Below, piece after piece: positions 1 to 64,000 of a stretch of 64,000 nucleotides of DNA. The notes under the pieces were generated by a model, which was given only the letters and a program-made list of their open reading frames with translations, was not told the DNA's origin and ran no database searches. Each line of letters opens with the position of its first letter. Within the stretch, counting starts at the first letter, position 1. The position numbers were made by a program, and so were the translations under genes. The DNA lies in assembly GCF_000002425.4 (NCBI RefSeq), contig NC_037275.1, forward strand, positions 11,357,310 to 11,421,309, given 5' to 3'. This stretch comes from Physcomitrium patens. Lineage: Eukaryota > Streptophyta > Bryopsida > Funariales > Funariaceae.

Positions 1-490
1 TATACAAGTTATGTTGATATAACCCTAAATGCCTCAATATGAAGCACATCCATTCCATGAGCTCTGGTATAATTGCCTTAGCTGTCTACCAACCTTAATT
101 CTTCTCAAATGATGACATTCTACCTTTGAAAAATACTCTTGGATTGAAATCGCTTAAGTCTATCACCTCTAGTGCAAACTCTCTAATTGGAAGATACAAC
201 ACCTTTTCTAGGATCTTCTCATCAATATCAATAATGTACCCTTATACCATGCTCCATCTATCCTCTACGTTATAATTCGCGATGTATTCTTCTACTAATG
301 CTACATTAATTGATGCCAAGCTATCTAGCCTTCTTAAAAAATTGAAATATTTATACATTTCAAAAATCTCGTATTCTTCTTGGCGTCCAACAGATCTTCA
401 ATTTTATAGGCTCCAAATTAGTAATGATTACTATGGATGATGGTTCCAAATTGTATTTAGCTTTCACATTTTGGCCACTTTCTTCTATGT
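1..490 (-). other. Unidentified flank, coding-like on the minus strand
   Basis: This is the outer flank of the family II element that starts at 495. Read on the minus strand it gives protein-like stretches, including a run with IREFALEVIDLSDFNP and a W/F-rich segment, but no open frame spans it and I recognise no domain. It carries none of the retroelement motifs seen elsewhere in the window. It could be an old multicopy gene or the 3' part of an unrecognised transposable element. The base composition matches the surrounding AT-rich repeats. Only its role as the target of the neighbouring insertion is secure. Confidence 0.3.
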
Positions 491-494
491 CCAT
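491..494. repeat. 4-bp target-site duplication (left) of the family II element
   Basis: The sequence is ccat directly before the TG of the LTR at 495. The same four bases directly follow the LTR end at 17305. The fifth base differs (t against a), so the duplication is 4 bp. Confidence 0.7.
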
Positions 495-1502
495 TGTCAT
501 ATTACGTGTTGTTTTGCTCAGGAATGCACTGGGCACCTAGCTGTGGAACAAGAAATTGTGTTTCACAAGTAGCCAAGAAATCCTAATAGGTTTCATCCAT
601 ACGAGAAGAATATAATCTGAATTTCAATTCAAAAGTACTTAAAACACTCTTCTTAGTAGTCTTAACTATACATAAATCCCAAATACCTTATTACTTTCAT
701 ATTTAAGCAATTTAGATTTTTCTTGTAAATCCCAATTCTAATCAGTGAGCTTTAACAAGCTATAACATCCAATTCGACCGTCCACTTGATGTGGAATTTT
801 GCATGCAATTGTCAATATAAGTCTTCTATATGCTCAAGAATTTTTAGTCCAATCCAACTTAAAAATTATGAGAAAACCTCCAAAAATTGTATTGATGTCA
901 CTCGGCTATCAACTTGAAAAGTGAAGTAAAAATTCCAGCAATGATTTATCCCTTTTCAATTATTAACTTTGTCTCAAAATTGATGTGTAGCTTGATCTTC
1001 AAGTCCTTCAACATCATGCCAATTTTCACCTTAATCCAACTAATAGATCTTTAGATATCATAGAAATCCTACCCAACCTCAAACTGCCACCTTCCAAAAT
1101 CCTCTTGTGCTAAAAACTAGATATCTCTAAACCATCCCGTTAGATTATCACAAAATTTTGTATACACTTAGTACACTCAATAATCTAAATAGTACCAAGT
1201 TTTCAACCATAGATGTTACACCAATTGCACGAAATAGCCAAAATTATTAGTCCTAATTATATTATATAAAACCCAAATCATTGATACAAACCCTGACTTT
1301 GAACAACAATTGCTAAGTCTTCCAAAACCCTTTCAAAAAAATTCTTATGTATTTGGAAAGAACTTCAAGATAGCTCTAAAATCTTAACCTTTGATCTTTG
1401 AATGATCCCCTATTTTGTCCTAGGCCGTCATTTTGGTGGCTAGAGGTTTGATTTCAACCCTGTTTCACAAATAGTCAATCTCCAGGTATCAATCTAACCT
1501 AT
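495..1502 (-). repeat. Family II 3' LTR, left portion
   Basis: It aligns throughout with 15987-16990. By eye it diverges clearly at the outer end but is nearly identical from about 804 to 1120. It is interrupted after 1502 by the family I element and continues at 9359. Confidence 0.9.
1498..1502. repeat. 5-bp target-site duplication cctat (left)
   Basis: cctat precedes the TG of the family I LTR at 1503, and the same five bases follow its last CA at 9358. The uninterrupted sister LTR reads aacctatcc at about 16985, confirming the empty target site. Confidence 0.95.
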
Positions 1503-2273
1503 TGTAGAATAGGTAAATAAATTTTGTCGTAAGCTACTAGTTGGTTATTGAAAACCTTGACATTTAGACTTATGGTTAGATAGTTTAGTTGATAATAGTA
1601 GATTGTTAGTGGAATAAATGGTTAAGAATTCAAAGGGTCATAACCTTTGGAATCTGCTGGCCGATGGATCATCTTTTTTGTAGGACAAAGAGGTTGAGGA
1701 AAGAGAGATCAAAGCCAGACTGTGAGAGTCGTAAGCCAAGGTAAGCTTAGTGCTACCTCTTTATTTTTTTTATTTTTATTATTTTTTTATGACAAATTGT
1801 AATTGAGAGAAGTATTGTTGAAACTATGATTAGAATATTGTGGAATATGGCTTAGGACTGACCGTTTTAGAGAAGATCTATGACCTTGAGAATTGAGATT
1901 ATCGAATTGTATTTTGTTAAGTGAAGATATTTAATTCTGTGTGATGAATTGAGAAACTGAATATAATAAGAAAGCTAGAGATCAGTAATTAAATATATAT
2001 AAACCGCAAAGGGAGTAAGTGGGAGATGAATTGATAAGAATATGGAAGTATTATTGAATTGATAGTCGTAGAATAGATTATGTATTGAATTAAGATGGAA
2101 GTAGTAAGCCTTGGTGTTTTTTAGTTTGATAATTGATTTTAGATAGCTAGAGTACAATCAATTATGACTTTAATACATCCAATTCATATAACCAATCTTT
2201 CCCTGTGTTCGAATCCACCTCTATTAGTTCAATTGCTTTGATATATCAAAGCTTGAATGCAACGAGAACAACA
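1503..2273 (+). repeat. Family I 5' LTR
   Basis: It starts tgtagaatagg, ends gaacaaca, and is followed at once by the tRNA-Asp-type primer site. It pairs with 8572-9358. Confidence 0.92.
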
Positions 2274-2294
2274 TTTTGGCACCGCTGCCGGAGA
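2274..2294 (+). other. Primer binding site, tRNA-Asp type
   Basis: TGGCACCGCTGCCGG directly follows the LTR. It differs at only a few positions from the TGGCGCCGTTGCCGG complement of the plant tRNA-Asp 3' end, the primer used by Athila/Tat elements. The related copies carry equivalents on the minus strand near 48600 and 25530. Confidence 0.8.
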
Positions 2295-2623
2295 AATGAT
2301 AACAATATGAAATATTAGAAATTGATTGTATGAGAAGAATGAAAGATTATGAGTAATAATTATGAAGGGGAGGATTATCAAAGAATTAATCGATTAGCAA
2401 AAGAAAGACAGGAGTGATTACGTATAAGAAATCTCCTACGGAAACGAAAAAAAAGAATTATATGTCCAAATAAAACCAAAGGAAGAAAAATTCAAATTTA
2501 GATAGCAAGGAGACTAGTGATAACACCAATGGTTGCGGGAGTGCTAGAAGTATCAATTGCAGTACAAATGGGAGCAGTAGGAGACCGAACTACAAGTGTG
2601 GCACTATTATCTACTTTTAGTGG

Positions 2624-4230
2624 TTGTCGAGCTTTGATCCCAATTACCATATATCTCAATTTTTGACAACTTACATGGCTAATAATGGTAGAATTGAAGA
2701 CATTTGGTTAAGATGGTTGCGAGCAACTTTAAAAGATACAGCTTTTAAATGGTATAATCGACAACGAGTGGATAGATTTCTCAATTGGGAGGCCTTAAGG
2801 AACGCCTTCCTAATCCATTTTAGACCAATTGGATTTGAAGATTGGCTTTGAGAAAGTTTTATGAATAGCAGGATGTTTGTGGGGGAATCAGTAGAGTCCT
2901 ATTATGGTCGGGTCACGAATATACTTTGTAAATGGTCAAATAATCAAATGCCAGATGTGTTTATATTGTCAATATTAATTAATGGTTTGCATCCACCAGA
3001 ATTAAAAATGTTTGTAAAAGAGGCTCGACTAGCTACAATAGAGGCATCATTGGCACAAGCAAAGGTGTCGGAAGAATGTCATTATGACCAATTATTAATA
3101 GTGGAGGCCACGATGATTCGAAATTCAAGAAGCCAACAAATACAATCGAGAAATGTGTCGATGGATAATTATCTACAAATGGCTGATTCCAACATGAAGA
3201 ATGTTATGTTGCAAAAATCAATTAATGCTATACCACTCCAAGCAATAGTGTCAATAACAAAGACACCTTATTTTACATCACCAATCTATCAGCAATCGGA
3301 GTTGTTCACAAATGTGACTGTTAAAGATCCAAATGAAGCCTTGTTATTAAATCTAACAAAGAAGATGGAAGAATTGGCTGTAAATTTGATTAAAGATAAG
3401 GAAAAATGACATAAGCCTTGTAATACGAGACCTAATGTATGGTATAATAATTGTAAGAGGCAAGGTCACTTTGATATGGAATGTCCATCATCCAGACAAA
3501 CGGGTGTTCAATGTACATTTATTGGAGGAAAACACCCTACCTAAAACTGCTGGCATTTACAAAGGCAACAATAATTCAGTAATCAGACCATGATCCCATC
3601 GACTCAGTGAAAAGTCTATCAAGTTCAAATAGAAAATACGTATGGATGGAATGAAAATCGATCTAATCGAAAAAATTGAACATTCAATAACTTTCAAAGT
3701 TTCAATTTTAATCAGGGGTCTGCATCAAACCATCAGAACTATGGGAAGGAGCAGTAGAGGTATCAGCAATATGTTCGATCAGCGTCATTGAACCAAATAC
3801 CCTATGTACAAATGAGACAACCAGGATCATTTTCTAACCCTATTTAGAACAAGCTTAGTAGGTATATATTGGTGGAGACACCCACTATGTCAGATGGAGG
3901 TGCAAGAAGACCACTTTGCTGTTTCCGTTGCATATAGATTGCTCATTATGCTAGTGAATGTCCCAATCCCAGAGCCAGTGATAATTATGTGCCAGTGTGT
4001 ATGAATTGCAAGCAGTCAAGATATACTTATCAGCAATGTAATGCTCTGTTCAATTTCAATAATCGAAACTAGCAAATCCAAAGCCAAAGAAAAATGGAGG
4101 ACATAAATCAAGGTCTCTAAGATTCTCTGATAAATCGGATGGAATGTGCCCAAGCCATTCTTATCAGGAGTCAGAAAAAAAAGAAAGGACCAATTCAATA
4201 TTTGGATAATCCTGAAGCAAAAGGCCAATT
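2624..4230 (+). pseudogene. gag region of the family I element at 1503-9358
   Basis: The retrotransposon gag domain is visible at 2624-3410 (KDTAFKWYN, then NWEALRNAFLIHFRP). It is followed by CCHC-type zinc-knuckle remains near 3440-3560 and a second set near 3910-4050 (CX2C...ASECPNP, CMNCKQS). The same order is seen in the family I copy at 43199-49407. It would be the structural protein packaging element RNA. Broken; a fossil. Confidence 0.8.
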
Positions 4231-4361
4231 AGACCTAATTATGGCGACATCCAATCCAGGTCTTGAAATGGGCCCCTTACTCAGTATAAGACCTAAATCG
4301 GTTGTGCACCCTAATGAGGTACCGATTACGGAGGCTTTGATTCCATCTCAAGCTATTCCGT

Positions 4362-5627
4362 TGTCATATTACGTGCTTTCCTGCTCGAGAATGCATCGGA
4401 CGTCTGGCTGTAGAAGGTAGTATAGAGATTCGCCAATATTCAAGCAGTTTATCGATTTTTGACTATTGGAATATAAACAACTACAAGAATACACCGTAAA
4501 TCTATACGGATGCCCTTTGACTGCTTGTCGAAGTCCTTTTTGCCCTAGCCGATAGGTCTCTAGACGTTATAGAGAACCCCGAACAATCCAAACTGCTAAT
4601 CTTCGATACCGCTTTATACTCACGATCTTGTATCCACTGACTGTCTTGTTAGATTAATCCAATAAATTTCATTCACTCCGCATACTCAACCCTATAGGCA
4701 CCCTTTTAACTCTTCATCACAAACATAACTCGATTTCACAAAACAGTCAAGAGTAATCAAACCCACTTCATTAAAAATCCCGATTCACCATTACAACACT
4801 GACTTCAGCAACAATTGCCTCAGTCTTCCCAAAACCCTATGAAGAAAAAAAAATCCAATTCTCTGTCTTTTTTCTCCGCCCGAAGCATGAAGCTAGCTCT
4901 CTGATTCTTCAAAAAACTCCCCCAAAAACTTCTTCTCTCTCCTCTCATTTCTTAACCTTAATTTTGAATTTCTTCAATCCTCCGTCTTGGATCCGGAATT
5001 GGCTCTTGCCGTCAGAGCTTGATCTGAAATTGACTCTTGCTGTCAAAGCTTTCTCCTCCGTTTTTACCTTTAAGAGCTCCTTTTACCGAAAGGACGTTTC
5101 CGAAATGACACAAAAGACGGAACAGCCTGAAACGGAATTGGAGCCACGTAATCGGGACCACATTGAGTCGCCCGACCAATTCAGGTCTCATATTGGCTAA
5201 GAGTCCAATAGTAAGACCCGGATGTTCCCGAAATTGGATCAAATTGGTCTTTCACGTCAGATTGGCTGAGGCCCGTAGTAAGACTTGGATTTTCCCGTAA
5301 TTAGACTGCATTGGATTGCCCGAATAATTCAGGTCTCATATTGGGTAAGAGGACCCGGATTAGATTCTTGAAATTGGATCCAATTGGCTCTTCGAACTAG
5401 GCTCACCCGTCGTGTGAATTGGTCCTTTCCCTTCCTGCTGACTCCCGTTATTGGAATCAAACGGAGCATTTCAGTATGCCCCGGCTGATTGTAATGGGGT
5501 GACTGAACCTGGCCACTCAACATTTGCACTGGAGTTGGTCGTTGCTCCCAATATTCGAGGTAACTGAACATTAATAAAAGTCCCCTTTCTTTATATTTTC
5601 ACGATATACTCGTGTTACAACACGACA
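4362..5627 (+). mobile_element. Family II LTR-like insertion carrying an inverted gag-linker piece
   Basis: Both ends match the family II LTR: the start tgtcatattacgtg is as at 495, and the end is cgtgttacaacacgaca. It is flanked by a 4-bp ccgt duplication (4358-4361 and 5628-5631). The first ~700 bp align with the LTR, for example the caacaattgcctcagtcttcc stretch. About 5140-5560 instead resembles the family I gag-protease linker in antisense, as at 46000-46160 and 21640-21860. It looks like a solo LTR of a variant family that had acquired a piece of a family I element, or into which one was inserted. It sits inside the family I element at 1503-9358. Confidence 0.6.
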
Positions 5628-5889
5628 CCGTTCTCTACACAGTTTTGAGAAACATCCTTTTCATTAAAAGATCCTCTCCGAGGCGTGAATTCCAAGGAAC
5701 CAATATCAACTCAATTGAGAGAACAATCTTACCCGTTGAAAGAACCGATTTTACAAGCTCCATCAAATTTAATTTGAATAGCTTTACCAATATAGAGAAT
5801 ACCAATATACCTATGTTGGTGTCTAGGACTGGGAAGAAGAAATGGACATTGAAAATTACTACTAATACAGAATCATATGATATTCTAAA

Positions 5890-8110
5890 AGATTTGGGCA
5901 CCATACAGTCCACGATTTCTATGAAGCAACTATTGGCGGTAGCACCTGAGTGCCAAATTATCTTGAATTCTTCATTAATTCATCGTAGGTCTCGAAATAA
6001 AGAAATCCGAGAAGTAAGTTTGAATCCCGATCTGGGTGCATCAATGATTGATGTCTCAATTGATGGAGTATTACTATCAAGAGTGCAAGTAGACGGAGGA
6101 TCTAGTGTAAATCTTATGAATAACACTACAATGGAGGAGCTGGGTTTGCATCACCTATTCCCTACTACAGTAGTTTTGAGAATGGCTGACTCTAGTCGAG
6201 TTAAACCTATGGATATTTTATGAAGTATTGATATAGTAATTCTGGAGATTACCTACAAAATTGATTATATTCTTTTTCGATTGCAAAGTTCTATATTGTC
6301 ATACCCAATTTTATTGAGGCAAGCTCGGTTGTATCAAACTAAAGCTCGAAATGATTGGGGCCGTGGTACATTGACAATTGAGAAATATAATGATAAAATT
6401 ATACTTTAAATGTACCTTGTCCAATATCATGGAGAAATTCAATTGGCCAGTTTAGAATTCATGTCAGATTGTGAAGATGAGTCTATAGAAGAAGAAATTG
6501 GTACACTTGACCCAATTTATACTGATACAAGGTAAGTTGTTGAGTACACTAGAATGAAATACCAGTGTAGGGGATCGAGAGAGTTCTTAGTTCCTCTAGA
6601 TGTTATTGACAATTTTGATCATATGATTGCATATTGGATGAATAGACAGGATGTTAATCACATTAGTACTATGGAACTGGAGTTAGAAAGTTCTAATTTG
6701 TCAGATTTTATGAAAGATTTTGAAATAGAGCAGAATATTTTTTTAGAGACTCTTGAAATTCCACAATGTCAATCAATTAATTTAGGTACAAGGAAGGCTC
6801 CCCAAACCATTTAGATTTATGACAGTATAAAAAGCAAGGAGAAAGAAATTTGGGTGGATTACTTTTTAATACATAAAGCTACTTTTATATAGTCGTATGC
6901 AGATTTGAAAGGAATTCCAGCTAAAGTTTGTGAGCATCGAATTATATTAGAGGAGAATGCTACACCAATACGCCAAAGATGACATCAACTTAATCTAAAA
7001 TACTCACTTATAGTAAAAGAAGAACTAAATAAACTCTTGGAGGTTGGATTTATCTATCCATTTCTTTTCAGTGAATGGATTTCACCAATTATTATGGTAC
7101 TGAAAAAGAATGAAAAAGTTTGCATCTGTTAAGATTTCTACAAATAAAATGTGACTACCAAGAAGGATTATTTTCTTTTACCATTTATGGATAGTATATT
7201 GGATGTTGTCACTGGATATGAATAATATTCATTTCTTGATGGATTCTCTTGTTACAATAAAGTAAAAATTGCAAAAGAAGACCAGTTAAAAACTACTTTT
7301 ATTACGGATTGGGGGACCTTTTGAAAAATGGAGAATTGATTTTGTGGGACGAATTGCACCAGTCTCGAGAAATGGACAAAAATGATGTATACTGGTAGCA
7401 ATAGATTAGATAACAAAATAGGCTGAAGCTGTAGCTATGAAAACCGATAGTACAAGTACAATAGCAACCTTTTTGTATGAAAATATTATTATATGGTTCA
7501 GTTGTCCACAAGAATTGGTTAGTGATCCAGGAACTCATTTTATAAATAGTACAATCGAAGCACTTATGGTTAAATACAAGATAAAACATCATAAGACTAC
7601 ATTGTATCACCTTAGAGCCAATGGATAAACGGAAAAGACTAATAGAATTTTATGTAAAATCTTAACAAAAATAATTTCAGGAGTGGGAACAAATTGGGAT
7701 ACTAAATTGTTTGCAGCTTTATGGGCATACCACATTACGTATAAAATTACTACCAATACTATGCCTTTTTAATTGGTTTATGGCCAGAAAGTAATATTAC
7801 CTATTGAATTGGAAGTCGAAAGTTTACGAATTGCTATAGATAATAGATTGGAAGATCAGGATTCATTACGGCACCATTTGGAAGAATTAAAAAAATTGGA
7901 TGAAACTAAAATCAATGTATTAATGATAATGGAAACTACACAAAAACGAAGGAAGACTTATTATAATAGTAAGCTTAGACCAAAGGCTTTTATGCTAAAT
8001 GATTTGGTTCTTTATTATGATAGTCAATTTAAAAATTTTCCAGAAAAATTTCAAGTTCGATGACATAGGCCATATCGAGTTATTGACGGATTTCCAAATG
8101 GTTCAATGTA
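5890..8110 (+). pseudogene. pol region of the family I element at 1503-9358
   Basis: The aspartic protease active-site motif DGGSSVNLM lies near 6096-6120. The reverse transcriptase includes the DGFSCYN motif near 7240. The integrase core remains include LVSDPGTHF near 7515, followed by the integrase C-terminal region to about 8060. The same domains in the same order occur in the copy at 17310-26367. There is no chromodomain after the integrase, which fits the Tat/Athila side of plant Ty3/gypsy elements. Heavily broken. Confidence 0.8.
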
Positions 8111-8571
8111 ATTGGAAGATTTTATGGGTACTAAATTTACGACACAGATCAATGGCAATCGGCTTAAAATTTACTATACATAAATTCGGGACAGGTTTTT
8201 TGTTACAAAAGGATGGAGAGTTGATCCAATTGATTGGACCATAGTTAGAAGTAGGAGGAGGGCTCTTGACAAGCATCGTATTTTTTTTTTGTGGTTAAGG
8301 AGAAGTGGATGGCGGAAAAGGAGAAGATGGCGAACATGGTGTCTGAGAAAGCAAGAATGGAGATCGATTGGAAGGAACGACAAGAGCGGCTGCAGGTTGA
8401 AGTTACGATGTTGTAGACTAAACTAGCTGCATTAACAAAGGAGGCCAATAATTTAGTGCGGACCAATATGCCAATTTCAGCGACAACACCTTCAGAGATA
8501 TACGCTGCTACGTCTTTATAAGTTGAGGCTAAATAATATTTGTGACGACGCTCTACAATTAAGAGGGGCTA

Positions 8572-9358
8572 TGTAGAATAGGTAAATAATAGGTAGAATA
8601 GGTAAATTTTGTGGTAAGTTATTGGTTGGTTATTGACAACCTTGAAAATTAGACTTATGGTTAGGCAGTTTAGTTGGTAACAGTAGGTTGTTAGTGGAAT
8701 AAATGGTTAAGAATTCAAAGGGTCATAACCTTTGGAATCCATTGGTTGACGGATCATCTTTTTGGTAGGATAAAGAGGTTGAGGAAAGAGAGATCGGAGC
8801 TAGATTGTGAGAGTCGTAAGCCGAGGTAAGCTTGGTACTACCTCTTTGTTTTCTCTGCTTTTATTATTTTCTTATGAAGAATTGTGATTGAAAGAAGTAT
8901 TGTTGAAACTGTGATTAGAATATTGTAGAATATGACTTTGGACTGACCATTTTGGAGAAAATCTTTGACCTTGAGAATTGAGATTATCAAATTATATTAT
9001 ATTAAGTAAAGATATTTAATTTTGTATAATGAATTGAGAAAATGAATATAATAAGAAAGCTGGAGATCAGTAATTAAATATATATAAACCATAAAGAGAG
9101 TAAGTGGAAGATGAACTGATAAGAATATAAAAGTATTGTTGAATTGATAGTCTTAGAATGGATTATATGTTGAATTAAGATGGAAGTAATAAGCCTTGGT
9201 GTTTTGTAGTGCGATAATTGATTTTACATAGCTAAAGTATAGTCAATTGTTACACTAACAGATCCAATTCATATAACTAGTCTTTTCCCGTGTTCGAATC
9301 TACCTCTATTAGTTGAATTACTTTGGTATATCGAAGCTTGAACACAACGAGAATAACA
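8572..9358 (+). repeat. Family I 3' LTR
   Basis: It follows the polypurine tract aagagggg and ends gaataaca before the cctat duplication. Near its start it carries a small local duplication of gtagaataggtaaat. Confidence 0.92.
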
Positions 9359-9678
9359 CCTATTCTAAGGTGTTTTTAGCACAAATCCACTTTCAAATTA
9401 ATCCTAGTATCAACTATACTAATTATTTATCTCTTCCAACCTGATTTTATTAATTTATGGTCTTTCTAAGATAGTAGAAGAGTCTCTATAACCTAAAAGG
9501 TAAAATTACTAATTAACCTTCAATCTACTAACTATTAAGATAAGAAAATAATATAAGAAGCTTTTATGAAAGCCATGTTTAGATACCTCAAATTATAATT
9601 GAATTAAGATAATTAGATATTAATTAGAAATTCAATTTTAATTATAATTTTACTATATAGTTGTATTATATCACGACA
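9359..9678 (-). repeat. Family II 3' LTR, right portion (with cctat duplication at 9359-9363)
   Basis: It aligns with 16985-17305 and ends tcacgaca. By eye about one base in ten differs from the 5' LTR, much more than in the central part of the left portion. The first five bases are the duplicated target of the family I insertion. Confidence 0.9.
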
Positions 9679-12600
9679 TCCATCTCTTCTTAATCTGCGC
9701 ATCCTCCGGCATGTGCCAAATGAACCATATGTCATAATTGGCATCATACCATCTCTTCATTTTCTTTGTTAAATCCTTCATTTCTATTTTCACCGTCCTC
9801 TTCAAAATAATTATCTTCTTCAAAAATATCAATATCTTCAACATGATCTTCTATATTGATTTCTCTATCTCGTCTTTTAAAAATCTTCACTTGCTTCCCA
9901 ACAATAGGTATTTTCAATTTGGTACCATATAATGAATATGTGGCATTATTATGAACCATTACTACGACATATGGTCCAAACTAACGTTTTGAAAATTTTT
10001 GCAAAGTATTATGTTGATTATCGAAACTGCTATCATAAATAAGTATCCAATCATCTTTTTCAATTACTCTAGGCCTCAATCGATGTTGCTTATCAAATTG
10101 AGGCTTATTTCCTAACCTTGCCTTTTGTAACCTTTGTAATGCTAATTCCACATCTTTCAATCTTTGTTCAAGTTGTCAGATTCTAATGGCTAACAATTCT
10201 TCTCTTGTCAATCCATCTTCCCATGGTAGCATACTCCAAGTTGGCACATTTTTTTCAATTGGCATAATTGGTTTTTGACTTGTCATAAGTTCTACTAGCA
10301 TATATCCTGTCACCGAAGTATGTGTTATTCGATTAGTCCATAATGCATAACGTAGAAGTCAAGGCTATTCTCTCACTCTTCTATTGCAAGCTTTAATTAA
10401 GGCTTTTTCAATTGGTGGATGCCCACGTTGACTCTTTGCATTCCCTTCTAGATTATAAGCAATAATCAATGATAATTTGATCCCACATCTCTTAAAAAAA
10501 TCACGAGCTTTATGTGTATGTAATTCTTCTCAATTTGCAGTGATCTTTCTCATACATCCATAGTGACAAATAACTTCTTCAAGTAAAAATCTGTAAATTC
10601 CCTCTCTTGACTTTGTTCTTAATGCCTTACCTTCTACTTGGTTTGATAAATCTTTACGAGCCAAAACTAAATATCTCATTTGTCATAATCTCATCAGTAT
10701 AATAACCAAATCCACAACCCATTTAAAATGAATAGCCAAAGGATATGTCAGATGCAATCCATCTCGATGTTGTATATTTGAATATATCTGACAAGTTACA
10801 CAAGATTCTACAAATAAATTTATATCTCAATATATATTCTTCCACCAATATTGTTCCTTCATTTTAGCAAAAGTAGCCCAAATTCCTTTATATCCCACCC
10901 ATAGATTCTCATGAAACTCCTTGAATAGTCTTTGTTGATCTTCTTTGGTACCTACTATTCATCTTGGCATTCCAATTCCTTTCTTTGGTCTCTTCCATAA
11001 AAACCCTTCTTAAAGCAAAAATCCATAAGCCTTCTTTCTTATTTGATTAAATTTTTTTGTTGACCAATTTTCTTGTTTAATCAAGGTATTCAAATAAAGA
11101 CTAATTTTTAATAATTCTCCTTCATAAAGCTCTTCAAAAAACATCTTGTCTTCCTTATTAAGATTTGATACTGAATAGAATTTTGTTTCAACATCATCAA
11201 TATCTTCAACCATCTTGTCTTCTCTTTCATATACTACTCGAGATAACATATCTACTACCGGATTGTCTTTCTCCACAATATGCCTAAGTTCTGGATTTAG
11301 TGATTTGATATAAGTAATCTATCTCAACATTGCAATATCTGATGTTGTACAATTGGTAATTATTCCAAGTAAAGACAAACAATCTTTTTTAATTATCACC
11401 ATAGCTCCAATTAAATAATTCTTTTCAGCTTTTATAGCTGAAACAATTCATCATAGTTCCATTTTCACCTATGAATATGTACATTGGCAAGTACTTAAAA
11501 TTTTAGCTCCAAATCGTACTACAAATCTATATCCATTTGAGTCATCTTGACCTATAGCCCATCCAATGGCAATCGGACTAGTATCCACAGTAAGAATCAT
11601 TAGTCTATTGCACTTATAATCAACCTTTCTTAACATTGGACGTGATATCAATAATTTCTTCAATTTTTACACTACTTTAACATACTTTTATTTCCATTTA
11701 AATCGATAGCCCTTGTATAACAGTTCATATAATGGATCCGCTATATGAGCATAATGAGGGATTCAAATATGATAAAATATACATACACCTAAAAACCTAC
11801 AAATCTCTATTAAAAAACTACAATCCTCTTTTATTCTCACAATCGCATCAACTTTAGTCGGATCTGGTTTTCTTCCATAAAATCTACATAAATGTCCAAA
11901 AATCACAATCTCTTGTACTCCAAATATAAATTTTGTACTTCATAATATAAGATGAATTTGTCCAAATTAAGTCAATATTTTTTTACAATCTTATATATGA
12001 TCAGCAACATACTTGCGACATCCCTTCTTATCTAAAGTTTCATCCTTGTCTTCTTCTTTGCACCCCTTTATAGGAACATCATCCAAAAAAGGTATAGTCT
12101 TCTTAGGAATAAAATGTCTGAATATCTTATTCATCCCATTCATCATATGCACAACTGAGTTGGTTGCGCCTTAAAGAAGAGTATACATTCTAACTAATCC
12201 AAGTGGTATTCTCATTGTTGTCATATCTCTACTTCCTTCTACAAGTTAAAATTGGTCATAGCCCAAATACAAATCATCCATTGAATAGATTGCCTTTCCT
12301 ACAAATGCCTCAATAAATTCATCTACTATAGGGCCAATTCCTACATTTCTGATAGTTACTGCATTCATTGGTTGCATATCTTGAATAAAATATAATGACC
12401 CATTTTTCTTAGGCACTGTAAACCATCGACTAGAATATGATACAAAAGAAGGCTCCAAAATCTTCATCTTTATCTTTTCTTTTAATAATTCCACTAAGCT
12501 TGGTAAATGTGTCCTTGGTAGTGGAATTGGCCTTAGATTCTAAGGTACATGTAGTACAGTGAAAATAACCATAGTTTGGTAACTTTCGATGCTTTAAAAG

Positions 12601-13390
12601 ATTCAATCATACCATAAACTTTTTTTGAATGAATTGATATAACTTTATCATTATTACCTAATCCAATATACACAATCAATTCCAAAACATCTTCCAGTTC
12701 ATTTTCTTCATAAATATCAATAATCTTTTTATTATCTTCTAATATTCCTAACCTATACAATTCTTTTTCAATAGTACTTAATTTCTTCATTTTTTTTATT
12801 TTAAAATCATCAATCTTTTTATACATATTGCTTCTATTTTCAAAAATATTAATAAATCTTCTATTAAAGGTACCTACATCTTGTGAGAGTACCTCTCTTT
12901 TTATACCTCTATAATCTCGTTTTATAGTGGTACCTCCAAAAAATCCTTGAATTCTTCAACAACCCTTGGCAATAGATTTTCTTTCAATTTGTCTCAATTC
13001 TGCTCATGATTTGGAAGCACAGTCAAAAACTATATTGCCCTCCTTCCATCCTCACTACAAATTCATGTGTAAGCTGAACCATCATCGAGTACCTTTGTTT
13101 CTATCCGAGTTTTAATAATATATAGTTGTCTCAAAATAAAAAGATAAGATATTCCATCTTAAATAAAAAAAAAATTGCTCCATTGTAACATCACCAATCC
13201 AAATTTTCACATTTGGGCAAGCACCATATAACTTCCCTTGTATATTATTAACTATCCATATTATCCATCCATGCTCTATATCAATTGGCCATCTTTGCTT
13301 CATATAAAGATCCTTAGACATAAGATTTATTTCTGAACCATGGTCAATTAAAGCAACAATTGGCTCATCCATATCTCCAATCTTCACTAA
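9679..13390 (-). pseudogene. pol region of the family II element
   Basis: On the minus strand, in order: aspartic protease with LIDHGSEINLMSK (about 13390-13110); reverse transcriptase with VPKKNGSLYF and SMDDLYLGYDQF (about 12830-11700); RNase H start with TVDTSPIAIGWAIGQ (about 11660-11470); and integrase to about 9740, ending in a conserved tail of the type GTKLKIPIVGKQVKIFKRRD. It would copy element RNA into DNA and integrate it. The clade differs from families I and III, and I see no chromodomain. Broken many times; a fossil. Confidence 0.8.
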
Positions 13391-14057
13391 TCCCTCTGTA
13401 GTTGCTCTAATTCAATACTTCTGAGTATAATGACTTAAAATCTTTCTATCTTTATTACTTTGATCATCAAAATGTATCCTTTGATTATAACTCCTCCCTT
13501 CATTTGCTAATTGTTTGTAATAATTATCAAGTACAACTTTTTCACCTTCAAATATATGTGCATCAATAGCATGATTCAATCTATCTTCTCTCATTAATTA
13601 CTTCTTTTGTTTCATACTGTCAATAATGACATTATAGAATTCTTTCTTGGCAATTCCTAAATTTTTTTTCAATGTAAACTCAATCTTAGCATTGAACACA
13701 CGTTCTTCAAGCACTCCCTTTAAATCTATTGCCGCTTCAATATCAAAGAGTAGTTTATAAGTTGTCAATTTATCTTTATCTTTTATCTCCTTTACTTTTT
13801 CTTTCGATATTATTGAAGTATCCTTTGTGGGCAATTCTTATAAAGCCGCTGCACGAGCTTTATCTCCTCGAGTTTACTTCTTAGAAGAATTTCCTTTTCT
13901 TGAATCATCAAAATTTCTTCTCTTCTTTTCTTCCATTAAAGCTTCATGTTGGCTTTTAGCAATATATGCATGTACTAACAAAGCTTCTATAAGATCCTTC
14001 CAACCTGTAGCACCATAAATTATTGCAACAGTTCTCAGTAATGCTTTCTATCGCATC

Positions 14058-14618
14058 TGTCAAGGACAAGAACTCGATAAAAAAGAAATACAGACAAAAG
14101 AGCATTCACTCAAAGAAAGATAACAAAATATAAATAAACAAGTATGTATATTGAAAAAAAAATTGAAATGGCTATTGCCAAAAGACAAGAAAACTAGAGA
14201 TCCTTGAAACTAGACTAAAAGCAAGAAAGGAGTTGACAAGAGTGAAGAGGGCTTCACTCTTGCCTCTATATATATTATTTAACTAGGGGCTATGTGGTGA
14301 CGTTCTATAAGACCTCCAATATGTGTTGACTTTGAAGGACACATGCCTTGACTTACAAGGTAAGTTTTTTTATGTGTGGGCCACATAGTTAGCTTGATCT
14401 TCAAGCTAACAACATGTGTGGTACATGGCCAACTTGTTGACCACATTTCTAATCCAAAAAGTCAATTAAAGACACCTATGAAGTCAAAGCAACGTCTATG
14501 AAGCTTCTAAAAAGCTTTCATATTAAATACTATAGAATTAACTTATTTTTACCTACTTTTACTTACTTCCACCTATTTATATATATAATTACTAGCTTAC
14601 ATGAGTATGTCTGTGACA
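14058..14618 (-). mobile_element. Solo LTR of family III inside the family II element
   Basis: The sequence runs from tgtcaaggac to gtgaca and is the reverse complement of the LTRs at 34440 and 40143. It is flanked by gcatc on the left and acatc on the right, an apparent 5-bp duplication with one change. On the minus strand it contains the TATA box, and next to it the 13-bp hairpin (14235-14264). Recombination between two LTRs normally leaves such a single copy. Confidence 0.88.
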
Positions 14619-14631
14619 ACATCTTCTCTTT

Positions 14632-15894
14632 TTACATTGTAGAAATAGCAAAAGACCAAAGTCCACTTGATTGAATATTTCTGACATAATTTTGTCTGCC
14701 ATCATTATCCACCCTAGTTCCATAACTTGCAGCTTCTATTGCCACAATTCCATGTGTTGTTAAATAATCTTTAATCAATGCTTTTATGCCTCCTTTACCA
14801 AAGTTGGTTTTGGAGAAGATCACGAGTATCTTTCAATGCAACCTTTCCATCTTTTCAATAAACAATGTCTTGTTGTACTATCTCATTAAATTCACCACAA
14901 TCTTTTCGAGAATGAGAATCATCATCACATCAAATACATCTTTGCACATATCCTTATTTAAAAGTAGCCTTTGAACTTATTGTAGAAGTCTTTTCTTCAA
15001 GCCTTGCAAGTTTGATTTTAAGATCTCGCATCCCTCAAATAATCTCCTCAAGTTCCATATCTTCTTTCTTTGGTGTAGTCAATGGAGGTTGGACAAAAGG
15101 CACAGTCAATCTTATAGTAGGCATTGGAGTCTTTGAAACTTGTTTCACTTATTGAGTACCAAACTCATCCTTTCTCCTTTCTTTTTTTACAAGTAATCCA
15201 ATAGCATCTTCAACAGCTCTCCACTTTGTTGTCAATCCTTCTTTTTCTTCTTTATCTTCAAGAAGAACCTCTAACTTCTCTTGTAATTCTTCATTAGCAA
15301 CTTGAAGAAACAATTCAACCTTACTTGGTCTCAATGTTAACTTTTCCATTTTTGATAATTGAAAAAATTATCTTTCAAATTCTCTTAATAATTCTATAGC
15401 TTGCAAATTTTTGTTAGGTTGCTCAATCCATTCCAAGAATGATTTCTTGGTAACTCGATTAGTATCTTCCAAAAAGTACTCATCCTTCAATGCATGTAAA
15501 AATACCTCCCATGAACTTTCAAATTGCTCCATAATAGATCTTATATGCTCTCTTATCTCTGATACCATAACAAATTCAAATAATTGAATCATCTCCTTCT
15601 CAGAAACACAATTCAATTCCATTTTTTGCACATTATAACTTAAATATTTGAAAATATTCCTCCTATCAAATTGATCAACCTTGTTAACCACTACTTGTAA
15701 TGCTTTGGTTGCCAAAGCCTCTTTGTGATCATTACCTTATTGCTGTTGCATAAATAATATAAATGCTTGAAACATTTTTGCAAACTTTGGATCAAAGTAC
15801 ATACCTTATTCACTGGTAGAAATCCCACTTGAAGTTGCGCTTGAAGATCTACTTGAAGTTCCACCCAAAGCTCCATCAAAAAGTCTAAATTCAA
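14632..15894 (-). pseudogene. gag region of the family II element
   Basis: The minus-strand reading contains a capsid-like stretch (WEVFLHALKDEYFLED, about 15370-15715) followed by a charged, lysine- and glutamate-rich region (15150-15350) and then a segment just beyond the solo LTR boundary. It lies directly downstream of the 5' LTR in element orientation, where gag belongs. Broken; the solo family III LTR is inserted between gag and protease. Confidence 0.65.
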
Positions 15895-15986
15895 CCTTCT
15901 TGCCTTCTTCTGCTATTAATTTTAAATAATAAAAATTACAATCCAATACCTTCTACCCCAAACTTTCATGTTGGGTTCACCACTTA

Positions 15987-17305
15987 TGTTGTATTACATG
16001 TTTTGCTTAGGAATGTATTGGGCATCTAACTGTGGAAGGTGAAATTGTGTTTCACAAGTAGCCAAGAAATCCTAATAGATTTCATCCATACGAGAAGAAT
16101 GTAATCTGAATTTCAATTCAAAAATGCTTAAAACACTCTTCTTAGTAGTCTTAACCATACATAAATCCCAAATACCTTATTACTTTCATATTTAAGCAAT
16201 TTAGATTTTTCTTGTAAGTTCCAATTCTAATCAGTGAGCTTTAACAAGCTATAACATCCAATCCAACCGTCCACTTGATATAGAATTTAGCATGCAATTG
16301 TCAATATAAGTCTTCTATATGCTCAAGAATTTTTAGTCCAATCCAACTTAAAAATTATGAGAAAACCTCCAAAAATTGTATTGATGTCACTCGGCCATCA
16401 ACTTGAAAAGTGAAGTAAAAATTCCAGCAATGATTTATCCCTTTTCAATTATTAACTTTGTCTCAAAATTGATGTGTAGCTTGATCTTCAAGTCCTTCAA
16501 CATCATGCCAATTTTCACCTTAATCCAACTAATAGATCTTTAGATATCATAGAAATCCTACCCAACCTCAAACTGCCACCTTCCAAAATCCTCTTGTGCT
16601 AAAAACTAGACATCTCTAAACCACGCCGTTAGATTATCACAAAATTTTGTATACACTTAGTACACCCAATAATCTAAATAGTACCAAGTTTTCAACCATA
16701 GATGTTACACCAATTGCACGAAATAGCCAAAATTATTAGCCCTAATTATATTATATAAAACCCAAATCATTGATACAAACCCTGACTTTGAACAACAATT
16801 GCTAAGTCTTCCAAAACCCTCTCAAAAAAATTCTTATGTCTTTGAAAAGAACTTCAAGCTAGCTCTAAAATCTTAACCTTTGATCTTTGAATGATTTCCT
16901 ATTTTGCCCTAGGCCATCATTTTAGTAGCTAGAGGTTTGATTTCAACCCTGTTTCACAAATAGTCAACCCCCGGGTATCAATCTAACCTATCCTAAGGTG
17001 TTTTTAGCCCAAACCTACTTTCAAATTAACCCTAGTATCAACTATACTAATTATTACCTCTTTTAATCTGATTTTATTAGTTGATGGTCTTTCGAAGGTA
17101 ATAGAAGAGTCTCTATAACCTAGAAGGTAAAATTACTAACTAAGCTTCAACCTTCTAACTATTAAGATAAGAAAATAACCTAAGAGGCTTTTATAAAAGC
17201 CATGTTTAGATACCTCAAATTATAATTGAACTAAGATAATTAGATATTAATTAGAAATTTAATTTTAATTATAATTTCACTATATAGTCGTATTACATCA
17301 TGACA
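15987..17305 (-). repeat. Family II 5' LTR
   Basis: It starts tgttgtattacatg and ends catcatgaca, followed by the ccat duplication at 17306-17309. It is uninterrupted and so serves as the reference for the split LTR at 495-9678. Confidence 0.92.
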
Positions 17306-17879
17306 CCATAGCTCTCTTTGCACTCTCAATCACCATGACGCACTCTCTTCCAAGCTCTAATTGACAATACTACTCTCCAATATTCCCGAAATACAAGAAA
17401 TTATAACACAAAAAAACAACAATAGAATGCAACACCATAGAATCACCATAAATGGGTGCCTCACTCTTATTCTTTTATCTAGTGATAATAACGATAATAT
17501 GTTACCCATATTATCCATTTTTTTTGCCATCCCATTTGACCTACAACTAATTACATCTCTAACTATCCTTTCAGCCGTGTCTTTATCCTAGTCCACATAT
17601 ACCAATAAGTATAGCCCTAAGAAAAAAATTGAAATCCGTCCCAGATTTTAAGTATAATATAGCCATAATTGGTCTCCATTAATATGTATATTGAATTGAT
17701 GGCCCATAAAATCTTCTAATTGGATTGATCCATTGGATAATCCTTTAACAACCTAATATGGACCATGTTATCGGATTTAAAATTTTTCTAAAAAAGTATT
17801 AAAATGACTATAATAAAGCAAGACCAAATCATTGGACATAAAACTCTTAGGTTGCAGTTTACTATTATAATAACTCTTT

Positions 17880-20360
17880 CATTGTTTCTAGGTAGCTTCC
17901 ACCGTTAAAAGTATAATAGTCCAAATTTCATCCAATTCTTTCAATTTCACCAACCGGTAGTACATGGACTCTTTATCACTCAGTCGTTCATCAACTGCAA
18001 TCTGTAAACTATGGACTTCTAATTTGATAGGTAAGAGTACTTCTTGCCAATAAACCAATTTGAACGGGGTGGAATTGGTTGTCACTTTATATGCTATATG
18101 ATATGCCTATAAGGCTATAAATAATTTGGTATACCAATCCGTGCTTGCCTCCAAAATAGTCTTAGTTAATATCTTGTATAAAATATTGTTGATCTTTTTC
18201 GTTTGCCCATTGGCTCTAGGATCATATAGAGTTATTTTTCTATACTTGATTTCATAAATATCTGTCAAAGTTCTAATTGTAGAATTAATGAAATGAGTTC
18301 CTTAATTACTAAAAAATTCTTTAGGACATCCAAATCAAGTGATAATATTCTTATATATAAAGTGGCGACAGTGTTTGTATTATCATGTCGTATTGCAACA
18401 GCCTCTACCCATTTGGTTACATAGTCTGTGGCAACTAAAATATACCACTTTTGTCCATATTGCGATGCTAGTACAATTGGTCTAATAAAATCAATTTTTT
18501 ATTTTTCAAATAGTACTTGGGCTAAAATTGGTACTAATGACATGGCAAAAGTGCGAATTAGTTGACCAATTCTTTAACATGGATCGTAGTGACAAACATA
18601 TTAATGTGCATCTGAAAACATTGTTGGCCACCAATATCCGACCATTAAAGCTTTTTGAGCAATACTATCATTGACAAAATATCCAACATAACTATCCAAA
18701 TGGCAACCATCTAATATCGATTGTACTTCACTTTCAAAGACACAGCATCATAAAATGCCATACTTTCCTTGCTTATACAAAGCATCACCAATCATTGTAT
18801 ACAATGCACTTTTCAAAATTAAGTATTTTTAAGTTTTTTGCTAAATATAGGTAGAAATATTTGAAATATCAAAAATTGAATTATTTCACTATACTTTGGC
18901 AAAATCACATCCATAATAAATAAAAAAATGTCAAAGTACATCAGGAATAAGTTCATTGCATAGGATATTGAACAACTGAGATAAATGGTCAACATTAGTA
19001 TGGTTCTTTCCAGATCTTACAATAATAGTAAAATTAAATTCTTATAGTAGTAATATCTATTTGGCAATACATCCATTCAACTGAGGCTTATTAATCATGT
19101 ATTTTAGGGTATTATGATCCATATAAAATACAAATGGATAACCTAATAAATAATGCCGAAGTTTTTGAACCGAATATATTATGTCCAAAGCTTCTCATTC
19201 AGTAGTAGTATAATTTTGTTTGACAACCACCAATTGTAGACTAGCATAATATATTAGATGATCCATTTTTTTTTCATCCTTCTAACTTAACACAAATCCA
19301 ATAGCAACATTGGATGCATCAATATACATATAAAATAGCTTTGTCCAACAAGGTGCCACTAATACTAGGACAGATACCAATTTTTGTTTCAATTCTTCAA
19401 ATGCCATTGTACAGTCCTTGGTCCAAATTGGACTGATCCCATCCGATAGAGGTTTCTTTAAAAGATTAGTTAGAAGTTGATAAAGGACTGTAAACGAATG
19501 AATAAATTGTTGATAATAATTGATATGGCCGAAAAAATTACAAACACCCAACATTGTCTCTAGTCTTAGCAAGTTCATTATGTGTTGAACTTTATGTGGA
19601 TCAGTGGAAATACCATGTCTAAAGACTATGTGTTCTAAGAATTTTTCAGACGAAATACCAAATTGGCATTTATCAAAGTTCCATGATATCCTGTATGTAG
19701 CACATTGATCCAAATATTTGTCTAGGCATTTCAAATGATCCTCTTTTATATTAAAAGTACAAAAGTCATCTAAAAATATTTTCATAAATATTTGTAAATA
19801 ATCTTGAAATGCTTGAGTCATCATCCACTGAAACATAGTTGGAATATTACATAAATCAAATGCCATAATGCAATAAGCAAATGTTTTCCAATCTATAGTA
19901 AAAGTAGTCTTTAGCTGATCTTCTTTTACAATTTTAACTTGATTAAAATCAAAAAATCCATCTAGAAAAGAATAACATTCATGCCCTACTACAGCATCTA
20001 ATATACTATTTGTAAAAGGTAATAGAAAGTAATCTTTTTTGGTAGCCACATTTAGTTTTTGGAAGTCCTGGCAAATTTTGATTTGTCATTTTTCTTTGGC
20101 ACCATCACGATTGAAAAAATCCACTCACTATTTGATACCAGATAAATAAAACCAACCTTAATAAGCTTATTTAATTATTCCTTCACTATTAAGAAATATT
20201 TTGGATTAAGTTGATGTTGTCTCTGATGGACAAGTTTAGCATTTTCTTCCAAAATAATTTGATGCTTGCAGACTTTCGTAGGAATACCTTTCAAATCAGC
20301 ATAAGTCCAAGCAAAAGTGGATTTATGATAAATGAAAAATTCTTTCCAACATGTCAATTC
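17880..20360 (-). pseudogene. Reverse transcriptase, RNase H and integrase region of the family I relic
   Basis: The open stretch at 19282-20049 shows the DGFFDFNQ motif, the catalytic FLDD box (the family's YxDD), and the start of RNase H (MYIDASNVAIGFVLS). Integrase remains follow to about 17880, including FKLVYWQEVLLPIKLE. This is the best preserved family I pol in the window and shows that the family lacks a chromodomain. It would make and insert element DNA. A fossil with many breaks. Confidence 0.82.
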
Positions 20361-20438
20361 CTGATCTTGAATACCTTTGTAAATTTTAATTGTCTGAGGT
20401 TTTTATTTGTTGCCAAGTTAATAATTGGATATAAAGAT

Positions 20439-21480
20439 TCAGATGCCTTTTTTTTGTTTCAACTCCCTTGCTAGTTCTAGTCCATTCTTGGAGTTTGACA
20501 TAATAAAGGTACTCAATTTTGATTCCAGTGCAGTGATTTGATGTACATTATGTTTGATCATCGAATCTGTAATAACATGATCAAAATTTTCCATATGTAG
20601 TGGATATATCAAATATTCTCCAAGTCTTCCACATTGATACATTATCCCATGGTGCTTAGCTATTTCAAAGGATGTTCCTTCTTTTGATACGATGACATCT
20701 TTATCAGAACTGAGGTCATCGTCTGATGTCAATTCAGATGCTGACATTTGAGATTCTTGATGATAGTGTACCAAGTACATTTGTAACACCATCTTGTCGC
20801 CGTCTTTTTTGATCTTCAAAGTGCCATGATTCGAATTATACTTGGCTTTTTCTTGATAAAGCCATGGTTATTTCAATAAATTGGATATGATAAAGTTGAA
20901 CGTTGTAACCAAAAAATGATATGGTCTATTTTGTATTCAATACTGGTAGTTATAATTTGAATATTTTACAAGATATTCATGGATTTAACGTGGCTATGAT
21001 CTGCCATCTGTAATACCAATATTGTAGGTATGAAATGTGCTAAGTTCAAAGCATCTTTTGTATGTGCATTCATTAAATTGACGTTGGAGCCACCACCCAC
21101 TTAGACTCTAGAAATCATAATACTGTCTATCAATATGTCGATAGTTGGTGCACTTGGATCAGGGTTCAAATTGACCTCATGAACTTCTTTACTGCATTGC
21201 CTATACCATATTAACGATGAATTCAATACAGAACAATACTCCAATGCTACTGCTAGAAGTTGCTTCATTGAAATAGAAGACTAAATAGCATCCAAATCTT
21301 TTAGAATGTCATAAGGCTCTATGTTTAAAGAAATTTCTAATGTCCACTTTCTTTTCATTTGTTTCAGCTTTATGCCTTGAGGTAATATAGTTTTCTTTCT
21401 TGGATTTAGAATTGAAACAATTGAAAGAGCTTTCGTAAAATGTTTGTCCATTAGAAGATCTTTTAATGGATAAGATGTCT
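20439..21480 (-). pseudogene. Protease and protease-RT spacer of the family I relic
   Basis: The minus strand at about 21130-20950 corresponds to the DGGSSVNLM protease segment seen in the other two family I copies. The acidic spacer at 20439-20819 (SASELTSDDDLSSDKD) matches the region before the reverse transcriptase at 45277-44831. The role is inferred from position and similarity to those copies. Confidence 0.65.
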
Positions 21481-22309
21481 CTTGGAATTATACAAAGGAT
21501 GAAACTGGTTTAGACTGAGTCAAGACCTTGATGATTGGGACCTCATTGGGTTGCGTAGGCAGACCAGGTCTCATCATTGATAAGATGTCTATTATAGGAA
21601 CTACATTTGACGTCTCCATAATTGGGTTGAATCGATTCTTTGCAACTAGTTCACCCAAGTGTTGAATTGGTTTTTTGTCCTTTTGCTGGCTCCTAGTAAG
21701 TACTATTTAGATACATTCCACCTAATTTATTGGAAAATCTTAGAGACCTCAATTATTATCTTCAATCTTATTTTTTAGTTAGATTTACTGATCATGGTTA
21801 TTGAAATTGAACGGAGCATTATAGTGCTGATATGTATGCCCCGATTGCTTATAATTTCCACAAACTAGAGCATAGTCATCACTGGCTCAAAGATTAAGAT
21901 ATTCACTAGCTTAATGATTAATTTGCCTATAATGGTAACAACAAAGTGGTCTTCTTCCACTTCCATCAAGCATATTGGGTGTCTCTATTGATATATACTG
22001 ATTGGACTTGTTCCAAGTTGAATTGGTAAATGATCCCGATTGTCCCATTAGTATAGAAAAAACTGGAATCGATTGCGGTGATAGAAAATATTATTGATAT
22101 CCTGGCTATTCCTTTACATAATTATGGAAGTTTGATGTAGAACTCGAATTATAATTTGGACCTTTAAAGTTATTAAAGGCTCAATTTTTTCTATTTGAAT
22201 AAGTCATGTTCCATCCAAATGTATTTTTTGTTTGAACTTGATTGACATTCCAGTGAGTGGGTGGGATCATGATCTGATTACCAAACTATTGTTATTTTTT
22301 CCAATTCAA

Positions 22310-25165
22310 ATAATTAACTACCAAATGCTTTCCTCATTGTAACATAGAATGTACATTGCACCATCATTTGTGGAAGAGAGGGGCATTCTGTCACCAAATG
22401 ACCTTGGCCCTTATAATTACTGCACCATACATTGGGCCTAGTATTGGTAGGTTTTTGCTTCTTTACTTTATCCTTTGTCATATTGACTGCCATTTTCTCT
22501 ATTTTTTTAGTCAAATTTAATAACAAGGTTTCATTAAAATCCTTCGCAGCTGATACTATTGACAACTTTATCTTAGTCAACGATTGTTGCTGATAAAAGA
22601 AGTATGGAGATTACAATGTTGCCATGCTTGGTGGTATAGCTTGCAATCGTATCGTATTTTAATATGACTATATGATGAAAGATAATAATATGGATCTTAT
22701 TATAAAAGAATCAAGTTAAAAGATAAAGTAAAAAAAAATATGGATAAAAGATAGGAAGGTACTAAAACTTTTAGTAGTAATGCTGTTCTTTTAGAAAAAT
22801 AGCTTCTATTTACTTTGTAGGACCAAAAATAAGGCAAAATAAGGTAGATAGGAAAAATAAATGATATAGATATCTTTAGGAGGAAGTTAAGAGTAAATTT
22901 TGGCAAAAATTATCTAAAAAAATTAGATATTGATACTCGAGGAAGGCCAGTTATCAACTTGGATCAAAATCAGATCCTAAGGCACAAAACCGAGTCTTGA
23001 TGACAAATCGAGGACATTTTTGCAAATCAAAGAGTGGAGTTAGAAAATAGACTTAATAAGGTTTCAATTAACATTGATTTTGGGCGATTTGGATTTGTAT
23101 TGACTTTGTAAGAGCTTTACAAAGTCAAGGTTTGTTTCAGATGACTTGGATTTTATGAAATAAAATAGGTTTTATATTTTGGATGATTTCAAGAGTTTTG
23201 TAACAGATCTACAGGTGAAATTTTGTGGGTTAATGGTCATTGAAAAAGATGGCCAACCAATACCTGAGCACATTTTTGAGGTAATTGTCTATTTGGTAAT
23301 TTCAATCTTTTTCAAAAATTTTATGCTTATTTTCAACTTAATTTTTAAGAAATATGCAAAATTCGATTTAAGATCAATGGTTCATTCATTAGTTATTTAG
23401 GTTTAAATCTATTGTAGAAATTACTAAGGTTTGGTTAGGATCTGATTTAGGATTAGGATTTGGTTAGGGTTTGATTTAGAGTTAGGATTTAGTTAGGATT
23501 TGATTTAGAGTTTAGGATTAGAATTAAGATTTGGTTAGGATTTGATTTAGGGTTAGGATTTGGTTAGGATTTAATTTAGGATTGGTTAGGATTTGATTAA
23601 GTTTTTATTAGGATTTGATTATAGATTAGGATTTGATTTAGGATTTAGGATTTGGTTAGGTTTTGATTTAGGATTAGTATTTGGTTTAGGATTTAGGATT
23701 TTGTTTAGGATTTAAGGTTTGATTAGGATTTGATAGGATTTGATTTAAGATTTAGGATTTTATTTGAATTTATTTAGAAATTAAGATTTAGTTAGTTTTT
23801 GGCCTAAAGTTGAATGAAGTCCAATAAGATTTCAACTAGGATTAAATTAAGATTGAATTGAAATGTATTTGAGATATGTTTGTAATCATTCTAATATTTT
23901 TTTAAGATTTCTTATTGTTTCTTTGGAATGCCTTTGAGGTTTCTCTGAATTTGATTAAAGCTTATTTAACATTATTATTTTTCTATTAGAATTAGGATTT
24001 TGTTGTTGAAATTTCCATTCTACCTTCTACAACCAGGTGCCTGGAGCATTCTCAAGTAAGACTTCACATATTATGACAACAGGGTGACATAATCTATTCT
24101 TTGTATATTGGCACTTGAATTGGCTCATGTATCAAACATTCTTGAATAACTAATCACTACTCCTTTCCATACTAAGATTTGATAACCTCCTTGAACTGGA
24201 ATCATAGTAGCGCCAATAATTAAAAATTGATCATAATGGCATTTCTCTCAAACCTTGGTTCAATTAAGAAATGTAGTTACTATATTTGGTTGAGCTTTTT
24301 TTATAAATATTTTTAGTTTGGGTAGGTGTAATCCGTTGTTTAATATAGATAATACAAAAGCCTTTGACATTTGATAATTTGGCCACTCGCGGAGTATATC
24401 TACTACATGGCCATAGTACGATTCCACTACCTCTTGAAGACTCATTTTGCTATTCATTGATCTTTTTAGAAGTCGATCTTCAAAATCCATTGGACAAAAA
24501 TGGATTAAAAATATATTTTTTAATGCTTTCCAATTAAGAAATTGATCAACGATTTAGCAGTTATACCATTCAAACATCATATCTTTTAAGGTCATTGATA
24601 GCCATTGCAACCAAATATCTTTAGTTTTGCCATTATTGGCTATACATGCGGTCAAGAATTGAGACAAGTGTTGATCTAGATCTACACCTAAAAAGCCCTT
24701 AAAAGTACATAATAGAGCCATGCTAGTTGTACAATTATCTACGTCACCCATTTGAACTACTATTCGAATTGTTAGACCACTTGTTGTCATTAAAGAGGAT
24801 AATGTGCTACTTACTCTCTTATTAAAATTACCACTGTCTTTCCCAATTATCTTTTTCAAACTTTCCAACCTCTTCATTTTTCTATTATTATTCTTGAATA
24901 AATTAATTGGTTGAATTAGAGGTAAAAATGGTAGATTTTGAAATATGCTAAATTGGCCCTTATTGACAAGCAATTTATGCTATTCTATAGAACCAATTTT
25001 AATAGAATTGATAGTTTTTGCTATTGAAAAGATACTCAATGGAGTACCTAATTCTTTTATATTTCTTCCACTTATAGTTAATGAGCTCAAGAAATATGTT
25101 GGACTATTGATAAAATTTTCCACAAGTTCTCTTGGCAATTTTCTTAACAGTATATATGTCTAAAA
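22310..25165 (-). pseudogene. gag region of the family I relic (split by an LTR)
   Basis: The capsid-like part lies at 24973-24260 (TLKDMMFEWYNC; VESYYGHVVDILREWPN) and the nucleocapsid part at 22580-22314 with a CCHC knuckle (CSNYKGQGHLVTEC). Further knuckle-like remains lie near 21900-21960. The parts and order match the copies at 2624-4230 and 46380-48500. Broken. Confidence 0.75.
22646..24082 (-). mobile_element. Family II-type LTR with an internal TTTAGGATTTGG-like microsatellite
   Basis: The left end (ttttaatatgactatatga) and the right end (ccaggtgcctggagcattctc...atgacaaca) match the reverse complement of the family II LTR. About 23430-23760 consists of degenerate 10-14-bp units such as ggatttggttagg and atttgattta. 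The insertion lies in the gag of the family I relic. No clear target duplication was found, so the ends are approximate. Confidence 0.75.
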
Positions 25166-25544
25166 TATTAGAGGTCGGTCAACTTTTAGATATCCTTGGA
25201 TATGCCAACAGGCATCCAACCATGGCTTAATCCAACTTTATTGATGCTTTCTTTTTAATTTGCGTTCTTGCTCATTTTGCAATAATTTTCTTGTTTGCAC
25301 TCTCTCTTGTCTTTCTTTTGACTAACATATTTTCTTAATTCTAATATTTTTATTCTTAATAATTATAATCTTTTATTATATACTGCTGAATTTGCTTCCT
25401 ATCTCCCATCTAACTACACAATTCTCTTCACTTTTGAACCAATTTCAATTTTATAACCTCTTTGGCCAACATCCAAAACTACTCGTTCAGCCATTAATTC
25501 CTAATACTCAATACTATTGTCGTTTCCTAGCAACGACGCCAAAA

Positions 25545-26367
25545 TATAGTTATCGTTTTACTTATTCTATAAATTCTTTTTAAAATAAATCCATAGAAGA
25601 GGTTTCGAATACAGGAAAAGACTATTGCATGAGCTTACATATTAGGATCACACAATTAACCATAATCCGAACTATTAAAACACCAAAAAATACTATAATA
25701 CTTTTTCTCAGTAATAATACTCCTTCATCAATTGATAACAATAATGTGCAACCTTGTACTCTCAAAAGACCACTCAAATCACATAAATTCCATATAACTT
25801 CACAAATAATAGACTTCACTCCAATCAATCTGAATTCACACAATTTTTGTAATTACAGACTTACTCTGTTGAAACACACATAACTCTCAATAAACAACAA
25901 TCATAATCTTCTATCTATAATCAATCTTCCAATAACTTTTCATATAATTCAATTACACAGTACTCCAATTATATAATCAATAACTCATAAATCAATCTCT
26001 GATTTATTCTACAAATTCACTTCTCAGTATTCAGAAACTATCTATTACTCTTCAACAACAAAGAAACAAAGAGGTAGCACCAAGCTTATCCCGGTTCATG
26101 ACTATCACAATCTAGCCCTTACAATATCTTCTTCAACTTATGCTTTATTTCTGAAATTCCAGAGTCTAACCGTTATTCTCTACTTAACTATTTTTTACAA
26201 CTAATTCAATCACCCGTCCTACTTAATTGACTATTCTAGGAATAATTAATCTACTTAAACATTTTTTACAACTAATTCAATCACCCATCCTACTAAATTG
26301 ACTATCCTAAGAATAATTAATCTACTTTATCAATATCTTATAAAAAAAAATTTCTATCCCTTCTATA
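25545..26367 (-). repeat. Family I 5' LTR
   Basis: It lies beside the primer site, and its layout matches 48617-49407, including the caagcttatc...ggttca stretch. It contains an internal 71-bp tandem duplication at about 26181-26322 (repeat of ttttttacaactaattcaat). Confidence 0.8.
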
Positions 26368-26625
26368 GAAATTCTAAAAAATATAAAAATAATAACAATA
26401 GATCTTAAATAAATCTTAACTAAGTTCTATTTTAATCTTAGTTGAAATCTAATAGGCTTTAATCAAATCTTAAATAAATCCTAAATCCTAAATAAAACCA
26501 TAATTAAATTTTAAATCCAAAACCAAATCCTAAATCCTAAATCAAATCCTAACCAAATCCTACATCCTAAATCAAATCCTTAATCTTAAATCAAATCCTA
26601 ACTAAATCTTAAATCTTAAATCAAA

Positions 26626-27822
26626 TGTGAAACATCAAATTTTCTCACTTATTATTTTAGAATAAAATATGTATTTATAATACTTTAAATTACAATATAT
26701 AGTGAATAGTGTAGAAATCCTTAAAAAAGTAGAAAATTAGAATGTTAGTGGTGGAAACAGAGTCTTAGTAAGTCTTGGAGGTAATTATCCTTGTTGATTT
26801 AGTATTTTTATTTTATTGTTGAATATTAAGGATTATTTATTAAGGCCAATATTTATATTAGTCTCCTATCTATATGTACTACTTATAAAAACTATAAATA
26901 TTAGTAGTTACAAGAAACATGAGATGAACCTCATGTCATTTTAGTTATTGATGTAAGAAATAAGATTTATAGTGGATTTAAATTTATTTTTATTATTATA
27001 AAAAATCATCAAGATAGGAAAATATATCCTTAAATGGATTTTAGTATTATAGAAATATTATAAAATTTATTTAGAATTTATTTAGAATTATTTAGGATTT
27101 TTTAGAGTAATTTTAAAGAACTTGGTAAAAATAAATTTTACCACTTTGGGAGCCTTTATGAAGTAATGGAGCAAGATTTGAAAGCCACATAAGTTTTATA
27201 GGGTAATTGGGTTTCTTTGAACACCATGGTAAGGTCAAAATTACAAAAATGTTGGTCCTTCTATTAGAAAATATGAAGACCAACAGTTTGTGTAGTCCTT
27301 GTATGAATGGGAGTACACAAGTCCCATATGGGTTATAGCACCTTGAAGGTAGTTAGGAGGATAAGACTAAGGCCTAGTGGCATCTCTTAGACATCTTTAT
27401 ATACTACATGTAAGCGTTGGTGAGGTTCGAATCTTTGATCTATAAGCAAGTTATTTTTGAAGTAAAATATTTTCACTTCACTTTTCAATTATTTACTTCA
27501 TATCTTTAAAACTTTATAACTTACTCATATTAATTCGGATTTACATGTTTTTTATGTCATTGGAAAGATGATAAAATAAAATATTTAAAAATATAATTTT
27601 TACTTTTCACTTTTATTTTATTAGATGAAAAAAGAGTAAACAGATTGTGACTTGGTTTTGGATGTTGTAATTACTTCATATCATCAATTTCAATTGCTTT
27701 GAGATTGTTCTACTTTTATTCTTATTATTTGCTTACTTCACTTTACATCACCAATTACAAGCAACTCTTAATTGAAGTCACCTTATAACTTAGGTTGAGG
27801 AGTGAAAATTTATATTCATACT
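26626..27822 (+). mobile_element. Solo LTR, family V (copy 1)
   Basis: It starts tgtgaaacatc and shares long stretches with 32405-33652, such as gagtcttagtaagtcttgga and the segment with ggtgaggttcgaat. It is inserted in the microsatellite part of a family II LTR. The right end is approximate and I could not confirm a target duplication. Confidence 0.75.
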
Positions 27823-29040
27823 AAATCCTAAACTAAACCTTAGATAATTTTTAATAAATTCTTAAATCCTAAATAAAATCCTAACCAAACCTGAACTCTA
27901 AATCAAATTCTAATCATTCCTAAATCCTAAATCAAATTCTATACAAATCCTAATTAAATCCTAAATCCTAAATCAAACCCTAGCCAAATCCTAATCAAAA
28001 TCTAAATCCTAAACTAAATCCTAAGATAGTTTTGAACCTCAATATCTTTTGATTAAATTGTTGATATTATTTAAAATTTTACATACCTCTTAATTTCTTA
28101 GTTACAAATAAGTGTAATAAATTTGAAGACAATTACACTTACCAAATAGAAGAAAAATCCTAAAATTTGCTCAAATGTTGGCCAGCCTTCTTCTCCAACC
28201 TTAATGCTGATCTACAAGTATTAATATCTCCTCTTTACATTATTAAATTGATCTCAAATTTCTTAGATATATATAAAAATAATTCTACTATCGACATATG
28301 TAACTTATACTTCAATCTAATTAATAGATTACAAGAAATCTTAGAAATCTTTATTGAACCTAAAATTCTACTTTCTAAGATCCTGATCCATTGAAACCTC
28401 AATAATCCTCAATTTAATTGTTAGATCAAGTTAAAATTCTTAACACATACTAAGTACAACTATAACCATTGATCTATAAAATTTCACTTGTAGATTTGTT
28501 ACAAAATTCCTAAAACTGCCCAAAATGTCAATCCTCTTTTATTTTACAAAAATCCAAGTCATCCAAAACAATCTTGACTTTACAAGGCTCTTATAGAGTC
28601 ATTACAAATTCAAATCATACAAAATCAATGCTTATAAAAACTCTATCAAGTTTGCTATCAAATCCCACTCTTCAATCTCTAAAAGAATCCTAGAGTCGCC
28701 ATAGGTGTATAGTTTTGTGCCCTGGGATTTGATTTCGACCTAGGTTGATAGTGGATCCTCTCTGGATATCAATTCTTGGCTTTTTGAGGTAAATTTTTCT
28801 AAAATCTACTCTTAAATCCTTCTTACATATGTCTATATCATTTAATTTTCTAATTTACTTTATTTTATAATATTTATAGCCCTATAAAATAAATAGAAGC
28901 TTATTTTGTAAAAATTAATATTAGTACTTTTTAGTTTTATTACCCTTTTGACTATTATTTATATTTTTAAGATAATTTTTTTGAATTAAGATCTTTTATA
29001 ATGTAATAATTTTTACATTCTTTTATCCATTAATTGTGTT

Positions 29041-29576
29041 TGATTTCAGGACTTCTTGATTAATTCAATCAACCAAAGATCTATACAAAAATAAATCTAG
29101 GAAGAGCATACAACTTGGTTTGCATCTAAGAAAAAGATGAATAAAAGACGTTATTCTAAACTAAGTTTGGATATTTCAAAAACAATGTCATGCTTTTTAG
29201 ATTCATAAATGAATCAATATTTTTTCAATATCTCATGAATGATATTTTTTGTAAATTTCTTGATGATTTTATTGTTTGCTATTTAGAAAATATTCTAATA
29301 TATTATAAGAATATAAAAAAATATAAACTTCATGTTTATTTTGTGTAAAGAAAATTTAGAGATACAAGATTATATGCTAAGATAGAAAAGTATATTTTCT
29401 ACTTTATTCGAATTGACTTCTTAGAATATATTATTTCCAAAGACGGACTAATGATGGATCCAAAGAAAATCTAGATTATCATAGATTTGAAGATTCTAAG
29501 AACAGTAAAAGATGTGCAATATCTTTTAAGCTTTGCTAATTATTATTAGATCTTCATTAAAAACTTTTTTATTATT
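29041..29576 (+). pseudogene. Family III reverse-transcriptase fragment between two LTR tails
   Basis: The sequence follows 37120-37650 of the family III element closely (for example cttgattaattcaatcaacc, then agatctatacaaaaataaat). It encodes the middle of the reverse transcriptase, up to the motif NYY region. It has no LTR of its own and is bracketed by the two copies of a family II LTR tail. Broken. Confidence 0.75.
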
Positions 29577-29820
29577 AATTCCTTCTTATACATACCTATA
29601 TCATTTAATTTTCTAATTTATTTTATTTTACCTTATTTATGGTCCTACAAAATAAATAGAAGCCTATTTTGTAAAAAGAAATATTAGTATTTTTTAATTT
29701 TACTATTCTTTTGACTATTATCTATATTTCTAAGATAATTTTCTATAATATTTTGAACTAAGATCCTTTATAGTATAAGAATTTCTACAATCTTTCACTT
29801 ATTAGTTGTACTGCATCACA

Positions 29821-32090
29821 ATAAGAAGAGGTATTGTATTGAGTATAAGATAATCGCTTCTATTGCAAGCAATCAAAATATGAACTTTGGAAGTCAAAAG
29901 TCACCTTTTTGAGGCATGTGGTGTCTTCCAAAGGCATGTGTATCGAGTAAGATAAGGTGAAAGTAATGGAGGACTAGCCAAATTCCAAAGATACTTTTGA
30001 AGTTTGCTTGTTTTTAGGCCTTATTGGATACTATTGCCATTTTATTTAGCAATTTGCTTATATTGCTATCTCATTGATAAACCTATTGGAAAAGGGTGCC
30101 TTAATTCAATGGAAATTGGAGTAACAAAATACCTTTGATAAGTTAAAAGATGTACTCATTATTGCTCCAATATTCCAACCATATGATCCTAATTTCCTTT
30201 GTACGCTTGACATTAATGCTTCCAATTTTGCTATTGGAGCTGTCCTTCAAAAAGATTTTAGTAGGGACCTTTAATCTATAGTATATAAATTATGTAAGCT
30301 TAGAATACAAAGCACAACTACTATGCACTTGATTTAGACCAATTAGCAATTATACATGCTACAAAGGTGAGGCGATATTATCTATTAAAGAATCCAATGG
30401 TTGTTTGGAGTGACCATTGACTCTTACTATATGATTTGTATATGAAAATATGAAATTACCGTATCATCGTTGGAAAGAACAATTGTAATTTTTTGATATT
30501 CAGCTTGAATACAAGTAAGGATAAAAACATACTACATCAAACAGTTTATTACGGAGACCAAACTTGAAAGACAAATCAGAAGATAAGGCAGAAGTTGCTA
30601 CTATTAGTAGTATCATTTCACATCTAACCAAAAAGATAGAATGGAAGAAAGTTATACAATGGAGTGCTTATTTCAAGATAGTTAGCAATCGACTAAAGAT
30701 AGACAATATATAATAACAAGATTATACTCTTAGTAATGGCTCACTCTATTTCAAGAAGCAAATTTATATACCTAATAATACTAAACTCTAGATGGCATAC
30801 TTCAAGAGAGACATGACAATCCAATATTTGGACATCTGAGATAAGAAGAGACTCTAGAACAGATCTCAAGGACATGGTTTTGGGCAAGTTTGGATTATGA
30901 TGTTTGAGCCTTTGTATGCTCCTGCAAATCATGTCAACATAATAAAGCATGCAACATAGTGTTTCTTGGACTATTGTTGCCAATTCCACTACTTACAACA
31001 GGTTAAAAGCAAGTGACTATGGATCTCATTATGTGTTTGCTAAAGATGCTTCATAACCATACTGCAATTGCTATCTTTGTGGGTCAACTCTCAAAGCTAC
31101 TTTACTTGGCTACGATGTACTTGGATATTGATGTCTCAATGCTTGCATGAATCTTCTTTGATATCATCTTTTGATACTATGGATTACCTTGTGTCATTGT
31201 TTTAGATCGAGATCCACGCTTCATGAAAAAATTTTGGCAAGATTTGTTTAAACTATTAAATACACGACTTGTAATATTTACAATCTTCTATTCTTAAATA
31301 AATGGACAAATAGAGTATGCAAATCAAACTTTGGAGAATATGCTACGGATATTTATAGTGATTTATCATAATGATTGGAATGAATACTTGATACCTTTGG
31401 AGTTTACTTACAATGATAGTATTTAAGCAAGTACCAATCATTCACAATTATTTTTGAATAATAGTCAGGATTCCATTACGCCAATAATTTTTTATCATTC
31501 CATTGACATCCATAATCCAAGAATAGAGGAATTTATCCAATAGCTTACAATGGCCTTACAAGAGGCATGGCATTGCTTCTTTACTGCACAAAATCAAAAA
31601 AAGTAATATGTGGATTACCATTGGCAATACAAGACCTTTTGAGAAGGTAATTAGGTGTTACTTTCCAATGCCAACTTGTCACTTACTACATCAACCCAAA
31701 TCCTTAAACTAACACCTCGATGGCCTAGACCTTTTTTCTATTTTCACAGTGATTTTTAATATTGCATATTTCTTTGAGCTTCCGCCACATATTCAAGTCT
31801 ATCTAATCTTCTATGTTTTGCAACTGAAGGAATTTCATACTGAGCCAAAGCACTTTTTGAATCGACATCAACCACCACCACTACTAGTTGTAGTTGATGT
31901 TCAATAAGAATATGAAGTAGATAGTATTTTGGAACATTGCTATCTTTGTCATGGCAGTGGACTTCTACAACTATACTACAAAGTTCTTTAGAAAGGTTAT
32001 TCTATTCATGATGCAATGTAAAAACCTGCACAAAATCTCACCATTACCAAGAGACAATTATAAGACACCATTGAGAACAAAATAAGGAGG
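29821..32090 (+). pseudogene. Chromovirus-type pol relic: RNase H, integrase, chromodomain-like end
   Basis: In order: the C-terminal part of the reverse transcriptase and the RNase H start (TLDINASNFAIGAVLQKD, near 30205-30260), integrase zinc-binding and core regions (about 30750-31620), and a chromodomain-like EYEVDSILEH segment near 31908-31940. The 3' end is followed by a purine-rich tract (ataaggaggagga, near 32085) and a family VI LTR. It is related to but distinct from family III. Heavily broken and old. Confidence 0.75.
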
Positions 32091-33850
32091 AGGATTCACT
32101 ATAACAAGGTATGGATAAGTTAATTATAAACATAGATAGAACCATGGAAGTTTTTAGAATTGGAGTTAAGTTAGTGGACCATATAGGATCTATTATGGAA
32201 CATTCTAGAAAGAATTTAGGGTGGTTATTTAAATGAGATCTATCATGGAACCTTCTAAAAAAAAATTTAAGATAGTTCTCTAGATAGGGTCCACTACTTA
32301 AGAACATTTTAGAAAGTTGAAGGTTGTAGGATAAGATATAAATAGAATTAACCAAGGAATTTTGGGGCATTTCGTCATATATGGCTTCAAATCCTCTCTC
32401 TTAGTGTGAATCCCACAAATTGATCAAAATTGGTGGATTAATTAAAAACATAATTAAGTCATTCAATTATATAAATTTTAAGATTAAAAAGTCTTTTTAA
32501 CTTTTCAAGTATTTATTATAATTTATAAGTATTTATAAGTTGTAAACATCTTATTAAAAGAAAAGTTATGAAAATAGAGTCTTAATAAGTCTTGGAGGCA
32601 ATTATCTTAGTTAGTTTAGTACTTTTTTTATTATTAAATATTAAGAATTAATTATTGAGACCAATGTCTTTATTGGCTTCCTATCTACATTTATTACTTA
32701 TATAATCCTATCAATGATTAGTTGGTAGTTAGAAGAAACATAAAAAAGAACTTCATGTCTTTTTAATTAATTATATAAAAAATAGAATTTTTGGTAGATT
32801 TAAATTAATTTTATTACTATAAAAAATCACCAAGATAGAAAAATATAGTTTAATATGGATATTAGCATTATAAAAATATTATAAGATTTTTTAGAATTTA
32901 TTTAGAATTTATTTAGGATTTTTTATGAATTTTTAGAGAAAATTTCATGACCTTGGTAAAATTGAGTTTTACCACCTTGAGAGCCATTATGAAGAAATGA
33001 AGTAAGATTTGAAGAATATACAAGTTTTTGAGACTAATTGAGTATTTTTAAACACCATGGTGAAGTCAAAAATACAAGAAAAGTAGTTTTACTAGTAGAA
33101 AATAGAAAGACCAGCAACTAGTGTAGTCCTTGTAGGAAGAAAGGTGCACAATTCTCATATGGATTGTAGCTCCTTGGATATAGGTAGGAAGATAAGACTA
33201 AGGCCTTAAGGCCTCTTTAAACAACCAATATATATTACTTGTGAGCCTTGGTGAGGCTCGAATTCTTGATTTCTTAAGAAAGTTATCTTTGAGATAAAAA
33301 TTATTCACTTATTTTTTTTATTATTTACATTCTATCTTTAATCTATCATAAATTACTCATAATAATTTGAAATTATATGATTTTTATATTCTTAGAAAGA
33401 TAAAAAAAATTACCTATCTAAAAGCATAATTTTTATTTTTTACTTTTATTTTTTTTGGATAAAAATATAATGAATAAATTGTGATTTAATTTTGGATGTT
33501 GTGATTACTTGATTTCATTTCTTTCACTTGTATTTTGGTTATTTCTCTTGATTTTTGGCAATTTCTTACTTCACTTTATAACACCAATTACAAAAAACTC
33601 TTAATTGAGGCCATCTTGTAATTGGAATTGAGGAGTAAAATTTATACATACACTTAGTAAAGTTTGGTTTTGCATCATTTTATTCAGTTTTGTTTTGTTA
33701 TATTTCTATTTACTTAATTTTTCTTTTATGTCCTATTCTATTTAATTTTATTCAATTATTTTTGATCTATTTTATCTTATTTTATGATGAGATTTTATAT
33801 TGCTATAGAATAGAAAGATCTTGGATTTTTGAAATAGTCTAGTCTTGCAT
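32090..33850 (+). repeat. Family VI LTR, copy 1 (split by a family V solo LTR)
   Basis: The parts 32090-32404 and 33653-33850 match 34325-34434 and 40693-41065 (gtatggataagttaatta...; taaagtttggttttg). It contains a heat-shock-type GAAcaTTCtaGAA at 32198-32210. The exact start is uncertain because no clean TG was found. Confidence 0.65.
32405..33652 (+). mobile_element. Solo LTR, family V (copy 2), with target-site duplication
   Basis: It is 1.25 kb, starts tgtgaatccc, ends tacataca, and is flanked by perfect cttag duplications (32400-32404 and 33653-33657). It splits the family VI LTR. It contains no coding content. Confidence 0.88.
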
Positions 33851-34325
33851 CTATAACTAGGTATTACTCTTCAATGCCAACTTTTTACTTGTTATACTAA
33901 TCCAAGTCCATAAGCTAACACCTTAGTAGCTTGAACCTTTTTACATTTATGCAGTGATTTTTAATATTGAGTATTGCATCAAACTTCTACCATATATTTG
34001 AGTCCATTCAATCTTCCATATTTTGTAGCTTAAGGAGTTTCATATTAAACCAAGGTGCTTCTCAGACCAACATCAATAACCACCACTACTGATTATGATT
34101 GATGAGCAATAATAGCCTAAAATAGATAACATTTTAGAGCATTGCTACTTTCATCATGGAAATGGACATCCGCAACTTCAATATAAGGTCCTTTGAAAAG
34201 GCTATTTCATATATGATGCAATGTGAGAACTTGTACAAAATCTCATCTATTATAAAGGAACATTTTGGAAGTACTAATAAGAGCAAAACAACGACATTCC
34301 GCATTAGTAGAAAGAGATTAATTGT
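33850..34325 (+). pseudogene. Second copy of a chromovirus pol 3' end
   Basis: It matches 31665-32090 (ttccaatgccaact...; ttaaaccaaggtgc; ggaaatggacatccgcaac), that is, the integrase tail and chromodomain region, and is again followed by a purine-rich tract and a family VI LTR. The arrangement pol end, LTR, pol end, LTR suggests two tandem elements reduced by recombination. Broken. Confidence 0.65.
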
Positions 34326-34772
34326 AGGAGGGCATGGATAAGATAATTATATTATTGACGCATAGAAATAGGTAATTAGAGCCGTTTTTGAAAAGTTTCT
34401 AGAAGTTTTAAGAATTGAGGCTAGACTAGTATCATGGACATACACATGTAAGTCAATAATTACATATGTAAATATATAGAAGTAAATAAAAGTAGATAAA
34501 AATAAGTTAATTCTAAAGTATTTGGTCTCAAAGCTTCCTAGAAGCTTCATAGATACTACTTTGACTTTATAGGTATCTTTAATTGACTTTTTGGATTAGA
34601 AACATAGTCAACAAGTTGGCCATGTGCCACACATATTGTTAGCTTGAAGACTAAGCTAATTATGTGGCCTACATGTAGAAAAACTTACCTTGTAAGTCAA
34701 GGCATGTGTCCTACAAAGTCAATACATATTAGAGGTCCTATAGAACATTGCCACATAGCCCTTAGTTAGATA

Positions 34773-34781
34773 ATATATATA
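34773..34781 (+). promoter_or_regulatory. LTR TATA box of family III
   Basis: The run atatatata lies 31 bases upstream of 34805. This spacing fits plant TATA-to-start distances, and the element is present in every family III and IV LTR in the window. Confidence 0.75.
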
Positions 34782-34783
34782 GA

Positions 34784-34813
34784 GACAAGAGTGAAGCCCT
34801 CTTCACTCTTGTC
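34784..34813 (+). other. 13-bp perfect hairpin at the predicted U3/R junction
   Basis: Arms gacaagagtgaag (34784-34796) and cttcactcttgtc (34801-34813) flank a ccct loop. It recurs in the LTRs at 40487-40516, 14235-14264 (minus), 52496-52525, 53311-53340 (minus), 59445-59474 (minus) and, with compensatory changes, 63623-63652. Confidence 0.88.
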
Positions 34814-34989
34814 AACTCCTTTCTTACTTCCAGTCTAGTTTCAAGGTTTTTTAATTTTCTTGGCTTTTAGCAATAGCCATTCCAGTTTCTTTCTTAATAT
34901 ATATATCAAGTTATTTCTATTTTTTCATCTTTCTATGATAGAAGTCTGACTTGTTTATTTATCTTTATCATATTCTTGTCTTTGACAGA

Positions 34990-35000
34990 TTGACAAGAGT
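34990..35000 (+). other. Candidate self-priming primer site of family III
   Basis: TTGACAAGAGT lies two bases after the LTR end. It is the exact reverse complement of ACTCTTGTCAA at 34805-34815, the predicted first 11 bases of the transcript. Complementarity stops exactly at 11 bases on both sides. Tf1/sushi-group elements use this arrangement. Confidence 0.75.
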
Positions 35001-35008
35001 ACACTAAC

Positions 35009-35020
35009 AATATCAGAGCT
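35009..35020 (+). other. Displaced tRNA-iMet-like motif (aatatcagagct)
   Basis: It matches the TATCAGAGC core of the usual plant chromovirus primer site TGGTATCAGAGC. However, it lacks the TGG that pairs with the tRNA CCA end, and it lies 23 bases past the LTR. The same motif follows the family IV LTR at 63806. Confidence 0.6.
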
Positions 35021-35199
35021 TTGTCTAATCTTGATTAAGAGTGAATTACTTCTTTTTCTTGACAAGACATAAGCATATAAGAAGTTGCGGATTACCCTCT
35101 TCTAAACTGAAATTGTCCTTAGTATTTTATTTGTTCTCAAGTCCTCTCTTCTATTTGCCTTGAGCGATATTAGACATCTTCTCTTTTTTAAGTATTATC

Positions 35200-36190
35200 A
35201 TGACAGAACTTGCTGAAATAAAGAGTTCATTGGTACAAATGCAAGAGCAATTCAGGCAGTTAATGCTTACGATGCATCAACTCAATTTACCACCACAAGA
35301 AGCAACAAGATTGGCAAGAAGTGAAGATATAGAAATAATTGGAGCTGCTTCAACATCTGCACCAAATTATGTCCCTCATCCTATGGTGGAACGCATTTCC
35401 AATGTTAGAGAACCAAGAATTACCCTATCTGAGAAGTTTGATGGCACCAGATCAAAGTTTAGAGGATTTATCAATCAAGTACAACTTGTGATTGAACTTC
35501 AACCCCAAAGCTATCTAACTCCAGGATCGTAAGTTAGATTCATTGATATGCTTCTTTCAGGTTTAGCATTATCATGGTTTTCATCTTTTCTTGAACGAAA
35601 AGATCCAATATTGGATAATCTAGAGACTTTTTTGGCAGAGTTTCGATCCATATATAGAGAACATAATGCAATTCATATTACAACCAATAAGATCCATATT
35701 TTACGACAAGGCAATTGATCAGTAATGATGTATGCTTCACAATTTTGACAACTTGCAACTGATATCAAGTGGGATAATGCTGCATGTATTAGCTAATTTC
35801 TCTACGAATTACAATATGAGGTAAAAAAATTAATGCTCAACTTACCTGATTCTCAAACATTGAGTCAAGCAATTGACTTTGCTGTGAAGTATAACAATCA
35901 CCTTTTTGAATTTTGATTTGAGAATCGTATAAGTAGACCTCAACGCAACTATAATTCAATAGCAATACCAACATCTCTTCAACACATATATTCGGAAGTA
36001 GAGGATATGTAAATTGATGCAATACATTCCAAATCTCTTACTAAGCAAAAAAAGACTCATCGTCGTCAAGAAGGATTGTGCTTATGTTGTGGAGAATCTA
36101 AGCACACTGCTCAACATTGCCCAAAGAAGCGACACAACTATAAAATGAGGAGTACGGTGATCAAAAAAGATAGTATGTCAAAAAACAAAT
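35200..36190 (+). pseudogene. gag region of the family III element
   Basis: It begins at an ATG after the leader (MTELAEIKSSLVQMQEQF). It continues with a capsid-like segment ending near 35960 and a zinc knuckle of the form CX2CX4HX4C (CLCCGESKHTAQHC) near 36080-36125. It would coat the element RNA. Broken. Confidence 0.8.
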
Positions 36191-36219
36191 TTGTCCAACT
36201 ACAATAGGAACCGTGCGGC

Positions 36220-39200
36220 TAGAACCTTATACAATACCTAGTGAAGGTCCTATCCTCTCCTCAGAATCCTATCCATGTTTTACAATAAATATTATTCTAG
36301 GACCTAAATATCTCAAAGCCTCTGCCTTGCTAGATTCATGAGCCTCAGCATGTTTCTTAGATGAAAAATTTACTAAAAGACATAGCATATTTTTAGTAAA
36401 GAAAACTAAACCTATTCATGTAGAAGTCATAGATGGTTGTCTGTTATCTTTAGGAGATGTTATTCATGAAATCCTTCCTAAAGAAATAGCAACTAATGTT
36501 CATAGTAGCTTTATAATATTTAATATCATTAGATCTCCTTCTAATTCAATCATTTTAGATTTATCATGGCTAGAAAAATATAACCCTAAAATAGATTGGA
36601 CTTCTCATAGTCTTGAATTTTTCGAAAGTATCACTAAGAGTGTAATTAATCAAGTAGAAAGTCATAAGTCTAGTATAATTAAACTTATATTTGTAGGTGC
36701 AAGTACTTTCTTGCATGTTGCAAAAGAAGGATCACCTTGTGTCATTTATGCCACACCTGTTTCTGCTGGTGGAAAGACTTCAAGTGGCATTCCAAGCCAA
36801 TATCAAGATTTTTAAGATGTATTTGAGAAAAAAAAATGCACTTATTCTTCCACAACATTGTTCCTATGACTGCTCAATTGACCTTCAAGAAGGAGTACAA
36901 CTGCCATTTGGACCAATCTACAATTTATCTCAAAATGAATTGGCTGAACTCAAGGAGTATATTGAAGAGAATTTAGCTAAGAACTTCATATGCTATTCCA
37001 AATCTCTAGTATGAGCTTCAATTTTATTTGTGAAAAAAAAAGATGGATCATTGTGGATATGTGTTGATTATTGAAGATTCAACAAAATCACTATCAAAAA
37101 TAGGTACCCACTACCTTTGATATCTGGACTTCTTGATCAGTTGAATCAAGTTAAGATCTATACAAAAATAGATCTATGGAGAGCATACAATTTGGTACGC
37201 ATCAAAGAAGGAGATGAATGAAAGACTATGTTTCGAATAAGGTATGGATATTTTGAATACAACATCATGCCTTTTGGACTTACAAATGCACCAGTAGCAT
37301 TCTAACATCTAAGGAATGATGTCTTTTGAAAGTTTTTAGATGATTTTATTATCTGTTACCTAGACAACATCTCAATTTATTCTAAGAACTCAGAAGAACA
37401 TGAACTTCATGTTCGCTAAGTATTACAAAAACTAAGAGATGCAAGATTCTATGCCAAGATAAAAAAGTGTATTTCATACTACTCAAGTCGACTTCTTAGG
37501 ATACATCATTTCAAATGATGGACTTATGATAGATCCTATGAAAGCTCAAGCTATTATGGATTGGAAGATCTCAAAAACGATAAGAGATGTCCAATGCTTT
37601 TTGAGATTTGCCAACTACTATCGGATCTTTATCAAAGACTTCTCTCAAGTTGTAGCTCCACTTACATGTTTGACTTACAAAGACAAACTTCAATAGATTC
37701 AAAAAGCAGAAGTAGCATTTGAAGCTTTAAAGACAGCCTTTGTTCTTACATCAATTTTGTATCGCGTTGATTTTTCTAAGCCATTTTTTATGGAAACAGA
37801 CGCATCAAATTTTGCTTTGGGTATTGTATTGTTACAAATGAGAATAGATGATAAACTTCACCCAATAACTTTTTATTCCAGAAAATTTTCAGCAGTCGAG
37901 ATCAACTACGAGATCTATGACAAAGAACTTCTTATAATCATGGATTCATTTCAAGAATGGTGTCATTATCTAGAAGGTACTTTTAGCCCAATCACAGTGT
38001 ATACAGATTACAAGAACCTTGAATATTTTATGTCAACACATGTTTTGAATCGTCGCCAAGCCCGTTGGAGTATGTCTTTGTCAAGATTCGAATTCAAGAT
38101 CACTTATCGACTAGAAAAATAACAAGGTTTTTTAGATATACTCTCTAGACAATCTTATCTTACAGCAAAGAAAAGAGATGCTGATTTTGATCAACAATAG
38201 ATAATTCTCTTAAAGCCAAAGCATCTTCATCTTCGAATAATGAAATCAACACTAACTGTTGATTCAACTTTCATTAAGCAAGTTCAGCCAAGTATGTCTT
38301 CTAATCCTCTTATTCGTGATATTAAGGAAAATCCTTCAAAGTCTCATGATACTTCCAAGTTTGAATTCAAGAAGAATCTACTATATTTTGAGGGACGCCT
38401 AAATATTCTAGAAGGTGAAGCTCGATTACGTGTTCTTCAAGCTCGTCATGACTTTCCAACAGCAGGATATTTTGGATACAATAAAACTTTGGAACTAATA
38501 TCCAAGGACTTTTGGTGGCTCCAAATGTGGAAAGCAGTTAAAGATTTTGTATAATCTTGTGATATTTGCTTGAGATCAAAAACTCCTCATCATCGACCTT
38601 ACGGACTTTTTCAACCATTACCCATTCCAGAACAACCATGGTCTTCTATTTCTATGGATTTCATCATGGATCTTTTAATCTCAGGTTCTTATGACTCTAT
38701 ATTTGTGATAGTAGATCATTTTATTAAGATGGCACATTTTGTACTATGTAAAAAATCTATTACAGGTAAAGAAACAACTTAGCTCTTTCTTAACAATATC
38801 TATTGCTATTATGGATTATCCAAGGATATTATATCAGATAGGAGAACTCAATTTGTATCAAGATTTTGGCGGACTCTTTTCAAAGTCCAACTTAAAGTAA
38901 ATATAAAACTATCTTTGGTATTCCATTCTCAAACTAATGGACAAACGGAGCATGTTAATCAAGTTTTGGAGCAGTATTTAAGATGTACCATTAACTACCA
39001 ACAAGTTGATTGGATAATTTTTTTGCCATTGGCAGAGTTTGTTTACAATAATATGGTACATTCTTCTATAAAATAAACACCTTTCTTTACTAATTATGGT
39101 TATCATCCACGACTTGATATTTTTGACTTTTTAAAAGTTGATAATCCTATTGCAAAAGATTTGGCAATTCATTTGTTAGAGCTACATGCAATGATGAAGG

Positions 39201-39703
39201 CGTAGTTAAAACAAGCTCAAGAACAATAAAAGGTCAATGCGGATGTCTATCAAAATGAACAACCACCATTCCACATGGGTGATAAAGTATGATTACTTTG
39301 TCACAACATCAAGACCACTTGTCCTTATGACAAGTTGGACTATCAAAAGCTGAGACTATTTTCTATTTCTATACAAATCAATCTAGTTGCATATCATTTA
39401 CATCTATCGGAGTCAATGAAAATCCATCCATTATTCCACATATCTCTTCTTGAACCATTCAAGATAATGGACATACCAAGAAGAAGACAAGCTCTATCTC
39501 CTCCTATAGAAGTAGACAATAATGAAGAATTTGAAGTGGAAGAAGTCTTAGATTCAAAGCGACGTCAAAATAAATTAAAATATCTTGTCCATTCGTGCGG
39601 ATATGATATTAGTGAATGCATATGGGAGCTAGTAAAGAATCTTGCAAATGCAACAAAGACGGTGGAGGCTTTTCATCGACAACAACTATCAAAATCAAGA
39701 TGA
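36220..39703 (+). pseudogene. pol region with chromodomain of the family III element
   Basis: In order: protease around 36310-36370; reverse transcriptase about 36890-37700 (FGPIYNLSQNELAELKEYIE; later CYLDNI at the catalytic box); RNase H about 37757-38122 (METDASNFALGIVLLQ); integrase zinc-binding region about 38400-38580 and core about 38590-39100 ([13 protein letters not shown]); integrase C-terminal part about 39335-39480; chromodomain about 39525-39690 (EFEVEEVLDSKRRQNKLKYLV). The chromodomain places it among the chromoviruses, in which it is thought to steer integration to particular chromatin. Many breaks. Confidence 0.9.
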
Positions 39704-40142
39704 AAACCTTCTTTATAAAAGAAACAAGATCTAGACAAGATATCATTCTACTTTCAATCCTTGTTTGTAGCTTCTTTTTAGTTGTGATGCTCAAGAGATG
39801 GAGAATCAACAACCAACGGATTCGACTTAAGAGCCTTTGTTTGCTGACCTGCCAAATGAGATATTACGATTGTCTCAACCTTTAAGATGATGCAATCGAG
39901 ATGAAGATCTTTAAGAAAGACATGTTCTTCCTCAAATAGATGGTGAAATACAATACGTACAAGTCCCTTACAAGGTCTTTTTGCCTCGGTATGGAATACT
40001 ACCGATAGTTGAGAGGCCCTATCAATTATCTTCGAAGAGAACAAAGATCAGAGTATGTGGCGAATATAATTCATCATATCGTAGATTTTCTCAACATATG
40101 ATTACCGCTCCTCATGGAACTCGTCCCTAGAAGGGGAGGTAA
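39704..40142 (+). other. Post-chromodomain segment and polypurine tract of family III
   Basis: About 430 bp lie between the chromodomain and the LTR with no recognisable domain. The distal ~140 bp are conserved in the family III remnants at 53682-53830 and 61196-61280 (both minus strand), with cgccacatactctgatcttt as the anchor on the minus strand. The polypurine tract agaaggggagg lies next to the LTR at 40143. Confidence 0.7.
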
Positions 40143-40692
40143 TGTCACGGATATACACATGTAAGCCAATAATTACATGTATAAGTAAGTAAAAGTAGGT
40201 AAAAATAAATTAATTCCATAGTATTTGGTCTGAAAGCTTTCTAGAAGCTTCATAGACACTCCTTTGACTTTATAGGTGTCTTTAATTGACTTTTTGGATT
40301 AAAAACGTGGTCAAAAAGTTGGCCATATGCCACACATGTTGTTAGCTTGAAGACCAAGCTAACTATGTGGCCCACACATAGAAAAACTTGCCTTGTAAGT
40401 CAAGGCATGTATCTTATAAAGTCAACACATATTAGAGGTCCTATAGAACATCGCCACGTAGCTCCTAGTTAGATAGTATATATAGAGACAAGAATGAAGC
40501 CCTCTTCACTCTTGTCAACTCCTTTCTTGCTTCCAGTCTAGTTTCAAGGGTCTCTAGTTTTCTTGGCTTTTGATAATAGCCATTCCAGTTTCTTTCTTAA
40601 TATATATATATCAAGTTATTTCTATTTTGTCATCTTTCTATGACAGAAGTCTGACTTGTTTATTTTTCTTTATCATATTCTTGTCCTCGACA
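40143..40692 (+). repeat. Family III 3' LTR
   Basis: It runs tgtcacgg to ctcgaca and is followed by the actag duplication. It contains a perfect three-unit heat-shock element TTCtaGAAgcTTC at 40239-40251 and the hairpin at 40487-40516. Confidence 0.93.
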
Positions 40693-43193
40693 ACTAGTGG
40701 TTTATGTGGGGCCTATTATAAAATATCCTAAAAGAATTAAAGGTAATTATCTAAGTAGAGCCTACTTTTAAAATCTTTTAGAAAAACGATTGTTTTGGTG
40801 AAGCCCACGATTAAGGACATTCTAAAACATTTCAGGATAGTTGGACAAAATATAAACAAGACTAACTAAGGCCATTTGGAACATTTGATTAGGTATGGCT
40901 TTAATTCCTTTTTCTTAGTAAAGTTTGATTTGTATTTTTTTTGTTTTATTCTATTTCTTTTTGATCTATTTTATCTTTCATGTTTTATTTTGTTTGGTTT
41001 TGTTCAATTTTTTTTGGTTCTTTTTATCCTACTTTGTGATGGAATTTATATTTTTATAGACAAAAAGAGTTTTAGATCTTTAAGAGAATTTAGTACCATT
41101 TTATTAGTAATAAATATTATTAAAAAAAACTTAGTTGTTTTTTTACCTAAAATAATTTTTATATATGATTAAAATGTGCCATTGTGGTGACATGATTTAC
41201 AATCACAAATATAAACTTATATGAACTTAAATATTTACAATCACAAATATAAACTTAAATAAAATCCATAGAAATAAATAACCATAGTTATTTTAGCATA
41301 AGAAATGGTTGGAGAAGTCCATAAAGTTAATAACAAGAAACTTTTGACCTTGTCTAAATATCAAATGATTGTAAAAAGTATTTTTACATTTGCAGCTACC
41401 AAAAATCTCTAGATATTAATTCCAAAATCCTATTGTATCCAAAATATCATGTTGCTTAAAAATTGTGATAAGCTTGAAGAATATATAAATGTATTTCTCT
41501 TTTTGAAACATACAAGTGATCTTCAAAATAGTGTAGATTGTTTTTAAACTCAAATTTGGATGTATCATGAGATATAAAAGAGTTATTCTTAATATCATGA
41601 ATTAGAGGATCAAATGACATACTTGATTGAATTTGCTTAAGAAAGATTGAATCAATAATCAATGTTGACTTTATTTCTTAAAGATGAAATTATTAGGACT
41701 TTAAGACAACCATTCTTTACTGGTTAAAAGTTACATGTTCTTCTTTTGGTGTAAGCTAAGAATGTTTGAGAATTACATTTGACAAACTTTGTGATTTTGT
41801 AAGTCAATATGTGATCTTGAAATCTTTATAATAATATACTCTAATAAGTTTGGCAATGATTGAGTACAAATGCTAACATGAAGTATTCAAGGTTCTTATA
41901 ATCTATATATATGATGACTTAATTGGAAGCACCTTCTAAAAAGTGATACAATTTTTGAAAAGAATCTATAATCGTAAGAAGTTTTTTATTATAGATTTTA
42001 TAGTTGATCTCTATTACTAAAAATTTTATGGATTAAAAAGCTACTCGATGGAGTTTCTTACCTATTACTACTTATGACAATACTAGACCTAAGATAAAAT
42101 CTAATACATCTATTTCTATAAAAAATACCTTAAAAAAATTGATACAAAACAAGATTAATATAGAAATAAATTATTTCTTTAAAGCATCAAAAGTTACTTT
42201 GATTTCTTTATTTCATTCAAGTTTGTCTTTGTAAGTCAAACATATAAGTCAAACTACAACTTTAAAAAAGTTCTTAATAAAGATATGATAGTAATTACCA
42301 ATGTTTAAAAAACATTACACATTGTTTATTGTTTGTAAAATCTTTCAATTCATAATAGTTTGGATCTTCTTTAGAACTATCATGAAATCTTTGTTTGAAA
42401 TGATATATGCTAAGAAGTCAACTTAAATAGCATAGAATACATACTTTTTCATCTTAGGATATAATCCTATATCTCTATGTTTTTGTACTACACATTGTTG
42501 AGTTGTCATTTGGCTATCATGTGAAAATAATGGATTTATATATTTAATACATAATATACTAGATAACATGGTGAAAGCCATATTAATGGATTTTTTTTTG
42601 GTTATAGAATGTGGATAGATTATTAGCTCAAAAAAAAAAAAAAAAAATTATATAAAAGGGCTTCTATTAGAATTTATATAACTTTATTTTCTTTTGATGT
42701 TGACTTTGAAGTTGATCTTATTAGTAGTAAGTTTTAAATATTTAGATTCACCTTAGTTAGATATTAGTAACCTTTAAAGTCTTATTTTTTTCTTTTATAT
42801 GGTGTTTAGAACATATATTGTATACATCTTGTAAAAAAAAGAATTGGAGAGAGATTTTGGTAGCAAAAAGAGAGTTTAGGGCATCCATATAGATGAATGG
42901 AGATGGATGATAAAAATCTCTATTCCTATTCGTCAAAAATCATGACCAATGGACTTCAAGGAGGCTTCTTCAAGCCATATTAGAAATTAGAATTAGTCTT
43001 TTAGGGTCATTTGAGCTTCAGAGGCTAGAATCAATAATTTTAGATTTTTGGCTATGGTTTTGGTACAAATTTTTTGTGATTTGGAATTTATATGAAAGAA
43101 ATATGGACACTCAAAGTTAAGGTGTTGATTTTGTACTTACTGTTACTCTTTTGGATAAGGCGCACACGTACAAAAAGCAATAGAGGATTGTGA

Positions 43194-43198
43194 TTGCT
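43194..43198. repeat. Target-site duplication aggat (left)
   Basis: aggat directly precedes the LTR at 43199 and is repeated exactly at 49408-49412 after the right LTR. Confidence 0.93.
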
Positions 43199-43979
43199 CG
43201 ATTTATTTATTCCGAAAGAAACCTCTCAGAATAAATCTATATAAGGGGTTTCGAACATGAAAAATGACTAGTTGCTTAAGCGTTCACGTTAGGGTCACAT
43301 AATCAATTACCTCCTGAATGTATCGTCTTTATTTCCAATATCTGAACACACAAAGAAACTATAATCTCCTCCTTCACCTTATCGGTCTCTTCTTTACAAC
43401 AATTCATTCATACTAATAACTGCTATTTCTACTAATATATTCACCCTCATAATCTCCAACTGTAATACTATGCCCTCACAACTTTCAGTACACAATTACC
43501 CTTGTTCCAATCACTGGAATTCTTCACACAGAACTGCCATTCACATTACGGTGTTTCACGCAAACACAGACTCATTCTCTCTACTGAACTACAATCAGAT
43601 TTCAACATTCAATCTTTCTTCTTCTCAAATAATACCAATCACATTTCCATTCCATAATTCACTTCACAATATTCAGAAACTTTCAATCCTCTTATTCAAA
43701 GAAAATAACAAACAAAAGAAAAGAGGTAGCACCAAGCTTATCTCGGCTCACACTATCACAGCGATGGTCCTTGGCTTACGACTCTCATAGTCTGGCACCC
43801 TAATTAACTTCTATAACTCTTACATACTTTCCCTTGATTCTCTAGAATCTAACTGTAATTCTGTAATTAACCACTTTTAATAACTAAATCACTCATCCGT
43901 CCTCCTGAATTTCTTATTATATGGACTATTAATATATTTTACCAATATCTTTCAAAAACGAATTAATATCTATTCTACA
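43199..43979 (-). repeat. Family I 3' LTR
   Basis: It starts tgtgattgctcg and ends attctaca. By eye it is nearly identical to 48617-49407 over about 43340-43555 but clearly diverged at both ends. Confidence 0.93.
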
Positions 43980-44489
43980 TAGCCCCACTCCTATTTATGC
44001 AGCATCCTCACAAATACTCAATTGATACCTATCTAAAAATTATCTTACAAATTTCCACAAAAATTGTGATCCTTCTGACCTATCTAATTAATCAATTGCC
44101 ACAGTATCTGTTATTGGTTCCATCGATTTTGGTTCCAACTGCAAATCTTCATCCTCCTCCAATCCTTCTATTGGCTCCTGCCTCAACTGAGCTGAAAGGT
44201 CTTTATTGTACTCGCCCAGTTCACAGACTTGAGCTTCCAATTTCAAGATCCGGACATCTCTCAATTCCAATTATTGTTGCTACCTCATCCATTCTAGAAT
44301 ATCTTCAATCGACACTTGTGACTGGCTTCTCACTATTAACTCTTAACTGGAACTACTACTCTTGAAAACACAAGAAATATAAAAAAATGGTACTCCAGCC
44401 AACTCAAAACAACACCACAGAATGACTTTAACTGGTGCCCTACTCCTATTCTTTTACTACTTAGTGATAATGACAACATGTTACCCATA

Positions 44490-45800
44490 TTGTCCGTGAA
44501 AGGTAATGAGAAGTAATCTTTCTTGGTGGCTACATTTAACTTTCAAAAATCTTGACATATCCTGATTTTTCCATTCTTCTTCCGTACTATCACGATTGAT
44601 GACACCCATACACTATACAAAACAGGATAAATAAAACCCATGTCGAGAAGTTTATCCAATTTTTCTTTCACTAAAAGGAAATATTTTAGGTTAAGCCGAT
44701 GTTATCTTTGATGAACTGGCATAACACCTGCTTCCAGAATAATCTGGTGCTCACACATGTCAACTGGAATCCCTTCCAAATCCGCATACGACCACGCAAA
44801 GGTAGATTTGTGATAGACAAAAAATTGTTTTCAAGCATCCAATTCTGTACCTATAATACCGACATATATTTTAATTAGCTGTGGCATTTTGTTGGTGCCC
44901 AGATTAATAGATTGACACACAAGGTCTTCAACAACCTCTGATTTAATTATCTTCTCCTGATCTGAATATCTTGTATTATCCGACATATGAAAACCACCCA
45001 AATCTGGTTCCAATGTACTGACTCTATTGATTGTGGGATTGTTCATCCATTTGGCAATAGCATGATCTGAGTTAGTCGCATCCTCCTGATGCAGTAAATA
45101 TTTGTCGGGACTTCCACATTGGTAGACTCCTGCCTTTGCTATTGAAGTGTTTTGTCCTACCGCAAATTGCGGTGAACCTATAGCATTGTCATCTACCTCA
45201 ATCGATTGACTCTCATTGTCTGATGTAAATTTTGATTCTAGTAATTGAGATTCTCCATGATATTGTACCAGGTACATCTATAAAACAATCGGTTCACGAC
45301 CTTTTCCAATTGTCAATGTGCCTCGGCTCTAATCGTTCTTAGCTTTGGCTTGATAAAGCCAATGTTTGCCTAATAAAATGGGATTCAATAATATAGAACT
45401 CTGTAATCAGAATACAATATAATTGATTTTGTATGTCAATCCCACGATTATAATGGAAATATTGCGTAAGATTTCCGTTGGCTTTACCCGACTATAATCT
45501 ACCATTCGCAAGACCAATGTCGTAGGTAGCAATTGCTTTAGATCCAAGTCCTCCATTGTATCCGCATTCATTAAATTCACACTGGAGCCACCATCCACTT
45601 GTATCCCTGGAATTAAAATGCCATCGATTGATACATCAATTGTTGGTGCTCCCAGATCTGGGTTTAAGCTAACTTCATGAATTTTTTTAGTGCGAGATTT
45701 TCGTCGTATTAGCGCTGAATTCAATGTAGATTGACATTCTGGTGCTACAGCCAAAAGTTGCTTCATTGTAATTGAAGGCTAAATAACATCCAAATCCTTC
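44490..45800 (-). pseudogene. Protease, acidic spacer and RT start of the family I element at 43199-49407
   Basis: Protease at 45766-45407, with the IQVDGGSSVNLMNADTMEDL active-site region. The spacer at 45277-44831 is acidic and has MYLVQYHGESQLL at its start, as in the two other family I copies. The start of the reverse transcriptase lies at about 44830-44500. The order and sequences agree with 5890-7300 and 20360-21300. Broken. Confidence 0.8.
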
Positions 45801-45985
45801 AAAATGTCGTAGGGTTCTATATTGAGAGTAATTTCCAATGCTCTTTTGCGTTTCATTGATTTGAGTTTAACTCCATGAGGTAAGATATTCTTCCGCCCTA
45901 GACTCGGAATTGGAACAGCAGCTCGGGCTTCCTTGGAATTCCTGCCTTCGAGAAGATCTTTCAATGGATAGGACGTTTCTCAGAA

Positions 45986-48503
45986 CTATGTAGAGATCGG
46001 AACTACTTGGAACGGAACCGAAGCCTCCATAATTGAGACCTCATTGGGTTCTACTACCGAGTCAGGTCTCATATTGGATACGAAGCTCGTAACTGGACCT
46101 GGATTGGATGGTTCCAGCAAATTGGCACGTAAAATTGAATTGGATTCCTCAGTCTGTTGAGGTCTCAATATTGGGATACGTCTCAATATTGATATTGGTT
46201 TATTTAGCCCCATGGATGACGCTACTTGCTTTCTTGTGATTGGTTCATCCACATCCTGAATTAGATTCTTGTCTTTTTGTTGGCCTTTGGTAAGCACTAC
46301 GTTCACCACCTTGACATGATGTACTGGTGCATCTTGTTAAACAGGGCCTTTGTCCTCCGTCGGTTGGCTTGTTTGTATTTACTCGTCTTAGTTATTATAA
46401 TTAAAGGGTGCATTATACTGCTGATAAGTGTGACTAGACTGCTTATAATTTCCACATATTGGAACATAGTCATCATTGGCCCTTGGATTAGGATATTCAC
46501 TTGCATAATGTCTGATTTGTCTGCAACGATAGCAATGAAGTGGTCTCCTACCAACTCCTTCAGGGATATTAAGTGTCTCTACTGGTATATAATGGCTAGG
46601 TCTGTTCCATGTCGGATGAGTAAAGGATCCTGGTTGATCCATTGTTTTTGTAGACTCTGGCATTGGCTTTATCATGGATAGATATTGATGGTATGCTAGT
46701 TGATTCATTACCAATCCGTGAGTATTGGATACACCTTCTTAGTAAAATTCAGAGTTTAGAAAATTAGAATAATTCTTGTTTTGTTTATTCGCTCGATTTC
46801 CATTCCAACCAAATCTATTATTCGTTTGTACTTGATTGACATCCCACGAAGTTGGTTGAGTCATTATCTGGTTACTAAGTTGTTGTTGCTTTCGTAAATT
46901 CCAACAATTGGTGGTAATATGCTTACCTCTGCAAAAGGTATATTGTACAGTCATTCGGGGAGGTGAAGGACATTCTGTTACTAAATGACCTTGCCCCTTA
47001 CAATTACTGCACCAGACATTGAAACGCATATTGGTTGATTTATGCTTTTTTTTCTTTATCCTTGGCTAGATTCATAGCCAATTCATCCATTTTTTTCATC
47101 AATGTTAACAGCAATGACTCATTGGAATTCCTTGATACCAATGCATTTGGTAATTTCTTTATAGGTATTGATTTTTGATACGCAAAATAAGGCACATACG
47201 GATGTGATGATGATGGTGGTACAGCTTGCTATGGAACGACATCCACTATTTCCTGTAGAATTGTACCATAATCATTCCTTCTCAGATAACTTTCCGATGC
47301 ATCATTCCAATTTGTCATTTGATAACCTCCTTAAGAAGGAATCATCGTGGCTCCAACTGTTAAGTTCTGGTCATAGTGACATTCTTCCCATACTTTTGCT
47401 CGCTCAAGAGATGATGCAATGGTGGCTGATTGGGCTTCCTTTACAAACATCTTCAATTCAGGTGGGTATAGTCCATTAACCAATATGGACAACACAAATG
47501 ATTTTGGTATTTGATTATTTGGCCATTTTCAAAGTATATCTGCTACACGACCATAATATAACTGTACCGCTTCTCCTAATACCATTCTATTGGTCATTAA
47601 TTTTTCTCTAAGACGTTCTTCAAAACCAATTGGTCAAAAATGGACTAAAAATGCATTTTTCAATGCCTCCCAATTGATAAATTGTCCCACAGGTTGGCGG
47701 TTATACCAATCAAACAATGTATCTTTCAATGTCACTAGCAGCCATCTTAACCAAATATCTTCTATTCTTCTATTATTGGCTATACATGTCATCAAGAATT
47801 ATGACAAATATTGATCTGGATCCGCACGTGGCAAACTCCAAAAAGTAGGTAATGGTGCGACACTAGTCGTACGATTGCCTACTTCACCCATTTGTACTAC
47901 AATCAGAATGGTTGGTCTTCCTAACGCCATTGAATTTCTTATTCTACAAAATTCCGTTTTAAAATAATCTCTGCTTTCCCTTATTCTAATTTCCGAGCTC
48001 TCAGTGCTCCTCGATTTATTGTTATTTTTTGCAAATAGTTTTATTGATAGAATTGTAGGTGAAAACATTGGATTTTGAAATACAATATAGTTATCTTTAT
48101 TGGCGACCAATTTGTGCCAATCTGAAGAGCCCCTATTGCTTGTTTCAGCGGTACCTCCTACTGAAAAAATACCCAATGGAGTACCAAATTCTTCTACGCC
48201 TCCTTCTCTTTCAGTTAACGACCTCAAGATTTCCACTGGAATGTTAATGAAATTTCTTGCGAGTGTTCTTAGCAGTTTTTTTAACGGTACATATGACTGC
48301 AGAATTAACAGTTTGTCCAGTTCTTGATATATTCGGATACGCCGATAAGCTTGCAACCATGGTTTAATCCAATTTTGTTGATGCTTCTTTTTAAGATTAC
48401 GTTCTTGCTCCTCTCTAAGCAAGTTCTTTCTTTGCACTCTTCCCTGACTTTCTTTCAACTGATTTATTTTCCTCGATGCAATGCTCTCGTTCTTATTAAC
48501 CAT
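45986..48503 (-). pseudogene. gag and gag-protease linker of the family I element at 43199-49407
   Basis: The gag N-terminal part (48503-47799) contains basic and coiled-coil-like stretches, and the capsid-like part lies at about 47800-47240. Two CCHC knuckles are near 47020-46900 (CSNCKGQGHLVTEC; CTFCRGKHITTNC), and two further knuckle-like motifs are near 46540-46440 (CYRCRQIRHYASEY; CGNYKQSSHTYQQY). The linker at 46309-45986 is proline- and serine-rich. Broken, but the least damaged gag in the window. Confidence 0.78.
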
Positions 48504-48594
48504 AATCTTACTTCAAATACTACTAAAATCATCTTTCATTGCCAATTTTCTCACACGTTTGGTAATTAATTCCTAACATTCAAAGCTATTATCA

Positions 48595-48616
48595 CTCCCT
48601 GATAGCGGTGCCAAAA
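48595..48616 (-). other. Primer binding site, tRNA-Asp type
   Basis: On the minus strand TTTTGGCACCGCTATCAGGG directly follows the 5' LTR. It is the counterpart of the site at 2274. Confidence 0.8.
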
Positions 48617-49407
48617 TGTGATTACTCGTTTTACTTATTCCGAAAGAAACCTCCCAGAATAAATCCGTATAGGGAGATTCGAACATGGAGAATGACTAGT
48701 TACTTAAGCATTCAAGTTAGGGTAACACAATCAATTATCTCTTGAATGTATCGTCTCTATTTCCAATATCTGAACACACAAAGAAACTATAATCTCCTCC
48801 TTCACCTTATCGGTCTCTTCTTTACAACAATTCATTCATACTAATAACTGCTATTTCTACTAATATATTCACCCTCATAATCTCCAACTGTAATACTATG
48901 CCCTCACAACTTTCAGTACACAATTACCCTTGTTCCAATCACTGGAATTCTTCACACAGAACTGCCATTCACATTACGGTGTTTCACACAAATACAGACT
49001 CATTCTCTCTGCTGAACTACAATCAGATTTCAGCATTCAATCTTTCTTCTTCTCAAATAATATCAATCACATTTCCATTCCATAATTCACTTCACAATAT
49101 TCAGAAACTTTCAATCCTCTTATTCAAAGAAAATAACAAACAAAAGAAAAGAGGTAGCACTAAGCTTACCCTGGCTCACACTATCACAGCGATGGCCCTC
49201 GGCTTACGACTCTCACAGTCTCGCACCCTAATTAAATTCTACAATTCCTATATATTTTCCTCTGATTTTCTAGATTCTAATCATAATTCTATAATTAATT
49301 ACTTTTAATAACTAAATTACTCATCCATCTTCCTAAATTTTCTATTATATGGATTATTAATATATTTTACCAATATCTTTCAAAAACGAATTAATATCTA
49401 TTCTACA
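48617..49407 (-). repeat. Family I 5' LTR
   Basis: It starts tgtgattactcg and ends attctaca, followed by aggat. Confidence 0.93.
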
Positions 49408-52153
49408 AGGATCAATGACTAGGATTAGAGAGAGCACTCTCTTGGCTACAGTTTTAGCATACTATTTGATGGATTTCAAGTTTGGATGAAAGAGATATTG
49501 GAGGTTGAAGTCAGCACTTGCAAATTTAAGGGTAGTAAGTGACCTGAATTGCTAGTGGTTGTATTTTGAGCTATATCTTGTACAATTTGATAAGATTTTA
49601 GCTAAAACTTTCCAAGAATGTATATTTTTATGTAATCAAACCTATGTACATAAGTTTTGTGGCATTTGGATTTTGGATTTTTGAGATATGAGAAAAATAG
49701 TTTTTGGGTGCTTGTAGATTAGGGTTTAGAGCACTTGCTAGGATTTCTAAGTTTCCAAAAGATCCGTAATAGATTTACAATTTATTTTTTTGTGGTGAAG
49801 CTTAAGGATATAATTTATGTCATAAAAAAATTTAAAAAAAAATAAACAATTGGATCAAGTGATATAAATTTTTAAAATTTAAGATAAAAATATCTTTTGT
49901 GGGAAGAAAATGTTTTAAAGAATTTTATTATATTTTGAACTTTTATACAAATAAAGAGATTTTTGGAAGTTAAGACATCATATAGAAGCCAAAGCTAAAC
50001 TCTCTACAGCTACATACTCCATATATTCCTAGATTACAAATCATGCTATACAACATCATCAAATATAAAGTTTATGTTCTTTTGTGTTCTTAGAGTAGAT
50101 TAGATTTTTGTGTAAATAATATACAACAAAATCGTTAAGAAACTTTAAAATAATGTCATTTATAAAATTTTGAAAAGTGACTAATTCTTTCACAAATCTA
50201 GAAGGTATGATATTATATTCAAAATATCTATACTTAGTTCAAAAAGTAGTCTTTTATTCATCTGCTTCTTTAAAGTAGACTATGTAATATGCTCCTTGTA
50301 GATCTATTTTGGTATAGATCTTTATTTAATTGAATTAGTCAAAAAGTCTTAAAATTAAAGGTAGGATATATCTATTCTTAATAGTGATCTTATTAAGTCA
50401 TTGATAATTTAAATACATCTTCAAAAATCTATATTTTTTTTTACAAATAAGATAGAAGTTCTTATTGGAGATTTTGAATAGTATATGAAGTTTTTAGCCA
50501 ATTTTTTTTCAACATATTCCTTCAATGCAACCAACTCATTTTGCGAATAAGTTATAGATTGGTTCAAATGACAATTGAGCTCTTTCTTAAAGATGAATTG
50601 AATAATTATAGGATCAATACTTTGAAAGAATATTTGTACTTTTTTTAAAAAAATTGTCATAGAAATCTTCATATTAGCTACAAATATAACTCATTATCTT
50701 TCCACCATAAAAAATGGATGTAGTATATATAGCAAAAGATAATCTTCTTTTTGTTGCATGCATAAAAGCTTTTGTACCTATTAGTAAAGATTTGAATGTA
50801 CTAGACTTATGTATTTTTACTTGACTAAAAGAATTTTGAATAAAACTATAAGAAAAGTCAAAGTTACAAGAAATTCAATCTGTTTGAGGATTATATATTT
50901 TTAACTATGATAATCTTAAAATAATTGGATTGGAGAGAGATCTTATCACATTAAATATTATTACACTATTATAATCTTTAATTGCTACATCTAAAAGAAA
51001 ATTCTCATAATTAATATCTTTAGAAGACAATAAATGACTATCTATGACTTCTATATATATAAGTTTGGTTTCCTTCACTAAAATTATTTCTTCTTGTTAG
51101 ACAAAGTCTTTATTAATAAAATAAGTTGAAGCTCTTGAATCTAGTAAAATAAAGATTTTATAATTTTTAGGTCTTAAATATATATCTATTATTAAATAAG
51201 ATAAGAGATCTAAAGAAAGAATATAACCTTTTAATAGATTTGTATGTGATTCGAGCCATATAATTTCCATTGTAGCTAGAGAAACTTTTTTTTTGATACA
51301 TTGTCTTTTTTGGCAACCATGCTTTTCATTTTGTAATTGCATTGCTTCTTTGGACAATGTTAAGCAATGTACTTATATTCTCTATAATATAAGCACAAAT
51401 CTTCTTGATGATATCAAATCTTTTTCTATTCTATGAGAAATTAAAATATATCATATCAATTTGCATTGGTTTTGGCCTTAATAAATAAGTTTATGAATGC
51501 TTAGAACGTAAAGTCATTGCTTGGCTTATTCTTCTCTAGTAAATTTTTTGTTCTTAATGCCTTTTAAATAGTTGATTGTTACATGTAATTACTTAAGTAA
51601 TAAATTATTTCAATGAATCTACTTTTAAAATTATCAATGATAAATCTTTGATGTTATCCTTCAATTCATATCAAAATTGATTGATAAAAGCTTTGTCATT
51701 TCAATCCATAGTGCAAGAGAGGTTTTGGAATTTAGCAACATATATGGTAGTTTATTGTGATCTTTCTTCTAAAGATAAGAGATTGATCTCTACTATTCTT
51801 TTTTATTTTTATTTTTTTTTTAATATGGCCATAAATACTTCTATACATGAATTCAAATTATAAATGAATTATGAATCTTTTTCTATCAAAGATAAAAACA
51901 AAGTGAAAGCACTTCCATATAGAAATGAGCCTATAAGTTCAACTTGAGTAAATCTATTAGGGTATTAAAAAAGATACAATCTTAGATAGAGCTTGACTTA
52001 TTATAAAAATCCTCAAAAGTTTGATTTTGTTCCATCAAACTTCTTGAATATACTAATCCTTAACTCCGTTGTGCTTGTAGAAGCAAGACTTCTTAGATTT
52101 GGTTATACGATTGATCTACTTACTTCTCTCAATTACATAATTTCTTAGTATAA

Positions 52154-52607
52154 TATCATCAACATATATATTTGTTCCAATAATTATCTATATGATTAGG
52201 TAGAAATAGATAAATATAGATTATTTTCATGATATCTTCTAGAAAAGCTTTTTAGAAGATTTATAGATATAATTTTGATATTACACATATTTATAGTTAA
52301 TTGATAGATTAGAAACTTGATCAATAAATTAATTAAATACCATACATATTGATAGCTTGTAAAACAAGCTAACTATGTAGTACATATATAAAAAACTTAT
52401 CTCATAAGCTAAAATAAGTATCTTATAAAGACAACACGTGTTGGAAGTCTTATAAAACATCGCCACATAGTTTTTAGTTAGATAGTATATATGGAAGTAA
52501 GAATGAAGCCTTCTTCACTCTTGTCAACACTTTTTTAATCTTTCGTCTTCTTTCAAGACTTTTTAATCTTTTTGCCTTTTGTAATAGCTATTCTAATTTT
52601 ATACTAT
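52154..52607 (+). mobile_element. Family III LTR, partial, plus orientation
   Basis: It starts tatcatcaacat and aligns with 34440-34890, including the TATA box (tatatat near 52485) and a weakened hairpin (52496-52525). It stands in opposite orientation to the family III relic at its left. Confidence 0.8.
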
Positions 52608-53109
52608 GTCATTTTGGAATGTTTTTTTAGTCTTTTTGAATAATACAAGAGTATATTGACCTTTTAGTTTTTTAATATTCATGTCCTTAAAATGTAGACC
52701 TTCGACTACTTCCATAGATATAAGAATATTTTTTTTGTGGTTAATATTAATTATGCATAAAATATCCACCTTAAGAGTATTAATAAACTCATGAAGATTT
52801 GTGATAGTTACAAATCTATTCTTACCATTGCCAAGTGTAGCATCCATAATTTTTTCTATCACTTCAAAAAACTTAATAAATCCACAAATCAAATAAAAGA
52901 AGATGATCTCTAAATTTTAATGTCAAATGAAAATTTTTATAAAGAAGAGTGATCTAATTTCTTTAAGAAAAAAACCAAGATTTAAAAAATAAAGAATGTT
53001 AGTTCAAAGAAGGATAGTCTACAATCTTTGAAACACAATAATAGAAGTGGAATAATTCACTAACTTCTAAATATAAGACAAAAATAATGAATTAGTATTC
53101 TTGTTGATT

Positions 53110-53151
<42 letters not shown>
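52608..53151 (-). other. Unassigned segment with possible copia coding remains and a 38-base A run
   Basis: A minus-strand open stretch of 97 residues (52892-52599) includes KIMDATLGNGKNRFVTI, which faintly recalls the protease-to-pre-integrase region of Ty1/copia elements. The identification is weak. An uninterrupted run of 38 A lies at 53114-53151, directly against a partial LTR. Confidence 0.3.
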
Positions 53152-53154
<3 letters not shown>

Positions 53155-53830
53155 AAAGAAGATATGTAAACAAGTAAAAAATGAATCAAAGAAAGATGAC
53201 AAAATAGAAATAAGAAAATAATTTTATTTCATAAGAAACTTGAATGGCTATTTTCAAAGATTAGAAAACTAAAAACTCTTGAAATTAGACTAGAAGTAAG
53301 AAAAGAATTAACTATAGTGAAGAAGGCTTTACTCTTACCTTTATATATACTATCTACATAAAAGCTACCTAGCAATGTTCTATAAGACCTCCAACACGTG
53401 TCCAATTTACAAGATATATGTCTAACTTATAAGATAAATTTCTTATATGTGCGCCACATAATTAGCTTATTTTACAACTTACTAATATATGCAACATGTG
53501 GCTGACTTGTTGGCTAAGTTTCTAACCTATCAATCATCTATATATATGTATAAAGATAAAAACGCATCTATGAAGCTTTTAAAAAGCTTCTCTATAAGAT
53601 ATTATCAAATTAATTTATTTTTATCTATTTCTATCTATTCATATTAACTAGATAATTATTAGAATAACTATATCTATGACATTATCATCTTTTTTAAAGA
53701 TAAGTTCCATGAGTAATAGTAATCACATGTTGATGAAGGCTAAGATGCAAGAAATTATATTTGCCACATATTTTGATCATTGTTTCCTTTGAAGGTAGTT
53801 GATAGGTCCTCTCAACCATTAATAATGTCA
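53152..53830 (-). mobile_element. Family III LTR, minus orientation, with adjoining element 3' end
   Basis: 53152-53681 is the reverse complement of the family III LTR and ends atctatgaca. 53682-53830 matches the polypurine tract and the conserved segment upstream of the LTR at 39990-40142 (gttccatgagtaatagtaat, then gccacatattttgatc). It is therefore the 3' LTR of a minus-strand element whose remainder is lost. The hairpin at 53311-53340 is decayed. Confidence 0.8.
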
Positions 53831-53962
53831 AATAAAGACTAGTTGAATAAAAAAAAAAAGAATATAGTTTAGATTAGATGAATATCTAAATAGCTGAAGA
53901 CTTAGATGAATAACAATAGATAGTATTAATTTGTCCATCAATACTCAATATCATGAATATAT

Positions 53963-53996
<34 letters not shown>

Positions 53997-54319
53997 CTTC
54001 TATGACTATTGAACAAATAATATATTCATATTCCAAAAAATCACTTATGAATTTTTTATATCTACTCTTTCAACTCTTTCAATTAGAGATTATTTTGATA
54101 ATATTAGATTAATTCCTATCTGCATTAGTATTTCAAAAAACAAAGAATCAATATTGCCATATGATAAGAATATTGATAAAAATATCTTTTTTATACTTAT
54201 CAACAATACAAATTATTATAGCTCTTCTTGTATAAAAATAATTAAAATTTCTATATTTAAATATAAAAGTAATTTTTTTAATAAAAATATTATAAAAGAT
54301 ATATATAAATACATTTTTT
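53831..54319. other. AT-rich stretch with a 30-base T run
   Basis: T run at 53965-53994. I see no gene and no recognisable element in it. Confidence 0.6.
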
Positions 54320-55200
54320 AGATTTGATGAAAAATACATTGTCAAGAAGATATGCAAGTTACATCAAGCCTTGTATAGATTACAACAAGCACTTTAAGCT
54401 TGAAATAGTAGAATAGATAGTTTTTTAAAGAATTGGCTCTATAATAAAACAAAGAAGATCCAAACTTGTACTTTACCATAAGAATTAAATTATATAGAAT
54501 AATCTTCATGTACATGGATGAAATTATAGTCATTAAAGATAATATAGATAAAATTATAAAATTCAAATATAAAATGATGAGTATATTTAAAATAATAAAC
54601 TTCAAAAATACTTGAATATATTTTAGAATTAAACTATATTATGATAAGACTATAATATATTTCTACAAAAAAATATATATTTTTTGATTTACTATTGAAA
54701 AGATTCAATTTCATGCATTGTAAACCATCAAAGGTATCTATGAATCCAAAAAAAAAAAACTTCAAAAAGAAACTAGAACACCTATTGTTGAATCTATAAC
54801 TGATTCATATGGTAGTAGCAAAAAAATATTCATAGATACATAAATAGAACTAAGTTTGGAATATTTTATCTTGCTTAAGACATAAGAAGACTATTTACTT
54901 TTATAAATATAAATTAAATAAGAAATGCAGACTCTTAAAAAACTATATTCAAAAAATTATATAAATTAAGCTCTATTCTAAGAACATCATCAAGTAAATT
55001 AAAATCTTTAATTTTTTTTTTCTTCCACCAAAGAAAAATATTATATCTTCTTTAAGATAGCTATAAACTTAATATACTATAAGAGAGTATTGAAGGAAAT
55101 ATAATTCAAAGAAGATGAATCCACTCTATTATTATGCAACAATGTAAGCAGTATTAAAATAATAAAAAAATCTTTGATACATCATAGGACCAAGAATTTC
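54320..55200 (+). pseudogene. Ty1/copia pol relic
   Basis: The plus strand contains the copia reverse-transcriptase landmarks KICKLHQALYRLQQA (family consensus KLxKSLYGLKQAP) near 54345, followed by FDSFL-like DSFLKNW. The region of the YVDD box (MYMDEIIVIKD) is near 54508-54540, followed by MMSIFK. Beyond 54760 only scattered resemblance is left. It is the only clear copia sequence in the window. No LTRs were identified. Extremely decayed. Confidence 0.7.
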
Positions 55201-55923
55201 AAAATAGATCAATATTATATCTAAGAGAGATATCAAAACAAAAGTAATGAAGTTAAATATATTCTATTTTAATTTCAATAAGTAGATATTTTTATAAAGT
55301 TTTTGAAACCATCAATCTTTATTTAAAACATTAAAGCAATTGAATTAAAAAAATTATCAATGGTAGTACAAAATCCCAAAAAACTACATTCTTTTATTTT
55401 ACAAAACTAATAGAGATTACAAAGTACAAGCCTTATAACATACTAATAAGAAAAAAAAATATATCTAAATTAGAATGTTATGAATCTTTCTACCTCTGTT
55501 TTAGTACTAAATTTTTCAAAAGATGCTTCTCAAAATCCATTTACTTGCACATGACATTTTGGCGAGGATATATAGATAACAACTTAGAATTCCAACTTAG
55601 AATCTTTTTCAAACTACATAAAAATCTTTACAAGATCAATGAGTTATTTGACAAAGAAACTTAAATCTTAAAGAGCCCTCTTACTAGTCTTGTGATCTTT
55701 GCACCTCTCACTACTTCACAAGAAATATCTCAAGTCTTCTTTAAACTCCAACATGAGTAAATGATGCCACCAACCATGACACCAAAATTTGTAGTATCTC
55801 ATTGCAAAATTTGCAACAAAGAAAGGAGATTGTCCACATAGCAAGAATGAATAGTTTAAACTTTACATTGAATAAAGAAAAAATATTATGGTTGACGCTT
55901 ACAAATAGACAACCATGTATAGC
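55201..55923. other. AT-rich stretch without a recognised gene
   Basis: It contains short phrases typical of LTR or untranslated sequence (gccaccaaccatgacaccaa near 55768) but no domain, no repeat partner in the window and no ORF of note. Confidence 0.5.
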
Positions 55924-56159
55924 TCAATTCAAATATTAACACTTATCAATATTATATCTTTCACCAATGTTTCCAAACAATCAATCACTTCCATTAATAG
56001 CACTCTAAATCATAATATGTTAAAATATTCCAATACATAGGTCAATTCAAATATTAACACTTATCAATATTATATCTTTCACCAATGTTTCCAGACAATC
56101 AATCGCTTCCATTAATGGCACTCTAAATTATAACATGTTAAAATATTCCAATACATAGG
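55924..56159. repeat. 118-bp tandem duplication
   Basis: Two adjacent copies (55924-56041 and 56042-56159), both starting tcaattcaaatattaacac, differ at only a few positions. Recent or maintained; no coding content. Confidence 0.9.
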
Positions 56160-56171
56160 TTAAAGAGAGGG

Positions 56172-56361
56172 TGTTGGCATTATCAAACTGTGTTTACTTC
56201 ATCACATCTACAAATGCTCTCATCCATACTTGTATGTAGATGAAAGCTACTGTTAAGCCTCACTCTAGTTGTATACTGAGAGGGCCCCCATTGTATATAT
56301 TGAATCACATTGTTAATAAAGCCCTATTGATTTTGATCAACTTTGGGTGTGTTGAGAAACA
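56172..56361 (+). mobile_element. Possible small LTR-like segment
   Basis: It starts tgttggcatta and ends gagaaaca (TG...CA), with an AATAAA at about 56317 near its end. The length and ends recall a short copia or TRIM-type LTR. No target duplication and no second copy are visible, so it may equally be untranslated sequence. Confidence 0.3.
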
Positions 56362-57274
56362 CCATCTCGTTTTAAGGTCCAGGCTCAATGGCAGCGAGAG
56401 ACATTCACAGACGTCCTACAAAGATCTAGTAGCGTTGTAGCTGGAATGGTGGCTGGCGAGCAATCGAGTAGGAAGTGTACTGCTCCGCTACGTGGGAATT
56501 CCTTGGTGTGGCAGTTTTTTGGAAAGCTGGTCACATTTTCATGCGGCAAATCAAAATGTACATAATTGTATTAAGAAAATATACATAAATAAAAACCAAA
56601 AAAAAAATCTTTCATTTGCAATCTTCTTATTGCCACTTCAATTGTACAATTAGAGTACAATCTAATTTTTGTGGTGGGCGTGGTTGGAATATTGCATGCC
56701 TATTCTGTGGTCGCATTCGGACGAGGATGGGGATGAACTTGTCATTTACATCAACATCACTTTCCACAGTATGAGGGAAAAACCTAAACTTGTCATTTAC
56801 ATCAACATCACTTTTGACTTTGTTGTTGCGTTTCTCTCGTTGTGCTCTATTCTGGACGTCATCTTGTTGCGTCGGTTCTCGTCTTGGTTGTGGTGGTTAT
56901 GTACTCGAGGTGTTCTCGAGCGGGGCGGGAGCATCAGGATTGGAGGGAAGGGAATCCCGTCGGGTTGTGATGGCATGATCGGAACAGCAGGCTCGGGAGC
57001 GAGTCCAGGCAGGGACGAGGATAGGCAACGTGGAAGGGATCGCAGAAATCGTCGCACTAGTTCAAGGAGACCCGTATTGTATGTCCGAAATCGTGAAGCT
57101 CGCTACGGACGCTTACCTATGGGGACATGACTGATATAGATTTGACCACCGATTTCCATGTAGCAGCGATAGCTGCAGTTATCGTCTACTGATCGCTTAG
57201 GCATGACGACTACAACTACAGTATTGTAGTTTCATTTCGACAAGGGCTTTGTTGACTGTACTCGACCTGTCAGC
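56362..57274. other. GC-richer upstream region of the KP4-like gene
   Basis: Composition changes abruptly from AT-rich repeats to near-balanced sequence. It holds overlapping ORFs on both strands (56669-57130 +, 56797-57057 -) without a recognisable domain, which I attribute to composition. A 28-bp unit (aacttgtcatttacatcaac...) occurs at 56736 and again at 56787, period 51. Two W-box cores lie at 57142-57147 and 57252-57257, and an inverted repeat actacaa/ttgtagt at 57209-57230. Confidence 0.5.
57142..57257 (+). promoter_or_regulatory. Two W-box cores upstream of the KP4-like gene
   Basis: TTGACC at 57142-57147 and TTGACT at 57252-57257 match TTGAC(C/T), the site of WRKY defence regulators. 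The motif is short and could arise by chance. Confidence 0.35.
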
Positions 57275-57282
57275 TATTTAAA
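57275..57282 (+). promoter_or_regulatory. TATA-like element of the KP4-like gene
   Basis: tatttaaa lies about 210 bases upstream of the start codon, giving an expected transcript start near 57305 and a ~180-base leader. Confidence 0.45.
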
Positions 57283-57485
57283 CGTCCAAGTTGAGAGTAA
57301 ACGTACTTCATTTCCATTGCAGATCTCCCATTCCAGTTCTCTGCCCGTGAGATCTTCAGAGAGTTCTTTTGCAACTGCAAACATTGTAAGTTCCAGTTAG
57401 TCAGATTTTAGCTTCTTGGTGGGGAGTGATTGTGACCTGAAGCAGATCTGGGGCTTCCTCTCGTAAGGAAATATCAAATTCGGTC

Positions 57486-57911
57486 ATGGATCGATCTGCG
57501 AAGATGGATCGCTTCAACGCTGCCCTCGTGATCTTCTTGGCGGCGGCCTTGGTTATGAGCGCAAGCACCGCAAGTGAGCTGGGCATCAATTGCCGAGGCA
57601 GCTTTATTTGCTCTGAAGGCCGCGGAAACGAAGCCAGCATCCTGGTATCGTACATCAACAATATCGACCCCAACCGCTGGTACCAAAACGGACAGCACAT
57701 CGCTTGCTATGACGGTTTTTGCGCCTTCCTGCAGAACACGGGCGGTGCGTGGGGATACAACACCAGGGGTCTCGCACACTTCATTCCGGAACATGGCTGC
57801 AGGGTTTGCGGAAGCGTGCCCTACTTTTATCCGTCGATTAACGATGTAAGTAAGGGACAACTAACTTTCAACTATGTTTCGAAACCCAAGTGCCGCAGAG
57901 GCCTGTCCTAA
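57486..57911 (+). CDS. Secreted KP4-like (killer-toxin-fold) cysteine-rich protein
   Basis: 141 residues, a single exon that looks whole. Residues 1-29 form a secretion signal: a basic start, a hydrophobic core at 12-24, and cleavage likely after STA-29. The mature protein opens with LGINCRGS (32-39) and later has HGCRVCGS (103-110), NDVSKGQLTFNYV (119-131) and a final Cys-136. These are the landmarks of the KP4 family, named after the toxin of Ustilago maydis virus P4, a small secreted α/β-sandwich protein reported to block calcium channels. Cysteines lie at 36, 42, 74, 79, 105, 108 and 136: seven, so one may be unpaired. The first ATG follows an in-frame stop at 57438; a second ATG at 57504 would still keep the signal core. 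Codons are clearly GC-richer than the surroundings. KP4-like genes are widespread in fungi and known in mosses, probably by transfer. The role here (defence or development) is inferred only. Confidence 0.88.
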   Translation: MDRSAKMDRFNAALVIFLAAALVMSASTASELGINCRGSFICSEGRGNEASILVSYINNIDPNRWYQNGQHIACYDGFCAFLQNTGGAWGYNTRGLAHFIPEHGCRVCGSVPYFYPSINDVSKGQLTFNYVSKPKCRRGLS

Positions 57912-59324
57912 GTTTGAATACCTTGCGAGTAGCATCGATATTTCTGCAGCTACTTTTGTTATACCGTAATCCACAAGATTTGCACCGTTTTGTGTAGCCT
58001 TGAAATTATTACCATTGTAGATGTGCGATGGTTACATCTAGAACAGTATTTCATGCAAGGCCACATTTCACTCTCTTAATATGAATAATGAATTCTGTTT
58101 GGACGTTCTTCCCGGATGCACTTTTCAAAAGCTAGATTCTACAATTGCTCTATAACGTCATGTGAACAAGCTGGAATTGCTACAGCCAGTGATCAATACC
58201 TGAAAACCCCGTCACCGTGCGCACCAACGTAGAAAATTTTCAGAGGGCAGAATGTGAGCAATTTGCAGCTGTGAACATGAATGTCCATTGCCTTTCCTGA
58301 AATGGGAATTACTTGTAGCTTCCTCACAAGGTCCGGGCATCCTCTCTGCCATCGCGGATGCTGCATCTACTCAAATAGACTCTGTAAATTAACCTCCACT
58401 CAGAAAAAAAAAATGACAAATTATTGAAGTTATTACGCGCAAGCATCGATTAAATGGCAGTAAGTAACACAGAATGTGTTTACTGTTTATTGTGCAATAG
58501 CACTGATCCACTTTAAAATAATGTCTTTGACACAATTGACAACTTGTGACTATTCTCTATGCACACACTATCTAGCTTGCTTTGTGAAAGAATTGTTAAT
58601 TTATATTGAACATTAATCTATATAAAGAGAGTTATGATTTACACTTCAATGTAGGAAGTCAAATTAATGTATTCATCTAACACTCCTACTTGTACATTTC
58701 AACTTTCTATGCCAAATCTCTCAACTAACATTAAAAGTTGTAATGCGTAGTTTAGCCACATTTACCTATATAAATAATATATTTTGATTATGCATCTTTA
58801 AAAACTATTATATGTGATTTTTAATTTTAAATATCAATATATAAGTACAAATATAATTCTTTTAAGCATTCATTTTATAGTACTAAGAATCAAAATTAAT
58901 ATGAATTTTAAATAATTTAAATCTTATATTTATAAATTTTGGTTTTTCTATTCTTTTCTCTTAAACGAAAAAATATATAAATATTAGATTTAGAATCATT
59001 TAAAATTTTTATGAATTAATACTTTAAGATTCTATTCCAGCACTAAATTTTAGACTAGATATATTCAATATAAGACTCTTTGAAAATTTTAAATTCAAAC
59101 AAACAGTTTAAAATATTTTAGATTAAAATGGTAGAATTTCTTTCACAATCAAGTTACAAAATATTATACAAATATATTATAATTTCAGAAATAATAATAA
59201 TAATAATAATAATAATAACTTGCCAAAGATGAAGAATTTAGGTAATAAAATGCACTAAAAATCATTTATAGTAATCTTGTTTAGGACATGAAACTTAAAG
59301 AAAGAAATCCTCAATACACTCTTA
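57912..59324. other. 3' flank of the KP4-like gene passing into AT-rich DNA
   Basis: 57912-58480 remains moderately GC-rich and presumably holds the 3' untranslated region; I see no canonical AATAAA close to the stop. From about 58500 the sequence is AT-rich without genes. An (AAT)n microsatellite of about ten units lies at 59190-59219. Confidence 0.6.
59190..59219. repeat. (AAT)n microsatellite
   Basis: About ten uninterrupted AAT units. Confidence 0.95.
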
Positions 59325-59854
59325 TGTCACTGAAAAGAACTAAAAATTTACTCAAAGATGATATAATATTTAATTAGAATGGTTATTGCCAAAAACAAGA
59401 AAACTAGAAAGTCTTGAAACAAGACTAAGGACTAAAAAGGCATTGACAAGAATGAAGAAGGCTTCACTTTTGCCTCCATATATATTCTTAACTAGGAACT
59501 ATGTGGCAATGCCTTATAGGACTTCCAAAATGTGTTGACTTTGTAAAATACATGGCTTAACTCTTAAGACAATTTTTTTATATGTATGCCACATAGTTAG
59601 CTTGTTCTACAAGCTATCAACATATTGTTAACTTGTCGATCAAATTTTTAACCTATTAATCAACTACAAATACATGTAAAGTCAAAGCAATGTCTAAAAA
59701 GCTTATAGGGTGCTTCTCTAGAAGGTATTATGAAATTAATCTATTTTTATCTACTTTTACCTACTTCTATCTAATCATATAGGTATTTACTAGAATACAT
59801 ATGTATATCCATGATATTACCTCCCCTTCTAGAGACAAGTTTCACAAAAAGCAA
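59325..59854 (-). mobile_element. Family III 3' LTR, minus orientation, with polypurine tract
   Basis: The LTR at 59325-59816 starts tgtcactgaaaagaac and ends catgata. It is followed by ttacctccccttctaga, the reverse complement of the polypurine tract seen before 40143. The hairpin at 59445-59474 is mostly preserved. The element interior continues at 61196, beyond an inserted family II LTR. Confidence 0.85.
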
Positions 59855-61195
59855 TGTCATGATGTAATATGACTATATGATAAAAATATAATAAAAAATA
59901 AATTTCTAATTAATATCTAATTATCTTAGTTCAATAATAATTCAAGATATTTAAACATGGTTTTTATAAAAGCCTCTTAGTTTATTTTCTTGTCTTAATA
60001 GTTAGTAGATTAAAGGTTGATTAATAATTTTACCTTTTAGGTTATAGAGACTCTTTTATTGCCTTAAAAAGACCATAAATTGATAAAATCAAGTTAGAAG
60101 AGATAAATAATTAGCAAGGTTGATAATAGGATAAGTTGAAGGTAGGATTGGGCTAAAAAGTCCCTAGGATAGATTAGACTAATACCTAGGGAGTCGACTG
60201 TTTGTGAGACAAGATTGAAATCTGACCTCTAGCCACTAAAATGACGACCTAGGACAAAATAGATTTTCATTTGAAGATTAGAGGTTAGGATTCAAGAGCT
60301 AGCTTAGAGCTTCTTCCAAAGATAAAAGGCTTGTTTTTGTAGGCTTTGGATTTGGCAATTATTGTTCAAAGTTAGGTTTTGTATTGACAACTTAAGATTT
60401 ATACAATACAATTGAAGCTAGCACTCTTGGCTAGTTTATAATATTGGTGTTACATCTACAATTCAAAATTTGGTAGTACTTGGTTAATTGAATGTACTAA
60501 GTATATGTAAAAATTTGTAAAAATCTAATGATGCAATTAGAAGATATCTAGGTTTTGGTACAAGAAGGTATTGGAAGTTGGCAATTTGAGGTTGGTTAGG
60601 ATTTCTATGATATCTAAAGTTCTACTAGTTGGATCAAGGTCAAATTTAGCATGGTATTAGAAGACTTAAAGATCAAGATATACACCAATTTTGAATTAAA
60701 GTTAATAATTAAAAAAGAATAATCATTGCTAGAATATTTGCATCAACTTTCAAGTTGGCAGCTAAGTAACATTAGTGTGGTTTTAAGGTGTTTTCTCACG
60801 ATTTGTAAGTTGGATTGGAATAAATTCTTTTTGAGCTTATAAAAGACTTATAGTTTCATTTGTGTGAAAAATTTTGCTCCAAATGGATGATTAAATTGTG
60901 AGCTACAATTTGCTAAATCTTGTTGATTAGAATTAAGGTTTCCAAAGAAAATTCAAAATTACCTAATTATAAAAGTAATAAAGCAATTAGATTTTATGTA
61001 TGATTGAGATTATTAAGAAGAGCATTTTGGAGCACTTTGTATTGAATTTAAGCACTTTTGAACTAAAATCCAAATTTCATCTTTTTTAATAAGAGTGAAA
61101 CATTTTAGGATTCTTCTATACTTATAAAATATAATTCCACCTTCCACAGCCAGATTCCTAGTGCATTCTCAAACAAGATGACATATAATACGACT
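59855..61195 (-). mobile_element. Family II LTR inserted in a family III remnant
   Basis: It starts tgtcatgatgtaatatgac and ends acatataatacgact; it aligns over its full length with the reverse complement of 15987-17305. The family III 3' segment resumes directly after it (61196-61280). I could not confirm a target duplication. Confidence 0.85.
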
Positions 61196-62039
61196 GGAGT
61201 CATTATGTGTTGATAAAATCCAAGAAGTGGCAAACTATATTTGCTATATATTTTGATCTTTATTTTCTTTGAAGATGGTTGTGAACTAAAATAAACCTCC
61301 ACTAATTGGAAGTTTATTCAAACTCATAATAAGTGAATTAATTATGTGTATTTAAAAATAAAGCTATTACTTAAATTCTAATCCCTTTATTACTTTTCCT
61401 TCTTAAAACACCAAGTTATTAATCAAATCCTCTAATATTACTCACATTCACAATGATAATTCACTTCTTAATTTCATGCAAAACAATTCTTTCTTCTACT
61501 TCTAATTAGAAAATTTGGTTAAATATTTTATTTTATTTTATTGTTATTATCATTATTCTTAGGTCAATTCTATTATTTTTTATTTTTATTATTCTAAGGT
61601 CGTTTCTATTATTATTCTTAGGTTTTTTCTATTATTTGATAAAATATTTTATTATTTTATTATTTTTAAAAAATATATAAATTTTTAATTCTTAATTAAT
61701 TTATGGTAAAAGTAATGAATTAAGTTATTATCTTATATCTATAGTAATTTTAATTTTTTTAAAAGTTGGATTAAAAATTAAAAGTTTAAAATTAAAAGTA
61801 ACATTTAAATAGTAAAAAGTAAAATAAAAAGTAAAAAGAAAGTATAGGTTAAAAAAAAAAAAGAAAAAGAGCAGAGATTAAAAATTAATACCAAAAAAGA
61901 AATTTAGAAGTTACAAGTTATTTTTAAAATAAAATAAAATAAAATAAAAAATAAAGAGAGGTACAAGCAAAAGTACCTTGACAATGCCTAAAGATTGAGG
62001 GAAGCACCCCCCCTTTTACTCCAAAATTTGCTAAAAATC
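61196..62039. other. End of the family III remnant, then low-complexity AT-rich DNA
   Basis: 61196-61280 matches the family III post-chromodomain segment (gctatatattttgatcttta). The rest is runs of ttatt, aaaat and similar, including five AAAAT-like units near 61930. No gene seen. Confidence 0.65.
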
Positions 62040-62901
62040 CAAATTAGCTTCAAATCTAGATATTTTTATTTTCTTGAAAATTTAACTTCAACACACACTT
62101 GCTCTGCAAGTTTCGTGCCAATCTAGTACTTGAGCTGTAAGGAATGCTTCTTCAGAATTGGATCATTGGACTTGCTACTACAGCCGACCTCCTTCACTCA
62201 AAAATTCTTTAAAAATTAAAAATTACTTCAAATTAAATGAAATATATTCCAATGGAAGCTCAGCTTAAAGGTGTTTGTATTTCAAAAATTTCAAAATGAT
62301 CCCATTAAGTGGCATTGAGAAATGTCTTTTCAAAGTTGGATGTTGAAACTGCCAAGGCAGCCACCTCCTTTGCCTTCAAAAATTCACCAAAAATTCGGTT
62401 CAACTCCAAATTGAGTAAGCCTTAGCTCATTGGAAAGCTAATAAGAAGGGCTATGTGATGAAAAATATTCACTTACAAATCATAAAAAACCACAGGTTGA
62501 AGAAAATCCGGGACCCCTCAAACTTTTTTGATTATGGAAATAGTTCATGACTACTAATTGCAGAGGAGCACCTTTTAAACCACAACGAGCACCATCTATG
62601 ACAAAAAAACCAATGCTCATATATTCCTAAAGTTCAAAATGAGATCTAAGATCAAGAAAGAAGCAAAAAAATAAGATTAGGGTTAGGATTGAAACCACAC
62701 TTTGGCATGGCTTTGCCTTCATCAAAAGAAAGAAAGAGAGAGGCTTGGGAAACCAAACCACTCTTATAAAATTGAGTGGTGGCTTGTAGAAGGGTGGCTA
62801 CATCCCCATCCTTGACCTCTAAGATTCCTAATGTATATCTACGGCCTTCCTTCATCCAAGAGCTAATTTCGTGGCGAAGGCTAATGGCTCTTGTAAGTAG
62901 G

Positions 62902-62933
<32 letters not shown>

Positions 62934-63296
62934 ATAAATTTAACTTAACCATTGTGTTTAAAACACCTTTTATGCTAAAATTGACTACTCACATGCATCA
63001 ATCTATGCTCCTTTGTAACTTTTATGAAGGTTTTTTTTACTTACAAGGATTTAAGTAATATTTGTAAAATTCTTCAAAAAATGAGAATTTCATTTCTGTA
63101 CTTGTACTTTAAAGGAAAGAGTGTTGATCTTATTTTCTTCACTCCACATGATGCATTTGATGCCTCCATTGTATTTGAAAAGCTTCTATAAATTAGAAGA
63201 ATCACTTTGCCACTTAAATTTGGTGAATTTAGAAAAAATTTTCAAACCCATCATAATTAAACCTCATTAGATTTTATTTTTTTTTTTGATACCATA
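62040..63296. other. Unidentified repeat-like region
   Basis: Two loosely similar stretches occur at about 62080-62230 and 62330-62400 (a ccgacctccttcactcaaaaattc type phrase against gccacctcctttgccttcaa). A minus-strand ORF of 67 residues (62855-62652) shows no domain I know. A run of 30 A lies at 62902-62931. It could be a decayed LTR; I cannot assign it. Confidence 0.35.
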
Positions 63297-63781
63297 TGTT
63301 AGGAACATAGTCCTTAGACCTTTCTAGAGACAAGTTTCTAGAACCTTCTAGAAAGAAGTCTCTAGAAACTTCCAAAAGATTCCTTAAATATTCTCTTAGA
63401 ATATTCTTCAAAGATTCTCTAAAGATTCTTTTAAGATTCCCTAAAGATTCCCTAAAGATTCCCTTAGAAGGCTCTAGAAGATTCTTAGAATATTCTAGTA
63501 GATTCTAGGAAGTTACTTGAGAAGCTTCCTAGCTCTTAGGTAGTTGCTCGAGAAGCTTCATAGTTCTTGGGAAGCTTCTTGATGCGCTTCTTTAGAACCA
63601 TAGGCCAGTAGTATATATAGGAGTCGAGGCTGAAGAGTTCTTCAGTCTCGACAACACATCTCTTGAAGCTCTAGCTCAATTCTCTTGGCGTTGCTCTTGT
63701 ACTCATCTGATAATCTAGTTCTTGTCATTTCTTCTTGAACTTCTTGTTTAGATTTCTTGTTTGTATTTTTGGTCCGTGACA
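63297..63781 (+). mobile_element. Family IV 5' LTR (element runs off the window)
   Basis: It starts about tgttaggaac and ends ggtccgtgaca. The TATA box (tatatata) is at 63612-63619 and a 13-bp hairpin at 63623-63652. The upstream half is crowded with heat-shock-type units: TTCtaGAAccTTCtaGAA at 63336-63353, GAAacTTC at 63365-63372, and three GAAgcTTC further on. Five 11-bp tandem units (agattccctaa type) lie at 63412-63466. The start is uncertain by a few bases. Confidence 0.82.
63612..63619 (+). promoter_or_regulatory. LTR TATA box of family IV
   Basis: tatatata lies 32 bases upstream of the predicted transcript start at 63644. The spacing is as in family III. Confidence 0.7.
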
Positions 63782-63783
63782 GT

Positions 63784-63794
63784 TTGTCGAGACT
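63784..63794 (+). other. Candidate self-priming primer site of family IV
   Basis: TTGTCGAGACT lies two bases after the LTR. It is the exact reverse complement of AGTCTCGACAA at 63644-63654. It differs from the family III pair at three positions, all compensated. Confidence 0.78.
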
Positions 63795-63805
63795 ACCTTT
63801 ATCTT

Positions 63806-64000
63806 AATATCAGAGCTGAATCCTTCTTGTTTGAGAGCGGATTACCCCTCTTCTTGAAGGTATTCTAGCGCTTTAGGGGTTGCGGATTACCTTCTTCTAA
63901 ACTGATATTTTCTCAATCACAATATCAGAGCTTAGTTCTTTGAGGCAGAGAGTGGACTACCCCTTTCTTTCGAGATACTTGAGCGTTCTAAGGGTTGCGG
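63806..64000 (+). repeat. Family IV leader with a 115-bp tandem repeat
   Basis: aatatcagagct occurs at 63806 and 63921, each followed by a gag.gg(a/c)tacccct phrase and a gcg(c/t)t...ggttgcgg phrase. The family III leader (35009-35115) has one such unit. The repeat may continue past the window end. Confidence 0.8.

Follow-up and report, generated by a model that had tools for sequence, protein, structure and literature searches.

The window analysed here, a 64,000-nucleotide stretch of Physcomitrium patens DNA, holds two LTR retrotransposons of different families (III and IV), each with an 11-base sequence inside the LTR that is complementary to a site just past the LTR. Family III is present in full (34430-40692), its reading frames broken; family IV begins near the right edge and runs beyond the window end. 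Their features, all on the forward strand, are as follows.

34425..34429 (left) and 40693-40697 (right), +: family III target duplication, ACTAG
34430..34987, +: family III 5' LTR; identity with the 3' LTR about 89%
34784..34813, +: family III start-site hairpin, a tetraloop stem of 13 bp
34805..34815, +: family III putative self-primer, ACTCTTGTCAA
34990..35000, +: family III putative primer-binding site, TTGACAAGAGT
35164..36204, +: remnants of the family III gag, interrupted by stops; one piece scores 23.8 bits against Retrotrans_gag (cut-off 24.1)
37463..39700, +: family III end of reverse transcriptase, RNase H, integrase and chromodomain, interrupted by 9 stops
40130..40142, +: family III polypurine tract
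40143..40692, +: family III 3' LTR
63297..63781, +: family IV 5' LTR, which on the left merges into the ATATG target duplication (63294-63298) and is apparently 2 bases short there
63612..63619, +: family IV TATA box, TATATATA, a TATAWA match 32 nt ahead of the 11-mer
63623..63635, +: family IV hairpin 5' arm, in U3, ahead of the presumed RNA start; all 13 pairs are standard
63636..63639, +: family IV hairpin tetraloop
63640..63652, +: family IV hairpin 3' arm, including bases 1-9 of the self-primer
63644..63654, +: family IV putative self-primer, the 11-mer AGTCTCGACAA, presumably the first 11 nt of the RNA, judging the start from the TATA distance
63784..63794, +: family IV putative primer-binding site, TTGTCGAGACT, 2 nt past the LTR

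The 5' LTR of family IV ends in TGACA at 63781, and GT separates it from the site; this end is confirmed by a 3' LTR that lies past the window (L076:264-737), is followed by ATATG and shares 95.7% identity with the 5' LTR, gaps counted. The complete element, whose extraction the initial annotation had proposed, was thus recovered with its 3' LTR, the ATATG duplication and its gag-pol domains, in the Pfam order DUF4939 (gag), RVP_2, RVT_1, RT_RNaseH, Integrase_H2C2 and rve, with SH3_Tf2-1 and a chromodomain (PF00385) both above cut-off. DUF4939 is a gag family of sushi-type elements. The leader (63795-64000 in the window, and beyond) carries an imperfect tandem unit that contains AATATCAGAGC and GTTGCGGATTACC, its copies lying some 115-155 bases apart.

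In family III, the Pfam matches above cut-off (10 pieces searched) are RT_RNaseH, Integrase_H2C2, SH3_Tf2-1 and Chromo (PF00385); the reverse transcriptase and integrase-core pieces gave no Pfam match. The stretch at 37463-39700 aligns with residues 4-668 of the 746 of Ty3 Gag-Pol and is 74% identical to its best database protein, which has both reverse transcriptase and integrase-core domains.

Further family III-like LTRs lie at 14058-14618 (-), 52150-52690 (+), 53236-53685 (-) and 59280-59819 (-), and the start-site hairpin is recognisable in each, decayed to a varying degree. Another LTR element occupies approximately 1504-9358, with LTRs 87% identical and TTGGCACCGCTGCCGGAGA (2276-2294) directly past the LTR. 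This sequence is similar to the tRNA-type primer site of Athila-like elements, and tRNA-type priming thus seems to coexist with the putative self-priming elements in the window. An intact-looking frame at 57441-57911 (+), encoding a KP4 domain (Pfam PF09044, E 4.7e-37; PDB 1kpt), stands amid the decayed elements.

The initial annotation had described the family IV arrangement as an exact 11-base complement, beginning 32 nt past the TATA box in the LTR and 2 nt past the LTR end at the site, and this description holds in every particular. The pairing stops at 11 bases, since neither flank continues it (63643 C with 63795 A; 63655 C with 63783 T), and the two sites are the only exact matches to AGTCTCGACAA and TTGTCGAGACT in the window when both strands are searched. 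The same layout, again of exactly 11 bases, was borne out in family III, where the TATA-to-primer distance is 31 nt as compared to 32 nt in family IV. The two 11-mers differ at positions 2, 6 and 8, and the site matches every change; this covariation is a single comparison, to which the relatives add more. When the 500 nt preceding the LTR end were dinucleotide-shuffled 4000 times, the complement of the site never appeared, in III and in IV alike. Three other candidates were set aside: TTGGCAAGATT at 31234, considered as a family III site, lies inside integrase coding sequence, and one-mismatch matches at 45102 and 7361 showed no LTR context when read.

A scan of bacterial genome contigs yielded nine loci (L001-L009) that encode relatives. 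The contigs belong to bacterial metagenome bins of a public species collection and look like eukaryotic retrotransposon sequence, and we take them as eukaryotic contamination. One of them, in a cyanobacterial bin (L005), has a pol 92% identical to that of family IV over the part compared. A pattern scan of viral contigs returned 38 matches and no relative. The scans covered 39 loci altogether (L001-L039), of which many overlap one another on shared contigs or include no LTR end, and the layout is present in nine distinct relatives (L002-L009 and L036), the last being the only addition from the wider scan. The primer is AAGGCGAACAA in L002, L003 and L008, AAGGTGAACAA in L007, (A)CTCTTGATCAA in L004, TTACTTGGTAA in L009 and, as in family IV, AGTCTCGACAA in L005, while L006 has a 13-base pair set; L001, in which the match starts 140 bases from the contig end, has no such pair. 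Beyond the primers of III and IV, the nine loci contribute five more, all paired at 11 of 11 bases, a perfection partly due to construction because relatives were detected through 9-10 paired bases. Neither the place after the LTR end nor the TATA distance was required by the scan, and the site begins 2 nt past the terminal CA in eight of the nine relatives (1 nt in L006), with the primer 31-32 nt from the TATA box in 8 of the 11 elements and 34 nt in one (TATAWA was not found in two).

The pol clade of the two families, which had been left to be checked, proves to be a shared one: when III and IV were placed with eleven loci and nineteen database proteins in an unrooted pol tree, III and IV (65% amino-acid identity to each other) fell in one clade, and both are chromodomain Ty3/gypsy elements. 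The fern-like L001, L002, L003, L007 and L008 form another clade with one database protein. III and IV probably belong to the Tcn1 (Tf1/sushi-related) kind of chromodomain Ty3/gypsy elements, a name resting on domain content, layout and the literature. The relatives suggest that such elements occur outside mosses and club-mosses, the contigs of L001-L004, L007 and L008 probably deriving from a fern (Azolla).

We conclude that families III and IV very probably use self-priming of the Tf1 type, given the geometry shared by two families and nine relative loci, the chromodomain pol and the existence of a precedent. Under such a mechanism the RNA would start at the 11-mer, and its first 11 nt would fold back onto the site 2 nt past the LTR; cleavage after base 11, by analogy with Tf1, would then release an 11-nt RNA primer for minus-strand DNA. 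In folds computed from the presumed start with 3' tails of 40 or 100 nt, the predicted probability of primer:site pairing was 0.50-0.96 in 9 of the 11 elements, 0.98-0.99 in L006 and 0.00-0.11 in L009; the primer is unpaired in the minimum-energy fold of III with the 40-nt tail, where the ensemble probability is 0.65. Of the additional duplexes that make up the Tf1 "pretzel", L002, L003, L004 and L007 show clear versions, and III and IV weak ones.

The initial annotation held that the pairing is evidently selected, and that related copies in which the LTR 11-mer and the site change independently would speak against this. Between families the changes are matched: across eight sets (III, IV, L002, L003, L007, L004, L009 and L006, of which L002 and L003 share one primer), the type of pair varies at 10 of 11 positions, and there are no mismatches. 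Independent changes do occur within families. Among the best 40 of 6921 first-look candidates for family III, the window copy included, 18 copies are perfectly paired, 21 are mismatched and 1 is incomplete. For family IV, 4028 first-look candidates gave 112 matches, 40 of them near full length; the best 40 scored at 99-100%, and of the 30 that were read, 27 (among them the window copy) keep all 11 pairs, and the other three have a G to A change at primer position 2 with the site unaltered. In one of these three, flanked by the target duplication ATAGC, the altered 11-mer is in both LTRs; in a second the change is in the 5' LTR only, and a search of the stretch around the third returned no 3' LTR. 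Covariation of primer and site within a family was not found in the 40 III and 30 IV copies, barring one III copy in which both sides have changed at primer position 2, alongside two mismatches. Both samples consist of the copies that match those of the window best and lean towards intact ones, and we read the unmatched changes as post-insertion decay of dead copies.

Alternatively, one could envision that the covariation between LTR and site is templated rather than selected, the primer being copied into the site in each cycle. This would follow the logic of reverse transcription, and tRNA-primed elements offer an analogy. It presupposes self-priming and is compatible with it, and we regard the arguments for and against it as evenly balanced. 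In its favour, all 11 elements compared are perfectly paired even where the primer has been wholly rewritten, although the relatives among them were found by pairing. The family IV copy with matching target duplications, which carries its altered 11-mer in both LTRs beside an unaltered site, is at odds with regular templating, but such a copy could reflect the site of one strand or parallel decay. Because the primer might in this way be copied into the site, the matching across families argues for self-priming and not, by itself, for selected double mutations; the claim of selection on the pairing thus stands only in part. What templating leaves unexplained is a second complement to the primer, the 5' arm of a hairpin, and we consider that arm the better evidence of selection.

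In family IV, this hairpin (63623-63652) reads GTCGAGGCTGAAG AGTT CTTCAGTCTCGAC, and in family III (34784-34813) GACAAGAGTGAAG CCCT CTTCACTCTTGTC; primer bases 1-9 lie in the 3' arm of a tetraloop hairpin of 12-13 bp that spans the presumed RNA start. The hairpin of L005 matches that of IV, and L002, L003, L007, L008 and L036 have 12 pairs of different sequence. Across these eight elements 95 of 96 cells are paired, the best of loops of 3-6 bases and of 12 or 13 pairs having been chosen for each and a loop of 4 having won in all eight; two-sided changes occur in 9 of the 12 pairs, the eight elements representing approximately three lineages (III; IV with L005; the fern-like set). The three changes that separate the III and IV primers are matched not only in the site but also in the 5' arm, and the hairpin pairing extends 3-4 bases ahead of the primer, whereas that of the site does not. 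The RNA fold z was -6.5 for IV and -6.1 for III (range over the hairpin elements -4.7 to -7.7), and none of 200 shuffles did as well. Scanning the forward strand of the 64-kb window for hairpins of at least 12 pairs, with a loop of 3-5, no more than one G-T pair and four or more G-C pairs, returned those of III and IV only, as compared to an average of 0.025 in 40 shuffled windows; the older III-type LTR copies fall below this threshold. The same scan of 22 loci (100 kb) found hairpins at start sites only, in L002, L003, L005, L008, L036 and the 3' LTR of IV (L076), L007 missing by one non-pair. Among copies, the hairpin is fully paired in 21 of 40 for III and 24 of 30 for IV, and one of the 40 III copies carries a compensated hairpin pair. 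We regard the hairpin as a second, separately conserved feature. It was not found in L004 (z -0.34, with 57 of 200 shuffles as good), L006 or L009, so self-priming would be independent of it. L004 pairs its primer over 12 bases (206-217 with 346-357) and has a strong second duplex.

Self-priming elements, by virtue of their LTR layout, would carry the primer sequence at both ends of the RNA, an ambiguity absent from tRNA-primed elements. Because the 5' arm of the hairpin is part of U3 and precedes the presumed start, genomic RNA would lack it at its 5' end, which would be free to prime, and the 3' copy of the 11-mer, which has the U3 arm, would be folded away by the hairpin. We therefore propose, tentatively and at somewhat less than even confidence, that the hairpin is an RNA lock that sequesters the 3' primer copy, its 5' arm mimicking the primer-binding site inside U3. 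Such a lock would confine priming and cleavage to the correct RNA end and would be under selection apart from primer copying, so that U3 arm, R primer and primer site would coevolve as a three-part set; if so, a covarying hairpin exclusive to the 3' copy would be a simple answer to the ambiguity. In folds that place arm, primer and site in one short RNA as a stand-in for the real 3' end, the primer:site probability of III and IV, 0.58-0.95 when folded from the primer, fell to 0.00 once the 5' arm was added. With the arm and a 100-nt tail it was below 0.02 in seven of the eight hairpin elements, and with a 40-nt tail below 0.05 in five; L003 still prefers the primer site in both cases, joined at 40 nt by L007 and in part by L008.

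The hairpin could instead work in DNA, as a palindromic core-promoter element rather than as RNA structure. Its position between TATA box and presumed start, reaching into the primer in all eight hairpin elements, would suit such a role. However, its sequence is rewritten between families and its pairing, loop size and register are kept, which fits a structure better than a sequence motif read by protein, and it includes G-T pairs, which suit RNA; we think this explanation less likely than not. A very improbable alternative is that a tRNA primes further downstream at AATATCAGAGC, the 11-mer pairing having some other role. We take AATATCAGAGC to resemble part of an initiator-methionine-tRNA primer site, and its only occurrences in the window, all on the forward strand (35009, 63806 and 63921), comprise one past the III site and two within the IV leader. 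However, a primer site normally adjoins the LTR, and AATATCAGAGC is absent from all nine relatives with the layout (partial contigs, L005 included), in which the 11-base pairing is present. ARAGORN found no tRNA in the window. That the repeats arose by chance is barely credible: AT-rich sequence does yield many 11-mer pairs, mostly of low complexity (216 within 60-800 nt), but the shuffles for III and IV gave none in 4000, the relatives repeat the layout, and hairpins this strong occur at start sites only.

Self-priming with a possible lock, as proposed here, has precedents in part. In the sections consulted, 12% of plant elements, among them most members of the moss and club-moss Tcn1 clade, are predicted to self-prime (Neumann 2019, PMC6317226), and Tcn1-like chromoviruses are described in mosses and in Selaginella, the primer site of the Selaginella element not having been found (Novikova 2010, PMC2864245). 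The self-priming layout, already predicted for most plant elements of the Tcn1 clade (PMC6317226), is thus known. III and IV resemble that clade in being chromodomain Ty3/gypsy elements with predicted self-priming; unlike them, the clade as described in those sections comes with no mention of a start-site hairpin or of primer covariation (PMC6317226, PMC2864245). "Hairpin priming", reported for some chromoviruses (PMC3601003), we take to be self-priming itself. In Tf1, Tf2 and Tj1, which have a chromodomain, the first 11 bases of the RNA have their complement in a primer site that follows the 5' LTR, and in the Tf1 group three duplexes are described, that of the primer and two downstream of it (PMC4600332, PMC7175516, PMC10085805; consulted in part). 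The Tf1/sushi group therefore shares with III and IV the 11-base self-primer complementarity and the chromodomain, and differs in that the parts consulted describe no duplex with sequence upstream of the RNA start. A start-site hairpin goes unmentioned in the sections of the literature searched, a set that excluded the founding Tf1 and sushi papers, and we regard the hairpin as the new part of this work. Finally, family IV resembles RLG1, which the sections consulted give as the most abundant family of P. patens, a gypsy family with a chromodomain and 5092 complete elements, transcribed in protonema (PMC7466625); the likeness, by description only, is in abundance (4028 first-look candidates for IV in a 470-Mb genome) and in the chromodomain. 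Family IV may be RLG1, and if so, the reported transcription in protonema would make its start sites and cDNA ends checkable on endogenous material (PMC7466625).
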